A stretch of DNA of 64,000 bases from Candidatus Sulfotelmatobacter sp. (GTDB lineage: Bacteria > Vulcanimicrobiota > Vulcanimicrobiia > Vulcanimicrobiales > Vulcanimicrobiaceae), in the NCBI GenBank assembly GCA_035504415.1, contig DATJRY010000008.1, positions 1 through 64,000 of the forward strand, read 5' to 3'. The position numbers and the translations under genes are program-made. The notes beneath the pieces were generated by a model. That model worked only from the letters and a program-made list of their open reading frames with translations, was not told the origin of the DNA and ran no database searches. Each line of letters opens with the position of its first letter. The stretch's first letter is position 1. Positions 1-64,000 of this stretch are shown piece after piece.

Positions 1-528
1 GACGCCGTAGGGCCCCTCGCCTACGCGATCAAGGCGCGCGTGCAGCTCCTGCGCGACGTGGGGGCGGCGCTCTCGCCGTTCAACGCGTGGCTTCTGCTGC
101 AGGGGCTCGAGACGCTGGGTCTGCGGGTCGAGCGGCACAGCAGCAACGCGCTGCGCGTCGCGGAGTTCTTGCGCGACCATCCGAAGGTGCTCTGGGTGCG
201 GTATCCAGGGCTGCCCGGCGACCCTGCCTACGACAAGGCGCGGAAGTACTTGCCCGCGGGCGCCGGCGCGATCGTGACGTTCGGCGTGAAAGGCGGCGGC
301 GAGGCGGCCCGCGCGCTGATCGACCGGCTCCAGCTCTTCTCGCTGCTCGCGAACGACGGCGATGCGAAGTCGCTGGTGATCCATCCCGCGTCGACGACGC
401 ACCAGCAGCTCACGCCGGCCGATCAGATCGCCAGCGGTGTGAGCGACGACCTGGTGCGCCTCTCGGTCGGGATCGAGTCGATCGACGATATCCTGGCCGA
501 CCTCGCGCGGGCGCTCGAGGCGGCGTGA
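1..528 (+). CDS. metY: O-acetylhomoserine sulfhydrylase, C-terminal part
   Basis: Cys/Met-metabolism PLP enzyme that turns O-acetylhomoserine plus sulfide into homocysteine. The window opens inside the gene in frame 1; 175 residues of the C-terminal domain are visible. Family blocks seen include SPFNAWLLLQGLETL near the start and a late SLVIHPASTTHQQL block followed by VRLSVGIE, which together form the usual C-terminal cap of the MetY/MetZ/MetB fold. The stop TGA overlaps the GTG start of the next gene, metX, whose product is the substrate for MetY, so the two are translationally coupled. The active-site lysine region lies outside the window. The distinction between MetY and MetZ rests on the metX neighbour. 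Confidence 0.9.
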   Translation, partial: DAVGPLAYAIKARVQLLRDVGAALSPFNAWLLLQGLETLGLRVERHSSNALRVAEFLRDHPKVLWVRYPGLPGDPAYDKARKYLPAGAGAIVTFGVKGGGEAARALIDRLQLFSLLANDGDAKSLVIHPASTTHQQLTPADQIASGVSDDLVRLSVGIESIDDILADLARALEAA

Positions 529-1601
529 GCGCAGCGGTCCGGATCGACGAGCGCGACGTCGCGATCGGCGCGCTGGAGCTGGCCTCGGGGACGGTGCTTC
601 CCGAGGTCGTCCAGCGCGTCACGCGCTACGGCGTCGCGCCGGCCGCCGACGGTTCGAACGTCGTGCTGGTGCCGCACGCGCTGACGGGCTCGTCGCGCGT
701 CTTCGAGTGGTGGGACGGCATCGTCGGCACCGCCGCGCTGTTCGATCCCGATCGCTGGTGCATCGTCGGCGTCAACGCGCTGGGTGGCTGCTACGGGTCG
801 ACCGGGCCGACGACGCCGGCGCCCGACGGCCGGCGCTGGGGACCGCGCTTCCCGGTCGTGACGGTCGGCGATCTGGTCGAAGCGCAGCGCCGCGCGCTGG
901 CGCAACTGGGCATCGAACGGCTCGGCGTCGTGATCGGCGGGTCGCTCGGCGGGTTCCAAGCGCTGCAGTGGGCGCACGCGCACCGCGAGCGCGTCGGGCA
1001 CGCGATCGTCGTCGGCGCGTTCGATCATCTGCGCGCGCAAGGCATCGCGCAGAACGGCGCCGCGCGCGACGCGATCGCGCTCGACCCCGCGTTCGCGGAC
1101 GGCTGGTACGACGAGCAGCCCGTCGCGGGGCTCAAGCTCGCGCGCGCGATCGCGACGCTGACCTACAAGTCGGAGCACCTCTTCGAGGAACGCTTCCGCA
1201 ACCGCCCCGATCGCGCGGGCGGCGATCCCTCGCGCGACCTGCTGCACCGCTTCGACGTCGAGGGCTATCTCTCGCACCAGGGCGAGCTGTTCGCCAAGCG
1301 CATCGACGCCAACAGCTATCGCACGCTGACGCGCGCGATGGACTTGTTCGACCTGCGCGGTGCGGAGCGCCCCGCCGGCCCGACGCGGTTGACGTTCGTC
1401 GGCATCGCCGGCGACCAGCTGTATCCGCCGGAGTACGTCTGGGCGTGCACCGCGCGCTGGGCCGAAGCCGGCTGGGATGCGGCCTACCGCCATCTGCCGA
1501 GCGACCACGGGCACGACGCGTTCCTGGCCGAAGCGGGAAACCTCGCCGACCTCCTGCGAGCCGACCTCGAGTCGGGCCGGCTCGCGGTGGCGCGCGGTTA
1601 G
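525..1601 (+). CDS. metX: Homoserine O-acetyltransferase
   Basis: Alpha/beta-hydrolase fold acyltransferase that acetylates (or succinylates) homoserine for methionine synthesis in the cytoplasm. The GTG at 525 forms a GTGA overlap with the metY stop; the open frame continues upstream but only as a shadow of metY. 358 residues, normal for MetX. Visible motifs: NALGGCYGSTGP, the nucleophile elbow GGSLGGFQALQW with Ser140, a late GDQLYPPE aspartate and the HGHDAFL histidine of the triad. The C-terminus overlaps the convergent serine hydrolase by 4 bases. Acetyl versus succinyl specificity cannot be told for certain by eye; the metY neighbour favours acetyl. Confidence 0.93.
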   Translation: MSAAVRIDERDVAIGALELASGTVLPEVVQRVTRYGVAPAADGSNVVLVPHALTGSSRVFEWWDGIVGTAALFDPDRWCIVGVNALGGCYGSTGPTTPAPDGRRWGPRFPVVTVGDLVEAQRRALAQLGIERLGVVIGGSLGGFQALQWAHAHRERVGHAIVVGAFDHLRAQGIAQNGAARDAIALDPAFADGWYDEQPVAGLKLARAIATLTYKSEHLFEERFRNRPDRAGGDPSRDLLHRFDVEGYLSHQGELFAKRIDANSYRTLTRAMDLFDLRGAERPAGPTRLTFVGIAGDQLYPPEYVWACTARWAEAGWDAAYRHLPSDHGHDAFLAEAGNLADLLRADLESGRLAVARG

Positions 1602-3118
1602 GGCGTCGCCGAGGGAAGCGGGGTCGGCGTCGGGCTCGGCGCGGTCGGGAAGATCACGTGGCGAATGACGTCGCCGGCCGCGATCGTGCCGTCGTCGTCC
1701 TTGGCGAAGGCGTAGAGCAGCTCGGCCTTGGGCGTCTTCACCAGGAACAGGTACGAGGTCGCCGGCGGGCGCCGGTCCGTGTCGATCAGGACGTACGTCC
1801 GCGGTCCCAGCTCGGCGAGCGCGCGCAGCGCGGCGCGGTGCGCGGGGATGAGGTGCGCGCGGAAATCAGGGCGCAGCTTCGCGTCGTCGATCCTGCCCGC
1901 GATCGCGTTCTCGAGCCAGGCTTTCGCCGCGGCGACGTCGGCCGGATTCGCCTTCGGTCCTTGCGGCGTGGGCGCTTTGGCCGCTGGCTTGCCGGTGGGC
2001 CCAGGCGTGGCCGGCGGGGCCGGGACGAGGATGCCGTAGATCGCCTTGACGGCTTCGTCGTAACTGTAGGCGCCGGAGTTCGCGAGCACGATGATCTGGA
2101 GGTGATCGTCCGGAAAGCGTGCGTCCTGTGTCGCCGCACCCATCGTGTTGCCACCGTGATAGATCTCGCGGTGTCCGTTGGGCAGCTTCGAGACCATGAT
2201 CGCGAAGCCGTAGTCGGGGAAGGTCGCGTCGACCTTGACCGGCGTCATCATCTCGCGTTGCGAGCGCGGTGAGAGGAGCTTCCCACCGTCGAGCGCGGCG
2301 TTCCACTTCGCGAGGTCCTCGGGGTCGGTGATGATCGAGCCGGCGCCTCCGAACCACGTGTAGCTGATGTGGTCGGCATGCTCCCACGGGCCCAGCGCGT
2401 AGTCGTCGTACTCGGTGGCGACGTCGGGTCGCGTGTCGTCGTAGGTGCGCACGAAGCTGTGCGTCATCCCCAGCGGCTCGAAGATGTGCGTGCGGATGAA
2501 ATCGCCGTAGGACTGGTGGCTGAGCCGCTCGATGACCATCGTGAGCAGCATGTAGCCGGTGTTGGAGTACTCGCGCTTGGTACCGGGCTTGAACGCCAGC
2601 GGCTCCTTCACCGACGCGGCGACGACTTGCGCCGGCGTCGCCGGCCGTGCCCCGACCTCGTCGAAGTCCTCACGCGCGGTGAACTCGGCGTAGCCGCCCG
2701 TGTGCATGAGCAGGTTGCGCAGCGTCACCTGCTTGGCATGCGGAATCTCGGGCAAATAGGTCGCGAGCGGCGCGTCGACGTTCAGCTTCCCCCGATCCTG
2801 CAGCATGAGAATCGCGACCGCGGTGAACTGTTTGGTGTTCGAGCCGATGGGATAGCGGGTCTGGTCGTCGGGCACGACGGCGTCCTCGACGTTGCTCACC
2901 CCGAACTGCTTGCGGTAGACGAACGTGCCGCCGCGCAAGACGGCGATCGAGACGCTCGGCGCGCCTCCTTGGTCGATCGAGGCGCGGCCGATCGCGTCGA
3001 TGGCGGCGGTTTGCGCGGCGCTCAGCGCGCCGGGCGCGGGTTGGGCGAGCGCCGGCGGCCCGGCGCAGAGTGTGGCGGCCGCCGCGAGGGCGAGCGCGGA
3101 AAAGAGCGTGTGGTTCAT
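1598..3118 (-). CDS. Serine hydrolase, beta-lactamase/DD-peptidase family
   Basis: Secreted or periplasmic serine hydrolase of the class C beta-lactamase / penicillin-binding superfamily (PF00144). I chose ATG 3118 because it is preceded by a GAGGA-type RBS and opens a signal peptide ending near ALAQ; 14 more codons upstream look unneeded. 506 residues. Motifs: S93-x-x-K96 (SNTK), Y184-S-N186 (YSNTGY) and a later YHGG, the three active-site elements. A C-terminal extension of about 150 residues follows a Pro/Ala linker (PAPPATPGPTGK). It lies 38 bases after the TonB receptor gene on the same strand, so they probably form an operon. Likely substrates are D-amino-acid-containing peptides, an inference helped by the nearby D-glutamate genes. 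Confidence 0.85.
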   Translation of the reverse strand: MNHTLFSALALAAAATLCAGPPALAQPAPGALSAAQTAAIDAIGRASIDQGGAPSVSIAVLRGGTFVYRKQFGVSNVEDAVVPDDQTRYPIGSNTKQFTAVAILMLQDRGKLNVDAPLATYLPEIPHAKQVTLRNLLMHTGGYAEFTAREDFDEVGARPATPAQVVAASVKEPLAFKPGTKREYSNTGYMLLTMVIERLSHQSYGDFIRTHIFEPLGMTHSFVRTYDDTRPDVATEYDDYALGPWEHADHISYTWFGGAGSIITDPEDLAKWNAALDGGKLLSPRSQREMMTPVKVDATFPDYGFAIMVSKLPNGHREIYHGGNTMGAATQDARFPDDHLQIIVLANSGAYSYDEAVKAIYGILVPAPPATPGPTGKPAAKAPTPQGPKANPADVAAAKAWLENAIAGRIDDAKLRPDFRAHLIPAHRAALRALAELGPRTYVLIDTDRRPPATSYLFLVKTPKAELLYAFAKDDDGTIAAGDVIRHVIFPTAPSPTPTPLPSATP

Positions 3119-3156
3119 CGTCCTCGTGCGGGTGGAGAAGGGCGAGTTGGAGGCGT

Positions 3157-6057
3157 TCACTGGCCGAAGTGACGGCGCAGCGAGAGGCGCACCGTCGGCG
3201 GCCCGTAGTTACCGGTCGTGCTGGCGCCGAGCATCCCGTTGACGAGCGGGACCGGAACGCCGCCGAAGTAGAGCCCGTACGGCTGCGCGTACGCGCCGAG
3301 CAAGTTGTCGCCGCTGATCGTCAGGCTCGTATCCTTGGCGAGCGCGATCCGCAAGCCGGCGGAAAGCACCGCGAACGGTGGCAGGTTATAGCCGTTGTTC
3401 GGCCCATAGTAGGTGGCGCCGATGGTGAAATAGGAGCCGTTGCGGGCCCGCCAGTTCAGCTCGCCGTATCCCATCGCGTACGGGATGCGACCACCCACGG
3501 TGCCGTTGTAGAAGCCGTTGCTCCCGTAGAAGTTGACGTTCGGAACGACGGCCAGGTTCGCCGTATCCGGGCCCACGGCGGTGTCGTAGAAGCCGGGCGG
3601 GAGATCGTAGGTGAACGCGCGTTCGAGCGAGCCTTGGAGGCGGAATCCGAAGCCGGCCGCCGGCGCGCGCTGCAACGCGAGCTCGATGCCTTCGTAGCGC
3701 GCCTGCGCCAAGTTCGTCGTTTGGGTGACATAGAGCGTTTGCGTGTTGCCGACGTCGGCGCCGCTGGTCGGCGTGTACGTGCCGTCGGCGAACGTGGTGG
3801 GGAGGAACAGGTTGTGCAAGCTGGTGAGGTAGACGTCCCCGGAGAGCGTCGTCGCGCGGTCGATGCGCTTGTCGGTACCGAGGTCGTAGCCGAACGCGGT
3901 TTCGGGGGCCAGGTCGCCGTTGTTCTGGTTGAGCAGGTACGCCGTCGCGGCGCCGGAGACGTTCGGAATCGGCGCGCCGCCGGGCGAGGAGAGGATGTCG
4001 ATGTACGGCGGCGCGACCGACTCACCGGCCGAGAATCGCACGGCGAGATCGGATGACGGGCGCCACGCGAGTCCGAGCCGGGGCGCGTTGAGGCTGTGCG
4101 AGGCGTCGTGCCACGTCAGCGCGCCGTCGTCGGTGTAGTGGCTGGCGTACTGAATGAAGTAGTCGCCGATCGAGGCGTTCAGCGTCGGGGCGAGGACGAG
4201 CTGTCCGCGCAGGGCGATCGTGCTGAACGTCTGACTCGAGCCGGGGTAGAGCTGATAGCCGACCTCGCCGCCGACCGGGTCGTCCACGTATTCCTCGCCG
4301 TCATGGTACGAGCGGTCGTACGAGACGGAGTACACGTTGGACCCCGACGTGTGGTCGAGCTCGACGGAATACCCGCGCAGGTGGTCCTGCACGTCGGCCG
4401 AGTTGGGAACGGCCGCGTACGAGAAGACCGCCGGCGTCCCGCTGAAGTAGGTCAACGTCGGCGCCGTCGTCGGCAATCCCGGTCCGCCGCAGTTCCCGTT
4501 CGCCAGCACCCCGGCGCCGGCCGGACACAGGTACAGGCCGCCCCACGCGTTGCCCTCGTACGAATCCGTGGCGCCGGTGTTGCTTTGATAGACGTAGTTG
4601 TTGGTGGCGCCGGAGTAGAGGCGCGCCAGGATGCCGTTGTCGGCGCCGAGCGTCGTGCGAAACTCGGCTTGCAGGAGGTCTTGCTGTTGCGCCTGGTACT
4701 GGTTCGACCAGGCCAGCGTGTCGAATGGGATCGGCGTCCCGCTCGCGACCGAGCCGGTGTAGCCGGGCGGCGGCGCGAAGATCGAGAACGACTGGTTCGT
4801 GTTCCCGATCGGAAGCAGTGAGACGTCCTCGTTCGGATCGTTGAAAGCCGCCTGGCCGCCGAGATAGCTCAGCGTCAGCGCCGTCTGCTGCGAGAAGTTG
4901 ATCCGAATCTTCGCCAGCTCCGAGTCGGAGTGGTAGCCCGAGCTCACGCTGTCGCAACAGGCGTAGATCGGTTCCTGATATTGCAGCGCGCCCGGCGTGG
5001 AGTAGAAGTACGGCACGTTGCTCGCGCCGAAGCCGATCGGGAGCCCGGACGGCGGCGCGACGACCCGGCCATTCACCGTCCACGGGGGCGAGCCGTAGAG
5101 GAACGGGAGCGCCGAGCCGGCGACCTTGTAGTTGTTCAGGCCGCTCGGCGTGCCGTCCGTCGCGGCGGCGAACGCGTAGTCGATGACGTGACTCGGCAGC
5201 GACCCGGTCGCCTGCATCGACGAGAACTGGCCGCCGAAGCCGTCGACGCCGTACTCGAGGTTCTCTTGCGGCGTACGCGTCGGCTCGAGCGTGCGGTAGT
5301 TCACGCTGCCGTTGATCGCATAGTTGATCTCGGTGGTCGACGAACCGGGGCCCTTGACGACCTCCACGTCCTGCAACAGCGCCGGGTTCAGCAGCGTCGG
5401 CGAAAACGAACCGTCGAGCCCGACCGAAACCGGATGGCCGTCGATCAGCGATTCCGTTTCGTACGGCAGCGCACCGCGAATCTGCGTGGTCTGCGGCGAT
5501 CCTTGCGAGGTCCCGCTCGCGTTGCTGTTCGATGCCCCGGGCGTCGTGATGATCCCCGGCGTCTGGTTGAGCGCCTGGATCACTTGGACGGCGTTCTGCT
5601 CGCTGAAGACTTGCTGCGAGAGGATGTCGACCGAGGCCGGCGTGGTGTTGATCGTCGCGCGGCCGGAGCCGGTCGTCGAGACGCTGCCGATCGAGCGCAG
5701 CGAGGAGAACGACGAGGGCGCCAGCACGGGGCGGAGCGTGATCGCGGCGCCGTCGGTGACGAACACTTCTTCGACCTGCGTCGGGGTGAAGCCGGCCTTG
5801 GTGATGACCAGCGTGTACGTACCGGCCGGCACGCCCGCGAAGCGGAAGCGACCCTGCGCGTCCGAGGTCGCGCTGCGGTTGCCCGCGCCTTGCAGCGTGA
5901 GCGCGGCGCCGGCGATCGGCGAGCCGTCGGTGCCGTCCACCGTCCCCGCGACGACGCCGCCGGCAGCCGGCTGCGCGGCGCCCGTCACCGGCGCGGCGAA
6001 GAAAGCGGTCACGAGTGCAGCCGCCGCGAGCCGCTTCGCCAACAACGGGAGATTCAC
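3157..6057 (-). CDS. TonB-dependent receptor with carboxypeptidase-like N-terminal domain
   Basis: Outer-membrane gated transporter, 966 residues. I start at GTG 6057 because AGGAGG sits 8 bases upstream and a signal peptide (LLAKRLAAAALVTAFF, ending near GAAQ) follows at once; the open frame reaches 34 codons further without an RBS. Order of domains: signal; CarboxypepD_reg-like beta domain (about residues 35-110, GTVDGTDGSPIAGAALTLQG); plug with TTQIRGALPYETESLIDG and VEVVKGPGS; a long beta-barrel with many aromatic strands ending in RLSLRRHFGQ, a terminal-aromatic signature near the C-terminus. No iron-box or sugar genes adjoin it; the downstream serine hydrolase suggests import of peptides or peptidoglycan fragments, which is inference. 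Confidence 0.92.
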   Translation of the reverse strand: MNLPLLAKRLAAAALVTAFFAAPVTGAAQPAAGGVVAGTVDGTDGSPIAGAALTLQGAGNRSATSDAQGRFRFAGVPAGTYTLVITKAGFTPTQVEEVFVTDGAAITLRPVLAPSSFSSLRSIGSVSTTGSGRATINTTPASVDILSQQVFSEQNAVQVIQALNQTPGIITTPGASNSNASGTSQGSPQTTQIRGALPYETESLIDGHPVSVGLDGSFSPTLLNPALLQDVEVVKGPGSSTTEINYAINGSVNYRTLEPTRTPQENLEYGVDGFGGQFSSMQATGSLPSHVIDYAFAAATDGTPSGLNNYKVAGSALPFLYGSPPWTVNGRVVAPPSGLPIGFGASNVPYFYSTPGALQYQEPIYACCDSVSSGYHSDSELAKIRINFSQQTALTLSYLGGQAAFNDPNEDVSLLPIGNTNQSFSIFAPPPGYTGSVASGTPIPFDTLAWSNQYQAQQQDLLQAEFRTTLGADNGILARLYSGATNNYVYQSNTGATDSYEGNAWGGLYLCPAGAGVLANGNCGGPGLPTTAPTLTYFSGTPAVFSYAAVPNSADVQDHLRGYSVELDHTSGSNVYSVSYDRSYHDGEEYVDDPVGGEVGYQLYPGSSQTFSTIALRGQLVLAPTLNASIGDYFIQYASHYTDDGALTWHDASHSLNAPRLGLAWRPSSDLAVRFSAGESVAPPYIDILSSPGGAPIPNVSGAATAYLLNQNNGDLAPETAFGYDLGTDKRIDRATTLSGDVYLTSLHNLFLPTTFADGTYTPTSGADVGNTQTLYVTQTTNLAQARYEGIELALQRAPAAGFGFRLQGSLERAFTYDLPPGFYDTAVGPDTANLAVVPNVNFYGSNGFYNGTVGGRIPYAMGYGELNWRARNGSYFTIGATYYGPNNGYNLPPFAVLSAGLRIALAKDTSLTISGDNLLGAYAQPYGLYFGGVPVPLVNGMLGASTTGNYGPPTVRLSLRRHFGQ

Positions 6058-6108
6058 GGGCCGGCCCTCCTGGATGTGCGCGTCCACGCACGGTGAAGAC
6101 GTGATGTG

Positions 6109-6252
6109 AACGTTATATCGTACAGTGTACGAGATTTCGGTCAGCAGCCGTTCTCTCAACCCGTGCGCCGTCCTGCTTCACAAGCGGCGCATCGGTATGA
6201 TATGAGATTGTCCGAAGTGCGAAATATCGCGCCCTGTGCGATATAACGTACC
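6109..6252. promoter_or_regulatory. Symmetric divergent promoter region with palindromes
   Basis: Between the TonB receptor (minus) and dgcN (plus). The 11-mer ACGTTATATCG at 6110-6120 and its exact reverse complement CGATATAACGT at 6240-6250 place a TATAAC-like -10 on each strand facing outward. A perfect 15-base palindrome, TCGTACAGTGTACGA, lies at 6118-6132 overlapping the minus-strand copy, and an imperfect palindrome (GCGAAATATCGC) sits at 6220-6231. The layout suggests both transcription units answer to one regulator; the XRE-cupin gene at 8402 is a local candidate. No convincing -35 was found. Confidence 0.5.
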
Positions 6253-6279
6253 GCCGCCGCAGCGCCTCCCTGGGAGCCC

Positions 6280-7377
6280 ATGACGACCGTTCCGACCGCC
6301 CTGCGCTATGCCGTCCTGGCCGACGGCTTCCTGACGACCGTTTCGGGGAAGACCGCGCACGGTGTGCTGCGCTACCGTCCGGAGTGCGTCGCGGCCGTTA
6401 TCGACGCGACCCATGCCGGCCGCACCGTGCGCGACGTGCTGCCGCACGTCGGCAGCGACGCACCGATCGTGGCGACCCTGGCCCAGGCGGTCTCGCACGG
6501 CGCGAACGCGCTGCTGGTCGGTGTCGCGACCGACGGAGGCCGCTTGCCGCCCGCGCTTCGCGGAACGGTTCTCGAAGCGGTATCGGCCGGCCTCAACGTC
6601 GCCAGCGGCTTGCACGAGCTGCTCGGCGAGGATCCGGAGGTCGCCGCCCGCGCGCGCTCGTCGGGTGCGACGATTCACGACGTGCGCGTGCCGCCGCGCG
6701 ATCAGGCCACCTTCACGGGAGCGGCGTACGACGTGCCCGCGTTCGTCGTTCTCGCGGTCGGCAGCGACTGCGCGGTCGGCAAGATGACGGCGATGTTCGA
6801 GATCGAGGCGGCCGCGCGCGCCGACGGTGCGCGCGCCGTGCTGGCGGCGACCGGTCAGACCGGAATCCTGATCGCGGGCGACGGCGTCGCGCTCGACGCC
6901 GTCGTCGCGGACTTCGCCGGTGGTGCCGTGGAGCGGCTGGTGCTCGAGGTCGGTGCGAGCGCCGACGTCGTCCTGCTCGAAGGCCAGGGCGCGATCTCGC
7001 ACCCCGCGTACGCGCCGGTGACGTTCGCGTTGCTCTACGGCGGCGCACCCGACGCGCTCGTCCTGTGTCACCGGCCAGGCACGACGCGCGTCGCCGGTTT
7101 CGCCGTTCCCATCCCGCCGCTCGCCGAGCTGGTGCGCGACCACGAAGCGCTGCTCGCACGGGTGAAGCCGGCCCGCGTCTGCGCCGTCGCGCTCGACACC
7201 TCGGCGCTCACGCCGGCCGCGGCCGCGGCCGCGATCGACAGCGCACGCGCCGAGACCGGGCTGCCCGCCGACGATCCGGTCCGGAACGGCGGCGCGGCCC
7301 TCTGGCACGCGATCGCGGCCGCGCTGCCGTCGACGGCAAAGGCTGCGCTGCGGCGCGCGGCGGTGACGGCACCATGA
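6280..7377 (+). CDS. dgcN: DUF1611 family protein, probable D-glutamate N-acetyltransferase DgcN
   Basis: 365 residues, whole-length match by eye to the DUF1611 layout: an N-terminal Rossmann-like domain (HGVLRYRP, DGGRLPP) and a C-terminal P-loop domain with a Walker-A-like VGSDCAVGKMT near residue 165 and the LLEGQGAISHP block. DUF1611 proteins next to dipeptide-epimerase-like enzymes have been described as DgcN/DgcA, which acetylate D-glutamate and then racemise N-acetyl-D-glutamate; I assign the pair on that basis. The ATG is preceded by GGGAG. The stop overlaps the dgcA start (ATGA). With a serine hydrolase and peptide-binding protein nearby, the likely source is peptidoglycan D-glutamate. 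Confidence 0.75.
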   Translation: MTTVPTALRYAVLADGFLTTVSGKTAHGVLRYRPECVAAVIDATHAGRTVRDVLPHVGSDAPIVATLAQAVSHGANALLVGVATDGGRLPPALRGTVLEAVSAGLNVASGLHELLGEDPEVAARARSSGATIHDVRVPPRDQATFTGAAYDVPAFVVLAVGSDCAVGKMTAMFEIEAAARADGARAVLAATGQTGILIAGDGVALDAVVADFAGGAVERLVLEVGASADVVLLEGQGAISHPAYAPVTFALLYGGAPDALVLCHRPGTTRVAGFAVPIPPLAELVRDHEALLARVKPARVCAVALDTSALTPAAAAAAIDSARAETGLPADDPVRNGGAALWHAIAAALPSTAKAALRRAAVTAP

Positions 7378-8387
7378 TCGAGCTGCAGGTCACGGCGGTC
7401 GAGCTGCCGCTGCGCGAACCGTTCCGCGTCGCCGGGTTCACGCTGACCGCGGCGCAGACCGTCGTCGTCGAGCTCCGCTCCGACGAACACGTCGGCTACG
7501 GCGAGTCGGCGCCGCTGGCGCGCTACGGCGACTCGGTCGCGGCGATCCTCGACACCTTCGCGCTATACCGGTTGCCCGCAGGCGTGGGGCCGTTCTCCGG
7601 CGAGCGCATCACGGCGGGGCTGCCGCGGGCTGCGCGCTGCGCGCTCGACATCGCGGTCTACGACCTCCAGGCGAAGACGCTGGGCGTCTCGGTGACCGAG
7701 TTGCTCGGACTGGAAGGCCTCGCACGCCCGCGCACGTCGCTCACGATTCCGATCGCCGGCTTGGAGAAGATGCTCGCCGACGTGCGCGCGGTCCGCGACA
7801 CGCCGATCATCAAGGTCAAGGTCGGCGCGCCGGGCGGCGACGATCTCGCGCTGATCGAGGCGATTCGCTCGGTCTACACCGGCACGATCCGCCTCGACGC
7901 CAACGAAGGCTGGACGCCCGAACAGACCGTCGCACTGCTGCGCGAGATGGACCGCTTCGAGATCGAGCTGTGCGAACAACCGATCCCGGCCGGCACGCCG
8001 GAGCGCCTGCGCTGGATCGCGGAGCGGTCGCCGATCCCGATCATGGCCGACGAGGACGCCGTCGTGGCCTCGGATCTGGGTCCGCTGCGGGGCTGCGTCG
8101 CCAGCGTCAACGTCAAGCTCGCCAAATGCGGCGGTATCGGACCGGCATACCGTATGATCGCGACCGCCCGCGCGCTGGGCTTCGGGGTGATGATCGGCTG
8201 CATGGCCGAGAGCAGCATCCTGACCACGGCCGCCGCGCACTTGGGGCCGCTGGTCGATCAGCTCGACATCGACGCGCCGCTGTTCCTCGCGCACGATCCG
8301 TTCAGCGGCGTGCGGTACGACAACGCGGCGCTGATCATGCCGGCGGGACCGGGCTTGGGCGTGCAGGCGAATGTATCGTCGCACTAG
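7374..8387 (+). CDS. dgcA: Enolase-superfamily racemase, probable N-acetyl-D-glutamate racemase DgcA
   Basis: 337 residues, muconate lactonising/dipeptide epimerase subgroup of the enolase superfamily. Start ATG 7374 overlaps the dgcN stop. Signatures in order: an N-terminal capping domain (PLREPFRVAG), the KxK base pair in IIKVKVG, metal ligands in RLDANEGW, ELCEQPI and MADED, and the opposite-face lysine in KLAKCGGIG. All catalytic positions look intact. By sequence alone it could be an L-Ala-D/L-Glu epimerase; the adjacent DUF1611 gene is what points to the DgcN/DgcA pathway. Either role handles peptidoglycan-derived glutamate in the cytoplasm. Confidence 0.8.
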   Translation: MIELQVTAVELPLREPFRVAGFTLTAAQTVVVELRSDEHVGYGESAPLARYGDSVAAILDTFALYRLPAGVGPFSGERITAGLPRAARCALDIAVYDLQAKTLGVSVTELLGLEGLARPRTSLTIPIAGLEKMLADVRAVRDTPIIKVKVGAPGGDDLALIEAIRSVYTGTIRLDANEGWTPEQTVALLREMDRFEIELCEQPIPAGTPERLRWIAERSPIPIMADEDAVVASDLGPLRGCVASVNVKLAKCGGIGPAYRMIATARALGFGVMIGCMAESSILTTAAAHLGPLVDQLDIDAPLFLAHDPFSGVRYDNAALIMPAGPGLGVQANVSSH

Positions 8388-8401
8388 CAGAAGACCCTCC
8401 G

Positions 8402-8998
8402 ATGCCAGCTCGGAGCCGAACCGCCCGTTCCAACGGCGAGCGCGCACCCGCCTTTACCGGCATGCCCGACATCGGCCCGATTCTCAAACGCATGCGCATG
8501 CAGCGCAAGCTTTCGATTCGCGACGTGGCCGACGGCAGCGGCCTGTCGGCCTCGTTCCTGAGCGCGCTGGAACGCGGGGAGTCCGACGTCTCGATCGGCC
8601 GGCTCGCGCGGATCGCCGAGTTCTTCGACGAGGACCTGGGCTCGATGCTCGGCTTCGGCACGCGCCTGGCGCGGCCGACGTTCGTCGGCAAGGCCGACCG
8701 CACGATCCGCAACCGCGGCCGCGGGATCCGCTACGAGCTGTTGCGGCTGCCGGGGCTGAACCTCGAGCTGGCGGTGATCACCTTCGAGCCGCGCTCCGCG
8801 ATGCGCGACCAGCTCACGCATGAGGGAATCGACACCCTGTACGTCGTCTCCGGCGAGATCGTGTTGCGCGTCAACGAGGTCGACTACCCGATGCAGGCGG
8901 GTGCCTGCGCCATCTATTCGGCGGCGTACGCGCACACGTTTCGCAACGACTCGGCGCGTCCGGCGTCGGTCGTCGGCGTCACCACCGCGCGCATGTAG
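8402..8998 (+). CDS. XRE-family transcriptional regulator with C-terminal cupin
   Basis: 198 residues. Residues about 25-80 form a helix-turn-helix of the XRE type (LSIRDVADGSGLSASFLSAL); residues about 120-195 form a small cupin (LYVVSGEIVLRVNEVDYPMQAGACAIYSAAYAH is the barrel, of which VVSGEIVLRV is the core). This SutR/PuuR-like build usually senses a small metabolite. It starts 14 bases after dgcA and sits 12 bases before the binding-protein gene, so it is probably co-transcribed and regulates the locus; the palindrome at 6118-6132 is a candidate site. ATG 8402 has no strong RBS (AGAAGACCC upstream). Confidence 0.85.
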   Translation: MPARSRTARSNGERAPAFTGMPDIGPILKRMRMQRKLSIRDVADGSGLSASFLSALERGESDVSIGRLARIAEFFDEDLGSMLGFGTRLARPTFVGKADRTIRNRGRGIRYELLRLPGLNLELAVITFEPRSAMRDQLTHEGIDTLYVVSGEIVLRVNEVDYPMQAGACAIYSAAYAHTFRNDSARPASVVGVTTARM

Positions 8999-9010
8999 CG
9001 AGGCCGTGCG

Positions 9011-10591
9011 ATGAGGGCGCTGGTGCGAGCGCTGGCGCTCGCCCTGGCGGTCGCTGCGGCCGCCGGGTGCACGCGTGCGGGCTCCGGCAACGGCCGCCCC
9101 GCCGACGTGCTCGTGCTCGGAGAGACCAGCGAGCCCAGCACGCTCAACCCGTTGCTGCTCGAAGGTCCGGCCGCGACGATGGTCGCGCCGCTGATCTACT
9201 CGTACCTGGTGACGTACGCACCCGACGGCCGGCCCATTGCCGACGTCGCGCGCACCGTGCCGACCGTCGCGAACGGGGGGATCGCGCGCGACGGATTGAC
9301 GGTGACCTATCATCTGCGGCCCGGCGTGCGCTGGCAGGACGGCCGCCCGCTGACCGCGCGCGACTGCGTCTTCACCTTCCACGCGATCATGGACCCGCGC
9401 ACGCTGGCGCCCGACCGGCACGGTTACGACCAGATCGCGAGCGTGCGTGCCCCCGACGACGCGACGCTGGTGGTGCGGCTCAAACGGCCGTACGCGCCGC
9501 TGGTGACGACCTTTCTGGCGCCCAACGCGAACTATCCGATCATGCCGGCGCATCTGCTGGCCGGACTGCCCGACATCAACCATCTCGATCCGGAGCGCTA
9601 CACGGTGGGCAGCGGACCGTATCGGTTCGTGCGCTGGGACCGCGGCGACCAACTGGTGCTCGCGGCGAACGCCGGCTACTTTCGGGGCCGCCCGCGTATC
9701 GCGCGGCTGGTGATTCGGTTCGTCCCGGACGGGACGACGATCGTCGAGCAGCTGCGCACGCACGAGCTCGACGGCGCGCTCGACCTGATCGATCCGGGGC
9801 TCCTCGCCTCGCTGCGTGACTTGGCCGACACGGACGTCGTGACGACGCCGGCTTGGGGCGTCGCGATCGTGTACTTCAATGCACAACGCGGGCCGACGGC
9901 GGATCCCGCGGTGCGGCGCGCGCTCAGCGAAGCGGTCGACGCCGAGCGCGTGATCCGGCGCGCGACGCAGGGCGCGTACGGTGCCGCGCACGCCTGGCGC
10001 GGACTGTTCGGCGCGGACGCCGTGAGCGCGGCGCTTCCGCGTTACGATCCGACCGCCGCGCGAGCGGCGCTTGCGGGACGGCACCTCGCGCTCACGCTGG
10101 TGTACTCGACGGCGCTCCCGCTCTACCGCGTCATCGCGACCGAGGTGCAGGCGCAGCTGCGTGCCGCCGGTGTCGACCTCGCGCTGCACGCCTACGCGCC
10201 GGGCCAGTTTCGTGCGCCGGCCGCGAACGGCGGCCCGATGTTCGGCGGCAAGTTCGACCTCGTCCTGAGCGACATCTACTCGACCGGCGACGAAGACACC
10301 GCCGCGTTCTTCGCCTGCGACGAGCGCGCACCGGCGGGGTTCAACATCGCGCGCTTGTGCGACCCGCGCTTCGACGCGGCGGCTGCGCGCGCCATGCACG
10401 CGACCGATCCGGGCGCCCTGCGCACCGCCGAGACGGCGTTCGAGACGCAGCTCGCTCGCGACGTACCGGCGATCGCGCTCTGCCAGCTGCGCTTCATCAG
10501 CGCCTTCGACGATCGATTGCGAGGCGTCGCGCCGATTCCGGCGACCCCGTATGCCGGTGCCTGGGCATGGTCGCTGCGAGGGCCGTCGTAA
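9011..10591 (+). CDS. Peptide/nickel-type ABC transporter substrate-binding lipoprotein
   Basis: 526 residues, SBP family 5. The signal peptide ends in a lipobox AAAGC with Cys20, so the protein is a lipoprotein. Family blocks: SEPSTLNPLLLEG after the signal, VTYHLRPGVRWQDGRPLTA, YTVGSGPYRFVRW and AVRRALSEAVDAERV. These binding proteins take up peptides in other bacteria. No permease or ATPase genes lie next to it in this window, so it would have to use a transporter encoded elsewhere. Its position after the D-glutamate genes and regulator supports peptide (murein fragment) scavenging; that is inference. Confidence 0.9.
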   Translation: MRALVRALALALAVAAAAGCTRAGSGNGRPADVLVLGETSEPSTLNPLLLEGPAATMVAPLIYSYLVTYAPDGRPIADVARTVPTVANGGIARDGLTVTYHLRPGVRWQDGRPLTARDCVFTFHAIMDPRTLAPDRHGYDQIASVRAPDDATLVVRLKRPYAPLVTTFLAPNANYPIMPAHLLAGLPDINHLDPERYTVGSGPYRFVRWDRGDQLVLAANAGYFRGRPRIARLVIRFVPDGTTIVEQLRTHELDGALDLIDPGLLASLRDLADTDVVTTPAWGVAIVYFNAQRGPTADPAVRRALSEAVDAERVIRRATQGAYGAAHAWRGLFGADAVSAALPRYDPTAARAALAGRHLALTLVYSTALPLYRVIATEVQAQLRAAGVDLALHAYAPGQFRAPAANGGPMFGGKFDLVLSDIYSTGDEDTAAFFACDERAPAGFNIARLCDPRFDAAAARAMHATDPGALRTAETAFETQLARDVPAIALCQLRFISAFDDRLRGVAPIPATPYAGAWAWSLRGPS

Positions 10592-10679
10592 CCGGGCGTC
10601 GCACGGGTCTGGCACGCATGGACAGCCCGGTCGTCGCCCCGCACCACGTGCAGGTCACCCGTTCCAGCGGATCCCGCGC

Positions 10680-11267
10680 GTGATCCCCGGCCTGCTGCTG
10701 GCGAGCACGGTGACGGTCATCGTGCACGTCGTGCTCGACGTTCCGCAACCGGGCCGCCATCTCGCGTCGTACGAACGCACGCTGCGACGGCTCGGCCCGG
10801 TACGCGATCGCTTCGGACTGGGGACGTGGACCGTCGGTGCGGGCGGGGCCGACGTTGCCTTCGAGCCGGTCGATCACGTCGTCGTCGTGCGCGCGCGCAG
10901 CGAGGCGGTGGCGCCGGTGCTGGCGCCGCTGCTCGACCGCATCCGCACCGAGCTGCATCAGCAGGAGGTGCTGGCCGAGATCGTCGGCGTCGCGGACGCG
11001 GCGGTGGGGACGCCGGCGCGCGACCTCGAGGTGGTTCTGCCGTTCTCCGCGGGCGCCGAGAGGATCGAGCAGGTGCACCGCATCTTCGGCGACGGCGGCC
11101 GGTCGGGGGCCTCGCAGTGGACGGACGCGGCCGGGATCCACGTCGCTTCGAGCGTGGCGCTCCCCTCGCTCGCGCGGATCGAACGCCGCCTGCGGGCGGC
11201 GGGCCTGCACTGGAGGAGCACGCCCGCGACGCTCGAGGTCTCCGTTCGGACGGCGGCTGCATCGTGA
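10680..11267 (+). CDS. Hypothetical two-domain protein
   Basis: About 195 residues if it starts at GTG 10680; the open frame goes further upstream into the end of the binding-protein gene but that part looks like a shadow. No RBS is clear. I see two alpha/beta halves: HVVLDVPQPGRHL to about residue 100 and DLEVVLPFSAGAERI to the end, each with a long Arg-rich helix (RRLGPVRDRFG and LARIERRLRAAG), which suggests an internal repeat or a two-domain ferredoxin-like fold. The N-terminus (IPGLLLASTVTVIVHVVLDV) is hydrophobic but reads more like a strand pair than a membrane helix. I do not recognise the family. Confidence 0.55.
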   Translation: MIPGLLLASTVTVIVHVVLDVPQPGRHLASYERTLRRLGPVRDRFGLGTWTVGAGGADVAFEPVDHVVVVRARSEAVAPVLAPLLDRIRTELHQQEVLAEIVGVADAAVGTPARDLEVVLPFSAGAERIEQVHRIFGDGGRSGASQWTDAAGIHVASSVALPSLARIERRLRAAGLHWRSTPATLEVSVRTAAAS

Positions 11268-11360
11268 GAACCCCTAGCGAGGGAGGGTCCTCCTCCCGGC
11301 TCCAGTCTTGACATGGGGCCCCTTGCATCCACCCCGAGCTCGTGCTAGGGTGAAGCCCTC

Positions 11361-11441
11361 ATGACCCGCTGTCGCATGATGACGACGACGACGATGACGA
11401 CTACCCTCGGCGAGGGCAGGTCTCGGTCGACGTACGCATAG
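11361..11441 (+). CDS. Threonine leader peptide (thrL-like) upstream of hom
   Basis: A 26-codon frame, ATG 11361 to TAG 11441. The peptide begins MTRCR and then has MMTTTTMTTT at residues 6-15: seven Thr and three Met codons in ten. Nine of 26 residues are Thr. Five of the nine Thr codons are ACG, the codon read by tRNA-Thr(CGT), a gene for which lies at 30248. AGGGTGAAG lies upstream of the ATG as a weak RBS. The peptide ends before a strong terminator and precedes homoserine dehydrogenase, the classic arrangement of a translation-coupled attenuator; E. coli thrL is the known parallel, but this peptide is not homologous by eye. Confidence 0.85.
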   Translation: MTRCRMMTTTTMTTTLGEGRSRSTYA

Positions 11442-11473
11442 CGCGAACAGCGACAGAAGACACGGCCCTCGCC
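11404..11473 (+). promoter_or_regulatory. Antiterminator/alternative hairpins of the hom attenuator
   Basis: GGCGAGGGC at 11409-11417, inside the leader frame just after the Thr codons, is the exact complement of GCCCTCGCC at 11465-11473, the 5' arm of the terminator, so a 9-bp antiterminator can form. The same segment can also fold back on CCCTC at 11404-11408 (with GAGGG 11412-11416), giving the 1:2 hairpin. A ribosome stalled at the Thr run (11382-11405) would cover CCCTC and free GAGGG for the antiterminator; a ribosome that finishes the peptide would leave the terminator to form. Confidence 0.8.
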
Positions 11474-11498
11474 ACTGCGGCGAGGGCCGTTTTCGTTT
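11462..11498 (+). terminator. Intrinsic terminator of the hom attenuator
   Basis: Perfect 12-bp stem ACGGCCCTCGCC (11462-11473) with GGCGAGGGCCGT (11479-11490), a 5-base loop, then TTTTCGTTT. It lies between the leader peptide stop and the hom RBS. Confidence 0.88.
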
Positions 11499-11529
11499 CC
11501 GACCTCTTTCAACCGACCTGGAGGATCCC

Positions 11530-12714
11530 GTGTACACACTCCCGCGCGTCCACTGCTCGTCCGACCCCGTCTCGCTTGCGATGACGGCGACGACGACGCG
11601 CACGCGCGGCGTGGGTCTGCTGGGCTGCGGCACCGTCGGTTCGGGCGTTGCGCGCCGGCTCGTCGCCTCGCACCCGGGCCTGATCCGCTCGATCGTGGTG
11701 CGCGACCCGAACAAAGCGCGCGACGTCGTGTGGGAAGACTTCGACGTCGATCCGTTCGAGGTCATCGACGATCCGAACATCCGCGTCGTCGTCGAGTGCA
11801 TCGGCGGCCTGGGCTTGGCGCGCGAGCTAGTGCTGCGGGCGATCGCGCGCGGCAAAGACGTCGTCACGGCCAACAAAGATTTGATCGCGACCGAAGGCCC
11901 GTGGCTGGCGGCATTCGCGGCCCGCACCGGCGCCTCGCTGCGCTACGAAGCCGCGGTCGGCGGCGCGATCCCGATCGTGCGCGCGCTGGCGGGCGCGTTG
12001 GCCGCCGAAGAGGTGATCGAAGTCGGCGGCGTGCTCAACGGCACCACCAACTTCGTCCTCTCGGCGATGGAGGACGGCGCCGAGTACGACGAGGCGCTGG
12101 CCGAAGCGCAACGGCTCGGCTTCGCCGAGGCCGATCCGCGCGCCGACGTCGAGGGCCATGACGCCGCGCACAAGCTGGCGATCCTGGCCGGCCTGGCGTT
12201 CCACCGGCCTTCGGTCTCGCCGGCGCTGGCGCGGCGGGGCATCGCCGGCCTCTCGCGGGCCGACGTCCAGGCCGGCGTCGAGCGCGGACTGCGCCTCAAG
12301 CTGCTGGCGATCGCGCGCCGGTCCGCCGAGGGCGTCATCGAGGCCGGCGTGACCCCCGCCTACGTTCCGGCCGACCACGCCTTCGCGCGTCCGCGCGGCG
12401 CGCAGAACGTGGTGCGGGTGCTGGGCCGTGGCTGCGGCGAGCTGACCTTCGCCGGCACCGGCGCCGGCGGTGACGCGACGGCGTCGGCGGTCGTGGCCGA
12501 CGTCATGGCGGCGCTCGACGAACGCGGCGGCGCGGTCCCGGCGCACGACGGTGAGGACTTGGTAGCCGCTCCGCTGCGCGGTTCGGTGCTGGTACGTTTC
12601 GGCGACGGGCGGATCGTGGAGCGAGAGGGAATCGCTCTGAACGCACCCGCCGGGGCACTGGATCAGCTAGGCGACGTTCGCTCGGTGATCCCGCTCTGGC
12701 GAGACGCGGCCTAA
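11530..12714 (+). CDS. hom: Homoserine dehydrogenase
   Basis: NAD(P)-dependent reduction of aspartate semialdehyde to homoserine, the branch to threonine and methionine. GTG 11530 has GGAGG five bases upstream; an in-frame ATG at 11581 is the alternative. 394 residues. Motifs: Rossmann GLLGCGTVGSGVARRL, the TANKDLIA block, YEAAVGGAIPIVRAL and the LNGTTNFVLSAM catalytic block. It is shorter than Gram-positive type enzymes and I see no clear C-terminal ACT domain; the last 60 residues (HDGEDLVAAPLRGSVLVRFGD) are a short beta-rich tail. If allosteric feedback by threonine is indeed absent, transcriptional attenuation upstream would be the main control. The methionine genes metX/metY are 10 kb away. 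Confidence 0.93.
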   Translation: MYTLPRVHCSSDPVSLAMTATTTRTRGVGLLGCGTVGSGVARRLVASHPGLIRSIVVRDPNKARDVVWEDFDVDPFEVIDDPNIRVVVECIGGLGLARELVLRAIARGKDVVTANKDLIATEGPWLAAFAARTGASLRYEAAVGGAIPIVRALAGALAAEEVIEVGGVLNGTTNFVLSAMEDGAEYDEALAEAQRLGFAEADPRADVEGHDAAHKLAILAGLAFHRPSVSPALARRGIAGLSRADVQAGVERGLRLKLLAIARRSAEGVIEAGVTPAYVPADHAFARPRGAQNVVRVLGRGCGELTFAGTGAGGDATASAVVADVMAALDERGGAVPAHDGEDLVAAPLRGSVLVRFGDGRIVEREGIALNAPAGALDQLGDVRSVIPLWRDAA

Positions 12715-12795
12715 GGACCTACCCTCCATCGACCGACGACCCGAGAGTACCCCGCGTTTGGCCGCGACCGGACGGGAGGTACAAAGGGAGGCAGA

Positions 12796-13500
12796 ATGAG
12801 CGCACGGACCCTGCGCTATGTGCCCCGTCACCCGCTCGCGTGCAGCATGGCCGTGATCGTCGCGATCGGCTGCACGTTCTCGCTCACCACGGCACGCGCA
12901 AGCACCAGCCCCGCCCCGGACGGAACCGCGATCGACGCCGACCGCGTCGTCGCGCTGGTCACCGCCGGCAGCGGACAGCTCGACTCGTACATCGTGCCGT
13001 TGCACATCGACGCGCGCGTTCGCAAGCTGTTCACGTTCCACGTCAAGCTCGACGGCACGGTCTATTTCAAGCGGCCCGAACGGGTCAAGCTCGAGATGGG
13101 CCTGGTGCCCGCGCAATACCGGCACTTGTTCGCGGCGCTCGGCTCGCCGCTGACCTGGTCGCAGCGGTTCGACTTCAGCACCGAATCGGTCACCATGGAC
13201 GGTGCACGCAAGATGTATCATCTGCGCGGCACGCCGCGGACGACCGACCCGCAGATCGCGTCGGTGGCGCTCGACGTCCCCGAAGAGCACCTCGGCGCGA
13301 TGCATGTGCGCTGGACGTGCGTCGACGGCACCGCGATCGACGAACACGTGTACCCGGGCAACGACGGCACCTACGATCTGCCCAAGCGCGCGGAGATCGA
13401 GATGACGGCGCAAGGTTTCCACGTCGACGCCGACCTGCTGTACGGCGACTACGCCCTCAACGAGGGCTTCCCGGACTCCGTCTTCACCGGCGGTTCCTGA
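12796..13500 (+). CDS. Secreted protein, LolA-like outer-membrane sorting fold
   Basis: 234 residues. ATG 12796 follows GGGAGG. N-terminal basic stretch and a hydrophobic segment ending near TTARAS give a signal peptide cleavable around residue 36. The mature part is a single beta-rich domain: strands such as FHVKLDGTVYFKRPERVKLEMG and VTMDGARKMYHLRG resemble LolA/outer-membrane lipoprotein-sorting proteins (a half-barrel with a hydrophobic pocket), but the match is by shape of strands only. It stands between hom and the RiPP operon, with 143 bases to the next gene, so co-transcription with either is uncertain. Confidence 0.7.
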   Translation: MSARTLRYVPRHPLACSMAVIVAIGCTFSLTTARASTSPAPDGTAIDADRVVALVTAGSGQLDSYIVPLHIDARVRKLFTFHVKLDGTVYFKRPERVKLEMGLVPAQYRHLFAALGSPLTWSQRFDFSTESVTMDGARKMYHLRGTPRTTDPQIASVALDVPEEHLGAMHVRWTCVDGTAIDEHVYPGNDGTYDLPKRAEIEMTAQGFHVDADLLYGDYALNEGFPDSVFTGGS

Positions 13501-13643
13501 GGCTCGTCGAGGACGACCCGTTCGAGCGGCACGAGTACGCGACGAACGAGTCGGGGCTGCCTCGCGGGGCCGAGGAAGGGCCGTCCGGGCCGAGGGAGAA
13601 GGTGCGGGCCTGACTGTGCGCGGGTGAACAGGGGGTGTGAAGG

Positions 13644-14495
13644 GTGCAGTCGCCTACGGTTCGCCGTGCGTTTCGCGACGACGGCTTGCAGAGCCGTTTT
13701 GACGCGGCCGGTTTCGTGATCATTCCATGTCTGGACGCGAACCGGGTCGCACGGTTGCGGGCGGCGTACGACGCCGCCGACACGAAGATCATCAATCGCG
13801 CCTTCTCGGCGAGCCTGATGAGCGACGAGCCGGAATACCGCGCGCGCGTCAACACCGCGATCTTCGAGGCGTGTACCGAGCCGCTTGCCGAGATCCTCGA
13901 CGATTACCGGATCTCATACGTGCAGTTCTTCACCAAACGGTCGGGCACCGCGCACACCCTGCCGCTGCACCAAGACCCGACGTTCTTGGACGAGAGCCGC
14001 TTCGAGTCGCTCAACTTCTGGATCCCGCTGGTCGACGTGTCGCCCGCGAACTCGTGTTTGCGCGTCGTACCCGGCAGCCACCGGCTCAACCGGCAGCTGC
14101 GCTCGCAGCTCCCGCGTTTTCCGTACCCCGAGCTGGTCGAGGTGATCGAGCGGCGCTTCCTGTACGACTGCACGATGCCGGCCGGATATGCGTGCGTGAT
14201 GAGCGCGCGACTCATCCACGGCTCGCACGCCAACATGACGCCCCACCACCGGATGGCGGCCTCGGCCGTGGCCGTCCCGGTCGAGAGCGACGCGTACTAC
14301 ATCTTTCAGCGCCGGGAAAAGGGCCCGTTCGAAGCGTACGCGGTCGCCCCTGACTTTCACCGCACGCACCCCTTCGGCACGCCGCCGCCGGATTCGATGG
14401 TGCCGTTCCTCGAGTGCCCGTACGCGTTCGATCCGATCGACGAGGGCGCACTCGAACGCGTCGTCGCCGAGGCGGGGTTGGCGACCGCCGTTTGA
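13644..14495 (+). CDS. Phytanoyl-CoA dioxygenase (PhyH) family oxygenase 1
   Basis: 283 residues, Fe(II)/2-oxoglutarate oxygenase. GTG 13644 follows GTGTGAAGG. The facial triad is visible: H109-Q-D111 in LPLHQDPTF and H192 in RLIHGSHAN, with the 2-oxoglutarate-binding Arg expected in HHRMAAS. LNFWIPLVDVSPANSCLRVV and PGSHRLN are standard PhyH blocks. It is the first gene of a 12-gene same-strand run that continues to 24124, and a paralogue follows directly. The substrate is unknown; the operon context (two tiny precursor peptides, radical SAM enzyme) suggests a tailoring hydroxylase on a peptide or on a small lipid-like moiety. Confidence 0.88.
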   Translation: MQSPTVRRAFRDDGLQSRFDAAGFVIIPCLDANRVARLRAAYDAADTKIINRAFSASLMSDEPEYRARVNTAIFEACTEPLAEILDDYRISYVQFFTKRSGTAHTLPLHQDPTFLDESRFESLNFWIPLVDVSPANSCLRVVPGSHRLNRQLRSQLPRFPYPELVEVIERRFLYDCTMPAGYACVMSARLIHGSHANMTPHHRMAASAVAVPVESDAYYIFQRREKGPFEAYAVAPDFHRTHPFGTPPPDSMVPFLECPYAFDPIDEGALERVVAEAGLATAV

Positions 14496-14500
14496 TCGCG

Positions 14501-15337
14501 ATGTCGATGTTCCGCGATCCGCAAGTTCAACGCGCGTACGACCGCACCGGGTACGCGGTGGTGCCGTTTCTCGACGGGGACGAGGTCGAGCGGCTGAACC
14601 GGACTTGGGCGGCCCTCGACGAGGCGGTCCACGCGCGGCCCTTCTCCGCCAGCATCATGAGCGGCGACCCGGCGTACCGCCGGGCCGTCAACGAGGCGAT
14701 CGGCGAGGTGTTCGCGCGACGTCTCAACGAGATCATGATCGACTATCGATTCAGCTTCGGGAGCTTCGTCGCGAAGCTCGCCGGCAGCACGGGCCGGCTG
14801 CCGGTGCACCAAGACCCGCAATTCGTCGAGGAGCCGCGCCACGAAGCCGTCAACTTCTGGGTACCGCTGGTCGACGTCGACACGCGAAACGCGTGTTTGC
14901 GCGTGATGCCCGGCAGCCACCGCCTCAATCGCGGGCCGCGCGGCACCTCGCGCGCGTTCCCCTATCCCGACTTGATCGAGCTGGTCGAAGCGCAGTACCT
15001 GGTCGACGTGCCGATGCGCGCCGGCGAAGCGTGTCTGACGAGCCACCGCACGTTCCACGGCTCCGGCCCTAACCTGGCCGCGCAGCACCGCGTCGTCGCC
15101 GCGGCGATCGTCGTGCCCGCCGACGCCGAGATGCGCTACCTCTATCAGGGCGCGGGCACGCCGCCCGGCACGATCGACGTGTTCGCGGTCGACGACGGCT
15201 TCTTCCGGCGCCACGTCTTCGGCGCCCCGCCGCCCGGCCTGCCGCTGCTCGAGCGGATTCCGGCGCGGGTCGATCCGTTGACCCGCGAACAGCTTGCACG
15301 CGCCTTCGCCGATTCGACCGCGCGGGCACTGGTATGA
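14501..15337 (+). CDS. Phytanoyl-CoA dioxygenase (PhyH) family oxygenase 2
   Basis: 278 residues from ATG 14501 (TTG 14492, overlapping the previous stop, is the alternative; neither has a clear RBS). Paralogue of the preceding gene over its whole length: LPVHQDPQF holds H103 and D105, NFWVPLVDVDTRNACLRVMP and PGSHRLN align block by block, and H186 is in TFHGSG. All iron ligands are present, so both copies should be active. The last four bases overlap the next start (ATGA). Two tandem PhyH enzymes could act on two positions of one substrate or on two substrates; the operon also has two precursors and two JmjC enzymes. Confidence 0.87.
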   Translation: MSMFRDPQVQRAYDRTGYAVVPFLDGDEVERLNRTWAALDEAVHARPFSASIMSGDPAYRRAVNEAIGEVFARRLNEIMIDYRFSFGSFVAKLAGSTGRLPVHQDPQFVEEPRHEAVNFWVPLVDVDTRNACLRVMPGSHRLNRGPRGTSRAFPYPDLIELVEAQYLVDVPMRAGEACLTSHRTFHGSGPNLAAQHRVVAAAIVVPADAEMRYLYQGAGTPPGTIDVFAVDDGFFRRHVFGAPPPGLPLLERIPARVDPLTREQLARAFADSTARALV

Positions 15338-16251
15338 CGGCGTCGGCCGAGCGCGCGTTGGCCGACGGGACGCGGTTCCTGCTGGAGATGCAAGCGCCCG
15401 CGGGGTGCTGGCGCGACTTCGAGGTCGATCGCGCCGACGAGTCCGACGCCTGGGTCACCGGATACGTCGGGACCGCGCTGGCCGCCGTCGCCGCGGCAAC
15501 GGGTTGGGATCTCGGCGGCGCGGTCGCCGCCGCGCGTGCCTTCCTCCTCTGCGCCGCGGCAGAACGGCCGGGCTGGGGCTTCAACGGCGACGCGCCGCCC
15601 GACGCGGACTCGACGGCGTGGGCGACGCTGATGTTGGCTGCCAGCGGCGGCGCACCGGCGTTGGCGTACGGCGCGCTGCGCACGCATCGACGCCCGGACG
15701 GTGGCTTCTCGACCTACGTGCGCTTCTCCGATCCCTCGATGTGGGAGCAGAGCCAGGCCGACGTCTCGGCGGCCGCGCTGCAAGCGCTGGCGCAGGAGCG
15801 GGGCGCCGATCGGGCCGACCTCGCGGCGACCGGCGACTACCTGCGCGCGGCCCAGCGCCCCGACGGGTCCTGGCCGTCGTATTGGTACGCGACGCCGCTG
15901 TATGCGCTCGTGCACGCCCTGCACGCGCTGGCTGCGAGTGACGCGTCCGCCGCCGGCGCGCCCGCCGCCGCCGCGTTGTCGTTCGCGCGCGCGCAAGGCG
16001 TGCCGGACGACGACGCGTTCGCGCTGGCGCTCCTGGCGGAGCTCGAGGCGTGCTTCGGCGACGGCCGCGCCGGCCAGCTGCGCGACGCGTTGATCGCCTT
16101 GCAGCGCGCGGACGGGCGGTGGACCGCCGGCCGCCCGTTCATGCGCCCCGACCCATGGAAGTACGCGCCCGGGGACCCCGATGCCGCGATCGTCGACAAA
16201 TACGGGCTCTTCACGACCGCGACGGTGCTGCGGGCGCTGTGCCGTGCCTGA
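15334..16251 (+). CDS. Alpha-toroid protein, prenyltransferase/squalene-oxidase repeat type
   Basis: 305 residues made of alpha-alpha repeats with QW-like ends: GCWRDFEVDRADESDAWVTG, RPDGGFSTYV, RPDGSWPSYWY and RADGRWTAG. It resembles half of a class II terpene cyclase / squalene-hopene cyclase barrel. D90-A-D92-S-T94 sits where such enzymes carry their catalytic DxD(D/T), in the motif PDADSTAWATLML, but the exact DxDD acid is not present, so activity is open. Starts by a 4-base overlap with the PhyH gene and overlaps the next gene by 8. With a class I synthase-fold gene directly after it and another at 23222, a terpene-like chemistry inside this operon is possible; a scaffold or peptide-binding role is the other option. 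Confidence 0.78.
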   Translation: MTASAERALADGTRFLLEMQAPAGCWRDFEVDRADESDAWVTGYVGTALAAVAAATGWDLGGAVAAARAFLLCAAAERPGWGFNGDAPPDADSTAWATLMLAASGGAPALAYGALRTHRRPDGGFSTYVRFSDPSMWEQSQADVSAAALQALAQERGADRADLAATGDYLRAAQRPDGSWPSYWYATPLYALVHALHALAASDASAAGAPAAAALSFARAQGVPDDDAFALALLAELEACFGDGRAGQLRDALIALQRADGRWTAGRPFMRPDPWKYAPGDPDAAIVDKYGLFTTATVLRALCRA

Positions 16252-17143
16252 CGTCGAGGAGCAAACGCTGCGCGCGCTCGCGCGGCGAACGGAGAACGAC
16301 GAGCTGGCCCGCCAGGCCGATTGGCCGGCGCGCGTGCAATTGCGCGCGCCCGAGCGCGAGAAGACGTTCGCCGCCCTGCCGTACGCCTTCGCCGGTGCTT
16401 TTCGTCCGATCGACGCCGAGGCGCTGCGCGCGCTGGCGCTGGTGTGCAAGCTGCTGCGCGGAGCGGAGTCGCTGGTGGACGCGCCGCCGGCCGCCTCCGA
16501 GCGCCTCGCCGATCCGACGCTGCGCGTCTTCGCGGCGCAGAACGAGGCGCTGACCGCCCTGGCGCGGCTCGGCCCGGCGCCCGCGGTCTGGACGGCCGTC
16601 CACACGGCCCAGACGCGCCTCGCCCACGCGCTCTGCGCCGAAGAGGCGTACCGTAGCGGGCGGCGGCCGCTGATGGAGCTCAGCGACGACGAGGCGAGTG
16701 GGTACGCCGCCGCGCGCGGCGGCGCAATCCGCGTCGCTCTGGCCGGCGTGGCCGCGTTCGCCGGCGAGGCGCCGCCCGCGGGGTTGGCGACGTCGGTCGA
16801 GCGGTATTGCGAGGCGCGTCAAGTGGCGAGCGATCTCGCGGGCTGGCGCGCGGATCTCGATGCCGGCCGCCCGACGATGGTGCTGGCGCGCCTGGCGCGC
16901 GCGGCGCCGGACGCGTTCCGCGCCGCCCCGTCTGCTCGTCCCCAGGCGCTTGCCCGCGCGTTGTTCGCGGGCGGCGTCGCCGCCGACGTCGCGGGTTTGG
17001 TGGCCGCGCGCGCCGACGAGGCGCTGGCGGAGGCGGCGGCGTTCCCGCGCGCGCGGCCGTGGGCGGGGATCGTCGAGCTCGTGGCTCGGCCCGCGCGCGC
17101 GTTGTTCGCCGAGCTCGCCGAGACGGTCGCGGTGACGGGATGA
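16244..17143 (+). CDS. Class I isoprenoid-synthase-like helical protein (degenerate)
   Basis: 299 residues from GTG 16244. All-helical. The late block YCEARQVASDLAGWRADLDAG lines up with FVANQMVDDLRDWREDIRDG of the gene at 23222, so the two are distant paralogues. Here the first Asp-rich motif is not recognisable and the second has lost an Asp (ASDLAGW instead of VDDLRDW), so metal-diphosphate chemistry is doubtful. The start overlaps the toroid gene by 8 bases and the end overlaps the next gene by 4, indicating tight coupling. It may be a non-catalytic partner of the toroid or of the intact paralogue. Family call is by local motif and helix pattern only. Confidence 0.6.
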   Translation: MPDVEEQTLRALARRTENDELARQADWPARVQLRAPEREKTFAALPYAFAGAFRPIDAEALRALALVCKLLRGAESLVDAPPAASERLADPTLRVFAAQNEALTALARLGPAPAVWTAVHTAQTRLAHALCAEEAYRSGRRPLMELSDDEASGYAAARGGAIRVALAGVAAFAGEAPPAGLATSVERYCEARQVASDLAGWRADLDAGRPTMVLARLARAAPDAFRAAPSARPQALARALFAGGVAADVAGLVAARADEALAEAAAFPRARPWAGIVELVARPARALFAELAETVAVTG

Positions 17144-18030
17144 GTCCGCTCGCGACGGTTGGGGCGGGCTGTTGGCGCTGGATCGCCGCCAACGTCGACG
17201 ACTTCCTGGTGCGGCCCGGCGACGACGTGCCGACGCGCTCGGCGCGGATCGTCGCATTCGCCGAGTTGCTCATCTTCACGACCGCGTCGCTGCGGGTGGG
17301 CGGCGGCTCGGCCGTGCCGCCCGCGATCGTGCGCGCCGCGCGCGACTGGCTGCCCGCCTTCGACTGGGAGTCGCAGTTGATCCGCGATCCCGGCTTCCTG
17401 GTCGCGATCGCGACCGTCGTCGAGTTCCTCGACGCGTGCGGAGGCGACGCCGCGCCGTATCGCGCTCTGGTACGAGCGGCGCTCGCGCGCGGGATCGTCG
17501 AGCGGCTGCAGCTGCGCCCGTATCGCGAAGCCGAGCTCGACCGGCTGTTGGTGCGCAGCGGCTTTCGCCGCTACGACGCGGCGGCGTTCGCGGCGTGCGT
17601 GCGGCGCGCGTTTCGCGCGCTCGACGTGCCGCTGCCGGGTTACGCCGTCGCCGATCTCTTCGCGCTCTCCCATTTGGTGTGTTACGTGTGCGACGACGGC
17701 GAACGCGCGGCACACGACGTGGTCGGCACGGAGGGCGAGGCGCGACTGCGCTGGCTCGTGAGCTGCGCCGGCCGAATCGCCCTGATCGACGGCGACCTCG
17801 ATTTGGCGGCGGAGTTCGTGCTGTGCGAGCGCTACTTGGGCGGGTTCGATCCGGCCTTGACACGGGAGGCGATCCGACGCGCGGCGGCCGAGCAAGAGCC
17901 GACGGGTGCCGTCGTGGCGCCCGATCCCGGCGGCATGCGCTCACCCTTCGTGCGCCGCTATCACTCCTCGCTGCTGTGGGCGTATGCGAGCCTGCTGGTG
18001 CGGCAAGGCCGCACGCCGATGGCGGCGTGA
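17140..18030 (+). CDS. Helical protein of unknown function in RiPP operon
   Basis: 296 residues, ATG 17140 overlapping the previous stop (ATGA). All-helical, no signal peptide or membrane helix. Notable segments: RIVAFAELLIFTTASLRVGG, the YREAELDRLLVRSGF repeat-like helix pair, and YAVADLFALSHLVCYVCDDG, a Y-x-L-(S/T)-H-x-x-x-Y pattern that I associate loosely with the DUF6895-type proteins; I cannot verify that here. Late RYHSSLLWAYASLLV resembles the last helix of toroid proteins, so it may be another member of the same helical-barrel superfamily as its neighbours. Function unknown. Confidence 0.6.
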   Translation: MSPLATVGAGCWRWIAANVDDFLVRPGDDVPTRSARIVAFAELLIFTTASLRVGGGSAVPPAIVRAARDWLPAFDWESQLIRDPGFLVAIATVVEFLDACGGDAAPYRALVRAALARGIVERLQLRPYREAELDRLLVRSGFRRYDAAAFAACVRRAFRALDVPLPGYAVADLFALSHLVCYVCDDGERAAHDVVGTEGEARLRWLVSCAGRIALIDGDLDLAAEFVLCERYLGGFDPALTREAIRRAAAEQEPTGAVVAPDPGGMRSPFVRRYHSSLLWAYASLLVRQGRTPMAA

Positions 18031-18827
18031 GCGTGATCGAGCTCGTCGCGCCGACCGGATCGCTCGACGACGCGTTCGCGCGGGCGGCTGCCTGGCTACG
18101 CGCGCTCGGCGACGAGCTCGATGGGGCCGCCGCGCCGAGCGCGGCCCTGTGGCTCGCGCTCGGCGCGGCGCTGTGCGATGATCGCATGACGGCGAACGCG
18201 ATGCTGGCGCGCGCGGAGGCGGGCGCCGGCGCCGATCGCTCCCCCGGCGACGTGCTCGCGGCGGCACTCGCGTTCGCGCTGGCGGACCGCAGGCCGAGCG
18301 CGGCGATGCGCGCGCTGCTGCTCCGCGGCGCGGGGGCGACGCCGGCGCGCCGTAGCGCGGTCGGCATGCTGCTCGGCGTGGGCGGCGCCGCGCCCGTGCG
18401 GCTTCGGTCCGCCGAGGCGGCCGCGGTCCTGCTCGGCGGCGGGCCGGCGGCGAGCGTCGCCGACGTCGCCGACGCCCTGGAAGCCTTCGGCGCCGATGAC
18501 GACGCGCTCGCGTCCGCGGCGTTCGCACGCGGTTTCGCCGAGCTGCGCGGACACCGCGCCTTCACGCTGGGGACGAGCCTGTTGCGGGGCGCCCTCGCGC
18601 TCCGTGGCGACGCGATCGGCGCGGGCTACGTGACGGCCTACGTGCTCGGGCAGCAGCGCCTCGACGGTGCGTTCGGCCATTTGCCGCCGCGGGCCCCGCA
18701 GGTCGGCGACATTCGGCTCGCGTTCCACCTGCCGCGCACCGTGCGCAGTCTGTGGACGTTGCGCGACGCGAGCGCCGGTTTTGCAATCGTGGCGCGGGAG
18801 GTGGCACGTGCCGGTCGTGCAGTCTGA
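18027..18827 (+). CDS. Alpha-repeat protein of unknown function in RiPP operon
   Basis: 266 residues from GTG 18027 (GTGA overlap); GTG 18033 is possible. Very Ala-rich, all-helical. The C-terminal part, VLGQQRLDGAFGHLPPRAPQ followed by RLAFHLPRTVRSLWTLRDA, has the GQQ-x3-GAFG turn typical of alpha-toroid QW-like repeats, so I think it is a second, more diverged toroid half. If so, this and the 15334 product could form a two-domain barrel as in class II cyclases, though no acid motif is seen. Ends by overlapping the JmjC gene start by 20 bases. Confidence 0.6.
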   Translation: MSVIELVAPTGSLDDAFARAAAWLRALGDELDGAAAPSAALWLALGAALCDDRMTANAMLARAEAGAGADRSPGDVLAAALAFALADRRPSAAMRALLLRGAGATPARRSAVGMLLGVGGAAPVRLRSAEAAAVLLGGGPAASVADVADALEAFGADDDALASAAFARGFAELRGHRAFTLGTSLLRGALALRGDAIGAGYVTAYVLGQQRLDGAFGHLPPRAPQVGDIRLAFHLPRTVRSLWTLRDASAGFAIVAREVARAGRAV

Positions 18828-20007
18828 GCCGGCCGCGCCGCCGCGGGGCTGGGTCGAGGCGCTCGACGAGGAGTTCTTCGCCCACGCCTTCGAGCGGCGA
18901 CCGTACGTCGCGCGCGGCGTGCACGCCGGCGACCTCGACGAGCTCGTCGCGCTCGACACGCTCGAGTATCTGCTGATCTCGCCGCCGGGTGCCCAGTTCT
19001 CGTACGTACGACTGGGCAAAGTCTTGCCGGACGGAACGTGGGACGTCACCAAGCTCGCCGCCGACCTCAGCCTGGCACGCTTGGTGCAGGGGTACCGCGA
19101 CGGATACTCGATCCTGGTCGACGAGGCACAGGCGCGCTGGCCCTCGCTCGCGGCGCAGTGCGCGGCGCTGCAGGAACGGATCGCGCGCCGCGGCGGCGTC
19201 ATCGCTCACAACCGCGCGACCTGCGGGCTGTTCCTGACCCCGCCCCGCGCGCAGGGCAGCGCGCCGCATTACGATTGCAAGGACGTGTTCGCAGTGCAGG
19301 TCGCCGGGTCGAAGACGTGGCGGCTGCACGCGCCGCCCGTCGAGGCGCCGCTGCACAACAGCGCCGACGGCGAGATCGACGCCCCCCGGCTCGGCGAGCC
19401 GGTGCTCGAAGTGACGCTCGGACCCGGCGATCTGTTGTACGTTCCGCGCGGCTTCGTCCACGCGCCGCTCACCCGCGACGAGCGTTCGCTGCACCTCTCG
19501 TTCGGCGTCGCGACGATCACCTGGACCGAGATTCTCCGGCCGATGCTCGAGGCGCGCGCGGAGCTGCGCCAGAGCGTTCCGGCGCGCTTGCTCGAGCCCG
19601 GTGCGGAGGAGGCGCTGCGCGGCGCGCTCGCCTCATTGCTCGCGGCGCTCGACGACGCGCCCGAAGCGGCGCAGCGGCTGCGACTGCTGGCGCTCGCGAG
19701 TCTCGTCGGCGAGACGCAGGTTGCCGCGGGCCGGCTCGCCGACGCCACGGCGGAGCGCAGCGAGGAGCTCGACGACGACGTCGCGCTCGAGAAGCGGTAC
19801 GGCGCGCGGTGTTTGGTCGACCGCACCGGTCGAGAGTTGGCACTGGCGTTTCCGGGCCGCCTCCTGGGTGTGCCTCTCGCGTGGCAGCCCGCGGTCGAAC
19901 GCGTGATCGCTTCCGACCGGGTGACGGTCGGTGAGGTCGGCCGCGACGTCGCGGCGCACCTGCTGGACGCCGGCTTCCTGCGACGAGCCCGGCCAAATGG
20001 AGCTTGA
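18808..20007 (+). CDS. JmjC/cupin_4-type Fe(II)/2OG oxygenase 1
   Basis: 399 residues from GTG 18808, which follows CGGGAGG. Same build as ribosomal oxygenases (RoxA/cupin_4): an N-terminal helical part with FERRPYVARGVHAGD, the JmjC barrel with H154-Y-D156 in SAPHYDCKD and distal H218 in RGFVHAPLT, LYVPRGF before it, and a C-terminal helical dimerisation region plus winged-helix-like tail (KRYGARCLVDRTGRELAL). Such enzymes hydroxylate protein side chains (Arg, His) in other systems. In this operon the likely target is one of the small peptides at 21667/21841. A full-length paralogue lies on the other side of the precursor genes. Confidence 0.87.
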   Translation: MPVVQSEPAAPPRGWVEALDEEFFAHAFERRPYVARGVHAGDLDELVALDTLEYLLISPPGAQFSYVRLGKVLPDGTWDVTKLAADLSLARLVQGYRDGYSILVDEAQARWPSLAAQCAALQERIARRGGVIAHNRATCGLFLTPPRAQGSAPHYDCKDVFAVQVAGSKTWRLHAPPVEAPLHNSADGEIDAPRLGEPVLEVTLGPGDLLYVPRGFVHAPLTRDERSLHLSFGVATITWTEILRPMLEARAELRQSVPARLLEPGAEEALRGALASLLAALDDAPEAAQRLRLLALASLVGETQVAAGRLADATAERSEELDDDVALEKRYGARCLVDRTGRELALAFPGRLLGVPLAWQPAVERVIASDRVTVGEVGRDVAAHLLDAGFLRRARPNGA

Positions 20008-20064
20008 CTTGTCGACATGCATATGCAAACGTAAGGCCGACGACCGTTTGGCCAAGGGTGTGGT

Positions 20065-21585
20065 GTGAGCTCATTAGTAGTTGCGCAGGTCCGAACGAGC
20101 AATTACACGGTGTACGTCGATCTGCCCGACGATCGTGCGCACGTGTTGTTGGTGCACGGGTACAGCGGAGCGTTCGACAAGGTACCCGCGTCCGTCGCGT
20201 CCTATCTGCGGTCGCTCGACGAGCGTCCGCCGAAGCCGCTCTACGGCGATTGGACGGATACCGGAAACAACGGCGACGCTGAGGCGACGCGGCCGTCGGA
20301 CGAGCTGCTGGCACTGCTGACGAAGCGCGGGTATCTCACCTCGCTGACGCGGGCCGAGGAGCGCGCGCGCTTCGACCGTTTGGTCCAAATGCGCCACGAG
20401 AAATGGTCGGCGTTGCCGCCCGCGTACACGCTGATGCCGACGTACGACTGCAACTTGCGCTGCGGGTACTGCTTCCAGGACCACATGCGCACCGACGCGC
20501 GCTACGAGCACCTGCTGCGCTTCATGACGCCGCAAGTCGTCGACCGTATCGTCGCCGCGATGCCGGCCATCGAGGAGCGCCACGGGCTCACGCAGCCCGG
20601 GGCGCCGCGCAACGTCATGTTCTTCGGGGGCGAGCCGCTGCTCGCGCGCAGCCGGCCGCTCATCGACTATCTCATGGCCGCGATCCGTCGCGCGGGCCCG
20701 GCGACGTTCACGGCGGTCTCGAACGGGACGCAGCTGGACGCCTACGAGGATGTGCTCGGCCCCGAGGGCATCACGGTGCTGCAGATCACCATCGACGGCA
20801 CCCCGGAGTTGCACGATACGCGCCGCGTCCACGCGGACGGGACAGGGTCGTTCGCGGCGATCGCGCGCAACATCGATCTCGCGCTCGGCCGCGGCGCGAA
20901 GATCGACGTCCGCATGAACGTCGATCGCAGCAACGTGGACGTGCTGCCGCGTCTGGCCTCGCTCTTCGAAGAGCGCGGCTGGTTCCGCGATGCCGGCTTT
21001 TCCGCCTACGTCGCGCCGGTGCACGGCACCAAAGGCAACCTCGAGCGGAAGACCACCTTCAACTCGCACGAGCTCGGCGTGACGATCAACGCGATGAAGC
21101 GCGAGCACCCACAGCTGGGCAAGTTCGACCTTCCCGACGACGACTTGGCCCGGAACCTGCGTTCGCTCTTCCGCGAGCACGGCGACGCGCTCCCGCAGAT
21201 GAAGGCCGCCTACTGCGGGGCCCACACCAGCATGTACGTCATCGATCCCTTCGGCGACATCTACGCGTGCTGGGAGCGAACCGGCGACAAGAACCTGCGG
21301 GTCGGCTGGATCGAGGCGGACGGAACGCCGCAGTTCGTCGCCGACCGGCTCGCGACGTGGCGCAAGCGCAACGTCAGCAGCAACGAGACGTGCGGGCAGT
21401 GCCGCTACTCGATGTATTGCGGCGGCGGCTGCGCCGTGCTGGCCGAGGACGTGCACGGCACGATCTTCGGCAACTACTGCGATGCCTTCGGGCGCCGTTT
21501 TCGCGAGACGGTCGGTCGCGCGTACGGCGAACGCCACCTCGCGAACACCGTCGACGAGAGGGTCGCGAGCCTACGCGCGCTGTGA
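20065..21585 (+). CDS. Radical SAM/SPASM peptide maturase
   Basis: 506 residues from GTG 20065. The N-terminal about 115 residues (YTVYVDLPDDRAHVLLVHGY, then LLALLTKRGYLTSL) look like a peptide-recognition or lid region as in other RiPP radical SAM enzymes. Radical SAM cluster: C129-x3-C133-x2-C136 in CNLRCGYC; SAM site FFGGEPLL. SPASM domain cysteines: C384, C402, C443, C446, C452, C456 and C472, the full seven-Cys set, so two auxiliary Fe-S clusters are expected. It ends 81 bases before the first precursor gene. Likely reaction: cross-linking or epimerising residues in the conserved GYYCYGD core; which one cannot be told from sequence. Confidence 0.92.
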   Translation: MSSLVVAQVRTSNYTVYVDLPDDRAHVLLVHGYSGAFDKVPASVASYLRSLDERPPKPLYGDWTDTGNNGDAEATRPSDELLALLTKRGYLTSLTRAEERARFDRLVQMRHEKWSALPPAYTLMPTYDCNLRCGYCFQDHMRTDARYEHLLRFMTPQVVDRIVAAMPAIEERHGLTQPGAPRNVMFFGGEPLLARSRPLIDYLMAAIRRAGPATFTAVSNGTQLDAYEDVLGPEGITVLQITIDGTPELHDTRRVHADGTGSFAAIARNIDLALGRGAKIDVRMNVDRSNVDVLPRLASLFEERGWFRDAGFSAYVAPVHGTKGNLERKTTFNSHELGVTINAMKREHPQLGKFDLPDDDLARNLRSLFREHGDALPQMKAAYCGAHTSMYVIDPFGDIYACWERTGDKNLRVGWIEADGTPQFVADRLATWRKRNVSSNETCGQCRYSMYCGGGCAVLAEDVHGTIFGNYCDAFGRRFRETVGRAYGERHLANTVDERVASLRAL

Positions 21586-21666
21586 GCGCGCTGCAGTCTT
21601 CCAAGGCCGGGTGACGGCGGATGCGTTCGCGCATCCCAACCAAACTAACGCAAGTCAGGAGAAACG

Positions 21667-21786
21667 ATGGAAGATAAAATCGAGAAACTGACCACGGAGG
21701 AGGTCGACGTCGAAGCGCTGGAAGCGCGCCTCGAGCTGCTCGACCCAGGGATGACCCCAGGTTACTACTGCTACGGTGACGGCTGA
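21667..21786 (+). CDS. RiPP precursor peptide 1 (GYYCYGDG core)
   Basis: 39 codons, ATG 21667 with CAGGAG upstream. Acidic leader: MEDKIEKLTTEE followed by VDVEALEARLEL (residues 13-24), then a Pro/Gly-containing spacer and the C-terminal GYYCYGDG (32-39). A second copy follows at 21841. Leader block 13-24 and core 32-38 are identical between the two, while 8 of these 19 codons differ silently, so the protein sequence is under selection. The size, acidic helical leader, short aromatic C-terminus and radical SAM neighbour are the marks of a RiPP precursor. Y36-G37-D38 fits the aromatic-x-polar spacing of three-residue cyclophanes; C35 could be a thioether donor. Confidence 0.85.
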   Translation: MEDKIEKLTTEEVDVEALEARLELLDPGMTPGYYCYGDG

Positions 21787-21810
21787 TCGCCGTAACCGAT
21801 AGCCGCTTCT

Positions 21811-21824
21811 TCACTCGCGAGTGA
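21811..21824. promoter_or_regulatory. Perfect 14-base palindrome between the precursor genes
   Basis: TCACTCGCGAGTGA, fully self-complementary, in the 54-base gap between the two precursor genes. It could be an operator or an mRNA stem (5 bp with a CGCG loop) that tunes expression of the second peptide. No U-tract follows, so it is not an intrinsic terminator. Confidence 0.4.
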
Positions 21825-21840
21825 TCGAAAGGATATCACC

Positions 21841-21960
21841 ATGGAAGACAACGTGGAACGGCTGAGTTCGGACGACGTCGACGTGGAAGCCCTCGAAGCG
21901 CGTCTCGAATTGATCCAGCCGTCGCTGAGCGACGGGTACTACTGCTACGGCGACAACTGA
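21841..21960 (+). CDS. RiPP precursor peptide 2 (GYYCYGDN core)
   Basis: 39 codons, ATG 21841 with GAAAGGA upstream. Starts MEDNVERLSSDD, then the same VDVEALEARLEL leader block and a core GYYCYGDN, differing from peptide 1 in the last residue (Asn for Gly). Overall 25 of 39 positions are identical, with leader changes mostly conservative (T/S, E/D, K/R, I/V, M/L). It ends 45 bases before the second JmjC gene. The two peptides probably share one set of enzymes; the terminal G/N difference and the spacer (LLDPGMTP versus LIQPSLSD) may give two related products. Confidence 0.85.
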   Translation: MEDNVERLSSDDVDVEALEARLELIQPSLSDGYYCYGDN

Positions 21961-22005
21961 GCGTCAGCCGAGTCTGAACGCTTTGCTCGATTAGGTCCTG
22001 CGCCC

Positions 22006-23235
22006 GTGATCCGGCCTTGGAAGAGTCAAAACCTCGCGCAGGTGTGGCGCGAAGCGCTCGACGACGCCTTTTTTTCGGACGCCTTCGAGCGCAAGCCGGT
22101 CCTCGTTCGGGGTGCCTACGTCGATCGTGAACCGGCGATCACGCTCGACGATCTCGAGCGCCTGCTCATCTGCCCACCGGGCGCGCGATTCTCGGACGTG
22201 CGCGTCTCGCGCGTGGGCGCCGACGGCCGCGTCGACGCGCAGTCGATGCCGCCGGACTTCAAGCTTGCGACCGTGCTCGAACGCTACCGGGCCGGCTATT
22301 CGGTCATGCTCGATCAGATCAACTACCGCTGGCCGCCGATCTACGCACTGTGCATGGCCCTACAAGAGCGGTTGGCGGCGGCGGCGCCGTCGATCATGCG
22401 CGGCCGCGCCACCTGCTCGGCGTTCCTCACCCCGCCCCACGCTCAGGGGCATCCGCGTCACTACGATCGTGACGACGCATACGCGCTGCAGGTCGAGGGA
22501 CGCAAGACCTGGCGCTTCTGGGCTCCCGTTCGCGAGGCGCCGCTGCACAATAGTTCGCAGGAGGCCGTCGACCTGACCGCGCTGGGAGAACCGGACTACG
22601 AGTTCGTGCTCGAGCCGGGCGACGTACTGTATTTCCCACGCGGGTTCGTCCACGAACCGTTCACCGGCGATCTGCACTCGCTGCACCTGAGCTTCGGCGT
22701 CATCCCGGTGAACTGGAGCCAGTTGCTGGGCGAGATGCTCGAGTCCCACCCGGCCTTCCGACGTTCGGTGCCGCGCGCGTTCCTCGCCGAGGACGGCGCC
22801 GAGTTGCTCCGCGCGGACCTTTCCGCCATGCTCGCGCTGCTCGACGATCCGCAGGCCGTGCGCGCATGGATCGCGCGCGCGCGCCGCTCGCAGCTGGAGG
22901 GCGAAAATCAGACCGCCGCCGGGCGCCTGGCCGAGGCCGCGTCGGCGGCCGGCGCGCGGGGACCCGGAAGCGCCCGCGATTCCGTCCTCACGAAGCGGTA
23001 CGGCGCGCGTTACCATGTCGAGCCCAGCGACGGAATGCACGCGCTGGCGTTCCCCGGGATGTCGATCCGTATCCCGAGCGGGTGCAGCGCAGCGCTCGAG
23101 GTAATGCTGCGCACCGTGCGCTTCACTGCCGAAGACGTGCGGGCCGGCCTGAGCGATCACGATCTCGACGCGCTGATCTCCCAGTTGCTCGACGCGGGAT
23201 TCCTGTGCGTGGTCGGCGACGATGGCGAAACCTAG
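22006..23235 (+). CDS. JmjC/cupin_4-type Fe(II)/2OG oxygenase 2
   Basis: 409 residues from GTG 22006. Full-length paralogue of the 18808 product: FERKPVLVRGAYVD at the N-terminus, the JmjC barrel with H152-Y-D154 in PRHYDRDDAYALQ, LYFPRGFVHEP with distal H216, and the same C-terminal KRYGARYHVEPSDGMHALAFPG tail. Both copies keep all iron ligands. The two enzymes bracket the rSAM gene and the precursors, which suggests each acts on the peptides, perhaps at different positions. The start lies 45 bases after precursor 2; the end overlaps the next gene by 14 bases. Confidence 0.87.
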   Translation: MIRPWKSQNLAQVWREALDDAFFSDAFERKPVLVRGAYVDREPAITLDDLERLLICPPGARFSDVRVSRVGADGRVDAQSMPPDFKLATVLERYRAGYSVMLDQINYRWPPIYALCMALQERLAAAAPSIMRGRATCSAFLTPPHAQGHPRHYDRDDAYALQVEGRKTWRFWAPVREAPLHNSSQEAVDLTALGEPDYEFVLEPGDVLYFPRGFVHEPFTGDLHSLHLSFGVIPVNWSQLLGEMLESHPAFRRSVPRAFLAEDGAELLRADLSAMLALLDDPQAVRAWIARARRSQLEGENQTAAGRLAEAASAAGARGPGSARDSVLTKRYGARYHVEPSDGMHALAFPGMSIRIPSGCSAALEVMLRTVRFTAEDVRAGLSDHDLDALISQLLDAGFLCVVGDDGET

Positions 23236-24124
23236 CGCCGGCGTCATCGCGGTCCTCGACGAGCACGTCGCGCGCTGGCGAGGTCGTTTGCCGGTCTTCG
23301 CCGGCGGCGCGTTCGACGAGCGGGCGACGATCACCGAGCTCCCGCAGCGAGTCGCGGAGATCTATCCGCCGGTCCCACGGCGCCGCCTCGACGAGTTGAC
23401 GGTCGCGCTGAGCCTCTTCAGCGACGCGATCGTCGCCTGTGACGACATCATGGACTACGCGCGCGAGCGCCCCGAGGAGACGCGGCGCCTTCCGCGCATC
23501 GGGGTGCTCTTCGCCCAAACGTATCGGACGTTCGCCGAGCTGCTCGGCCCGGCGCCGCACTTCTGGAACCGCCTCGAGCGGTATTACGCCGACTTCGTGG
23601 ATGCGATGGATGCCGAGGTTCGCTACGCGACCGGTGCGACGCCCTGGTCTGCCTGCTCCGAGGAAGAGTGCCTAGCGATCGAGCGCGGCAAGAACGGCTT
23701 GGTGCGCCTGGTCGACGCGAGCGTCGCGGCGCTGGCGGGGAACGATCGCGCGGAAGACGGCGCGGCGGAGTCGATGCTCGACCTGTTCGTCGCGAACCAG
23801 ATGGTCGACGATCTGCGCGACTGGCGCGAAGACATTCGCGACGGCGCGCTTTCGCTCGTCTTGCTGCGGGCGGCGGGCGGCACGAAGCCCGCGCCGGACG
23901 CCGCGCGCGAGCTCGGCGCCCGTATCTATCTCGACGGCCACGCGGCCCACGTGCTCGCCGTCGCCGACGCGCACTGCCGTCGCGCGCTCGAGCACGCGCG
24001 GGCGCTCGGCGGCGAGGCGCTCGCCGCGTCGGCCCTCGGGTACCAACGGCGCATCGGCGAGTTGCGCGAGCGCCTCGACCGCGAGGTCGACGCGCTGCGC
24101 GCCGGTCTCAGCGTCCCTCGCTGA
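23222..24124 (+). CDS. Class I isoprenoid synthase-fold enzyme with intact Asp-rich motifs
   Basis: 300 residues, all-helical. ATG 23222 overlaps the preceding gene. D74-D-I-M-D78 is a textbook DDxxD first Asp-rich motif and NQMVDDLRDWREDIRDG (D196, D197, D200) resembles the second metal site of trans-prenyl synthases/terpene synthases, so Mg2+-diphosphate binding is plausible. Paralogue of the degenerate 16244 product. It closes the operon and converges with the ABC exporter gene (17-base overlap of the ends). Possible roles: making a prenyl donor or terpene that is joined to the peptide, or peptide prenylation; a non-isoprenoid role is also possible because related helical proteins lack clear assignments. 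Confidence 0.72.
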   Translation: MAKPSAGVIAVLDEHVARWRGRLPVFAGGAFDERATITELPQRVAEIYPPVPRRRLDELTVALSLFSDAIVACDDIMDYARERPEETRRLPRIGVLFAQTYRTFAELLGPAPHFWNRLERYYADFVDAMDAEVRYATGATPWSACSEEECLAIERGKNGLVRLVDASVAALAGNDRAEDGAAESMLDLFVANQMVDDLRDWREDIRDGALSLVLLRAAGGTKPAPDAARELGARIYLDGHAAHVLAVADAHCRRALEHARALGGEALAASALGYQRRIGELRERLDREVDALRAGLSVPR

Positions 24125-26168
24125 ACGCGTCCATGCCGAGCGTGCCGAAGCGCAGCGCCGCGGCGTACGTTCCGTCGATCGCGACCAGTTCGTCGTGCGT
24201 TCCTTGCTCGACGATGCGGCCCTCGCGCATGACGAAGATGCGATCGGCGTTACGGATAGTCGAGAGCCGGTGAGCGATGATAATCGTGGTCGTGCGCTGG
24301 AGCGTGCCGCGCAGGTCGCGAAAGAAGCGCGCCTCGGTTTCGTTGTCGACCGCCGAGGTCGCCTCGTCCAGCACCAAGATGCGCGGCCGCTTAACCAGGG
24401 CGCGCGCGATCGAAAGCCGTTGCCGCTGGCCGCCCGAGAGCGTGGTGCCGCGCTCGCCCACGACGGTGTCGAGGCCGTCGTGCTCGGCGGCGATGAAGTC
24501 GGTCGCCTGGGCGACGGCGATCGCCGCTTCGAGCTGCTGGTCGTCGGCGCCGGGCGCGCCGAAGAGGACGTTGTCTCGGATCGTCCCGGCGAAGACGTAC
24601 GGTTCCTGGCTGACCAACCCGATAGCGCCGCGAAGGTCGGCGACGCGCAGCGCGTCGATCGGCGTCTCGTCGACGGTGATCCGGCCCTCGTAGCCTGCGT
24701 AAAAGCGCATCAAGAGCTTGGCCAGCGTCGTCTTGCCCGAGCCGGTCGGGCCGACGATCGCGACCGTGCTGCCGGCCGGAATGCGCATCGAGAAGTCCTC
24801 GAGTACCGCCTGATCCGGCTCGTAGCCGAAGGTGACGTGCTCGAAGGCGATGTCGCCCTGCATCGTGCCCAGATCGAGCGGTTCGGTGCCGCCGTCGTCC
24901 TCGAGCGGAACGTCGAGCAGCGCGTAAACGCGACCGATCGCGCCGAGGCTGCTCTGCATGCGCTCGAGCTCCGGCGCCAGCCCCATCAGGGGATAGAGCA
25001 GCTGACCAGTCATCATCATCATCGAGGCGAACGCGCCCGGGCTCAGCTCGCCGGCGGCGACGAAGCCGCGTGCCGCGAGCAAGGTGGTGATCGTGCCCCC
25101 CATCACGATGAACTCGAGAACCGGCGAGAACAGCAGCGCGACGGACGCGGCGTCCTCTTTTGCCGCGCGTACGTTCTCGGAGGCGGCCGACACGAGGGCC
25201 AGCTCGCGCGCCTCGGCGGAAAAGCTCTTGATCGTCGCGATGCCTTCCACGTCAGCGGTGATCCGCGCGCCGAGCTGCGCCGATCGCGCGCCCGTGCGCG
25301 CCAGCCGCGGCTTGAGGCGTCGCTGCAGCTCCTCGACCGCTAGGCCGACGAACGGGATCGGCAACAACGCGAAGAGCGCGATCTTGGGCGCCATGACCGC
25401 CAGCGCGAGGCCGACGACCGTCGCCGTCGAGGCGATGCGGAGAATCTCGTATGAGGCGTTGAATGCGGTCGCGACCTGGTTCACGTCGTCTCCGACCACG
25501 GCCAGCACGCGGCCCGCGTTCGCGCGCTCGAAGTAGCGCAGGGCCAGCCGCTCGACGTGCGCGAACGCCTCGCGCCGCAACTGGTGCTCGTAGGCCACCG
25601 CGACGCGCCGCCAGCGCAGGCGGCCGCGATAGTCGAGGAACGCCTGGACTGCGGTGATGGCGAGTCCGCCGATAGTGAGGACGGCGAACGCGAACGGACT
25701 GGCCGAAAGCGTCCAGATGCCGAAGAAGCTGGCGCTCCCGCTGACGACCAGATCGATCGCCATGCGCACGACCGCGAAGCGCGAGAGTGAGGCGATCATT
25801 GCCAGCACCGTGTCGACCGCCGAGCGCGTGAGCTCGCGCCGATAGGGCTGCAGCTGCTCTATGAGGCGCGCGGTCGTCCCCGTCCCGATCCGCGGTGCTG
25901 CGGCGGGTACCGCCGCCGCGGGCGCGTGCTCGGGAAGCCGGGCGAAGACGTCGTTGACCAGGCGGCGGAACCTCGCCTCGAACGCGCTGGACTCGAGTTC
26001 CGGGTCGTAGACGACCAGGACGCGGCCGGTTACGGCGTTGGCGCGCCCGTCCCATACCTGGGGTTCGTCCCGGAGCGCGAGCACGAGAGCCTCGGCGGCG
26101 TCGTCTCGTCCTTCGAGCCCCGCGACTTCCCAGCGTTCACGGCCCGGAATAGCGGACCGCCGGTGCAC
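24108..26168 (-). CDS. ABC exporter, fused permease-ATPase with N-terminal HMA-like domain
   Basis: 686 residues. Residues about 1-65 (IPGRERWEVAGLEG, RANAVTGRVLVVYDP) match the HMA_2-type ferredoxin-like domain that precedes some bacterial ABC and P-type transporters, though no CxxC is present. Then a six-helix permease (about 110-400) and an ATPase with Walker A GPTGSGKTT, signature LSGGQRQR, Walker B ILVLDEATSAVD and the H-loop IIIAHRLSTI. GTG start at 26168, ten bases after the DUF5132 gene, so those two form an operon. It converges on the RiPP operon and may export the product, but the HMA/DUF5132 pairing occurs elsewhere without RiPP genes, so the link is open. Confidence 0.88.
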   Translation of the reverse strand: MHRRSAIPGRERWEVAGLEGRDDAAEALVLALRDEPQVWDGRANAVTGRVLVVYDPELESSAFEARFRRLVNDVFARLPEHAPAAAVPAAAPRIGTGTTARLIEQLQPYRRELTRSAVDTVLAMIASLSRFAVVRMAIDLVVSGSASFFGIWTLSASPFAFAVLTIGGLAITAVQAFLDYRGRLRWRRVAVAYEHQLRREAFAHVERLALRYFERANAGRVLAVVGDDVNQVATAFNASYEILRIASTATVVGLALAVMAPKIALFALLPIPFVGLAVEELQRRLKPRLARTGARSAQLGARITADVEGIATIKSFSAEARELALVSAASENVRAAKEDAASVALLFSPVLEFIVMGGTITTLLAARGFVAAGELSPGAFASMMMMTGQLLYPLMGLAPELERMQSSLGAIGRVYALLDVPLEDDGGTEPLDLGTMQGDIAFEHVTFGYEPDQAVLEDFSMRIPAGSTVAIVGPTGSGKTTLAKLLMRFYAGYEGRITVDETPIDALRVADLRGAIGLVSQEPYVFAGTIRDNVLFGAPGADDQQLEAAIAVAQATDFIAAEHDGLDTVVGERGTTLSGGQRQRLSIARALVKRPRILVLDEATSAVDNETEARFFRDLRGTLQRTTTIIIAHRLSTIRNADRIFVMREGRIVEQGTHDELVAIDGTYAAALRFGTLGMDAFSEGR

Positions 26169-26178
26169 CAGAGCGACG

Positions 26179-26487
26179 CTACACCGCCGCCTTCGTCGTC
26201 GGCTTGGGATTCGAAGCGGCGGCGGCTTTTGCGGCAGCGGCTTTCTCGGCGCGCAACTTCGCGATTTCCGCGCGTTCGGCGGCTTCTTCGGCCGCGCGCT
26301 GCGCCTCTTCGAGATCCATCTCGGCGGCCACGTCCTCGACGTCTTCCCGGGCCTCTTCGTAGAGCTTCTTCACGCTACGGGTCACGACGATGCCGCCGCG
26401 AGCCACCGTGCGGAAGCCCTTTTTGATCTGCCGCTGTCCGAGGATGCCCGCAGCCCCTCCGACGATGAACGGTAAAATGAAAGACAT
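26179..26487 (-). CDS. DUF5132-like small protein
   Basis: About 102 residues. The mRNA has GGAGG followed by two tandem ATGs (26490 and 26487); the second has better spacing. N-terminal hydrophobic Gly-rich segment (SFILPFIVGGAAGIL), a basic stretch, GGIVVTRSVKKLYEEAREDVEDVAAE, then a highly charged Ala/Lys/Glu coiled-coil tail ending in a Lys-rich low-complexity end. The pattern matches DUF5132 proteins, which in other bacteria occur beside HMA_2-domain transporters, as here. Likely inner-membrane associated; role unknown. Confidence 0.65.
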   Translation of the reverse strand: MSFILPFIVGGAAGILGQRQIKKGFRTVARGGIVVTRSVKKLYEEAREDVEDVAAEMDLEEAQRAAEEAAERAEIAKLRAEKAAAAKAAAASNPKPTTKAAV

Positions 26488-26981
26488 CATGCCCTCCGGG
26501 ATCGGTGCGGTTTGAAAAGCTCGGCGCGTATCGGTGCTCGTACCGACAGGCACAGGCACACCGCAAGCTCCCAACGTGCACGCCGCCGATCGCGACGACC
26601 ACCGTCCGGTCGGGAGGACCATCCATCCCACACCCTCGCCGAGCCCGCGCCCACCCCTGTCTCCTACCGTTCGGATAGAGCCGTCACGTCCCTTAGCGAG
26701 GTTACCCTTGCGTGAGACGCGACCGGTTTTCCTCTCGACGAATGGCGGACTTCCCGGCCCTCCCGAACCTCACCGCTGCGCCGGGAGTGACTGCATGACG
26801 GCGAGCCGCTCACCCGCTCGAGGTCCTGCCGTCAGGCTCCGGCGAGACCACGCTTCCGACGCGGTTTTTCTGGATTCCGCGACATCCGTCCATTCGGTAA
26901 GAATCCTTACAGACCCGGCCTCGAGCGCGAACTATGTTGTGCGCCTGGTCGCCACAAGCTCGAATCCGGAGAACATTTACA
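26488..26981. other. 494-base intergenic region without a supported gene
   Basis: Separates the minus-strand DUF5132/ABC operon from the plus-strand secreted protein. It must hold both promoters. I see the GTAAG-N4-CTTAC dyad at 26897-26910 and nothing else convincing: open frames here have no RBS and read like shadows. Confidence 0.6.
26897..26910. promoter_or_regulatory. GTAAG-N4-CTTAC dyad, site 1
   Basis: GTAAGAATCCTTAC, preceded by G (GGTAAG). It lies 72 bases before the start of the secreted-protein gene at 26982. The same dyad occurs at 48085, 48177 and 63142, each near a gene start. It could be a repressor or activator operator, or the -35 part of an ECF-type promoter. Confidence 0.6.
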
Positions 26982-28199
26982 ATGATCAACAGGCCATGGC
27001 GTCAAGGAGCGTTCGCGGTTACCGTGATCGCCGGCTTGCTCACCGCCGCGGTACGGTACTTTCCCGCGCACGAGGCTTCGGCTGCGTCACCGTATCTGCC
27101 GGAGAGCCATCTCGTGCTCAAGAGTGCCCGCGACGTCAACGTCGCCGCGAGCACCGTCGTCATTCCGATCCATCGCGGCATCGCCAACGGGAAGACGGTC
27201 TGGTACATCATCACCGACGCTTCCGACTATGGCGTGGCGCACGACCTCAACGTCCTCTACGCGCCCAAGCTGAACAATATTGCGATCAACTGTCCCGAGT
27301 GCTTGCAGACGGTAACGTTGGGCAAGCCGAGCGGGAAGTTCAACAACGACGCGATCGTGCACTTCCAAGGCGCGCCGGACTTCAGCCCGACGCGCGTCTA
27401 TGAACCCTCGGCGACCGGTTTTCCGCCGGTGAAGGCCGCACCGGGCGCCGTCGGCGGCCCGCACTACAGCCCCTTCGTGCGCATCGCCGGTTCGAACATC
27501 GTCTACAACATGTCGATCGTCGCGACGGGTGACGGTCCGTACGACGTCGTTCACCACACGAACACGGCGGACCGCGTCCTGGCCATCGACACCAAGCAGG
27601 ACAACGACGGTCCGGAAGTGACGATGCTGCTGGCGCACGGATTCGATTCGGGCCAGCCGATCGTGTATCTGAGCACCGAAGCCTCCGATCCGGGCGCGGC
27701 AACGGTCGAGCGCGCGATCTACGTGCCGCTGCTCAATCACGCGCCGTTCGCGAACGGCGACGACAATCTCGGCTCGGCTCGCGAGCGCATCTTCGTGTTC
27801 CTCAACGGCCAGACGTCGGGCGAAAACAGTCAAGGGCTGATGTACCTCGGCCTGCGCTGTCACCTCGGCGAAGACGCGACGATGGCGAATTCCGCGCAGC
27901 TCTGCTCGCCGCTCAACGCGCAGGGCGACTTCCCCTCGCTCGACGATCCGCGTCACGCCAACGCCTACAGCCCGCTGTGGGACGTCCAGTTGGGCGTGTG
28001 GACGCCGGCGGCCGTGAAAGCCGGCAAGAACACGCGCCAGACCGACGAGAACCAGATTCTCAATCTGGTCGGTCAAGGCTATCTGACCGGACCAGGCGGT
28101 GCGCCCTACGGCTCCGTGTTCGTCGTCAATTGTCCCCCGGTGGCGTTCGTCGACCAGCGTCCCGACAAAGACTTGGCGAACAACGTCTTCAACCGATGA
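26982..28199 (+). CDS. Secreted protein of unknown function (paralogue of 63191 gene)
   Basis: 405 residues from ATG 26982 (GGAG ten bases upstream). Signal peptide ends near HEASA. The mature protein is beta-rich: ANGKTVWYIITDASDYG, FQGAPDFSPTRVYEP, GGPHYSPFVRI, VATGDGPYDVVHHTNTADRV and VYLSTEASDP. These blocks recur almost word for word in the product at 63191, so the two are paralogues; no known family comes to mind. It has paired cysteines (NCPECLQ and others) and overlaps a cupredoxin gene by 4 bases, so it probably works in the periplasm or outside the cell, perhaps with copper. The GTAAG dyad lies upstream of both paralogues. Confidence 0.75.
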   Translation: MINRPWRQGAFAVTVIAGLLTAAVRYFPAHEASAASPYLPESHLVLKSARDVNVAASTVVIPIHRGIANGKTVWYIITDASDYGVAHDLNVLYAPKLNNIAINCPECLQTVTLGKPSGKFNNDAIVHFQGAPDFSPTRVYEPSATGFPPVKAAPGAVGGPHYSPFVRIAGSNIVYNMSIVATGDGPYDVVHHTNTADRVLAIDTKQDNDGPEVTMLLAHGFDSGQPIVYLSTEASDPGAATVERAIYVPLLNHAPFANGDDNLGSARERIFVFLNGQTSGENSQGLMYLGLRCHLGEDATMANSAQLCSPLNAQGDFPSLDDPRHANAYSPLWDVQLGVWTPAAVKAGKNTRQTDENQILNLVGQGYLTGPGGAPYGSVFVVNCPPVAFVDQRPDKDLANNVFNR

Positions 28200-28549
28200 A
28201 CCGATTGCACGTCGTGCTGCTCGCCGGCCTCGTTCTGAGGCCGGCGGCGGCCGCTGCTGCCGGCGCGCCGCCGCCGGTGCAGGTCATCATCCACGATCAC
28301 GCATTCCGGCCGCCGGTCGTTCACGTGAAGGCGGGTCAGCGAATCGTTTGGACCAATACCGACCAAGACCCGCACACCGTGACCAGCGGAGGCGCGAACG
28401 TCGACGACGGCCGTTGGAAGAGCTCGCCCCTCATTCCGGACGGCGCCACGTTCACGTTACGCCTCACCAAGCCCGGCGTGTACCCGTACTTTTGCAAGCC
28501 GCACGAGTTCGAAGCGTCGATGCACGGTAAGATCATCGTCGCTCCGTAA
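28196..28549 (+). CDS. Cupredoxin (plastocyanin/amicyanin-like)
   Basis: 117 residues, ATG 28196 overlapping the previous stop. Short signal peptide (LLAGLVLRPAAAAAAG). The type 1 copper site is visible: a His in DPHTVTSG, then Cys, His and Met in FCKPHEFEASMHG. The C-to-H spacing (C-x2-H) is standard; the H-to-M spacing (five residues) is one longer than in pseudoazurin. Periplasmic electron carrier or copper carrier. Coupled to the secreted protein before it, and its end overlaps the convergent GGDEF gene by 17 bases. Confidence 0.88.
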   Translation: MNRLHVVLLAGLVLRPAAAAAAGAPPPVQVIIHDHAFRPPVVHVKAGQRIVWTNTDQDPHTVTSGGANVDDGRWKSSPLIPDGATFTLRLTKPGVYPYFCKPHEFEASMHGKIIVAP

Positions 28550-30158
28550 CCGGCCGCCCGGTGTCCGCGGATACCGGTTCGTCGAGCACGACGCGATTGC
28601 GCCCCATCGCCTTGGCGATGAAGAGCGCGGCGTCGGCGCGCCGCGTCAATGCGTCGGGCGACGTGGTTGGGTCGGGGACGCCGCTCGCGACGCCGACGCT
28701 CGCGCACAGTCGGCCGAGCGGGACCTGCGCGTGCGGGATGTCGAGCGCGGCGATCGCGTCGTGCATCCGTTGGCCGAGCGCGAACGCCCCGCCGTCGTCG
28801 TAGACGGGCGCGAGCACGGCGAAGCCGTCGCCGTCGGCGCGCGCGACCAGCGCGCCGGGGACGTCGGCGCACGCGGCGGTCAATGCGGCCGCGCAACTGC
28901 GCAGCGCGTCGTCGCCGGCGGCGTAGCCGCAGGTCGCATCGTAGCGGCGGAAGTGGTCGAGGTCCACGAGCAGTAGCGCCAGCGGAGCACCTTCGTTCGC
29001 GCGCCAGGCGGCGTCCATCGCGCGGGTGAGCGCGACGCGGCTCGCGAGCCCGGTCAGCTCGTCGCGCTCGTCCCGCTCGGGCGCGCGCGTCCGCGTCGCG
29101 AGCAGCGCCGTCAGCAGCAGCAGCTCGGCCAACGGACCCGCGGTAATCGTCAGATGCGCGATCTGCGCGCCCGTCTCGGTCGGCGTGAAGGCGGACGCGG
29201 CGCCGAGCGCCGAGGCGATGGCGGCCGCGGCGGTGGCGGCGATGAGCAGCGGGCCGTCCGGCGTTCGCCGCGCGGCGAGGGCCAGCGCGAGCGTGGCCAG
29301 CGCGAACGCGAGCGGGAACGCGTGATCGAGCGCGCGCAAGAGCGCGATGTTGCCGCCTAGCCACAGATCCTGCGCGACGTCGGCGCCGGCCACGTAGACG
29401 ACGCTCGCGAGCGCGACGACGAGGGCAAGCACGATCACCGTGCGCGGCGGCCGCGCCGCCGCCGTGCGATCGAGCAGGACGCCGAGCACGCCCGCCAGCG
29501 CGAGCGCGAAGGCGAGCGCGTGCAGGGGCTGGCTGAGCTCCGGCGGCGGGCGCACGATGCCGACGAACGGCAGCGCCAGAAGACAATTCGCGGCCGCCGC
29601 GACCGTTAGCGCGACGAGCGCGCGCCTGCGGCGCACGGTCAGCAGCAGCGCCGCGAGCAGGGTCAGCGCGAAGAACGCGCCGCACGCGACGACGTCCCAG
29701 CGGCCGCCGGCGAGCGAACGCGCGAGGATGTCGTCGGTCACCAGCAGCGGCGTCGCCTCCTGGCTGACGATCGAGCCGGTCAGGTCGATCCGCGTCGCGC
29801 GGTAGGCGTCGTCCGGCAGGCGGACTCCCAAGATCTCGCCGGGCAGGCTCGGCGCGGCGGCGATCACCTCGTGGCGCCCGTCGGGATACGTCAGCGTGAC
29901 CGTGAAGCCGCGCGCAAGCCACGTGCTCACGATCGAAAGCCCCGGTATCGGGGGGACCCGGAAGGTCGCCTGCAGCGCGCTCGGCTGCAGCAGCGACGCC
30001 GGCGCGGCGTCGCCGAGCGGCGCGCCGGGCGGGAGCAGGGGGACGTCGGCGCGCGCAGCGCTCGGCCCGAGCGCGCTGAGCACCAGCAGGGCCGCCAGGA
30101 CCCAGAGCCGTCCGAGCACGCCGTGGGCTTCGCTTGCCAGGCTGCCCTTCACCCGCAC
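28533..30158 (-). CDS. Membrane GGDEF-domain protein with degenerate signature
   Basis: About 541 residues starting at GTG 30158 (AGGA just upstream; GTG 30152 also possible). The open frame runs 80 codons further upstream, but that part is the antisense of tRNA-Thr and I exclude it. Layout: signal/first helix, a beta-rich periplasmic sensor (about 40-170), seven or so membrane helices (7TM-DISM-like), then a GGDEF fold from about residue 350 (DELTGLASRVALTRAM, LLLVDLDHFRRYDATCGY). The catalytic signature reads RADGDGFAVL where GGDEF/GGEEF is expected, so diguanylate cyclase activity is doubtful; it may be a c-di-GMP or nucleotide-responsive relic. Confidence 0.83.
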   Translation of the reverse strand: MRVKGSLASEAHGVLGRLWVLAALLVLSALGPSAARADVPLLPPGAPLGDAAPASLLQPSALQATFRVPPIPGLSIVSTWLARGFTVTLTYPDGRHEVIAAAPSLPGEILGVRLPDDAYRATRIDLTGSIVSQEATPLLVTDDILARSLAGGRWDVVACGAFFALTLLAALLLTVRRRRALVALTVAAAANCLLALPFVGIVRPPPELSQPLHALAFALALAGVLGVLLDRTAAARPPRTVIVLALVVALASVVYVAGADVAQDLWLGGNIALLRALDHAFPLAFALATLALALAARRTPDGPLLIAATAAAAIASALGAASAFTPTETGAQIAHLTITAGPLAELLLLTALLATRTRAPERDERDELTGLASRVALTRAMDAAWRANEGAPLALLLVDLDHFRRYDATCGYAAGDDALRSCAAALTAACADVPGALVARADGDGFAVLAPVYDDGGAFALGQRMHDAIAALDIPHAQVPLGRLCASVGVASGVPDPTTSPDALTRRADAALFIAKAMGRNRVVLDEPVSADTGRPVTERR

Positions 30159-30247
30159 CGAATCCTGACGCGGCCCGAGAGGGTCGTCGAGGGAGCACGC
30201 GAACCTAAGGCGGTCGCCCCGCCGGGTCCCACGGCCGCGGGCGAAAT

Positions 30248-30323
30248 GCCGACGTAGCTCAGTTGGTAGAGCAGCTGATTCGTAATCAGCAGGTCGCCGG
30301 TTCGAGTCCGGCCGTCGGCTCCA
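30248..30323 (+). tRNA. tRNA-Thr (CGT)
   Basis: Cloverleaf reads by eye: acceptor GCCGACG/CGTCGGC, D-arm GCTC/GAGC, anticodon stem GCTGA/TCAGC with loop TTCGTAA (anticodon CGT, reads ACG), T-arm GCCGG-TTCGAGT-CCGGC, discriminator T and an encoded CCA. The 3' 53 bases are repeated at 38782-38834. Confidence 0.97.
30271..30323 (+). repeat. Left attachment repeat (attL) inside tRNA-Thr
   Basis: 53-base sequence from the anticodon arm to the CCA of tRNA-Thr, identical to 38782-38834. The bases on either side differ between copies (A versus T before, G versus T after), so the repeat is exactly this long. Direct repeats of a tRNA 3' end are the standard footprint of a site-specific integration. 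Confidence 0.93.
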
Positions 30324-30325
30324 GG

Positions 30326-30349
30326 AAAACTGCGTTGCGGCGCGGTTTT
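30326..30349 (+). terminator. Probable terminator after tRNA-Thr
   Basis: AAAACTGCG (30326-30334) pairs with CGCGGTTTT (30341-30349), with one G-U pair, six-base loop and a T-run at the 3' arm. It starts three bases after the tRNA CCA, just inside the island. Confidence 0.55.
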
Positions 30350-30567
30350 CGCGTTTTCGGATGGCTCCCGCGGAGTTCGCCGGCCAGTCCAATGGCACAG
30401 ACCCAGTTCTGATCCGCGACTGCTGAGCGATGCCAGTGCGTTCGCGATGCGGCCCGTGGCTCGCTTAACGAAGCTAACAGCGTGACCCCGGGGTGCGAAA
30501 GGAGCTGGCGCCGCGCGACGACGCTTCGCTCCACACCAGCAGATCGAGTGTGTGCGAGGCGCGAGGA

Positions 30568-30878
30568 ATGGACACGAAGCGGCAGTTGCAGACGGTCATC
30601 GCTGCCTATGGGCGTGACGTCGTTGATTCCTTGAACGTCACCGGATATCGGCACGAGGGGATGAGTTGGTTGCCCCTGCAGCGCAGCGCCCTTGAGCGGA
30701 CGGAGTACCTGCTGGCGAACTACGATCTCTAGGATACACCGGGAACGACATCGTCTATTTACTGCTAGAGTGCGCTGACGACTATCTAGTCGACGTGTTG
30801 GTCGATCCCGATCGAGTCGATCTTGAACGCGTCAAGGAAGTCATTAGAAGCACGTCCCCTGCCAACGTGAGCGGTTAA
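30568..30878 (+). pseudogene. Small island gene broken by a frameshift, or two overlapping short frames
   Basis: ATG 30568 (AGG just upstream) opens a 54-codon frame, starting MDTKRQLQTVIAAYG, that stops at TAG 30730-30732. A second frame, one base back, runs on without break from about 30708 to TAA 30878 and encodes GYTGNDIVYLLLECADDYL and LVDPDRVDLERVKEVIRS. Read together with a -1 shift they give one plausible 104-residue soluble protein. I therefore suspect a single-base change; a programmed shift or two separate peptides cannot be excluded. I do not recognise the family. It is the first frame inside the left end of the island. Confidence 0.4.
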
Positions 30879-30986
30879 CTAACCTAGACATGCCGCCGCC
30901 CCTCGCTTGCCTTCCGCCTGGAGCTCTCTCGGACCGTCACGCGTTGCCTCTACTCGTCGCTTACTTCGGCTCACCGACCCCTAGCG

Positions 30987-33900
30987 TCAGAAAATTCCTT
31001 GCTCAATTTCGTTGTCGCGAAGCGAAGCGCGCTTCCGCTCCGCATCAAGATGCGATCGCAGCTCATCCTTCCAGATTTCGATGCGGGGGCTCCCAAACGT
31101 CGGCATGCCATCGACGAGTGCCATTCGCATCGCGTAGTAATCAGCCCCTGGCCCAACGCTTGCGAAGCTATGAATGTTTGCTTCCAGCGAACGAAGCACG
31201 TCGTCTCTTTCGCCAAAATTCTCAAGGAGCGCCATCATAAGCGGCGTGATGCGTAATGGCTCATCAGGCGAAGACTGGATCATCAGCCCGTATTGTGCAA
31301 GAAATGCCGGGACGTCATCAACGTAGTCGTGTCCAAAGGCGATTAGATCATCGATCGATCTACCTTCAACAGCGAGGCGATCATCGGCGAGAGAGAATGA
31401 ATCATGCTGCGTCGCGATGAGCAATCGCCACCTATCAGCTCGATCCAGCGACGCGTACCGTCTCTTGAACCGGTCCCACACGGTATCGTGGGCAAGGAGC
31501 ATCGGCCACAAATCAGCGACACGTCGACGCTCTGCAAAGCCTCCTTTGTCCGAAAGTGCCTCGGTCATAAGCTGCTCTCCGACGTCAGTGGCGAAGCGAA
31601 CGTTCGATTTGATCAGTCGCTTCGCGACCTCGAGCAAGCTCCATTCATGAACGTCGTCCAGAGGCTTCTTGAGAAAGCCACTCTGTACGATGACCGCTTC
31701 AAAAACATCGTCTAGACCCTCTCGATCCGAAACCCCGAACATCAGGAGATTGACGACGCTAGAGTACCAGCCGTGATCGAGGAAGACGGCGGCGAGGGCG
31801 CGCAACTGCTCCCGGTCAACGTGTGCATATGCGTTGCCCATGAAGAGGTTCCGTCGAGGAGGTGCCGTAAGGCGACGCTCCTTGTAGGCTTGAAGCAGAA
31901 GTTCTATGTCACGCGATTCCACGCGCGGCCACACGATGACAGCCGGCAATGCTTGAACCAGGTGATCGTCTTTTGAGATCCGTACCAGAACCGACCACCG
32001 GTAGTCCGGATCGGCTTCGCCGAGCGTTCCGACGATGCTCATTAGAGCGAGATCGTTCCGGGGTTCGGGTGCGTCTACGTAGGCAGCGAGTGCATCCTCC
32101 ACGAGCTGCTCCCGATCACCAGTGTGCTTTGCGGCGGCTTGCCCGTAACCATGCGGCAGTCGGTGCGACCAACCCGTGCTCACCACGTCGAGAACCGCAC
32201 GTACGCGGCCCGCTTCCGTCGTCTCACGCGCAAACCGGTCGACATTCTCAAGCGATCGATCGACGATACCGGATCCCGGGACCTCGTCAAGATCGAGCGG
32301 CGGATCCGTCACGTACAGAGTGATCTGTTCGAGAAGGTCCGTCGGCAGCAATGACTGCAGAATGCCGCGCGCCCGCTCGCGATCTGCGTCATTTTCGCAC
32401 ACATGGCGAATTGCCCATTTTAGCCGATCAACTGCCTTCGGCCAGGCTGGCCCGGCAAGCGATGTCGCTGCCCTTTCCAGATCATCCCAAAGGCGGTAGC
32501 GAGCGAGCAACGGGATTCCGTCTGCGATTACGTCGCGGGAAAGGGCGAACGCCTGTGGACCGCGAGAACTCAGTGTCAGGGCACGATCGACGGCAGCTCT
32601 AACATAATCAAAGATATCCTTCCATATCGTTGGGCACCACTCAATGAGAATAGGACGCCCGCCTTGAGATTCGACGCCCAGGACCACATAGTTCTGGTTT
32701 AGGGACAGCACGCGCCCGAGTGCCTCGGCGACCAGCGTATGGCTTCGAGAATCGGTGCGCTCCAACATTTCGTCGACAATCGCGATGCGCTCGTTTGGAT
32801 GCGCTTCGGTTTGAGATCCCTGCACGGCAAAGAACTTACTCAACGTCCCCGTAGCGTTGTTCGCATTCGAAGCATTCTCGTTACGAGCAAGCGCAAAAAT
32901 CAGACGCACCGCAGCTTTGAAGTGAGCAGCGTGAAAGGCAATGCCCTCGAGAGCCCACACCAGGTTCTGCCGTCCGCTCGGCTCATCGATGTCGCTGAGG
33001 TCCTCGTCGCTCAACGCCGAGAGCGCACGGGTCATCGCCTTGATCGCGGCGTCGGGGTTCACTTGCGCAAGTGATCGTAGCATCCTCGAATTCGTTGGGC
33101 CGAGAATACCGGCGAGGTTCCCGAACCGGCCGGACGGCGAAAGCAGTCCAGCAGCAAGTTCGAGTGAGGTGCCCGTCGTCACGTCGCCAAAACGTCGGGC
33201 AAGCGCTATCGTCAGGCTGTCGGGTAGCTCGGCGAAGAGTCGCTCCCGTGTTTCAGGCGCGACGTCGTCGAGCCAGCGCCGTGTAAGGCGAAGCGCCAGA
33301 GGTGGCGGCGTGACACGCCAGTAGCGACCAATGGCAACGATCAGACCCTTTCGTTCGAAGTTCTTCACGATGCGGTGGAAAGCGTCGCGTGAGACATTCG
33401 GTAGGAACGTTGCCCGCAATATTTCCCACTCCAATGCTACACGTTCGCTGTAACCGACGTGGTCAAAGAGGGCAAGGAGGGACAGGACGGCGTACTCGTC
33501 AGAATCATCGAAGTAGCCGATGAGTCGCTGGGTGATTTGGTCGTTCGTAAGATCAGTGATCATCACACTGTCATTGCTAATCGCCTTCAGTACGAGGATC
33601 GCCATTAATGGCCAACCTTGCGCATACTCGACGATCCGCAGAAAATTCGGGCCTGTAAGCTGAGGCTCAAGCCCTTTGACGATCCGCGTGATCGTCTCGG
33701 AGTTTGTCTGCCGAAGCGTTGCGTCGCCGCTTAGCTCGTGACGGTGGTCGATCGAAATGACCGAGAGGGCGCTACCCGCGATCGCTTGAGCAAGCTGCTG
33801 GTGAAGTTCGGCCTCACAATCGTCTACGACAATGGTTCCGCCAACACCGAGTCGACGCCAGTCGGGGATTGTACTCAGTAGCTGCAGGCCGCTGCCGGGG

Positions 33901-34862
33901 TAGCGAGCATCGAAATAGACGATGCCGACGCCCTCAGCCGCCATTGGTCGCAGAGCCTCCAGCGCCAAGCGCGTTTTTCCTAGACCCGACGCGCCGTTGA
34001 GTCGAAAGACTCCGCCGATCTTTTTAGCTGCTGCTCTCAATTGCTCGGCGATGCGACCGGTCACGTCGTCCCAGACGTACGGGTTATCGAGACCGGGCAG
34101 GCGCGACCATTCGTCGAAGGTAGCTAGTAGTGCTGTATGCTCACGCCCGGCGGCACGAATAAGGAACGTACGAGACCAAAGATCTTGGGCTGCCCAGGCC
34201 GCAATTTCGTCCGCGGCCATGATGTAGATCTTCGGGTCAGTGCCCGGAAGATGCGGACGAGCAGCAGCGACCATTGCGTGAGTACGCGCTAATTTTTGGT
34301 CAGCGGTCATATCGATTCCGCTGAAGACGATGTAGGCGCCATCGGCGGCAAGCACGTCGCGAATTCGGGGTTTGATCGCGGTCCCGTCGCGCCGCATGAT
34401 CTCGCGAACCAAATCGGACGGACCGAGACGCCGACCGGACTTTGACTGCCATATTACGCTTCGGGCAGGCAGTCTGGCGGTCCGAGCGGGCCCGCCGGAC
34501 CACACCATCATGCCATCGATGCCACCATCGGCATCGCTGTTGCGGCATGTCGTGTCCGGAACGCCCGGGATTTCATGCTGCCGGACCTCGAGCCGCACGA
34601 GGTGGTTGATCAGCGTGGCAAAGTCGGCTGGTGTGAGTGCTTCGACATCCCCCGCCCCGACCGTGAATGGATTACTGGCCTGAGATCGGGCCCGCTGGGT
34701 CTTCCACCGGGCAAGATGACGGCTGATTAGCGCCAAAGAGCCGGCACCCAACAGCTCTTGAACCGAGCGTAAGGTGGGGCGCGCCCCGCTGCTCGCTATC
34801 TTAAGTGCCGCTTCCTCAACCTGTTGGTAGGTGACTTGGCCGGGCCGTCCCCGCGTCTGCAT
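30987..34862 (-). CDS. Large HTH + PD-(D/E)xK nuclease + P-loop NTPase protein, probable anti-phage defence
   Basis: 1291 residues. Residues about 10-55 match the KfrA N-terminal DNA-binding type (VTYQQVEEAALKIASSG, GSLALISRHLARWK). Residues about 78-145 look like a PD-(D/E)xK nuclease: ADGGIDGMMVW with D112/D116, then VIWQSKSG with Q139-x-K141. Walker A GASGLGKT at 290-297 and Walker B TIVVDDCE at 343-350 follow, then some 900 residues of helical repeats. Nuclease + STAND-like NTPase + long helical sensor is the plan of Avs-type defence proteins; the HTH at the front is unusual. Alone on the minus strand of a tRNA island beside a toxin-antitoxin pair. Specific Avs subtype not assigned. Confidence 0.75.
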   Translation of the reverse strand: MQTRGRPGQVTYQQVEEAALKIASSGARPTLRSVQELLGAGSLALISRHLARWKTQRARSQASNPFTVGAGDVEALTPADFATLINHLVRLEVRQHEIPGVPDTTCRNSDADGGIDGMMVWSGGPARTARLPARSVIWQSKSGRRLGPSDLVREIMRRDGTAIKPRIRDVLAADGAYIVFSGIDMTADQKLARTHAMVAAARPHLPGTDPKIYIMAADEIAAWAAQDLWSRTFLIRAAGREHTALLATFDEWSRLPGLDNPYVWDDVTGRIAEQLRAAAKKIGGVFRLNGASGLGKTRLALEALRPMAAEGVGIVYFDARYPGSGLQLLSTIPDWRRLGVGGTIVVDDCEAELHQQLAQAIAGSALSVISIDHRHELSGDATLRQTNSETITRIVKGLEPQLTGPNFLRIVEYAQGWPLMAILVLKAISNDSVMITDLTNDQITQRLIGYFDDSDEYAVLSLLALFDHVGYSERVALEWEILRATFLPNVSRDAFHRIVKNFERKGLIVAIGRYWRVTPPPLALRLTRRWLDDVAPETRERLFAELPDSLTIALARRFGDVTTGTSLELAAGLLSPSGRFGNLAGILGPTNSRMLRSLAQVNPDAAIKAMTRALSALSDEDLSDIDEPSGRQNLVWALEGIAFHAAHFKAAVRLIFALARNENASNANNATGTLSKFFAVQGSQTEAHPNERIAIVDEMLERTDSRSHTLVAEALGRVLSLNQNYVVLGVESQGGRPILIEWCPTIWKDIFDYVRAAVDRALTLSSRGPQAFALSRDVIADGIPLLARYRLWDDLERAATSLAGPAWPKAVDRLKWAIRHVCENDADRERARGILQSLLPTDLLEQITLYVTDPPLDLDEVPGSGIVDRSLENVDRFARETTEAGRVRAVLDVVSTGWSHRLPHGYGQAAAKHTGDREQLVEDALAAYVDAPEPRNDLALMSIVGTLGEADPDYRWSVLVRISKDDHLVQALPAVIVWPRVESRDIELLLQAYKERRLTAPPRRNLFMGNAYAHVDREQLRALAAVFLDHGWYSSVVNLLMFGVSDREGLDDVFEAVIVQSGFLKKPLDDVHEWSLLEVAKRLIKSNVRFATDVGEQLMTEALSDKGGFAERRRVADLWPMLLAHDTVWDRFKRRYASLDRADRWRLLIATQHDSFSLADDRLAVEGRSIDDLIAFGHDYVDDVPAFLAQYGLMIQSSPDEPLRITPLMMALLENFGERDDVLRSLEANIHSFASVGPGADYYAMRMALVDGMPTFGSPRIEIWKDELRSHLDAERKRASLRDNEIEQGIF

Positions 34863-34967
34863 GTGCTTGTATTTCGAATCATTTCGGTACGAAACCTCGT
34901 CACCAACGGAGCCGCGTCGGACATGCGGCTTGAAGCCGTGCGTGGGCGTCGGCCGATGGGGTAGGCC

Positions 34968-35005
34968 TCGACAAATGTCAGGTTTTCGGTGTAATATACT
35001 GACAT
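34968..35005 (+). promoter_or_regulatory. Promoter and operator of the AbiE-type pair, near-leaderless
   Basis: TCGACA (34968-34973, -35-like), 18 bases, TAATAT (34992-34997, -10). The inverted repeat ATGTCAG (34975-34981) / CTGACAT (34999-35005) brackets the -10. The start codon ATG 35004 lies 7 bases past the -10, so transcription should start at or next to it and the mRNA would have little or no leader. AbiEi antitoxins are known to repress their own promoter through inverted repeats, which fits. Confidence 0.7.
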
Positions 35006-35597
35006 GAGCGTAGCGGCAGCCATCCGGAGGCAGGTAGAGGGGCTTCCTGATCGGACACCAGTTCGCGTGGCCGAGGTTCGAGCCAAACTACCCCAGGCTA
35101 CTAATGCGGCAATTGAGCAAGCCTTCGCTCGTTTAGCGAAGGACGGCACACTTCTTCGAATTAGTAAGGGCGTTTATTGGAAAGCACGCCGGACGCGATT
35201 TGGAATGGTCAGGCCCGACGCATTTGAGACCGCGTTTGCCATCGCTGGTGATCATGCTCCAGGTCCTGCCGGTCCAGCCGCTGCCGCCTTCCTTGGGCTG
35301 ACGACGCAAATTCCACCGGTCCAGGATTATGCCGTCCTGGTGAAGCCAGCGGTTAGTCTGCCGAACGTCGCTTTCCACGAGCGTACAAACACCCGTCGCA
35401 AGGAATTGAATCCCGCGGAGATCGCGGTCCTGGAGATTGCTCGGGATCGCTGCCGCTTTTGCGAGTTGCCACAGCGGAGGATCTTTGCCCACTTAAGAGA
35501 GCTTGCGGAACAGGGAAAGATCAGTGTACCTGCCGTGCGCGAAGCGGCAATCGGTGAGACGCGCATGGTCCAAGAGTTCGTGACATCGCTCTCGTAG
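35004..35597 (+). CDS. AbiEi-like antitoxin / DUF6088 protein
   Basis: 197 residues. N-terminal winged helix: VRVAEVRAKLPQATNAAIEQ and AFARLAKDGTLLRISKGVYW, the usual AbiEi/DUF6088 start, in which the wing binds operator DNA. A C-terminal domain follows (FLGLTTQIPPVQDYAVLV, LNPAEIAVLEIARD). The overlapping operator repeat supports autoregulation. Neutralises the nucleotidyltransferase toxin encoded next. Codon use is less GC-rich than the flanking chromosome. Either an AbiE abortive-infection antitoxin or a generic type IV antitoxin; the neighbour decides for AbiE type. Confidence 0.82.
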   Translation: MSVAAAIRRQVEGLPDRTPVRVAEVRAKLPQATNAAIEQAFARLAKDGTLLRISKGVYWKARRTRFGMVRPDAFETAFAIAGDHAPGPAGPAAAAFLGLTTQIPPVQDYAVLVKPAVSLPNVAFHERTNTRRKELNPAEIAVLEIARDRCRFCELPQRRIFAHLRELAEQGKISVPAVREAAIGETRMVQEFVTSLS

Positions 35598-35713
35598 GGA
35601 GAGCTAGCCTTCGCACGGAGCCTGAGGAACGAGCGGCGCTTGTAGGCCTGGCGAGTGACGCATTTGGCCTGAGCCCCGAGCTGGTCGAGAAGGATTTCTG
35701 GGTTACGGAAGTC

Positions 35714-36544
35714 TTGCGCGTTCTATCTCGACCGCGCCAGGGCGTGCGGATCATTTTTAAGGGGGGAACTAGTCTTTCCAAAGGGTTCCGCTTGATCCAT
35801 AGGATGTCTGAAGACGTCGACATCTTGCTGATCTCGGAAAATCTGTCAATCCGGCAGCGGACATTGCAACTCGACGCGATCATGCGTGATGTCGCGACCT
35901 ATCTTGGTATTCCGCCGGTCGAGCAGCGGCGCGAGGAAGGCCGCAAGCTCGTGTCGCGTTTTCCTTACAGCGACCGAGAGACGGCGATTGTCAGTCCGAG
36001 CGTCCTGCTCGAATTGAGTTTTCGCGGTTACCCGGAGCCATCGCTTGAGCGCGTAGTGGAATCCTATGTGGCTCAATACATGCGTGACGCCGGCATGCCG
36101 GAGGACTTCATTGAGCGAGATAATGTCACGCTTTCAGTTCTCGCTCCAGTGCGCACGCTCATGGAGAAAATCTTCGCCCTGCACGTAGCTGCGTCCAATT
36201 CGCCACCTCGGCTTGATGAGCTGCGCCTCATGGCACGTTACTACTACGACATCAAGATGCTTCTGGACGACCACGCAACGCGGTACGCACTCGGATCGCT
36301 CGGGGATATGGCGGCCTATTGCGAAAAAGAGTTACGCAATGCGGGAGTGGGCCAACCGTTTCACGGAGCGACGCGACCAACTGGCGGTTACGCCGAGAGC
36401 CCGGCGTTCCGGCTCTCGGCCCAGCTCCGAGAGGTCCTGGACGACGCCTACACCGCCGCGATGAGTTTTCTGTTCGCGCACGCGGAAAAACCGTCGCTTG
36501 ACGAATGTCTCGAATGCATCATACGCCACGGCGGCATTTTGTAG
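35714..36544 (+). CDS. AbiEii-type nucleotidyltransferase toxin, 5' end irregular
   Basis: 276 residues if started at TTG 35714. Motif GGTSLSKGF ... RMSEDVDILL is the GS-x-D/E-x-D nucleotidyltransferase signature of AbiEii toxins. However the same frame is open and coding upstream: codons from about 35606 to 35713 give LRTEPEERAALVG and ELVEKDFWVTEVLRV, the block that normally starts these proteins. That stretch has a good RBS (GGGAG at 35597-35601) but no ATG, GTG or TTG in frame after it. So the toxin either starts at a rare codon, or has lost its start and lacks about 35-40 N-terminal residues. 3' part ends LECIIRHGGIL with nothing odd. Confidence 0.8.
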   Translation: MRVLSRPRQGVRIIFKGGTSLSKGFRLIHRMSEDVDILLISENLSIRQRTLQLDAIMRDVATYLGIPPVEQRREEGRKLVSRFPYSDRETAIVSPSVLLELSFRGYPEPSLERVVESYVAQYMRDAGMPEDFIERDNVTLSVLAPVRTLMEKIFALHVAASNSPPRLDELRLMARYYYDIKMLLDDHATRYALGSLGDMAAYCEKELRNAGVGQPFHGATRPTGGYAESPAFRLSAQLREVLDDAYTAAMSFLFAHAEKPSLDECLECIIRHGGIL

Positions 36545-36668
36545 TGGGCCGCCCATTGGGCGCTCGCGGTTATTCGGGCCCTTTGCCAACTGGCGCACAT
36601 CATGGATCTGGGGGATCCGTGAGGGCTCCCTCCGGGTAGCGATCCCGGGAGCGCCGAAGTTACGGAGT

Positions 36669-38540
36669 ATGGCACCGGGTGAACAACCGTACGTCGTCGG
36701 ACTACCGGACGAGTTTGACCTAACCGAAGATCAAGCGCGTGCGCTAAACGTGGATGCACTCGTCGCCGATGCGTCGCTGGAGCACGGCCAGTTCGACTGC
36801 CAGCGTCGCCTTGCTGCTGCTCGAGACGAAGCGCAGGAGCGCGGCGATGAGGCTGCAGCTATTGCGTATCAGTTGCTCGTGGTTGCGACCGGAATGATGT
36901 TATCGGACGATCGCCGAGCGCCTTTCGGTAGGTACGTTTCAGGCCACGACGGAGAAAACCGGCGTTGGCACAGCCCGCTTCCCGCGGACCTCCGTGATCG
37001 TCACGTCGGGGCGCTCTTGGCGATTAACGAAACCATCACGACCCCAGTGCTGCGGGGCCATCTGGCCGATATCCTCTGGCACCGATTGTACCCAAGGAAA
37101 GCCGAGCACGCCCAGACGGCTGTGGCCGCTCACCTCCAGGTTGCCGAAGCAACGTTCGCCCCGGACCACTGGACCATCTCGGAACGCTATCTCTCTCGGG
37201 CATATCGCCTTTCACGGCTGCTCGGAACACGCAGCTCCGCATTCGCCGCAACGCTGAGAATGGCATGGGCGTTCTTGGATAGGCTGGACGCAACCGATCC
37301 TCTATTCTACACGCATAGGATTATCTCGCGCATCTTCGACACGCTTACGGAAGCGCAAAGTGAAGCGCTCCTCGAACGGGTTAAAAGGATCGCCGAATCG
37401 TCCGATGCCAACTATGCGTTCGAGCGAGCACGCCAATACTATGACGTCGCGGTTCGATTAGCGCGTCGCCTCCGGCAGAAGGGCCCGGTCGACGCGTTGC
37501 GGTTCGCGCGTGCCGAAACCTATACTCGACAGGCCGACCTTGCGGCGAACGAGGTGATGCGCGCCCACTATCTGCGCCTTGGCAGGAGAGCGTTACTGGA
37601 TGCGGGCGCGTCACGGGACCAGATCGAGCGCATCAGCGCCGCGCTCGATGACGCGCAAATTCTATCGGTCAGCGAGATGACCGAAATTGCGACAGAGATT
37701 CGTACAGAACCAGCGCCGGATGGCATCCTTGAGCGCATTCGGGGCAAGGAGCCCATGGAGGCGCTCTGGATTCTTGCTGGCAGCAGCATTCTTCTCAGAA
37801 AGAAGACGGCAGTTCGCGTAGCCGCCGACTACATCTCACGGTTCCACTTCCGGTATGGCTTCGGAAGAGCCAAAGTGAACCGGGACGGGAGGCTGCAAGG
37901 GACCTTCGCTGGTTCACTCGGTGCATCAGATGAAGAGCGGCGCAACGCACTTCGTGGTGCAATGCACGATCAGGCCGCCCAGGCTCGCTTGGCCAGCGTC
38001 CTCGGCACCATTGAGCCCGCTAGGCAGATCCTCGTCATCGAGCACGAGTACACGCTCGCGGATATCTATGAGGGAATCCAGAATCGGCCGTTGATTCCCC
38101 AAGGCCACTCCCTGCTCTGGGCCAAGGGCGTTTACGCAGGCCTTATGGGCGAATTCGACATCGCGGTTCACATACTGGCACCGCAGATTGAGAACGCGCT
38201 TCGCGAAGTCTTGCGAAGACGGCGCGTTGTCGTCATTGAGGAGCTCGACGGCTACCAGCGAGTGCAGTCCGTCGCCGACGTGCTTCGGCATCCGGTTGCC
38301 CCAGCGGCGTTCGGCGAGGACTACGTCTTCACGTTGGACTCCGTGCTCGGAGATCGCATGGGGGCGAATGTACGTAACGAAGTCGCGCACGGCCTCGTGA
38401 ACGACGCTGCCGCTGGCGGAGTGGAGTCCGCGTTCCTTTGGTGGTTGGCGCTCAGGCTACTGAGAGCATATGGCCCGGATCCCCTTGCAAGACCACCGAC
38501 GACCGGCGACGACGCTCGCCCGGATGTTTCAGGAGGTTGA
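36669..38540 (+). CDS. DUF4209-like protein with HEPN-type RxxxxH motif
   Basis: 623 residues from ATG 36669 (GGAG one base upstream, close spacing; the open frame begins earlier, at 36498, inside the toxin gene). Long helical N-terminal region (ALLAINETITTPVLRGHLAD, RAYRLSRLLGTRSSAF), then a C-terminal domain with AKGVYAGLMGEFDIAVHILA, ENALREVLRRR and GANVRNEVAHGLV. R569-x4-H574 is a HEPN-type catalytic motif in the place expected for DUF4209 proteins, which suggests an RNase-like effector. Last gene of the island before attR. It may be a separate defence gene or a partner of the AbiE pair, 124 bases upstream. Confidence 0.72.
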   Translation: MAPGEQPYVVGLPDEFDLTEDQARALNVDALVADASLEHGQFDCQRRLAAARDEAQERGDEAAAIAYQLLVVATGMMLSDDRRAPFGRYVSGHDGENRRWHSPLPADLRDRHVGALLAINETITTPVLRGHLADILWHRLYPRKAEHAQTAVAAHLQVAEATFAPDHWTISERYLSRAYRLSRLLGTRSSAFAATLRMAWAFLDRLDATDPLFYTHRIISRIFDTLTEAQSEALLERVKRIAESSDANYAFERARQYYDVAVRLARRLRQKGPVDALRFARAETYTRQADLAANEVMRAHYLRLGRRALLDAGASRDQIERISAALDDAQILSVSEMTEIATEIRTEPAPDGILERIRGKEPMEALWILAGSSILLRKKTAVRVAADYISRFHFRYGFGRAKVNRDGRLQGTFAGSLGASDEERRNALRGAMHDQAAQARLASVLGTIEPARQILVIEHEYTLADIYEGIQNRPLIPQGHSLLWAKGVYAGLMGEFDIAVHILAPQIENALREVLRRRRVVVIEELDGYQRVQSVADVLRHPVAPAAFGEDYVFTLDSVLGDRMGANVRNEVAHGLVNDAAAGGVESAFLWWLALRLLRAYGPDPLARPPTTGDDARPDVSGG

Positions 38541-38781
38541 TGCCGACGCGGCCTCTCGCCGTCGCCAACTCGCTGCTCGCGGCGGTGCGCCTAGGAGATC
38601 GTGCCGACGAGGCGCTGAGTACCTGGTCGCAGGCCGGTGGCGGCCTTGCTGCGTGGTCCGCCTGCGAAGGGTGGGGCAGGCAGGTGCCACCACCTGGTAC
38701 CACCACGGACATCCGTTTGTCCGCCTTCCCCGTGTCTATCCCGGGTCGATCAGTGCCCAGTGATGAGGCGACGAGGGGGCT
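38541..38781. other. Right-end non-coding segment of the island
   Basis: No supported gene. An inverted repeat CAGGTG-CCAC-CACCTG lies around 38680-38697 next to CTGGTACCACCACGG; it could be a recombinase or directionality-factor site, or an unrelated hairpin. No integrase remnant was found. Confidence 0.45.
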
Positions 38782-38834
38782 GCAGCTGATTCGTAATCAG
38801 CAGGTCGCCGGTTCGAGTCCGGCCGTCGGCTCCA
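38782..38834 (+). repeat. Right attachment repeat (attR), 3' fragment of tRNA-Thr
   Basis: Exact 53-base copy of 30271-30323. The sequence before it (GAGGGGGCT) does not continue the tRNA, so this is only a fragment and not a second functional tRNA gene. Confidence 0.93.
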
Positions 38835-38881
38835 TCGCGCAGCGAGGCGCCGCGCCCCCTTCTCAGAGAAGAGAGGGCCGC

Positions 38882-39748
38882 ATGAGCGGGTCCGGCTCGG
38901 GTGCGGAGGCATTTGGAGACGTGCTTCTTCCTCCAATTGACGGAGGATTACGCGTCGAGGTCACGATCCCAGCCGGAGGGGGCGGGGCATTCATCGTTCC
39001 CGCGCATGGGTTGCATTACGTGAAGGCGGGCCGCGTGCGTGCGGTGGTCGACGGGATCGACCGCGTCGTCGAGGCGGGAGCGCTCATGACCGTTCCGCCG
39101 GGACCGCGGCGGATGCGGACGTTGGCGGAGACGGTCGTACAGACGGTGGCGGTACCGGACGCTGCCTTCATCGGGCGCTTCGGCGCGGAACCGGCGATTC
39201 TCGATCTCTCGCGGCGAGAGAAGCGCGAGTGGGCGGAACGGATGGAGTCGCTGGTTGCGACGACGGACGAAGCTTCCCGGCTCGAAGCGGCGAGGAGCGC
39301 GCTCGCGTTGCGCGAGGAGCGCGCCGAGGAGCGCGCACGGCAACATTTCGATCTGGTGCAGCGCGTCCTCGCGTTTCTCGGCGAGACGCTCGACCGCGCA
39401 CCGACGCTGCACGAGCTCAGCGATCGTTTCGGCTTCGCGCCGAACTACTTGAACGACGTCCTGAGTGCGAGCACCGGCCGTTCGATACGACAGTGGACGA
39501 TCGCGTTTCGCCTCGAGGCGGCGCGCTCCGCGCTGCGGCGGCGATCGGCGTCGATCACCGCCGTCGCGAGCCAGTTCGGCTTCGAGCCGGCGTACTTCGC
39601 GCGCCGCTTCGCCGGCCGGTACGGCATCTCGCCGGCGGCCTGGCGCGCACTGACCGGGCGCACGCAGGCCGGGCTCGACGAGGCGATCCGGCGCGTCTCG
39701 CCGCACGGCGTGCGGCTGGACGTCCCGGAGGCTACGTCGAGGGAGTGA
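38882..39748 (+). CDS. AraC-family transcriptional regulator
   Basis: 288 residues from ATG 38882 (GAGAGGG upstream). N-terminal cupin-like sensor (VTIPAGGGGAFIVPAHGLHY, VPPGPRRMRTLAE), a charged coiled linker (REERAEERARQHFDLVQRVL), then two HTH of the AraC/XylS type: TLHELSDRFGFAPNYLNDVL and ITAVASQFGFEPAYFARRFA. The frame continues upstream through attR, but that is the tRNA fragment being read and is excluded. Its 3' end overlaps the convergent lipoprotein gene by 17 bases. Target genes unknown; the first gene beyond the island. Confidence 0.9.
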   Translation: MSGSGSGAEAFGDVLLPPIDGGLRVEVTIPAGGGGAFIVPAHGLHYVKAGRVRAVVDGIDRVVEAGALMTVPPGPRRMRTLAETVVQTVAVPDAAFIGRFGAEPAILDLSRREKREWAERMESLVATTDEASRLEAARSALALREERAEERARQHFDLVQRVLAFLGETLDRAPTLHELSDRFGFAPNYLNDVLSASTGRSIRQWTIAFRLEAARSALRRRSASITAVASQFGFEPAYFARRFAGRYGISPAAWRALTGRTQAGLDEAIRRVSPHGVRLDVPEATSRE

Positions 39749-40859
39749 AGCCGACCACCTGGAGGGTGAACCCGCTGAAATTGGCGCTGGGCAGCTCCGT
39801 GATGGTGCCGTTGCCGCCACCGTCGAGCGTGATCGTCGCGACCGTGGTCGGGTGCGCGCTCGAGACGCCCGAGACGACGACCCCGGTGAAGCCGCTCGTG
39901 TTGTTGCCGGCGAGGCTCGCCGCCTCGTCGCGCGACGGATTCGCCGCGTTGATCGCAAGCGACAAGAGCGATTGGCCCGGACCGAATTCCACCACGATCG
40001 TGATGGTGCCACTCGTCAGATAATCGAAGCCGTCGAGTGCGTACGTCTCGGGCGGGCCGCCCGGCTGCAGGATGCTCAGCGACGCACCCGAGTCGAAGGT
40101 CAGAACGCCGGCGGTCGAGACCGGGGCGTTCGTGGTCGAGTAGGTGCTCAATCCGGGTACGGTGACGATTTTGACCGGCGTCGGGCCGATCGACGCGCCG
40201 ATCTGCGCGAAGGGAAAGACCGCAAAGGTATGAGCGATGAACGCCGCTCCGCAGTACCAGAGCGATCCGGAGTTCAGATCGCACGTGGTCTGCATCTCGT
40301 TGCCGTGCGCATCAGCGATTTGGGCGCTGAAGATTTCATCGCCGAGGCTCCCCTCCTGGCCGGTCTTGTTCTGTTCGGTCTCGATCGCGATGTTCTGGAC
40401 CGCGCTCACGCTTCCGCCGGCCGTGTAGTGCGCTATCGTGCCGGTGGCGTTCACCAGCGAACCGGAGGCCGTCACGTTCTCCGCGAGATCCACGACGAGG
40501 GACGGGTGCACGCACGCGGAGTCGTAGAAGTACGAGTAGGTAACGTCGTCTTGGAGGTTGCTCGGCCCCGGATCGACGACTTCCGAATCGTTGCTACACG
40601 TCGAGGCGGACCGCGGAGCACGAGCCCGCGACGCGGACGTTTGTATCTGCGCGATGATGCCCTGCAGGGTCTGCATCAGCGATGTGCTCTGCACCATCCC
40701 GAGCATCGTATGAGCGCCGGACGCTGCACCCTCGGGCGACGCGGACGGAGTGCCCACGGGCCTCGGTGCGACGGCCGACCTCGTCGTGCCGCACGCGCTC
40801 AGGAGCGCCGCTGAGAAGAGGATGAGAAGGGTTACGAGGGCCCTCGTGCGTTGGTGCAC
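39732..40859 (-). CDS. Lipoprotein of unknown function
   Basis: 375 residues from GTG 40859, which has AGGAG nine bases upstream; the open frame goes further up with no RBS. Lipobox LLSAC with Cys23. After a Thr/Ser/Pro linker, the mature part is beta-rich with few charged clusters (DLAENVTASGSLVNATGTIA, GTITIVVEFGPGQSLLS, ATITLDGGGNGTITELP), and has several Cys residues (TCSNDSE, TTCDLNSGSLWYCG). No family recognised. It sits 140 bases downstream of the Kelch lipoprotein on the same strand, and both are secreted, so they may be functionally linked. Confidence 0.7.
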   Translation of the reverse strand: MHQRTRALVTLLILFSAALLSACGTTRSAVAPRPVGTPSASPEGAASGAHTMLGMVQSTSLMQTLQGIIAQIQTSASRARAPRSASTCSNDSEVVDPGPSNLQDDVTYSYFYDSACVHPSLVVDLAENVTASGSLVNATGTIAHYTAGGSVSAVQNIAIETEQNKTGQEGSLGDEIFSAQIADAHGNEMQTTCDLNSGSLWYCGAAFIAHTFAVFPFAQIGASIGPTPVKIVTVPGLSTYSTTNAPVSTAGVLTFDSGASLSILQPGGPPETYALDGFDYLTSGTITIVVEFGPGQSLLSLAINAANPSRDEAASLAGNNTSGFTGVVVSGVSSAHPTTVATITLDGGGNGTITELPSANFSGFTLQVVGFTPST

Positions 40860-40999
40860 CCGTTCGTCTCCTGACGAGAGAAGCGCTGAAACACCAACGA
40901 ATGTAGCCGCTGCCGGCTGGTGCAGCTTGCATTTTCGACCGAGCTTCGTGAAGCGCCGGTTCGCCCAGATAGAGCGACCGCTCGCTTGCTGATTCGTGT

Positions 41000-42712
41000 C
41001 TAGGGCGTGAGGGCCTCGACGTAATCGACGGGACCGTATTCGTCGCCGCCTCCGAGCACGTAGAACACGTTGTTGGCGACGGCCCCGGCCGCTTCGTCTT
41101 GGGGTTGCAGCAGCGAGGAGATCGTCGTCCACGTGTTGCTGGTCGGGTTGTACGCGGCCGCGGTGGTGAGCCAGCCCTGATTGTAGTTGTCGCCGCCCGC
41201 CTCATAGATCGTATTGTTGACGACGCCGACCGCGACCGACTCGCGTCCTTGCCCCGGCATCGAGGCTTCCGTCGCCCACGTGTTGTTCGACGGATTGTAC
41301 GCCTCGACCGTCGTCAGGTAGTTGCCGTTGTCGCCGCCGATCGCGTAGAGCGTGTTGTTCGCGACTGCGACGGCAACCGACTCGCGCGCGGTCGGGAGGG
41401 CCGCCTCCATCGTCCAGGCGTTCGTCGAGGGGTTGTAGGCCTGCACGTAGTTGACGGGACCGGAGCTGTTGCCGCCGCCGACGACGTAGAGGATTCCGTT
41501 GACGACGCCGACGCCGGCTCCGCTGACCGCTTGCGGCAGCGACGCCTTGGTCGACCAGGTGTTGCTCGACGGATCGTACGCCTCGACGGTCGTCAGAATG
41601 GTGTAGCTCGTATTGAAGCCGCCGACCGCGTAGAGGATCCCGTTGACGACACCGACGCCCATTCCTTCGCGCGTCGTCGGCATCGTCGCCTCTTCGGTCC
41701 ACGTGTTCGTCGACGGATTGTAGGCCTCGTTGGCGTTCGAGTCGGCGTAAGCGGTCAGCATGCCGCCGACGACGTAGATGATGTTGTTGATCGTCCCGGC
41801 AGCGAGGTTTTCGCGCACGGTCGGAACCGTGCTGACGTCGGACCAGAACGGCGGGTACTCGACGCTGAAGGTGATCGACCGTTGCGCCACGCCGTCGCCG
41901 CTGCTCGCGCCGCTGGCCGTCAGCGTGACGGTCCCCGTGCCCGAGCCGGTCGGCGTCAGGGAGAGCTGATAGGGGTTCTGCGAGACGCTGACCGAGACGA
42001 CGCCGCCGCTCTGCGTTGCCGAGAGTTTCGGTGCGCCCGGTGAGCTCGCCGCGATCGCCGTTCCATCGATCGTCGTGAGGTCGATCGGAAAGACCGCCGC
42101 GCCGGAGCTCGAGAGCGCGACGGCCCCCTGCCCGCTGCCGCTGCACAGCCCGCCGCTGGTCCCGCTCGGCAGCGAGCTGATCGCGATTGCCGGACCGGGA
42201 CAGGTCGTGGTGCCGACCTGCGCGTCGAGCGCCACGGCGAAGCTGTTGCCGTTCCCTTCCACGACCGCGATCGTTTGCGTTTGCTGAGAGAGCGCGTTGC
42301 CGGCGCCGCCGGCCTGGTCGTATGCGACCAGCGTGACCTTGTCCGTCCCGATGGGGAAGACCGCGGTGAACGTGCACGTCCACGGACTCGAGCCCGGGCA
42401 GTTGCCCGAGCCGGGAGTCACGTTGAACGTCTGCACGCCGAACGCGGAGACCTGGCCCGGCGTGAGCCCGCTGGCGGTGTCCAGCGTGAACGCGAGCGAT
42501 TCGGTTGCCGAGGACACGTATGCTGCACGGCGTGCGCGCGAAACGTCGTCGCGCGCCGGCACGACGATGGTGAACGTCGCGCGGCCCAGCGGAGCCGCCC
42601 CGCCGGAGGCAGGCGACGGCGACACCGGCACGGCGGCGCGGGACGCGCCCGTGCCGCCGCACGCCGTCAAGACGCCGAGCACCGCGAGCACGGTGAAACA
42701 ACGAAACCCCAT
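41000..42712 (-). CDS. Kelch-repeat lipoprotein
   Basis: 570 residues. Lipobox VLTAC with Cys18. N-terminal half: beta-sandwich type repeats (RRAAYVSSATESLAFTLD, TVTLTASGASSG). C-terminal half from about residue 300: six Kelch repeats, each with a Gly-Gly (IYVVGGM, LYAVGGF, LYVVGGG, LYAIGGD, IYEAGGD, FYVLGGG) and an AYNPSTNTW-type strand, which together make a six-bladed propeller. Outer-membrane or periplasmic. Kelch propellers in bacteria bind sugars or other proteins; no catalytic residues are evident. Confidence 0.9.
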   Translation of the reverse strand: MGFRCFTVLAVLGVLTACGGTGASRAAVPVSPSPASGGAAPLGRATFTIVVPARDDVSRARRAAYVSSATESLAFTLDTASGLTPGQVSAFGVQTFNVTPGSGNCPGSSPWTCTFTAVFPIGTDKVTLVAYDQAGGAGNALSQQTQTIAVVEGNGNSFAVALDAQVGTTTCPGPAIAISSLPSGTSGGLCSGSGQGAVALSSSGAAVFPIDLTTIDGTAIAASSPGAPKLSATQSGGVVSVSVSQNPYQLSLTPTGSGTGTVTLTASGASSGDGVAQRSITFSVEYPPFWSDVSTVPTVRENLAAGTINNIIYVVGGMLTAYADSNANEAYNPSTNTWTEEATMPTTREGMGVGVVNGILYAVGGFNTSYTILTTVEAYDPSSNTWSTKASLPQAVSGAGVGVVNGILYVVGGGNSSGPVNYVQAYNPSTNAWTMEAALPTARESVAVAVANNTLYAIGGDNGNYLTTVEAYNPSNNTWATEASMPGQGRESVAVGVVNNTIYEAGGDNYNQGWLTTAAAYNPTSNTWTTISSLLQPQDEAAGAVANNVFYVLGGGDEYGPVDYVEALTP

Positions 42713-42862
42713 GGGATCAGGGTAGGAGAGCGACCGTCGCCGTTCCGTCGCATCCCCGTACGCTCGTCGCGGAACGTCAATGAGCGCACATTCTGGCCGA
42801 CCCGACCGCCGCGATTTGCCCGAGCTGGGTCGGGAGGGGGCTATGGATTCAACCGGATACCT

Positions 42863-43909
42863 TCACGAGGTGTACGTTTGAGCGCCCAATAGTCCGTTCG
42901 CCGTCGCCGTGATGATCGTCGCGTCAGTCGGATCCCACGCAAGAGAAACGACTTCGGACCCGTAGTCCTGCCGCGCGAGTGGATTTGATGAACGCACGGG
43001 TGCCCAAACGATCACCGCGCCGCTCGCGTCGCTGCTTGCAAGCAGATCACCCCGATGCTGATATGCGAGCGCCGTGATGAGGTCGTCGTGCCCCTCGCAG
43101 GTGCGCGGTTTGGTGCCCTCCGGACTACGTTTGCAGTCCCAAATCGTCACTACATCGCTTCCGCCGGTGGCCAAATAGCGACTTGACGGATCCCATGCGA
43201 GTTGCAGCACCTTGGCCGGGTAGCCAGCCATCTGAAGATCGTCGCCGTTCTTTACGCGCCAGAAGTGTACGGTGCAGTCTTGGTCGCCCGTTGCGATGTA
43301 TCGCCCGTCGCGGCTGCAAGCGACCGAGAGAATCGAGCCCTTCCAGCGAAAGCGGCGAACTGGGCGGTCACGTGAAGGCGACCATATCGTGAGCGCACCG
43401 TACGCAGCCGTTACCAACGCTTGCGCACCCGCCTGCCAGACACACGCGGAGACGGTGCTCGGGTGCGGCGCATAGGAACGCACGAGCTGTCCGTCCGCTG
43501 TCCACAGGCGAACGATGCGACCGGCTGCGGTTGCGAAGACCTGCGCGCTCGACGTGCCTGCCCCACGCGGGTCAAAGGCGACGTGCTCGACCCAGGCTGC
43601 ACCGCCTTCGCACTCGGCGACCTGCTTGCCCGTGGCCACGTCCCAGATCCGGGCCCAGCCGTCCTGGCCACCGCTAACGAGCAGCGATTCGTCCGGGCTC
43701 CACGAAAGCGCGAGCGTGCCGTTCGCGTGTCCGCGGAAGCTCACGACGAAATCGCCGTTTCGTCCGTCCAGCACGACGATCCGACCGCTCGACGTGGCGG
43801 CAGCGACGAAAGTACCGCGACGCGAGCACGTGACGGCGATCGGATAGTCGTCCACATCGTACGACCACCGTTCGGCAAGCTGGTCCGGTGCGGCTATTGT
43901 CCCAGACAC
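42863..43909 (-). CDS. WD40-repeat protein
   Basis: 348 residues from GTG 43909, which overlaps the COG0523 GTPase gene by 16 bases. No signal peptide, so cytoplasmic. At least six WD blades are visible, with endings such as [42 protein letters not shown] and VIVWAPV, forming a seven-bladed propeller together with the N-terminal strands. WD40 proteins next to COG0523 metallochaperones are known in bacterial zinc/cobalt loci; a scaffold role for metal transfer is inference. Possibly co-translated with the GTPase. Confidence 0.88.
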
Positions 43910-45255
43910 GCGCGAAAATCCCTGGTAAGCGCTTCGCGGTCGAGATTGCGCCCAATGAACACGAGCGTATTTCGGCGCGGCTCACTACCCCATTCGCGAT
44001 CGGGCCGGCCGTCAAAGAGCATGTGGACACCTTGAAATACGAAGCGGCATGGGGAGTTCTCGATACTCAGCACGCCCTTCATGCGGAAAATATCCGGACC
44101 CAAGTTCTGTAGGACGTTTCGGAAGAAGACGTCGAGTCGCGCCTCGACGCAGTCTCCCTCCATCTCGATGCCGACGGACGTCACCGTCGCGTCATGTGTG
44201 TGGTTCGGCTTGTACGCAATCGTTTGTGCCGGCGCGACGGGCAGTCCGGTCGCCGCCGTGACCGTGACCGCGTATTCGACGCCGCCGTGCTGCGTGAAAA
44301 CGGCGTACGTCCCCGGCTCCTCGACCGCGATGCGCACGAGCGTCGCTCGCTTTCCGTTCAGCGCGATACGCCAACGTCGCTCGCCCGGATGAATCCGATC
44401 GATCGAATGGCGTTCGATCGGCGGGCCGGAAAAGGCGAGCGTCGCTCGCTCCGCGACGTCGCCGAGGACAGCCGTGCCGTCTCCGCCTGCCGCCAACACG
44501 ACGAGATCCATCGACTTGTCAGGACCGGCGGAGAGCTGCAAATCGTACGTGCCCGCTTTGAGCTGATAGGCACCCGCCCACTCGAACGGGTGCTCGGGTT
44601 CGAGGAACGCGGGGCGCACGTCGAGCGCACGGTCCAGATCGAAACCGCCGACGTCGAGGATGCGCTCCATCTCGATCGCTGCATTCGTGGTCCGAAAAAT
44701 CTTCGCGGCGCCGTTCATCGACCGAATGCGAGCCTCGAGCACGTCGAGAGCCTGCGCGTCGACCAGGTCGACCTTGTTCAGCAAGATGACGTCCGCGAAG
44801 GCGATCTGCTCTTTGAGCTCTGTGCTCTCGTCGAAATGCTGCTCGAAGTGAAGCGCGTCGACGAGGGTCACGATCCCGTCGAGCCGCGTCTTCGACCGAA
44901 CGTCCTGATCCACGAAGAACGTCTGAGCCACCGGTCCGGGATCGGCCAGGCCGGTCGTTTCGACCAAAATGTAATCGAATTTGTCTTTCCGTTTCATCAG
45001 TGTCCCGAGAATGCGGATCAAGTCACCGCGCACGGTGCAACAGATGCAGCCGTTGTTCATCTCGAACACTTCCTCGTCGGCGCCGATGACCAGGTCCTGG
45101 TCGACGCCGATCTCGCCGAACTCGTTCTCGATGACGGCGATACGCTTGCCGTGATTTTCGGTGAGAATGCGATTGAGTAAGGTCGTCTTGCCCGAACCGA
45201 GAAAGCCGGTCAAAACCGTAACCGGAACGGTGGAATCGCCGACGGTCGTCGTCAC
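43894..45255 (-). CDS. COG0523 metal GTPase (CobW/ZNG1 family) with an inserted domain
   Basis: 453 residues, about 100 more than usual. GTG start, GTGA overlap with the permease gene. G1 motif GFLGSGKTT at 17-25, metal-binding C70-I-C72-C73 in [15 protein letters not shown] (switch) and LLNKVDL (G4). The CobW C-terminal domain is at about 350-453 ([19 protein letters not shown]). Between them, about residues 220-345 form an extra beta-rich insert ([36 protein letters not shown]) that I do not know from standard members. Role: GTP-driven delivery of Ni, Co or Zn to a client; the nickel/cobalt permease upstream points to Ni/Co. Confidence 0.9.
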
Positions 45256-46046
45256 GTGAGCTCACTTCTTTCCGCGAGGGCGTTTTCACGCGCTCCCGCT
45301 TGCAGCATGAGGAAGGCGTAGGTCGTGAAGAGGGCCAGCATGAGGCTCGCGCTCACGATGACGTCCGAAAACGGCGGCTTCCAGCCGAGGAGCTGCGCGA
45401 GCTGATATGCGGCTACCGCAACCGCAAAAGCCGTGATCGCGATCAGCCAGATGCGTTTCGCGCGCCGAAGCGCCGATGCACGCAGCGAAATGAATCGGTG
45501 CACGAGAAAGCCGTCGAGCGCATCGGTGCAGAGAATGCCGCAGCAAAACGCGAGGCCGATCAGCACGGCCCCGATGACGCCGGCACCCGCGCTGAACGCG
45601 ATCGCGTACGTCGCGAGTTGGCTCGACGTCTCGAATCCCAGGCCGAACAGCAGCCCGGTCGGGAGTGCGATCAGGACGTGGCTGCTGGCGCGCCAAGCCG
45701 CCGGGATGATGCGGGTTCGCGGCGAGCCGGTGACGTCGTCGCGCAGCGCGAGCTGAGTCAAATTCAGCGCTGCGACCGCCAGCAAAACGACCGTGCCGAC
45801 CCAGCCGCCGATCTGCTCGACGAGCGCCCGGTACGGCGTGAACCACGTCCCGAGCAGACCGACCAACGCGGCAATGGCAAGAACCATGATCGAATGGCCG
45901 CCGGCAAAGAGCGCGCCCACGTAGCGGCTTCCGCGCGGCGCCCGCTCGTGCGAGTTCCGGGTGAGGTTGTCGATGATGGCGAGGTGGTCGGGATCGGCTC
46001 CATGGCGCAGGCCGAGGACGAAAACGCTGAGCGCGGCGACGAGCAT
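45252..46046 (-). CDS. NiCoT-family nickel/cobalt permease
   Basis: 264 residues from ATG 46046; a TTG at 46064 is in frame but lies inside the putative operator. The signature [14 protein letters not shown] is the H-x4-D-H motif of HoxN/NixA type permeases, with about eight membrane helices ([40 protein letters not shown]). Imports Ni2+ and/or Co2+ with high affinity. First gene of the operon permease-GTPase-WD40, divergent from the Fur-family gene; two Nur-type boxes lie in between, so repression by a nickel-loaded Fur-family protein is likely. Confidence 0.88.
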
Positions 46047-46058
46047 GGGCGGTAGGTG

Positions 46059-46096
46059 TTGCAACTGAGTAGCATATTCCTGCGACTGAGTTGCAA
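46059..46096. promoter_or_regulatory. Two Nur-type Fur-family boxes in the divergent promoter
   Basis: Box 1 at 46059-46075: TTGCAA-CTGAG-TAGCAT. Box 2 at 46080-46096: CTGCGA-CTGAG-TTGCAA. Each is a near-palindrome with a 5-base centre and the two are 21 bases apart (two helical turns). The published Nur box of Streptomyces, as I recall it, is tTGCaa-N5-ttGCAA; half of each box matches it fully. They sit 13 bases before the permease ATG and 35 before the fur-like ATG. Confidence 0.75.
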
Positions 46097-46130
46097 ATCA
46101 CGGGCTGCCCAGCGGGTCGTAGCGAAGGCC

Positions 46131-46556
46131 ATGACCGTGTTCGCTGAACGGCCGCTCTATCTCACCGCGACGCGTCGCAGAATCACCGCCCTGCTCGAAC
46201 AAGAGCAGCGCTACCTCACGGCTGCCGCGGTTATGACGAAGCTCAAGGCGAGCATACCGACGCTCGCCAAGTCGACCGTGTACCGGACCTTAGAACGGCT
46301 CGAATCGAGCGGTTTCGTCACGAGCCGCACGGAGGCCGATGGCGAGACGAGCTACGTTTGGTGCCACAGCGCCCACCATCACCACGCGATCTGCCGCACC
46401 TGCGGCCGCGTGACCGACGTCGACTGCGAGGCGATCGACGCCCTCAAACAGCGTTTGCTCGACGAGGCCGGATTCGTCGTGGACGGCCACGCTATCGAAT
46501 TGCTCGGCTACTGCGCCCAGTGCCGCGAGAAGCGCGAACCCGGCAGCCGGAAGTAG
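46131..46556 (+). CDS. Fur-family metal-responsive regulator, probably Nur-like
   Basis: 141 residues from ATG 46131 (GAAGG upstream). Fur fold: winged helix (TATRRRITALLEQEQRYLTA, TLAKSTVYRTLERLESSGFV), then the dimerisation domain with HHHHAICRTCGRVTDVDCEAI and a second CxxC in YCAQCREK, the structural zinc site. The four-His cluster and neighbours supply the regulatory metal site. Given the nickel permease on the other side of two Nur-type boxes, I infer nickel-sensing rather than iron or zinc; Zur is the alternative because COG0523 genes are often Zur targets. Confidence 0.86.
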   Translation: MTVFAERPLYLTATRRRITALLEQEQRYLTAAAVMTKLKASIPTLAKSTVYRTLERLESSGFVTSRTEADGETSYVWCHSAHHHHAICRTCGRVTDVDCEAIDALKQRLLDEAGFVVDGHAIELLGYCAQCREKREPGSRK

Positions 46557-46569
46557 GCTGCCGGCGCGG

Positions 46570-47088
46570 TCAGGAGACCATGAAGCCGTGGACCAAAGAT
46601 CGCACGGCAGCTGCGACGTGGCGATCTTGACCCTCGCCGACGATTGTGTACCTGAGGTGTCCGGCGCGGTCGAAGATGAGCTGCGTCGGCCAGGCAGAGA
46701 CGCCATAGGCGTCCCAGATGCGATGTTCGTTGTCTAGCGCAATCGGCCACGGCAGCGCGGCGGCTTGGCGCTGTCTCGCTACGTAGCCGATGGCCTTCTG
46801 GTAACTCGGCACTTCCGGCGTGTGCACGGCCACGATCTCGAGCTCCGATCGTGGATAGGCCGCGTAGAGGTTCTTCAACGCCGGCGTGACGTTCGTGCAG
46901 TTGACGCACTCGAACGTGAAGACGTCGAGCAGGACGACCCGGCCCCTCAGGCTCGCGAGCGTGGGGTGTCCGCCCAACCATCCCGTGGCCAGCGCGAGAG
47001 AGCCGAGGCTCGGCGCCGCCTGGGCGCACTGCGCTCGCAGAATCGCCGCGCCGCCGAGTATCGTGGCGAGGAGCGCTGCGCGTTTCAT
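46570..47088 (-). CDS. Secreted thioredoxin-like protein (TlpA/DipZ C-terminal type)
   Basis: 172 residues, ATG 47088 after GAGGG. Signal peptide ends near QAAP. Redox motif C-V-N-C in LLDVFTFECVNCTN, the DipZ/redoxin-type start; cis-Pro block SAWPTQLIFDRAG. Thiol-disulfide exchange in the periplasm. Last of three genes (Met/His-rich peptide, peroxiredoxin, this), nine bases after the peroxiredoxin. Converges with the Fur-family gene, leaving 13 bases between stops. Confidence 0.86.
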   Translation of the reverse strand: MKRAALLATILGGAAILRAQCAQAAPSLGSLALATGWLGGHPTLASLRGRVVLLDVFTFECVNCTNVTPALKNLYAAYPRSELEIVAVHTPEVPSYQKAIGYVARQRQAAALPWPIALDNEHRIWDAYGVSAWPTQLIFDRAGHLRYTIVGEGQDRHVAAAVRSLVHGFMVS

Positions 47089-47097
47089 TGCGGTCCC

Positions 47098-47793
47098 TCA
47101 GAGCGCGCGGTGATCGCGAGTGCTTGCGCAAGATGCCAAAGGCGTCAATGCGGCAACGGCGGCCAGTGTCTCTTCGGGATCCGGCCGATAACGATAATCC
47201 GCGTTGACCTGCGCATCGACGATGGTGCCGTTGCGGTCGATGACATACCGGGCCGGGATCGGCAGGCGCCATGTGCCGGCCGCATTGATGCGGCCGAGAT
47301 CGTTACGGAAGACGTTCCGGTACAAGTCGCGCAGGTATGCCGGAAAGGAGTATGCGAGACCGAAACGTTCCGCTACGTCGGCATTGGGGTCCACCAGCAT
47401 CGGAAAGGCGATGTCGTGCTTCGCGCGATAGGCACCGGCGGATGCGGCGGACTGCGGCGTGATGACGACGAGCGAGGCGCCTAGATGACGGAAGTGCTCG
47501 TACGAGTCGTTCAACGCCTTGAGCTCCTCGTTGCAGAACGGGCACCACGTGCCTCGGTAGAACGACACGACGAGCGGGCCCTTGGAGAGGAGCTCCGCGG
47601 ACGAGACGCGATTGCCGTCGAGATCCAAGAGGGCAAACGCCGGCACTACGTCGCCGGCCGTGAGCGCGTGGTTTGCGGCACCGTCGGTGCGCAGTTCGCC
47701 GAGGTGGCGCTCGAGCAGCTGCGCGACCTCGGGCTTGAGCGTCGTCGCCGCCTTCTCGCGCATCATTGCGAGCCGGTCGTTCAACGTCGGCAT
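47098..47793 (-). CDS. Peroxiredoxin (AhpC/TSA family, Cys-x-x-Cys type)
   Basis: 231 residues from ATG 47793, two bases after the stop of the preceding gene. Peroxidatic site FYRGTWCPFCNEELKAL (Cys-Pro-Phe-Cys), in a PrxQ/AhpC-TSA-like fold (ALLDLDGNRVSSAELL before it, VITPQSAASAGAYRAKHDI after). N-terminal 60 residues are an extra helical piece (LKPEVAQLLERHLGEL). No signal peptide, so cytoplasmic. Reduces peroxides; co-transcribed with the metal-binding peptide, which suggests a response to metal or oxidative stress. Confidence 0.88.
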   Translation of the reverse strand: MPTLNDRLAMMREKAATTLKPEVAQLLERHLGELRTDGAANHALTAGDVVPAFALLDLDGNRVSSAELLSKGPLVVSFYRGTWCPFCNEELKALNDSYEHFRHLGASLVVITPQSAASAGAYRAKHDIAFPMLVDPNADVAERFGLAYSFPAYLRDLYRNVFRNDLGRINAAGTWRLPIPARYVIDRNGTIVDAQVNADYRYRPDPEETLAAVAALTPLASCASTRDHRAL

Positions 47794-47794
47794 G

Positions 47795-48028
47795 TTAGGG
47801 CTTCGGTGAGGCGTGGGGCTTCGAAGCATGCGCCATTGAGCCGCTATGGCTCATCGTGCTATGGCTCATCGTGCCGTGGGTCATCGTGCCGTGGGCCATC
47901 GAACTGCTGTGGCTCATGGCGTGGTGCGTCATCGCGCCGGTCGCTTTCGGTGCCGGGGCTCGAGCGGAGACGGCGAAGGGGATGGCAGCTAGTGCGAGGG
48001 TGAGCACTGCGGGGGCGAACCGATTCAT
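47795..48028 (-). CDS. Secreted Met/His-rich MxH-repeat peptide
   Basis: 77 residues from ATG 48028, with GGAGG five bases upstream. Signal peptide NRFAPAVLTLALAAIPFAVSARA. The mature part has seven M-x-H units (MTH, MSH, MAH, MTH, MSH, MSH, MAH) separated by Ser/Gly/Thr, and ends HASKPHASPKP. No Cys. Met and His in this density bind Cu(I)/Cu(II), Ni or Zn in the periplasm. Directly coupled to the peroxiredoxin and redoxin genes. The GTAAG dyad at 48085-48098 is 57 bases upstream. The repeats are encoded by a tandem DNA repeat (about 47830-47925), so unit number may vary between strains. Confidence 0.78.
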   Translation of the reverse strand: MNRFAPAVLTLALAAIPFAVSARAPAPKATGAMTHHAMSHSSSMAHGTMTHGTMSHSTMSHSGSMAHASKPHASPKP

Positions 48029-48084
48029 GTGGTCCTCCAGAGAGAAGGTCCAGGGCATCATGGCACCGAGGCGCAGAAAGCGAT

Positions 48085-48098
48085 GTAAGCGCCCTTAC
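48085..48098. promoter_or_regulatory. GTAAG-N4-CTTAC dyad, site 2
   Basis: GTAAGCGCCCTTAC, read on the minus strand as GTAAGGGCGCTTAC. It is 57 bases upstream of the Met/His-rich peptide start. Confidence 0.6.
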
Positions 48099-48176
48099 CG
48101 CTGAGCATGATTCAAGCGCTCGGTGGCTTCCAAGATCGGAGGCGAGGGGCTGTTTCGCCCGCGCGGTCGAGGTGCG

Positions 48177-48190
48177 GTAAGCCTCCTTAC
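48177..48190. promoter_or_regulatory. GTAAG-N4-CTTAC dyad, site 3
   Basis: GTAAGCCTCCTTAC, 67 bases upstream of the ketopantoate-reductase-like gene and 92 bases from site 2 in the same divergent region. Confidence 0.6.
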
Positions 48191-48257
48191 GGCGCGACGC
48201 CGCGCGCCGTATCACGCTCATGCGAAGACAAGACACATCGGTCGAACTGGAGGTAGA

Positions 48258-49187
48258 ATGCGCATCGCTGTCATGGGCTCCGGCGGAGTGGGCGGATATT
48301 TCGGAGGCCGCCTGGCGGCTGCCGGCGCTGACGTGACCTTCATCGCGCGGGGCACACAGCTCGAAGCCCTCCGCGACCAAGGACTGCGCATTCAAAGCGA
48401 ACTCGGCGATCTTACCATTGCCGTAACCGTCTGTGAGGAGCCACGCGAAGCCGGACCCGTCGATCTCGTGATTCTCAGCGTGAAGCTGTGGGACACAGAA
48501 GCCGCCATCACGGCAATCGCTCCCCTGATGACCGACCGAACTGCCGTGATGTCGCTTCAGAACGGCGTCACGAAGGACGATGCGCTACGCGCGGCGTTCG
48601 GCAGTGAGCGCGTCGTGGGCGCGTTGTGTTACATCGGAGCTGCGATCGCGGAGCCGGGCGTGATTCGGCACACGGGCAAGTTGCAGCGGCTGGTCGTGGG
48701 TGAGTACGGCGGTCGGTCATCCGAGCGCGTGGCGGCCTTCGCCGAACTGTGCCGACGAGCTGCCATCGACGTCGAAGTGAGCACGGACATCGAACGCGCC
48801 GTCTGGGAGAAGTTCGTGTTTCTCGTCGGCTTCAGCGGAGCGACGTCGGTCATTCGGCAACCGATCGGCCCGATCCGCGGTAACGCGGGCGCGCGAACGT
48901 TCCTCGCTGCGCTGTTCGCCGAGACGGCTACCGTCGGAAGGGCCGGCGGTGTCCAGCTACCGGACGACTTCGCAGAGAATCGGCTGGCGTTCTGCGACAC
49001 ACTGCATCCCGCGTTCACCTCCTCGATGCACGGAGATCTCGAGCGCGGGGGCCGTCTTGAAGTTCCTTGGCTTCATGGCGTCGTTTCCGACCTGGGCTCA
49101 CGAGCCGGGATACCAACGCCGGCGAACGACTTCGTTCGTAACGTCCTCTCCGTCTACGTCGATGGTCCTCCGGTCGTCGGGCCGTGA
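48258..49187 (+). CDS. Ketopantoate reductase family protein (ApbA/PanE-like)
   Basis: 309 residues from ATG 48258 (GGAGG-TAGA upstream). Rossmann start MRIAVMGSGGVGGYFGGRLA (NADP type), VDLVILSVKLWDTEAA, LQNGVTKDDAL and the conserved Lys in WEKFVFLVGFSGATS, with a C-terminal helical domain. PanE reduces 2-dehydropantoate in CoA synthesis; distant family members act on other 2-keto or 3-hydroxy acids. The coupled gene after it is an enolase-superfamily enzyme, so a sugar-acid or keto-acid role is equally likely. GTGA overlap with that gene. Confidence 0.85.
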   Translation: MRIAVMGSGGVGGYFGGRLAAAGADVTFIARGTQLEALRDQGLRIQSELGDLTIAVTVCEEPREAGPVDLVILSVKLWDTEAAITAIAPLMTDRTAVMSLQNGVTKDDALRAAFGSERVVGALCYIGAAIAEPGVIRHTGKLQRLVVGEYGGRSSERVAAFAELCRRAAIDVEVSTDIERAVWEKFVFLVGFSGATSVIRQPIGPIRGNAGARTFLAALFAETATVGRAGGVQLPDDFAENRLAFCDTLHPAFTSSMHGDLERGGRLEVPWLHGVVSDLGSRAGIPTPANDFVRNVLSVYVDGPPVVGP

Positions 49188-50254
49188 CGGTTACTGGGCT
49201 CTCCGTTCGCGCCGTCAGTGTGCCGATGCGACGTCCGCTCTCAACGAGTGCGTCGATCATTCGCGAAGCTCCGCTCCTCCTCATCGACCTGGCAACGGAC
49301 GTTGGAGTGACGGGCCGTAGCTATGTGTTCTGCTACGACCGCGTGGGCCAGCAGCTCATGCAACGAGTCCTTCGCGACGCGGCGGGGCTCATTTCCGGTA
49401 CGCCTTTGAGTCCGCGAAGCGCAGAGGCGCTCCTGGCACGCCGTTGGCGGCTGTTCGGCAATGCCGGGCCCGTGGCCATGGCGCTATCCGGAATCGACGT
49501 CGCGATGTACGATGCGCTCGCTCAGCACGCGGGGCAACCCCTGGTGCGCTACCTCGGCGGGGCCCCGACACCCGTCAATTGCTACAACAGCAACGGATTG
49601 GGGTTGATCGGGGCGGCGAAGGCCGCCGACGAAGCCCGCGAACTCGTTGAGGAAGGGTACGCGGCGATCAAGCTGCGGCTGGGATATCCCACGCTCGCCG
49701 AGGATGTGGCCGTCGTGCGCGCGGTCCGTGACGCGATCGGAAGCCACGTCGCCGTGCTCGTCGATTACAATCAAGTACTCGATCGCGACGAGGGACTGCG
49801 TCGGTGTACCGCTCTGGACACCGAAGGCACGCGGTGGATCGAAGAACCGATCGTTCACGACGACTATAGCGGCGCCGCGGCGATTGCGGCTCACGTGACG
49901 ACTGCGATCCAAATCGGCGAGAATTTTTCCGGCGCGCACGCAGTCGCCGCGTCGATATCCGCCGGGGCCTCGGATTTGCTGATGTTCGACCTTCAACGAA
50001 TCGGCGGGGTCAGCGGATGGCTCGAGGCGGCGGCGGTGGCCCAGGATTTGCCTCTTTCGTCACATCTGTTTCCCGAGGTCAGCGTGCATTTGCTGGCGCT
50101 TTCGCCGCACTGTGATCTGCTCGAAGTGGTAGACTGGGCGGCGCCCGTGCTGCTCGAACCCCTTACGATCCGAGACGGGACCGCTATCGCCCCCGAACGC
50201 CCCGGGACGGGCGTCGCGTGGAACGAGGATGCCGTGAGGCGCTACCGTATCTGA
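49184..50254 (+). CDS. Mandelate racemase/muconate lactonising enzyme family protein
   Basis: 356 residues from GTG 49184. Enolase-superfamily signs in order: IKLRLGYPTLAEDVAVV, metal ligands VDYNQ, WIEEPI and GENFSG, MFDLQRIGGVSG, and SSHLFPEVSVHLLA with the His of the His-Asp dyad. Overall wording is strikingly close to mandelate racemase, but the second Lys of K-x-K is Arg (KLR), so a two-base racemase mechanism is unlikely; acid-sugar dehydratase or another lyase activity is more plausible. Coupled to the PanE-like gene. Confidence 0.83.
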   Translation: MTVTGLSVRAVSVPMRRPLSTSASIIREAPLLLIDLATDVGVTGRSYVFCYDRVGQQLMQRVLRDAAGLISGTPLSPRSAEALLARRWRLFGNAGPVAMALSGIDVAMYDALAQHAGQPLVRYLGGAPTPVNCYNSNGLGLIGAAKAADEARELVEEGYAAIKLRLGYPTLAEDVAVVRAVRDAIGSHVAVLVDYNQVLDRDEGLRRCTALDTEGTRWIEEPIVHDDYSGAAAIAAHVTTAIQIGENFSGAHAVAASISAGASDLLMFDLQRIGGVSGWLEAAAVAQDLPLSSHLFPEVSVHLLALSPHCDLLEVVDWAAPVLLEPLTIRDGTAIAPERPGTGVAWNEDAVRRYRI

Positions 50255-50262
50255 CCGGCGCT

Positions 50263-51960
50263 TCACGTGAGACGCGGAACGCCTTTGCCCCAGGTGGCGG
50301 GCGGCGCGAGCGACGTTCTCAGCGGCGGCGGCGCAAGGTCGCGGGCGTCCGAAGTGAAGACGGAGTCGCCTGCCGAGACGAGGTAGTCCGCCGTTCGCGC
50401 GGCGAGTGCTTGGATCGTCAGGCCGGGGTTCGCCGAACCCTGCGTCGGCAGCACGCTGCCGTCGCAGACGAACAGGTTGGCGATGTCATGGGACCTGCCG
50501 AACGCGTCGACGACCGAGGTCGCGGGGTCGCTGCCCATTCGCGCGCCGCCAACCAGGTGCGCGTACCGCGCCTCCTGGACGACCTCGGTTGCACCAGCCG
50601 CCCACATGACGTCCATCGTCTTCTCCTTGGCGGCCTTGATCAGCTTCTTGTCGTTGTCGTGCAGGTTGAAGCTCACGTGTGCGACGGGGATGCCGAACCG
50701 ATCCGTTTCCTGCGCCAGCGTCACGCGGTTGTCGTCCCATGGCAAGATTTCGCCGAGCACGCCGAAGGCCGCCCAATGATTGTAGTCCATCATCTCGCGA
50801 CGTAACCCCCAGCCCCAGGCCTTCTTCGCCGCGATCATCTGCTTCGCGAAGGCGATCGGCAACGGACCCACGGTCTGAATCGCGAATCCGCGCGCGAAAT
50901 CGTTGCGGGGATCCGTTTCGTAGAATTCCTCCGTGAGCGCGTGCGCCGGGGGCGCCTTGTACATCCGTACCGGCTCGTCGAACCGCCCCAAGACGACGTT
51001 CCCGGCCTGCGCCATCAGGTACTTGCCGACGGTACCGCTCGAGTTCGCCAAGCCGTTCTCGAAGCCGGCGCACGCGGAGTTCAGCAGCAAGCGCGGCGTT
51101 TCGATCGCGTACCCGCAGACGATGACCGCCTTGGTGCGCTGGACGTGCGGGTTCGCGTCGTCGTCGAAATAATGAACCGCCGTCACCCGCCGGTTCGGGC
51201 CGATCTCGATGCGGTACGCCATCGAGCGGTCGCGAATCTCGGCGCCGTTCGTGATCGCGTCGGGAACGTGCGTGATCAGTGTGCTCGCCTTCGCGCCGAC
51301 CTTGCAGCCCTGGATGCAGAAGCCGCGATAGATGCAGTGCGGCCTATCGCCGTGCGCTCCGCTCAGGATTGCAACCGGGCCGCCGATGCTCACCGGAATG
51401 TCGAGCGCGCTGCACCCTTTGATGAGCGCGTTGCCGACGCCGCCCATCGGGTGCGGCCCGTACGCGTACCCGTGCGGGTGGCCCCAGGGGTAATACGCCG
51501 GCCCGGCGACCGGCATCTCGAGCTCGAGCTGCTCGTAGTAGGGCCGGATGTCGTCGTACGAGAGCGGCCAATCGATACCGACGCCGTCGCGCGTGTACGT
51601 TTCGAAGTCCGAGGGGTGCAGTCGCGGCGTGAACGACGCCCAGTGCACCGAGCCGCCGCCGACGCCTTTCCCGCTGTTGTTCGCGCCCAGTGCGAGCGGA
51701 TCGCTGCCGCCGGTGATCCGCGGATCCTCCCAATAGAGCCGGTGTGATCCGGCTTCGTCGCTGACCCAATCGCGGTCGGTGTCCCAGAACGGACCGGCCT
51801 CGAGTCCGACCACGCGGAAGCCCGCGCGCGCCAAGCGCTGCACGAGCACGCCGCCGGCCGAGCCGACCCCGACCACGACGTAGTCGACGGGATCGTTCTC
51901 GGCATGACGACGCATCGGCGCCGGAAGGCGTTGGCGCGTCCCCAGTGCGTGCCGGCTCAT
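50263..51960 (-). CDS. GMC oxidoreductase, gluconate 2-dehydrogenase large-subunit type
   Basis: 565 residues. FAD-binding VVGVGSAGGVLVQRLARAG at about 28-46, GKGVGGGSVHWASFTPRLHP, the CxxGC-like FCIQGCKVGAKAS, and a C-terminal FVCDGSVLPTQGSANPGLT block with the GMC NPGLT end. Oxidises sugars, sugar acids or alcohols, passing electrons on. ATG 51960 overlaps the stop of the small-subunit gene, so the complex is co-translated. No Tat signal is seen on this subunit; it may ride with a partner or stay in the cytoplasm. Confidence 0.9.
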   Translation of the reverse strand: MSRHALGTRQRLPAPMRRHAENDPVDYVVVGVGSAGGVLVQRLARAGFRVVGLEAGPFWDTDRDWVSDEAGSHRLYWEDPRITGGSDPLALGANNSGKGVGGGSVHWASFTPRLHPSDFETYTRDGVGIDWPLSYDDIRPYYEQLELEMPVAGPAYYPWGHPHGYAYGPHPMGGVGNALIKGCSALDIPVSIGGPVAILSGAHGDRPHCIYRGFCIQGCKVGAKASTLITHVPDAITNGAEIRDRSMAYRIEIGPNRRVTAVHYFDDDANPHVQRTKAVIVCGYAIETPRLLLNSACAGFENGLANSSGTVGKYLMAQAGNVVLGRFDEPVRMYKAPPAHALTEEFYETDPRNDFARGFAIQTVGPLPIAFAKQMIAAKKAWGWGLRREMMDYNHWAAFGVLGEILPWDDNRVTLAQETDRFGIPVAHVSFNLHDNDKKLIKAAKEKTMDVMWAAGATEVVQEARYAHLVGGARMGSDPATSVVDAFGRSHDIANLFVCDGSVLPTQGSANPGLTIQALAARTADYLVSAGDSVFTSDARDLAPPPLRTSLAPPATWGKGVPRLT

Positions 51961-52718
51961 CGACGGCCGGCGTTCTTGGCGTGCGAGCGGTGCTGCTCGG
52001 ACTCCAGGAAAAACGCGTGCACGTTCTCGACCTCATCAGAGGCGGAGCCGGGCGGCGCGCTCCACGCGTACCGCCGTTCGCGCACCTCCCACGGTTCGGG
52101 CTCGCCGCGTTCGAGACGCGTGTAGCCGCGCGGATACGCGGGGCCGCCGAAGCCGATCTCGTCCCAGGCCCAGGGGTGGGCGTAATAGGCGTCGGCGGCG
52201 TCACCGACGATGAGCTGCCAGAAGCGGTGGACCGACATGCGCTCCCAAATCGCTCGCGCCGCTTGGGGCGCACCGTCGTGAATGCGTGCCAGGACGGCTT
52301 CGCGCTGCGCGTACGTCAGGTCGACGAACGCGGCGTCCTGCGCGCAGCGTGCTTCGGCGTCGATGGCTTCGCGCCCAAGCCGATACGCTTCGCGATCGGG
52401 CGGCATATCGGCGTACCGGTAGCCCACCGTACGATCGTCGTGCAGGCGTGCGTCGACGGCGTTCACGATGGGAATGCGCCGCTCGGGGGTCCGATCGCTC
52501 TGGGGGAGCAGATGCTCGAATACGGCCGTCCAAAACTGCGCAGCCGCCGCGTCGAAATACCGGATCGGCGGCGGCGCGTGGACGCGCGCGACGACGACCT
52601 CGCGCGTGGTGGGGTCCCACGCGTCGCTCTGGCCGAGCGTGCTGAACCCCGGATAATACCCTGGCTGATCGCGCTGCGACACCTCGACGTCGGCGGGCGC
52701 GTCACGCTCGGCGCTCAT
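51957..52718 (-). CDS. Gluconate 2-dehydrogenase subunit 3-type protein
   Basis: 253 residues from ATG 52718 (GGAGCGAG upstream; ATGA overlap with the gene before). The frame stays open far upstream but that part is a shadow of the membrane-protein gene. Recognisable subunit-3 blocks: FWTAVFEHLLPQSDR, RMSVHRFWQLIVGDAADAYY, AHPWAWDEIGFGGPAYPRGY. These proteins pair with GMC flavoproteins. The N-terminus lacks a Tat signal, unlike the classical periplasmic version. Confidence 0.85.
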   Translation of the reverse strand: MSAERDAPADVEVSQRDQPGYYPGFSTLGQSDAWDPTTREVVVARVHAPPPIRYFDAAAAQFWTAVFEHLLPQSDRTPERRIPIVNAVDARLHDDRTVGYRYADMPPDREAYRLGREAIDAEARCAQDAAFVDLTYAQREAVLARIHDGAPQAARAIWERMSVHRFWQLIVGDAADAYYAHPWAWDEIGFGGPAYPRGYTRLERGEPEPWEVRERRYAWSAPPGSASDEVENVHAFFLESEQHRSHAKNAGRR

Positions 52719-53614
52719 CGCTCGCTCCGGCGCAATTGGCTCGCGAGCAGTCCGAGCCCGCCGGCTGCACCGAAGAGCAGCGGGGCGAAAACCGGCGGCC
52801 CGTACATGACGTTGTACAGGACATATTTGGCGCCGCCGGGACGGCGCAGCACACCGCGCACGTGATAGAAGAAGCCGAGGCCGGCCACCGCGAGCGCGAC
52901 CGCGGAAAGCAGCGGGACGGCCGTTACCGCGTAGCGGCGTTCGCGGACTCCGGCCGCACAAGCGATGGCCAGCAGCGGCGCCAGCGCGACCGGCCACCAC
53001 TGCGATCGATAGCGAAAGCCGGACTTGTAGTGCGAGTACAGCGCCTCCACGCCGCTGAAGCTCGCGCTCAGCCCCGCCACGATCAGCATGTGCTGTTGAA
53101 AACGACCCTCGCGCACGTCCTGTTCGAGCGTGAGCGGTTCGCGCGTGGCCGCGCGCGAGGACGCCGGCGCGTCCTCCCGTCGCAGGAACGAGGCGATGAG
53201 GCCGAGATAGGCTGCGGTGCCGAACAGCAACGGCGCGAAGAGCGGCGGTCCCATGATGACGTTGGTGATCGGAAGTCGCCAGCCGCCCGGCTTGCGCGCG
53301 ATGCCGCGGACGTGGAAGACGAACCCGAGCGCCGAATCGGCGAGCGTCACCGCCGACACGGCGCGAAAGATCGAGCGTGCGGCCGAGCGGCTGAAGAACG
53401 CCCACACACCGGCGCCGGTCAGCGCGGCACTCAGAACAACCGGCGTATACATGATGCGCTGACCGTAGCTGCCGCGGTAGTGCTCGTAGGCGACCTCCAA
53501 CCCGCTGAGCGCGCTGGCGCCGGCCGCGAGCAGAGCGAGGGTGCGCTGAAAGCGTCCTTCACGTACGTGGTTACGAAGATTCTCGACGGCATCGTCGCCG
53601 TCATCGCCGTGCAC
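52715..53614 (-). CDS. Membrane protein with internal tandem duplication
   Basis: About 299 residues if started at GTG 53614; no good RBS, so the start is uncertain. Two homologous halves of about 130 residues, each beginning VREGRFQ and containing SG(L/V)EA, a FVFHVRGI / FFYHVRGV segment, RKPGGWRL / RRPGGAKYV, and NVIMGPPLFAPLLFG / NVMYGPPVFAPLLFG. Each half has about four membrane helices. Conserved His and Tyr near the helix ends (EHYRGSYG, SHYKSGFR) may bind haem or quinone. ATGA-coupled to the subunit-3 gene, so it is probably the membrane anchor or electron acceptor for the GMC dehydrogenase. Family not recognised. Confidence 0.78.
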   Translation of the reverse strand: MHGDDGDDAVENLRNHVREGRFQRTLALLAAGASALSGLEVAYEHYRGSYGQRIMYTPVVLSAALTGAGVWAFFSRSAARSIFRAVSAVTLADSALGFVFHVRGIARKPGGWRLPITNVIMGPPLFAPLLFGTAAYLGLIASFLRREDAPASSRAATREPLTLEQDVREGRFQQHMLIVAGLSASFSGVEALYSHYKSGFRYRSQWWPVALAPLLAIACAAGVRERRYAVTAVPLLSAVALAVAGLGFFYHVRGVLRRPGGAKYVLYNVMYGPPVFAPLLFGAAGGLGLLASQLRRSER

Positions 53615-53751
53615 GAGGCCGTACTCACTTTCCGGTGCTGCGGACGTGATGAGGAGACGTTCGCCTTGGAGTTGTATCCGAAAGCGAGAGCATTGTAACG
53701 ATCGGCGAAACGGTTGCTTGGCGTGCGGCGCCGCGGGGAAAAGCTCGGAGG

Positions 53752-54582
53752 ATGGCACCACGTCTCCTCGTCCGCACCGATCACTATACGGAGGGCGTCG
53801 TCGTCGCCCCCGATGGGACGGTGTTCTTTTCGATGACGAGCGTCAGCACGGTCATGCGCATGCGTGCGGATGGGTCCGCGTGCGCGGTGTGGGCGCACGT
53901 CCCGGCTGCGAACGGTCACGCCATCGACGTCGACGGCAGCCACCTGGTCATGTCGAGCGCCGGTTCCGTCCAACGCCTGGACGGGAGCGGCACGACGATC
54001 GACGTCCTCGCCACCCAGGTCGATGGGCGGTGGCTGACCTATCCCAACGACGTCGCGCTCGATACGAGTCGGGGAACGTGCTACGTCACGGATTCGGGAT
54101 ACAAGAAGACGCCTGCGACGGTGCCGCCCGATCCGCAAGGCCGCGTCTACCGATTCGACCGAGACGATACCGTGCGAGAGGTCGCGGCCGGCATCGCGTA
54201 CGCGAACGGCATCGCCTTGGCGCGCGAGGGCGCATCGCTGTATGTCGGCGAGAGCGTGACCGGGACGATCTGGAGCTATCCGCTCGCCGACGACGGCTCG
54301 TTGGGCGAGCGCAGACTGTTCGCGCGCACCCCGCGAACGCCGGGGACGGTCACCGTACCGGACGGTTTCACCGTCGCGTCGGACGGACGGCTGTTCGTGG
54401 CGCACTACGGAGCCTGCGAGATCTTGGTCTACGCTCCGGACGGCGCGTTGATCGATCGGCTGGCGGCCGGGAACCGGGCGACCAGCCACGCCGCGTTCTC
54501 CCCGGACGAGCGCACGCTCTACGTCTCGGGCGGCATCGAAGACGAGTCCGGTCCGGGCGCGATCTTCGCGATCGCCGTCTGA
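53752..54582 (+). CDS. SMP-30/gluconolactonase family lactonase
   Basis: 276 residues. Six-bladed propeller with EGVVVAPDGTVFFSM, LTYPNDVALDT, AYANGIALAREG and VPDGFTVASDGRLFVAHYG, the metal-binding Glu/Asn/Asp blocks of the SMP-30 family. Hydrolyses sugar lactones. ATG 53752 has GGAGG directly abutting it, an unusually short spacing. Divergent from the GMC dehydrogenase operon, whose product could be its substrate (aldose to lactone to acid). Confidence 0.87.
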   Translation: MAPRLLVRTDHYTEGVVVAPDGTVFFSMTSVSTVMRMRADGSACAVWAHVPAANGHAIDVDGSHLVMSSAGSVQRLDGSGTTIDVLATQVDGRWLTYPNDVALDTSRGTCYVTDSGYKKTPATVPPDPQGRVYRFDRDDTVREVAAGIAYANGIALAREGASLYVGESVTGTIWSYPLADDGSLGERRLFARTPRTPGTVTVPDGFTVASDGRLFVAHYGACEILVYAPDGALIDRLAAGNRATSHAAFSPDERTLYVSGGIEDESGPGAIFAIAV

Positions 54583-54603
54583 TCGAAGTCGAGTCGAGGC
54601 GCC

Positions 54604-55461
54604 TCAGCCGGCCCGCTCCGGGGGACCGCCCATGAGCGTGGCCAGAGCGTCGCGGCTGCGCTCGACGACCGCGTCGAGGTCGCCGTCATAAAGCGAGTCG
54701 GGAACGTCCTTCGAGAAGATCTCCAGCACCAAGGGACCCTCGTAGCGCGCGTCACGCAGGCCGTCGAGAAACGGCTGAAAGTCGATCGAGCCGTCGCCCA
54801 CGGCCAGCCGGTCCAGAAACGAGCGCGGGCGACGATAGTCGGAGACCTGCGCCAGCGAAATCTTGCCCGCGCAGCGCGCGAGACGCGTGCGCAGATCGTG
54901 CTGGCCCGCCAGGTTCCAGACGTCGGCGCAGATGCCGAGCGCGTCCGCGCCGACCGCGTCGACGAGGTCGAGCGCGTCTTCGAGATTCCAGGCGAAAGAG
55001 TCCTCATTCATCGCTAGCGGATGGAGTGGTTCGAGCGCCAGCCGAACACCGAGCTCGGCGGCGTGATGCGCCAGTCCACGATAGGCTCGGACCGTCTGCT
55101 CGAAGGCGGCCTGCACGTCGCCGTCCGCCGCGACGCCGGTGTTGAGGACGAAGACCGTGCCGGGCATCAGCGGCGCGAGCGTATCGAGCGTCTTGACGAA
55201 AACGTCCCGTCGCGCATCTAGAGCGACCGGCGTCGGTGCGAGATGCGTCGGAAGCAGCGCGTGCACGTCCGCTTGGAACGACGACACCGAGAGGCCACGA
55301 TCGCGCACGGACGAGAGCTGATCGCGGCGCTTGCGCGGATTCTCGTCGAGCTTGAACTCCCAGATTTCGATCGCCGCCGCGCCGAGCGCTTCGTAGCGCG
55401 AGGCGTCCTGCTCGAAGGACCATGGCCACGTCGTGACTTCGCTGACTCCGAAACGCCACAT
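54604..55461 (-). CDS. Sugar phosphate isomerase/epimerase family TIM barrel
   Basis: 285 residues from ATG 55461. AP-endonuclease-2/xylose-isomerase-like barrel: YEALGAAAIEIWEFKLDE, VFVLNTGVAADGD, ALEPLHPLAMNEDSFAWNLE, ICADVWNLAG and VLEIFSKDVPDSLYDGD with the Glu, Asp, His and Glu metal positions. The frame continues upstream on the antisense of the DUF4432 gene and that part is excluded. Lies on the opposite strand between two plus-strand sugar genes, ending 21 bases after the lactonase stop. Confidence 0.85.
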   Translation of the reverse strand: MWRFGVSEVTTWPWSFEQDASRYEALGAAAIEIWEFKLDENPRKRRDQLSSVRDRGLSVSSFQADVHALLPTHLAPTPVALDARRDVFVKTLDTLAPLMPGTVFVLNTGVAADGDVQAAFEQTVRAYRGLAHHAAELGVRLALEPLHPLAMNEDSFAWNLEDALDLVDAVGADALGICADVWNLAGQHDLRTRLARCAGKISLAQVSDYRRPRSFLDRLAVGDGSIDFQPFLDGLRDARYEGPLVLEIFSKDVPDSLYDGDLDAVVERSRDALATLMGGPPERAG

Positions 55462-55542
55462 TGCATCGGGGTCATACCCAAAGCAGCGACCGCTGCAGCC
55501 GATGACGCGAGGAAAGCGGCTCGCGTGGGTAGGAGCGTAGTG

Positions 55543-56649
55543 ATGCCGCAACTCTTCGGGCGAGGCTACTCCCGATCGGAGTTGGCCGCCTTCACCGGAC
55601 GTCTCGACACACTCGCCGGCGTCACTCCCCTCGAACGCGCGGCCGGCCGCGGTCGGGGTGTACGCGAACTCTCGGTGCGGACCGGGAGCGGGTTTTCGTT
55701 CGTGTCGGTTGCGGACCGCGCGCTCGACGTCGCGCTCGCGTCGTACGGCGGCGTGCCGCTCTGCTGGCGCTCGTGCAACGACGTCGCCGCTCCCGCGTAC
55801 GCCGACCACGAAGCCGACGGTTTCTTGCGCACGTTCGCCGGCGGATTGTTCACGACGTGCGGCCTGGCGAACTTCGGTCCGGCGGGCAGCGATGCGTGGG
55901 GCACGTTTGGGTTGCACGGCCGCATCAACCTGGCCCCGGCCGAAAGCGTGCGCTGCGAAACGAGCTGGCCTGACGAGCATACCTGCGTCTTCGAAGTCGC
56001 GGGGACGATGCGCGAAACCCAGGTCTTCGGCGAGAATTTTCGGCTCGAGCGCCGCCTGCGCGCGTTCGCCGGCGGCAGGAGCCTGCAGCTCCACGACACG
56101 GTGACCAACGAGGCCGGCACCCGACGCCCGCATATGATCCTGTACCACTGCAACGGCGGCTTCCCGATCCTCGCGCCGGATGCCCGGCTGTATGTGTCCC
56201 ATGCGAGCGTTCGACCACGCGACGCGCAAGCGGCGCGCGGTCTCGCGGTATGGGACCGCGGAGCCGAACCGCGGCGAGATTTCGAGGAGCAGGTGTTCGT
56301 CCACGAGCCGATCGCGTGCGCCGATGGACGCGCCGCGGCGGTGCTGTGGAATCCGCAACTGTGCGAGGGGCGCGGGCTCGGCCTCGCGATTCGCTTCGAC
56401 CCCGTCCAGTTGCCGGCGTTCTTCACGTGGCGCATGCTCGCGCACGGAACCTACGTCATGGGCATGGAGCCGGCCAACTGTCCGACGATCGAGGGGCGCG
56501 TCGAGGCGGGCAAACGCGGAACGCTGCCGTTCCTCGAACCGGGCGAATCGCGCAGCTACGACCTGGAGTTCAGCGTGCTCACCGGCACCGACGAGCTGGC
56601 CGTCATGCTGGGGCAGATCGGCCGTGCGAACGGAGCCGTGGATGCCTGA
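55543..56649 (+). CDS. DUF4432 / aldose 1-epimerase-like protein
   Basis: 368 residues from ATG 55543 with AGGAG seven bases upstream. Galactose mutarotase-like beta-sandwich: LSVRTGSGFSFVSVADRALD, ADGFLRTFAGGLFTTCGLAN, FGLHGRINLAPAE, YHCNGGFPIL, ANCPTIEGR and FLEPGESRSYDLEF; these are the ordered blocks of DUF4432. Putative sugar or sugar-acid binding and epimerisation. First of four overlapping genes (this, NDH-2, SDR, glycosidase). Confidence 0.86.
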   Translation: MPQLFGRGYSRSELAAFTGRLDTLAGVTPLERAAGRGRGVRELSVRTGSGFSFVSVADRALDVALASYGGVPLCWRSCNDVAAPAYADHEADGFLRTFAGGLFTTCGLANFGPAGSDAWGTFGLHGRINLAPAESVRCETSWPDEHTCVFEVAGTMRETQVFGENFRLERRLRAFAGGRSLQLHDTVTNEAGTRRPHMILYHCNGGFPILAPDARLYVSHASVRPRDAQAARGLAVWDRGAEPRRDFEEQVFVHEPIACADGRAAAVLWNPQLCEGRGLGLAIRFDPVQLPAFFTWRMLAHGTYVMGMEPANCPTIEGRVEAGKRGTLPFLEPGESRSYDLEFSVLTGTDELAVMLGQIGRANGAVDA

Positions 56650-57892
56650 GAACGTGGTGATCCTCGGAGCGGGCTTCGCGGGGATGAACGTCGCCCGCCA
56701 CCTCGAGCACGACGGCCGCCGAGGCGAGCTCGCGGTGACGATCGTCAACCGCGAGAACTACATGCTGTTCACGCCGATGCTGCCTGAGGTGGCGAGCGGA
56801 TCGATCGAGCCGCGGCACATCACGCCGCCCCTGCGCGCGATCTTGCGCACGACCGCCTTCGAGTTGGGCGATTTGAAAGGTGTCGATCTCGACGCGCGTA
56901 CGGTCGCCGTCACCAAGCGGCGCGAGGGTGGCGAAGCGACCCTGCCGTTCGATCACCTCGTCGTGGCGTTGGGAGCCGAGAGCTCGACGCACGGGGTTCC
57001 CGGCGCCGAGGAGCACTCGTTTCCGCTCAAGACCGTGCACGACGCGGTCGTCGTCCGGGACGTGACGATCACTTCGCTCGAAAACGCCGCCATCGCGATG
57101 GACGAGGACGAGCGGCGCAGCCGTACGACCTTCGTCGTGGTGGGCGGCGGCTTCACCGGCGTGGAGGCGGCGGGTGAGCTGCTCGCTTTCCTGCGCTCGG
57201 CGTCGCGCTTCTATCCCCACGTCGAGCGAACCGATATTCGGGTCGTGCTGGTCGCGGGTAGCGATCGTCTGCTCGAGCAATTGTCGCCCGCTCTCGGTCA
57301 GCGCGCCGCGACCATGCTGGCGTCTCGCGGAGTGGAAGTGGTGTTCTCCGATCAGGTCGCATCGGTCGACGCCGGCGGCCTCACGTTGGCGTCGGGGCGG
57401 CGCTTTGCCACCCGGTGTGTGATCTGGAGCGCCGGCGAGCGGCCTTCCCCCGCGCTCGAGCGCATCGCGCTCAAACGCTCCGAGCACGGGGCGATCGAGG
57501 TTCGTCCCGACCTGTCCGCGATCGGAGCGCCCGGCGTTTGGGCGCTGGGCGACTGCGCGCACATTCCCAAGCCCGGCGGGGGTGCCTATCCGCAAACGGC
57601 GCAGCATGCGGTGCACGAAGCGCGCCGGCTCGCGCGCAACCTGGTGGCGAAGGTGCGCGGCGAGGCGACCCGTCCGTACGCGTATCGCGCGCGCGGGATG
57701 ATGGCCTCGATCGGAGCGCACGAAGGCCTGGCGGAGATCGGGGGCCGGGTGAAGCTCTTCGGTTTGCCGGCGTGGCTGCTGTGGCGGACGTATTATCTCG
57801 GGCAACTCCCCGGCAACGACCGCAAGGCCCGCGTCATGCTCGATTGGACCCTCGACTTTCCCTTTCCTCAGGATATTGCGAGCGTACGATGA
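56642..57892 (+). CDS. Type II NADH dehydrogenase-like FAD/NAD(P) oxidoreductase
   Basis: 416 residues, ATG 56642 overlapping the previous stop by 8 bases. FAD site VVILGAGFAGMNVARHL, NAD site FVVVGGGFTGVEAAGEL, VWALGDCAHIP and GGGAYPQTAQHAVHEARRLA are NDH-2 hallmarks; ends LLWRTYYLGQLPG, an amphipathic membrane-binding tail. Passes electrons from NADH to quinone without pumping. Its coupling to sugar dehydrogenase genes suggests it reoxidises NADH made by the SDR. ATGA overlap with that gene. Confidence 0.88.
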   Translation: MPENVVILGAGFAGMNVARHLEHDGRRGELAVTIVNRENYMLFTPMLPEVASGSIEPRHITPPLRAILRTTAFELGDLKGVDLDARTVAVTKRREGGEATLPFDHLVVALGAESSTHGVPGAEEHSFPLKTVHDAVVVRDVTITSLENAAIAMDEDERRSRTTFVVVGGGFTGVEAAGELLAFLRSASRFYPHVERTDIRVVLVAGSDRLLEQLSPALGQRAATMLASRGVEVVFSDQVASVDAGGLTLASGRRFATRCVIWSAGERPSPALERIALKRSEHGAIEVRPDLSAIGAPGVWALGDCAHIPKPGGGAYPQTAQHAVHEARRLARNLVAKVRGEATRPYAYRARGMMASIGAHEGLAEIGGRVKLFGLPAWLLWRTYYLGQLPGNDRKARVMLDWTLDFPFPQDIASVR

Positions 57893-58656
57893 CTCTCGAG
57901 AACAAGGTCTGTATCGTCACCGGCGCGTCGACCGGCATCGGTCGGGCCATCGCGACGAAATTCGTCAAGGAAGGCGCGAAGGTCGTCGTCGACTACGTCG
58001 GCAAGAGCGAGCCCGCGAACGAGCTGGTCGCCGCGCTCGCGATGATCGGTGGAGAGGCCATCGCCGTCGCCGCGGACGTCAGCGACGCGGACCAGGTGGC
58101 GATGCTCTTCGACGAGACGATCAAGACGTTCGGCGGCGTCGACGTTCTGGTCAACAACGCCGGCGTCGAGAAGAAGATGCCGTTCGTCGACACGCCCGAC
58201 GACGAGTGGGGGAAGGTCATCGCCATCAACCTCACCGGACCGTTTCTGTGCAGCCGGCGCGCGGCCAAGCAGATGATCGCTCAGGGCCGTGGCGGCCGCA
58301 TCATCAACATCTCGTCCGTTCACGAAGATCTGGCCATGCCGACCAACGCGCCGTACTGCGCCGCCAAGGGCGGCCTGCGGATGCTCATGCGCACCATCGC
58401 GGTCGAACTGGCTCCTCATGACATTCTCGTCAACAACGTCGCGCCGGGCGCGGTCGACACCCCCATGGATGCCAACCTGAAGACCGACCCGAAAGAGATG
58501 AACCAATTGCTGGCCGAGATCCCGCTCAAACGCATGGGGCGCCCCGACGAAGTCGCCGAGCTGTGCGCGTTCTTGGCCTCGAGCGCCGCGTCGTACTCGA
58601 CCGGCTCCACCTTTTTCGTCGACGGGGGCCTGATCCGGCACAGCGGGTCGCTGTGA
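57889..58656 (+). CDS. Short-chain dehydrogenase (glucose 1-dehydrogenase-like)
   Basis: 255 residues, ATG 57889. Classical SDR: cofactor motif GASTGIGRAIA, NNAG, catalytic Ser in INISSVHED and YCAAK for the Tyr-x3-Lys pair, C-terminal GSTFFVDGG. Most like glucose 1-dehydrogenases by overall wording (FLCSRRAAKQMIAQG). Oxidises a sugar using NAD(P)+. Co-translated with NDH-2 before and the glycosidase after. Confidence 0.88.
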   Translation: MTLENKVCIVTGASTGIGRAIATKFVKEGAKVVVDYVGKSEPANELVAALAMIGGEAIAVAADVSDADQVAMLFDETIKTFGGVDVLVNNAGVEKKMPFVDTPDDEWGKVIAINLTGPFLCSRRAAKQMIAQGRGGRIINISSVHEDLAMPTNAPYCAAKGGLRMLMRTIAVELAPHDILVNNVAPGAVDTPMDANLKTDPKEMNQLLAEIPLKRMGRPDEVAELCAFLASSAASYSTGSTFFVDGGLIRHSGSL

Positions 58657-61124
58657 CCGTGTCGACGGGTACGCCTGCACAGACGATCGGAACCGGCGAG
58701 GGAGTCGGCGCGTACGTCATCGCCGACGATCAGATGGCGGCCGGCAGTACGCTCGGCGGCCCGAATCTGTGCATGACGATCAAAGCGAGCGGGGCGATCG
58801 AGAAGCTGTATTCGATCGATGCCGGCGAGGTCTTCTTCGGGACCGTCGTGCTGCACTTCTGGGACACCGTTACGCGGGCGAAGCTCGTCCCGCGGCGCGG
58901 AACGTTCATCATCCATCCCGGGCACCAGGAGCACGAGTACGAGCTTCCCAATCACGTCAGCGTTCACGAGAACCTCTTCGCGCTCAACGGCGCTCTGCGC
59001 GACGGCGAGACCGGACCCGCCGCAGCGTATTACTGGGTCGAATTCACCAACGACGGGCCGGACCTGGCGACCTTCAGCACGTACGCGATCTGTCAACTGC
59101 GCGGCCACACCGGGCACGACGTCGTCGCCGCCTACGACGAAGCGCGTCACGCCATCGTCGCGTGGAACGCCGGCAATCCCAATTGGGTTCGGCTCTTCGG
59201 CCTCTCGCAGCCGCCCCGCGGGTACGAGACGACCGCCGATCACGATAAGGGCATGTCGTTTCGCTGCCCCAAGCCGCTGTCCGGTACGGTCGACACGGCC
59301 GCCGGTCAGGACGTCCTGGGCATCTTCGAGCTGGAGCATACGCTGCAAGCCGGCGAGTCGACCGGCTTCTTCTACAAGTTCGCGCTTTCGGTGGACGGCC
59401 GCGCCGCCGCCGAGCGTGCGTACGACGCCGCTCCGCCCGCGGCGGAGGCGCTCGAGCGTACCCGGCAACACTTCGCCGCCGTGTTGGGCCGTTCGATGTT
59501 GATCACCCCGGACGCCGAGCTCAACCGTGGGGTGTCGTGGGCCAAAGCGAACATGCTGCGCACGATCTCGAAGTCACCGACGGGGTGGTCGTTCGTGAAC
59601 GATCCGACGCGTTCCAACAACAGCGTGGGCCGCGATACGGCATGGTTCGGGTACGGCGCGGACTACGTCATGCCCGAGATCTCGCGGGACGCCTTGCTCG
59701 CCTACGTCGACGTGCAAGAACCGTCGGGGATGATCGTCGAGTACTACGACATCCGCAATCGCAAAGCCGAGGATTACGGCCTCAACATCAACGACAATAC
59801 CCCGTTGATCGTCTTGGCGCTGCTGCACCACTATCACGCGACCGGTGACCGAGCGTTCTTGGAGCGGGTGTACGATGCGGCAGCCCGTGCCGCGCGCTAT
59901 ATTCTCTCGCAGCGCGACGAGCGTGGGCTGGTCTGGTGCACCTCGACCAAGACCTCCGATTGGGGCATCATCGGCTGGCGCAACGTGATTCAAAACTACC
60001 GTCTTTCCGGCGCGACGACGGAAGTCAATTCCGAGTGCTACGCTGCGTTGGACGCGGTGGCGACGATGGCGGCGCTGATGGGAAAAGCGACCGACGCGAC
60101 CGAGTTCGCGGCGCACGCGGTCGACTTGCGGAACGCGATCAACGCGCATCTGCGGAACCCGGAGAACGAGCTCTATTACCTCAACATCGACGTCGATGGG
60201 CACGCTCGCAGCGACATCACCTGCGACCTCGTCTTTCCCGTGATCTTCGGTGTTGCCGACGACGAGATGGCCGCCCGCGTCGTCAGCCGCCTCAGCGCCC
60301 AGGATTTCTGGACCGATGCCGGCATCCGGACCGTGCCGCGCGATGCGCCGAACTACGGCGGCACGCACGGGTACGGTTTGCTCGGCGGCGTTTGGGTCGG
60401 CGCGACCTTCTGGTTCGCGTTCGCCGCCGCACGATTCAACGCGGACCTCATGTCGAAGTCGTTGGCCGATAGTTTCGCGCACTATGCCAGCAACCCGCGC
60501 AAGAACAACACCGTGCCGGGGCAATTCTCGGAGTGGCTGCACGGCGAGACGCTGGTGAACCAAGGAATGATGCTCTCGCCGTGGTTCCCCCCGCGCTATC
60601 TGTGGGCGGCGATCGAGGGCGTCGCCGGGCTGGACATCGCGACGGATCCACCTGGGCTCACGCCGCGCATGGCACCCGGGTGGAAGTGGTATGCGATGCG
60701 GAATCTGCCGTTTCGCGGTCGCTCGCTCACCTGGTTCGCGGCGAGGACGCCGGAGCTCTCGCTGTACTCGAACACACCGTTTGCCCAGCAGCCGGCCGAG
60801 ACGTATACCGAGGACATCTCGCACCTCATTCGTCTGAGCGGCGGTGCGGTCGTTGCGGTCGGATTGCGCCGGCCTGACGGATTCGTGGCGCTGATCGGCA
60901 ACGCGACCGCGCACACGGTGGCGGCGGCCCTTCGCATCGTCGATCCGCAACTCCGCGGGACCTATGCGATCCGCGTGTACAACAGCTTGCGCAATGCCTG
61001 GACCGAGGGTCAATCGGTCACGGCGGAAAAGTTGCGGGACGGGGTGCCGTTCGAGCTCGAAGGTCAAGGCTTCTGCGTGGTCGAGTTCCGCCCCGGGAGC
61101 CCGGACCGTACCGAGTGTCCCTGA
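58653..61124 (+). CDS. Glycoside hydrolase with (alpha/alpha)6 barrel, amylo-1,6-glucosidase/GH15-like
   Basis: 823 residues from GTG 58653 (GTGA overlap). N-terminal beta-sandwich (about 1-270: GTFIIHPGHQEHEYELPNHV), catalytic six-hairpin barrel (about 300-690: WAKANMLRTISKSPTGWSFV, RDTAWFGYGADYV, LGGVWVGATFWFAF, SEWLHGETL) and a C-terminal beta domain. GRDTAWFGYG and SEWLHGE hold likely acid/base residues, a pattern seen in GH15/GH63/GH116-like enzymes. No signal peptide. Would free sugar for the SDR/NDH-2 genes ahead of it. Exact GH family not assigned. Confidence 0.8.
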   Translation: MTVSTGTPAQTIGTGEGVGAYVIADDQMAAGSTLGGPNLCMTIKASGAIEKLYSIDAGEVFFGTVVLHFWDTVTRAKLVPRRGTFIIHPGHQEHEYELPNHVSVHENLFALNGALRDGETGPAAAYYWVEFTNDGPDLATFSTYAICQLRGHTGHDVVAAYDEARHAIVAWNAGNPNWVRLFGLSQPPRGYETTADHDKGMSFRCPKPLSGTVDTAAGQDVLGIFELEHTLQAGESTGFFYKFALSVDGRAAAERAYDAAPPAAEALERTRQHFAAVLGRSMLITPDAELNRGVSWAKANMLRTISKSPTGWSFVNDPTRSNNSVGRDTAWFGYGADYVMPEISRDALLAYVDVQEPSGMIVEYYDIRNRKAEDYGLNINDNTPLIVLALLHHYHATGDRAFLERVYDAAARAARYILSQRDERGLVWCTSTKTSDWGIIGWRNVIQNYRLSGATTEVNSECYAALDAVATMAALMGKATDATEFAAHAVDLRNAINAHLRNPENELYYLNIDVDGHARSDITCDLVFPVIFGVADDEMAARVVSRLSAQDFWTDAGIRTVPRDAPNYGGTHGYGLLGGVWVGATFWFAFAAARFNADLMSKSLADSFAHYASNPRKNNTVPGQFSEWLHGETLVNQGMMLSPWFPPRYLWAAIEGVAGLDIATDPPGLTPRMAPGWKWYAMRNLPFRGRSLTWFAARTPELSLYSNTPFAQQPAETYTEDISHLIRLSGGAVVAVGLRRPDGFVALIGNATAHTVAAALRIVDPQLRGTYAIRVYNSLRNAWTEGQSVTAEKLRDGVPFELEGQGFCVVEFRPGSPDRTECP

Positions 61125-61175
61125 CGTGTTCCGCTTGTCGGTGCCTTCGGCATGGACACCGAGGTGCCGATTACG

Positions 61176-62189
61176 TCACGGTTCCGGAGGAAGCGCGACG
61201 GAGGTCACGCGCTGGATCTGGGAGACGTCCACGACGAGACGGAAGCGCTGGCCGGTTGCCCGCTGCGCGAAAGCCTCCAGCAAAGAAACCTGGTGTGCGG
61301 TGGGCAACTGCCTCGACCGGATCAATAGCGTCGCGGTCGGCGGTCGTGAAAGCCAGTCGAAGTCGCTCGATACCAGCGTGGCTTGACGAAAGGTAACGGT
61401 TTGAGTCGTCAACGCGCGTCGTAAGGCGCCTTCGAGCGCTGTTTGTCGAACCAGCGCCTGAAGGCTGAACGCGAGAGGGACGACGACGAGAGCCGTCAGA
61501 CCGCCCGCCCACGCCAACGCCGAACCGGCTCGTCGCCGCGCGTAGCGACCCACCAAGAAGACGCACATGCTCGCAAGCGTGATGCCCAGCAGGTTGGTCA
61601 CGAAAAGAAGAAGCGCACCGCCGCTGACCTCCCAGTCGGCCGCTGCCGCGCCGATACCGACAACGCAGAGCGGCGGCATCAGAGCGACCGCGATCGCCGT
61701 CCCCGCGATGGCACTGGTAACCGATGAACGAATACGCGCGAAGGCACCCACCGCACCCGCGGTGAGGGCGATGCCGAGGTCCAAGAGATTGGGTCGAGCG
61801 CGTGAAAGAATCTCACTGCCGAACTCGGAGAGCCCGACCGCTCGCGCCAGCAGCGCGGAGAGCACGACGGCAAGTGCAATGCCGACCGCAAGAGTGATCA
61901 AACTGCGCCAAAACATCGCCGCGGCGCCGTCGAGCGCGGAAAACGCTGCGGCTTGAATCGCCGGCATGAGCGGCGCGATGATCATCGCACCGATAATGAC
62001 TGCTACGCTGTTCTCGAGAAGGCCGAGCGTGGCGATCGCGCACGAGGCGAGTATCAGCACGACGAAGTTGAGGTTCAGGCGGGAATCGGCTGTGAGCAGG
62101 CCCGCCATCTCGGCGCGATCCACATGGTCGGACGGGTTGCTTTCACCGAAGGCTTGCCGCCACCACGGCGCGAGTTGCCGGATGCTCAT
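61176..62189 (-). CDS. DUF389 membrane protein
   Basis: 337 residues from ATG 62189, overlapping the stop of the toroid gene. Core DUF389/TIGR00341 block: SVAVIIGAMIIAPLMPAIQA, AVGAFARIRSSVTSAIAGTA, VALMPPLCVVGIG and NLLGITLASMCVFLVG, with six or so membrane helices; a soluble C-terminal end (VVDVSQIQRVTSVALPP). Inner membrane, function unproven. Upstream convergent gene end is 51 bases away. Confidence 0.88.
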   Translation of the reverse strand: MSIRQLAPWWRQAFGESNPSDHVDRAEMAGLLTADSRLNLNFVVLILASCAIATLGLLENSVAVIIGAMIIAPLMPAIQAAAFSALDGAAAMFWRSLITLAVGIALAVVLSALLARAVGLSEFGSEILSRARPNLLDLGIALTAGAVGAFARIRSSVTSAIAGTAIAVALMPPLCVVGIGAAAADWEVSGGALLLFVTNLLGITLASMCVFLVGRYARRRAGSALAWAGGLTALVVVPLAFSLQALVRQTALEGALRRALTTQTVTFRQATLVSSDFDWLSRPPTATLLIRSRQLPTAHQVSLLEAFAQRATGQRFRLVVDVSQIQRVTSVALPPEP

Positions 62190-63136
62190 GGGCGAACGGA
62201 GGCGACGACCCGCAGCGCTCGAAGCGTGTTCCAACGGCTCGGGTCGCCGGGTGATTCGCCGATCGGGACCGCGAGCGCTTCGGCGTGCGCGCGCTCGAGC
62301 TGCCAGCGTCCGTCGGCGCGCCGCTTGCTCTCGACACGGCTCACCGCTTCGCTCATGCGCGGGTCGGCTTGCGACCCCGAGCCGCGAAAATAATCGAGCG
62401 CGCGCAGTACGTCATAGCGATAGCGGGGTGGGAACGCGAGCTCGAGGAATGCCGGATCGACGACCTCGCCGGTCGAGCGCCGCCGGAAGAGGCGGCGCTC
62501 GAGGAGATACTCCTCGCCGCGGCGGCGGGCGGCCGCGATCTCCGGCGCGCCGCCGACGGCGCGCTCGTAATCGAGCAGTCCTTCGAGCACGCAGATCGTG
62601 GTGTGGAACGACGAGCACGTGCTCGGTGGCGCTTCGCAGTTCCAACCGCCGTCGGCGAGCTGGTCGCCGAGGAGACGCTGAACGAGGCTCTTCGTCGGGC
62701 GCCCGAAGTACGCGCCGAGCGCGAGCACGCCGCCGTTGATGCACGGTTCGACTTCGCCGGCGAAGTACGGGTTCACGCCGGGCTCGAGCGGTCCCAACTC
62801 CCAGTAACCGCTCCGGTTGTCCCACCCCAGCGTCCCGTCGAGGCGGGCGATGGCGGACGCGACGGCTGGGTCCGCCGGATCGGCGCCGGTTGCGCGCAGC
62901 AGCTGCAGCGTGAAGAGCGTCGGCAGCCACGTGGAGCCGGTCGACCGGCGCCACGCGCCGTCCGCGTGTTGGGCAGCGAGAATCGCGGCGCCGAGGCCTT
63001 CGCGCGGAACGCGGGCCCGCTCGGCCGCGATCTCCGCCGGCGAGGCATCGGTGAGGTCGCGCATCGCCTGCCAGCGGATGGCGGGATCGGCGTCGAGCAG
63101 CCACGCGACGGTGTCCACGCCGGTATCGTACGTCAC
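62186..63136 (-). CDS. Prenyltransferase/squalene-oxidase-repeat toroid protein
   Basis: 316 residues from GTG 63136; GTG 63118 is an alternative and would leave more room behind the dyad at 63142. Alpha-alpha repeats with QW-like turns: HADGAWRRSTGSTWLPTLFT, LGWDNRSGYWELGPLE, LADGGWNCEAPPS, KRRADGRWQLERA. No DxDD acid seen. Related in fold to the operon toroid at 15334 but not closely similar. It forms an operon with DUF389. Cyclase activity is not supported; unknown function. Confidence 0.8.
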   Translation of the reverse strand: MTYDTGVDTVAWLLDADPAIRWQAMRDLTDASPAEIAAERARVPREGLGAAILAAQHADGAWRRSTGSTWLPTLFTLQLLRATGADPADPAVASAIARLDGTLGWDNRSGYWELGPLEPGVNPYFAGEVEPCINGGVLALGAYFGRPTKSLVQRLLGDQLADGGWNCEAPPSTCSSFHTTICVLEGLLDYERAVGGAPEIAAARRRGEEYLLERRLFRRRSTGEVVDPAFLELAFPPRYRYDVLRALDYFRGSGSQADPRMSEAVSRVESKRRADGRWQLERAHAEALAVPIGESPGDPSRWNTLRALRVVASVRP

Positions 63137-63141
63137 GGCCG

Positions 63142-63155
63142 GTAAGCATCCTTAC
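63142..63155. promoter_or_regulatory. GTAAG-N4-CTTAC dyad, site 4
   Basis: GTAAGCATCCTTAC, preceded by GG. It sits in the 54-base divergent gap: 35 bases upstream of the secreted-protein gene at 63191 and 5 bases from the putative GTG of the toroid gene. Confidence 0.62.
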
Positions 63156-63190
63156 CGCGCCGAGCGGTCGGGGGGCGGTACGGTGGCGGC

Positions 63191-64000
63191 ATGTGGAAGC
63201 ATTTTCCCGTTGCCCTCGCGAGCTTACTCGCGAGCCTCCCGTCGGTCGCGGTCGCCGCTGCGCCCACGGGGGCGATCCTGCCGAGCGTCCTGACCGTCGA
63301 CACGAAGGCACACACGGCCGTCCTGCCGGTGTACCGCGGGACCGCGCACGGCCAGGCCGTCTGGTACATCGTCACCGACGCCTCGGACGTTGCCACGGCA
63401 CGTCGGCTGCACGTCATCTTCTCGCCGGCCCTGGCGACGATCGGCGACGAAGCGACGCAGACCGCGACGCGCGCCGGCGGCCGGCTGGACTTCGCGGGTG
63501 CCCCGGACTTCGCGCCGACGCGCACCTACGTTGCCTCGGCCGGTGGCTTTCCGCCGACGTCCGCGACGCCGGGCGGCCTCGCCGACGCCGCCTACTCGCC
63601 GTTCGTGCGCGTCGCGGGCGAGCCGGGCGTCCTCAACGCACCGATCGTCGCCACTGGCGACGGCCCGTTCGACGTCACGCATCACGCGAACACCGAAGAC
63701 CGCGTGCTGGCGATCGACACGACGCGCATGACGGTCACGCTGACGCTGGCGCGCGGGTTCGTGAACGGAAAGCCCATGTACTACATCAGCACCGAAGCGT
63801 CGGATCCGGTCGCGGCGGCGGTCGAGCGCTCCACCTACGTTCCGCGGTTGGCGAAAGCGCACGCGAGCGCGACGATCCCGATCGGCGTGGTGGCGAACGG
63901 GCCGACGGCGCCTGCGTCGGCGCAGGGCCTGCGTTATCTCGCGCTCGACACGCCGCTCGATCGCGACGCGACGCTCGCGAACGCGCCGGAGATCAGCGCC
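63191..64000 (+). CDS. Secreted protein, paralogue of the 26982 gene (3' end outside window)
   Basis: ATG 63191; 270 codons before the window ends, no stop. Signal peptide ASLLASLPSVAVAAAP. Aligns block by block with the 26982 product: AVWYIVTDASDVATA, FAGAPDFAPTRTYV, GGFPPTSATPGG, YSPFVRVAGEPG, VATGDGPFDVTHHANTEDRV, YYISTEASDPVAAAVERSTY. The region TRMTVTLTLARGFVNGKPMYYIS corresponds too. The paired cysteines of the other paralogue are missing in the visible part. Same upstream dyad as its paralogue, so probably co-regulated. Function unknown. Confidence 0.8.
   Translation, partial: MWKHFPVALASLLASLPSVAVAAAPTGAILPSVLTVDTKAHTAVLPVYRGTAHGQAVWYIVTDASDVATARRLHVIFSPALATIGDEATQTATRAGGRLDFAGAPDFAPTRTYVASAGGFPPTSATPGGLADAAYSPFVRVAGEPGVLNAPIVATGDGPFDVTHHANTEDRVLAIDTTRMTVTLTLARGFVNGKPMYYISTEASDPVAAAVERSTYVPRLAKAHASATIPIGVVANGPTAPASAQGLRYLALDTPLDRDATLANAPEISA

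Follow-up and report, generated by a model that had tools for sequence, protein, structure and literature searches.

The window (the whole 64,000-nucleotide stretch of DNA analysed) contains a cassette of co-directional, mostly overlapping genes between 13644 and 24124, within which two short twin ORFs directly follow the gene of a radical SAM (rSAM)/SPASM peptide maturase (Table 1). The cassette opens with two PhyH oxygenases, a squalene-hopene cyclase (SHC)-like protein (hereafter C), a P-like paralogue, a DUF6895 protein, a protein lacking a Pfam match and JmjC hydroxylase A, and continues beyond the maturase and the twins with JmjC hydroxylase B and a trans-isoprenyl-diphosphate-synthase (trans-IDS)-like prenyltransferase (hereafter P). 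The ABC transporter at its far end is a possible exporter of uncertain membership in the cassette, and no leader peptidase was identified in the window cluster. Elsewhere in the window, the reverse strand (30987-34862) encodes a 1291-aa protein, KfrA-like in look at its N-terminus and followed by an NTPase-like-looking region.

Table 1. Predicted genes of the cassette and the adjoining transporter, in window coordinates
Feature	Coordinates	Strand	Evidence and remarks
PhyH-family Fe(II)/2OG oxygenase 1, first gene of the run	13644..14495	+	PF05721 6.5e-24; homologue in L002
PhyH-family Fe(II)/2OG oxygenase 2	14414..15337	+	PF05721 4.3e-21
Single-domain squalene-hopene/MstE-like type II terpene cyclase C, 305 aa	15334..16251	+	PF13243 8.8e-8; fused-partner alignment; Foldseek
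Second P-like protein, probably a non-catalytic paralogue	16181..17143	+	29% identity, E 1.1e-11 to P; SARM degenerate, RQVASDLAGW
DUF6895 protein	17140..18030	+	PF21836 5.6e-26; L028 homologue 4.1e-34
Protein without Pfam match	18033..18827	+	homologue kept in L028 (tblastn)
JmjC_2 hydroxylase A	18667..20007	+	PF08007 1.8e-25; 44% identical to B; true start probably near 18.8 kb
Radical SAM/SPASM peptide maturase with N-terminal RRE-like domain, 506 aa	20065..21585	+	PF04055 1.4e-12; TIGR04085 SPASM 1.2e-14
Precursor peptide 1, 39 aa	21667..21786	+	MEDKIEKLTTEEVDVEALEARLELLDPGMTPGYYCYGDG; leader block VDVEALEARLEL, core GYYCYGD-G
Precursor peptide 2, 39 aa	21841..21960	+	MEDNVERLSSDDVDVEALEARLELIQPSLSDGYYCYGDN; leader block VDVEALEARLEL, core GYYCYGD, last residue N
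JmjC_2 (ribosomal-oxygenase-like) Fe(II)/2OG hydroxylase B	22006..23235	+	PF08007 3.1e-26; HxD...H kept
Trans-IDS-like prenyltransferase P, 300 aa	23222..24124	+	motifs; fusion with cyclase domain in relatives; model/Foldseek
ABC transporter (fused permease/ATPase), MsbA-like	24108..26168	-	convergent with the cassette; weak HMA_2-like N-terminal stretch

Among the accessory genes, the DUF6895 protein is a clear member of its family (92 bits against a PF21836 cutoff of 23.8) and is present in both Vulcanimicrobiota clusters, and the protein encoded next to it is perhaps its partner. Another DUF6895 protein is the reported lasso-peptide epimerase (ACS Catal 2026, as cited in PMC13352647), with which it shares the Pfam family; no lasso machinery was seen in the window. 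Both JmjC proteins retain the HxD...H motif and have NO66/MINA53 and YcfD as nearest solved structures, in keeping with the JmjC_2/ROX type. The arrangement recalls biphenomycin biosynthesis, where the JmjC 2OG oxygenase BipG is encoded with RiPP precursors and hydroxylates Orn in a RiPP (PMC12707348), but the window has two JmjC copies and neither an MNIO nor a B12-rSAM. In the closest relative of the cluster (locus L002, same genus), a glycosyltransferase is present and JmjC is absent, so that JmjC hydroxylation would be a tailoring rather than a core step. JmjC was also considered as a marker of the system and rejected, as JmjC_2 relatives elsewhere in the phylum (34% or less) have no such precursors adjoining them. 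The same genome encodes a third JmjC_2 protein (contig C17, 137579-138439), 33% identical to JmjC B.

Twin precursors and a leader family spanning phyla

The first-pass annotation had described two 39-residue ORFs, each with its own ribosome-binding site, sharing the block VDVEALEARLEL and the core GYYCYGD and ending in G and N, respectively. Coordinates and translation bear this out exactly, and a plausible Shine-Dalgarno sequence precedes each start (GTCAGGAGAAACG-ATG and GAAAGGATATCACC-ATG). The ORFs are identical at 86/120 nt, having arisen by duplication. Counted over the whole ORFs including the stop, 15 codons are the same, 11 differ silently and 14 carry replacements, all 14 of the latter lying outside the shared segments. 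Within the 12-residue block and 7-residue core, in contrast, 8 of the 19 codons differ and all eight differences are silent, the very count from which selection on the protein had been proposed. No significant RNA fold was found in the three spacers around the twins, and the conservation is therefore one of protein; both shared segments are held by selection at that level. That the ORFs are untranslated or decaying gene copies is extremely improbable in view of the silent-only substitutions in conserved segments, the good ribosome-binding sites and the cross-phylum conservation described below, and none of our results points that way.

When about 85,000 genomes of bacteria and archaea were scanned, relatives of the maturase came to light at 23 loci in five phyla (47-61% identical), namely Vulcanimicrobiota/Eremiobacterota, Cyanobacteriota, Myxococcota, Acidobacteriota and an actinomycete MAG; none were found in viral contigs. 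The clade is rare, since 386 cyanobacterial genomes held only two members, both already known; in the window's own phylum the enzyme occurs in 3/149 genomes. Two further loci, L057 and L061, were reached via prenyltransferase-cyclase searches and as a second copy in one genome. Nearly all relatives adjoin small ORFs that carry one leader motif, EIESLN..DVxxLExRLE[LM]A, which is common to all these groups and has VDVEALEARLEL as its local form, the predicted leader helix of the twins reading [D/T]VxxLExRLE[LM] as in rSAM-linked precursors of other phyla. The check proposed in the first-pass annotation, a profile search of small ORFs near SPASM genes, was strongly positive across phyla: a profile built from twelve precursors and searched against stop-to-stop ORFs of the rSAM loci reached E-values down to 1e-22, found leader-bearing ORFs beside the maturase at ten loci at E below 1e-6, and traced the leader block into four other phyla. 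In about ten more loci an EIESLN-type leader is recognisable by eye, two of them being cut by contig ends, whereas in L014 a Nif11-type precursor takes its place, and no precursor was found beside the maturase in L006 (contig end) or L012. The Nif11-type precursor of L014 lies upstream of the maturase gene and ends in GGFYYGSGRNCSQW. A looser leader pattern run against the small ORFs of the 64-kb window retrieved only the twins and one unrelated 76-aa ORF. Together, the recurrence of the block beside rSAM genes and this narrow result indicate conservation beyond chance. No curated family in NCBIfam or Pfam covers these precursors, only that of L019 resembling CefA.

Rather than keeping the enzyme without intact small ORFs, the situation named beforehand as telling against the pairing, L002 retains two intact precursors immediately downstream of its maturase gene, as in the window, ending PYYCGTNS and PYYCGSNSGGG, so that a [GP]YYCxx[DN]-type core is kept in all four peptides. 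Small ORFs beside a maturase, with a conserved leader and a variable core in several genomes, strongly support the reading of the twins as RiPP precursors, as does the recurrence of the leader beside homologous rSAM genes for the proposal that a SPASM enzyme serves them. A distinctly unlikely alternative is that the twins yield a two-component product acting together, rather than being duplicated precursors of one product family: tandem genes with different spacers and last residues would suit it, as would the pairs in L002 and L057, but the cores are identical except for that last residue, and the number of precursors per locus varies from one (L013, L007, L016) to three (L022, L061).

The clusters of the family differ in their other enzymes, combining M50 peptidases with MacB-type permeases, a glycosyltransferase with C39 exporters, or a 2OG oxygenase with a halogenase, as expected of a modular RiPP family. 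In L012 and L014, a 2OG-FeII_Oxy_5 oxygenase and a Trp halogenase follow the maturase, 1.6-3.8 kb past the start of the rSAM match, and the cyanobacterial clusters L003-L005 have double-Gly leaders and an EryCIII-like glycosyltransferase, with a peptidase-type ABC exporter also in L003 and L005.

The maturase and the C-x-x-Z spacing of its cores

In an alignment of 24 sequences, the CX3CX2C motif (residues 129-136) and the SPASM cysteines of the maturase are invariant, as befits an rSAM/SPASM enzyme. In an AF2 model based on this alignment (pLDDT 77.7), the N-terminus forms an RRE-type beta/helix domain, and the best PDB match is the thioether maturase CteB (5why/5wgg, ~500 columns), in line with a shared overall fold. 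The next structures are TigE (8vpo, cyclopropylglycine), sulfatase maturases and SuiB, so that fold alone does not fix the chemistry, and the match would suit cyclophane, cyclopropane or epimerase chemistry equally well. Scores against curated families are highest for PapB and CefB but low throughout (95-140 bits for the family against cutoffs of 340-600); for the window enzyme they are 126/600 for CefB, 125/340 for PapB and 119/525 for TIGR04463. No NCBIfam equivalog cutoff was reached by any of nine family members scanned, and the clade is therefore uncurated. Thus, the system shares with the ranthipeptide maturases (PapB NF047865, CefB NF038107, CteB/SCIFF) the rSAM/SPASM architecture, the N-terminal RRE-like domain and a Cys-containing core, but differs from PapB, CefB and SCIFF in its scores below cutoff, its own leader family and its C-x-x-Z spacing, and for the first of these reasons we do not file it in a curated ranthipeptide family.

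This spacing is the common feature of the cores. Following a small C+2 residue, the residue at C+3 is bulky for 94% of 52 Cys in 24 cores, against 42% in shuffles in which Cys positions were fixed and the other core residues permuted (0/2000 shuffles reach the observed value), the residue set having been chosen after looking at the data. The C+3 counts are N 13, F 10, K 9, D 4, R 3 and Y 3, besides others. Loci read later (L057, L061, L010, L014) follow the rule in 11/13 cases; these and L061 are the partly independent checks of the post hoc patterns reported here. Cores with a single Cys make the direction clear (CYGD, CGTN, CGSN, CIIN, CIID, CGVQ), and the rule (Z = N/F/K/D/R/Y) suggests an i,i+3 cross-link from Cys by the maturase, which would involve CYGD in the twins.

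Triceptides have an aromatic-X-X arrangement. YYC and YGD present the same arrangement, and cyclophane-forming families are numerous among SPASM maturases, so one may ask whether the enzyme instead forms a triceptide-like C-C cross-link on Tyr, e.g. in Y-C-Y or Y-G-D, leaving the Cys free or otherwise used. Conservation of [GP]YYC in all four Vulcanimicrobiota peptides would fit as well. Across the family, however, aromatics are not constant (CGVQVG, CIIDF, CIVRCFIR, CCTGK), while Cys and a bulky C+3 residue are, and the thioether enzymes CteB and PapB/CefB head the structural matches and family scores, respectively; we consider a cyclophane unlikely, and retain the i,i+3 thioether as the preferred product of the maturase. 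Splicease-type tyramine excision at Y-G was considered and rejected, since L002 (YYCGTN) and most of the family lack YG.

A prenyltransferase/terpene-cyclase module tied to the precursors

P has the FARM motif CDDIMD and the SARM motif NQMVDDLRDW, the latter preceded by the Gln of peptide/Trp prenyltransferases; a 2026 review (PMC13290415) treats a Gln directly before the second Asp motif as the mark of peptide Trp prenyltransferases. The first Asp motif varies, and C carries PDADST in place of DXDD, its counterparts being PDADD in L013/L048 and PADSD in L023. While P and C are separate genes in the window and in L002, they form one protein in L013, L016, L023, L048, L049, L057 and L061, from Cyanobacteriota, Acidobacteriota and Vulcanimicrobiota (702 aa in the cyanobacterium L013, 649 aa in the acidobacterium L023). 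When a model of the fusion was searched with Foldseek, its C-terminal half hit type II cyclases (SHC-type, drimenyl-diphosphate synthase and MstE), and its N-terminal half gave weaker matches to GGPP synthases and the Trp prenyltransferase Ord1.

Whole-genome searches with P or P-C led back to this rSAM in the window, L002, L007 (a cyclase fragment), L013, L023, L057 and L061, and in L048/L049 to a two-gene pair lacking the rSAM, with an upstream precursor-like ORF containing DIAELQARL. The exception was L062 (Hyalangium), where P-C lies on another contig and no precursor of the twins' leader family was found. In L013, L023, L057 and L061, P-C directly follows the precursors, of which L057 has two and L061 three in tandem. 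The three of L061 (5022-5624) have AWGSCC/AAWSCC cores and stand directly before the fused gene (5641-7761). The L048/L049 cassettes (5125-7669 and 1834-4298, respectively), from two other Vulcanimicrobiota genera, consist of a 126-141 aa ORF followed by fused P-C, the small ORF closing with DIAELQARL...SEWPDVTIVIFQ(K)A, in which the leader motif recurs together with a Trp core. On the rSAM tree, P-C is scattered (five changes, pointing to repeated gain or loss) and yet tracks the core aromatics: clusters with P-C have W or Y close to the first Cys in 7/7 cases, against 2/12 for those without, a correlation chosen after looking (Fisher p 0.0007, post hoc), L061 having been found after the idea was noted. 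L004 and L019 run counter to it, having an aromatic beside the Cys but no P-C.

These observations bear on whether P and C act on the peptide at all. Both have the folds of genuine isoprenoid enzymes, and lipids can be substrates of PhyH oxygenases, which would agree with a free terpenoid made beside an ordinary rSAM RiPP by chance or through joint regulation, the peptide not being prenylated. We judge this improbable given the position of P-C directly after precursors in several phyla, the blind recovery of P/P-C in linkage with this rSAM or a leader-bearing ORF, the Gln-SARM signature of peptide/Trp prenyltransferases, the repeated gain or loss that nonetheless follows core aromatics, and the P-C type RiPP maturases reported in the review PMC13290415. 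CaaX-like prenylation of the Cys (as on CIIDW-type ends) was also rejected, as four residues follow the Cys here and FTase-type zinc ligands were not noted. Prenylation of a core aromatic by P, with cyclisation by C, is the reading we carry forward.

The closest known parallel is offered by ChrPC and NctPC (Hubrich et al. 2024, via PMC13290415), which that review presents as RiPP maturases joining prenyltransferase and cyclase domains in one protein (the cyclase domain being MstE-like in NctPC); they prenylate Trp and cyclise the chain. As far as this description goes, they share with our system a trans-IDS-like P (ChrPC), an MstE-like C and peptide substrates, with the same domain fusion in relatives L013, L023, L048, L049, L057 and L061; in the window, by contrast, P and C are separate genes, the core offers Tyr instead of Trp, and a thioether-type rSAM/SPASM enzyme, DUF6895 and JmjC are added. 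In ComQ/ComX and PalQ, too, a trans-IDS-fold enzyme prenylates an aromatic residue of a peptide (as predicted here) and has the Gln before the SARM (PMC13290415), but these systems have Trp acceptors, no terpene cyclase partner and no rSAM. According to PMC13290415, Trp is the target of every trans-IDS-like prenyltransferase so far characterised. Trp is indeed present in the cores of L013, L016, L023, L061 and L048/L049, whereas none occurs in the cores of the window (GYYCYGDG/GYYCYGDN), L002 or L057, where the residue is Tyr. This sets these clusters apart from all characterised trans-IDS-like enzymes that the review names, and with no Trp in the core we do not file P among the Trp prenyltransferases.

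Proposed pathway and implications

Our favoured reading, held with moderate confidence, is that the twins are the two precursors of a RiPP cluster (13644-24124) whose pathway combines a thioether ring with an isoprenoid on Tyr. In the pathway we infer, the leader would bind the N-terminal RRE-like domain of the rSAM/SPASM enzyme, which would link the core Cys to the third residue after it and so close a thioether ring of four residues, C-Y-G-D. P would then attach an isoprenoid to the aromatic beside the Cys, here Tyr replacing the usual Trp, and the MstE-like C would cyclise the isoprenoid chain. Epimerisation of a residue may be the task of the DUF6895 protein, and hydroxylation of the peptide or the terpene that of the JmjC and PhyH oxygenases. 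Finally, the leader would be cut off and the product would leave the cell, the neighbouring ABC transporter being a possible exporter; the two near-identical cores would yield two products that differ in their last residue. The prenyltransferase/cyclase, epimerase-family and oxygenase genes, as well as the C-x-x-Z rule, go beyond the first-pass annotation.

A more specific proposal, which we put forward tentatively and regard as doubtful, is that an i,i+3 Cys-Asp thioether and a cyclised isoprenoid on Tyr would share a single core of seven residues, alongside hydroxylation and perhaps a D-residue, P then being the first Tyr-using trans-IDS-like enzyme. We found no published description of a thioether ring combined with an isoprenoid, ChrPC and NctPC having been compared through the review PMC13290415 alone.

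The cross-phylum leader family and the uncurated rSAM clade come with a simple, directly testable core rule, C-x-x-Z, and the rSAM module repeatedly combines with a prenyltransferase/terpene-cyclase module. If the proposed chemistry is correct, an almost uncultured phylum would make peptides bearing both a small thioether ring and a polycyclic terpene, and the cluster would provide a system for studying how a Trp prenyltransferase switched to Tyr.
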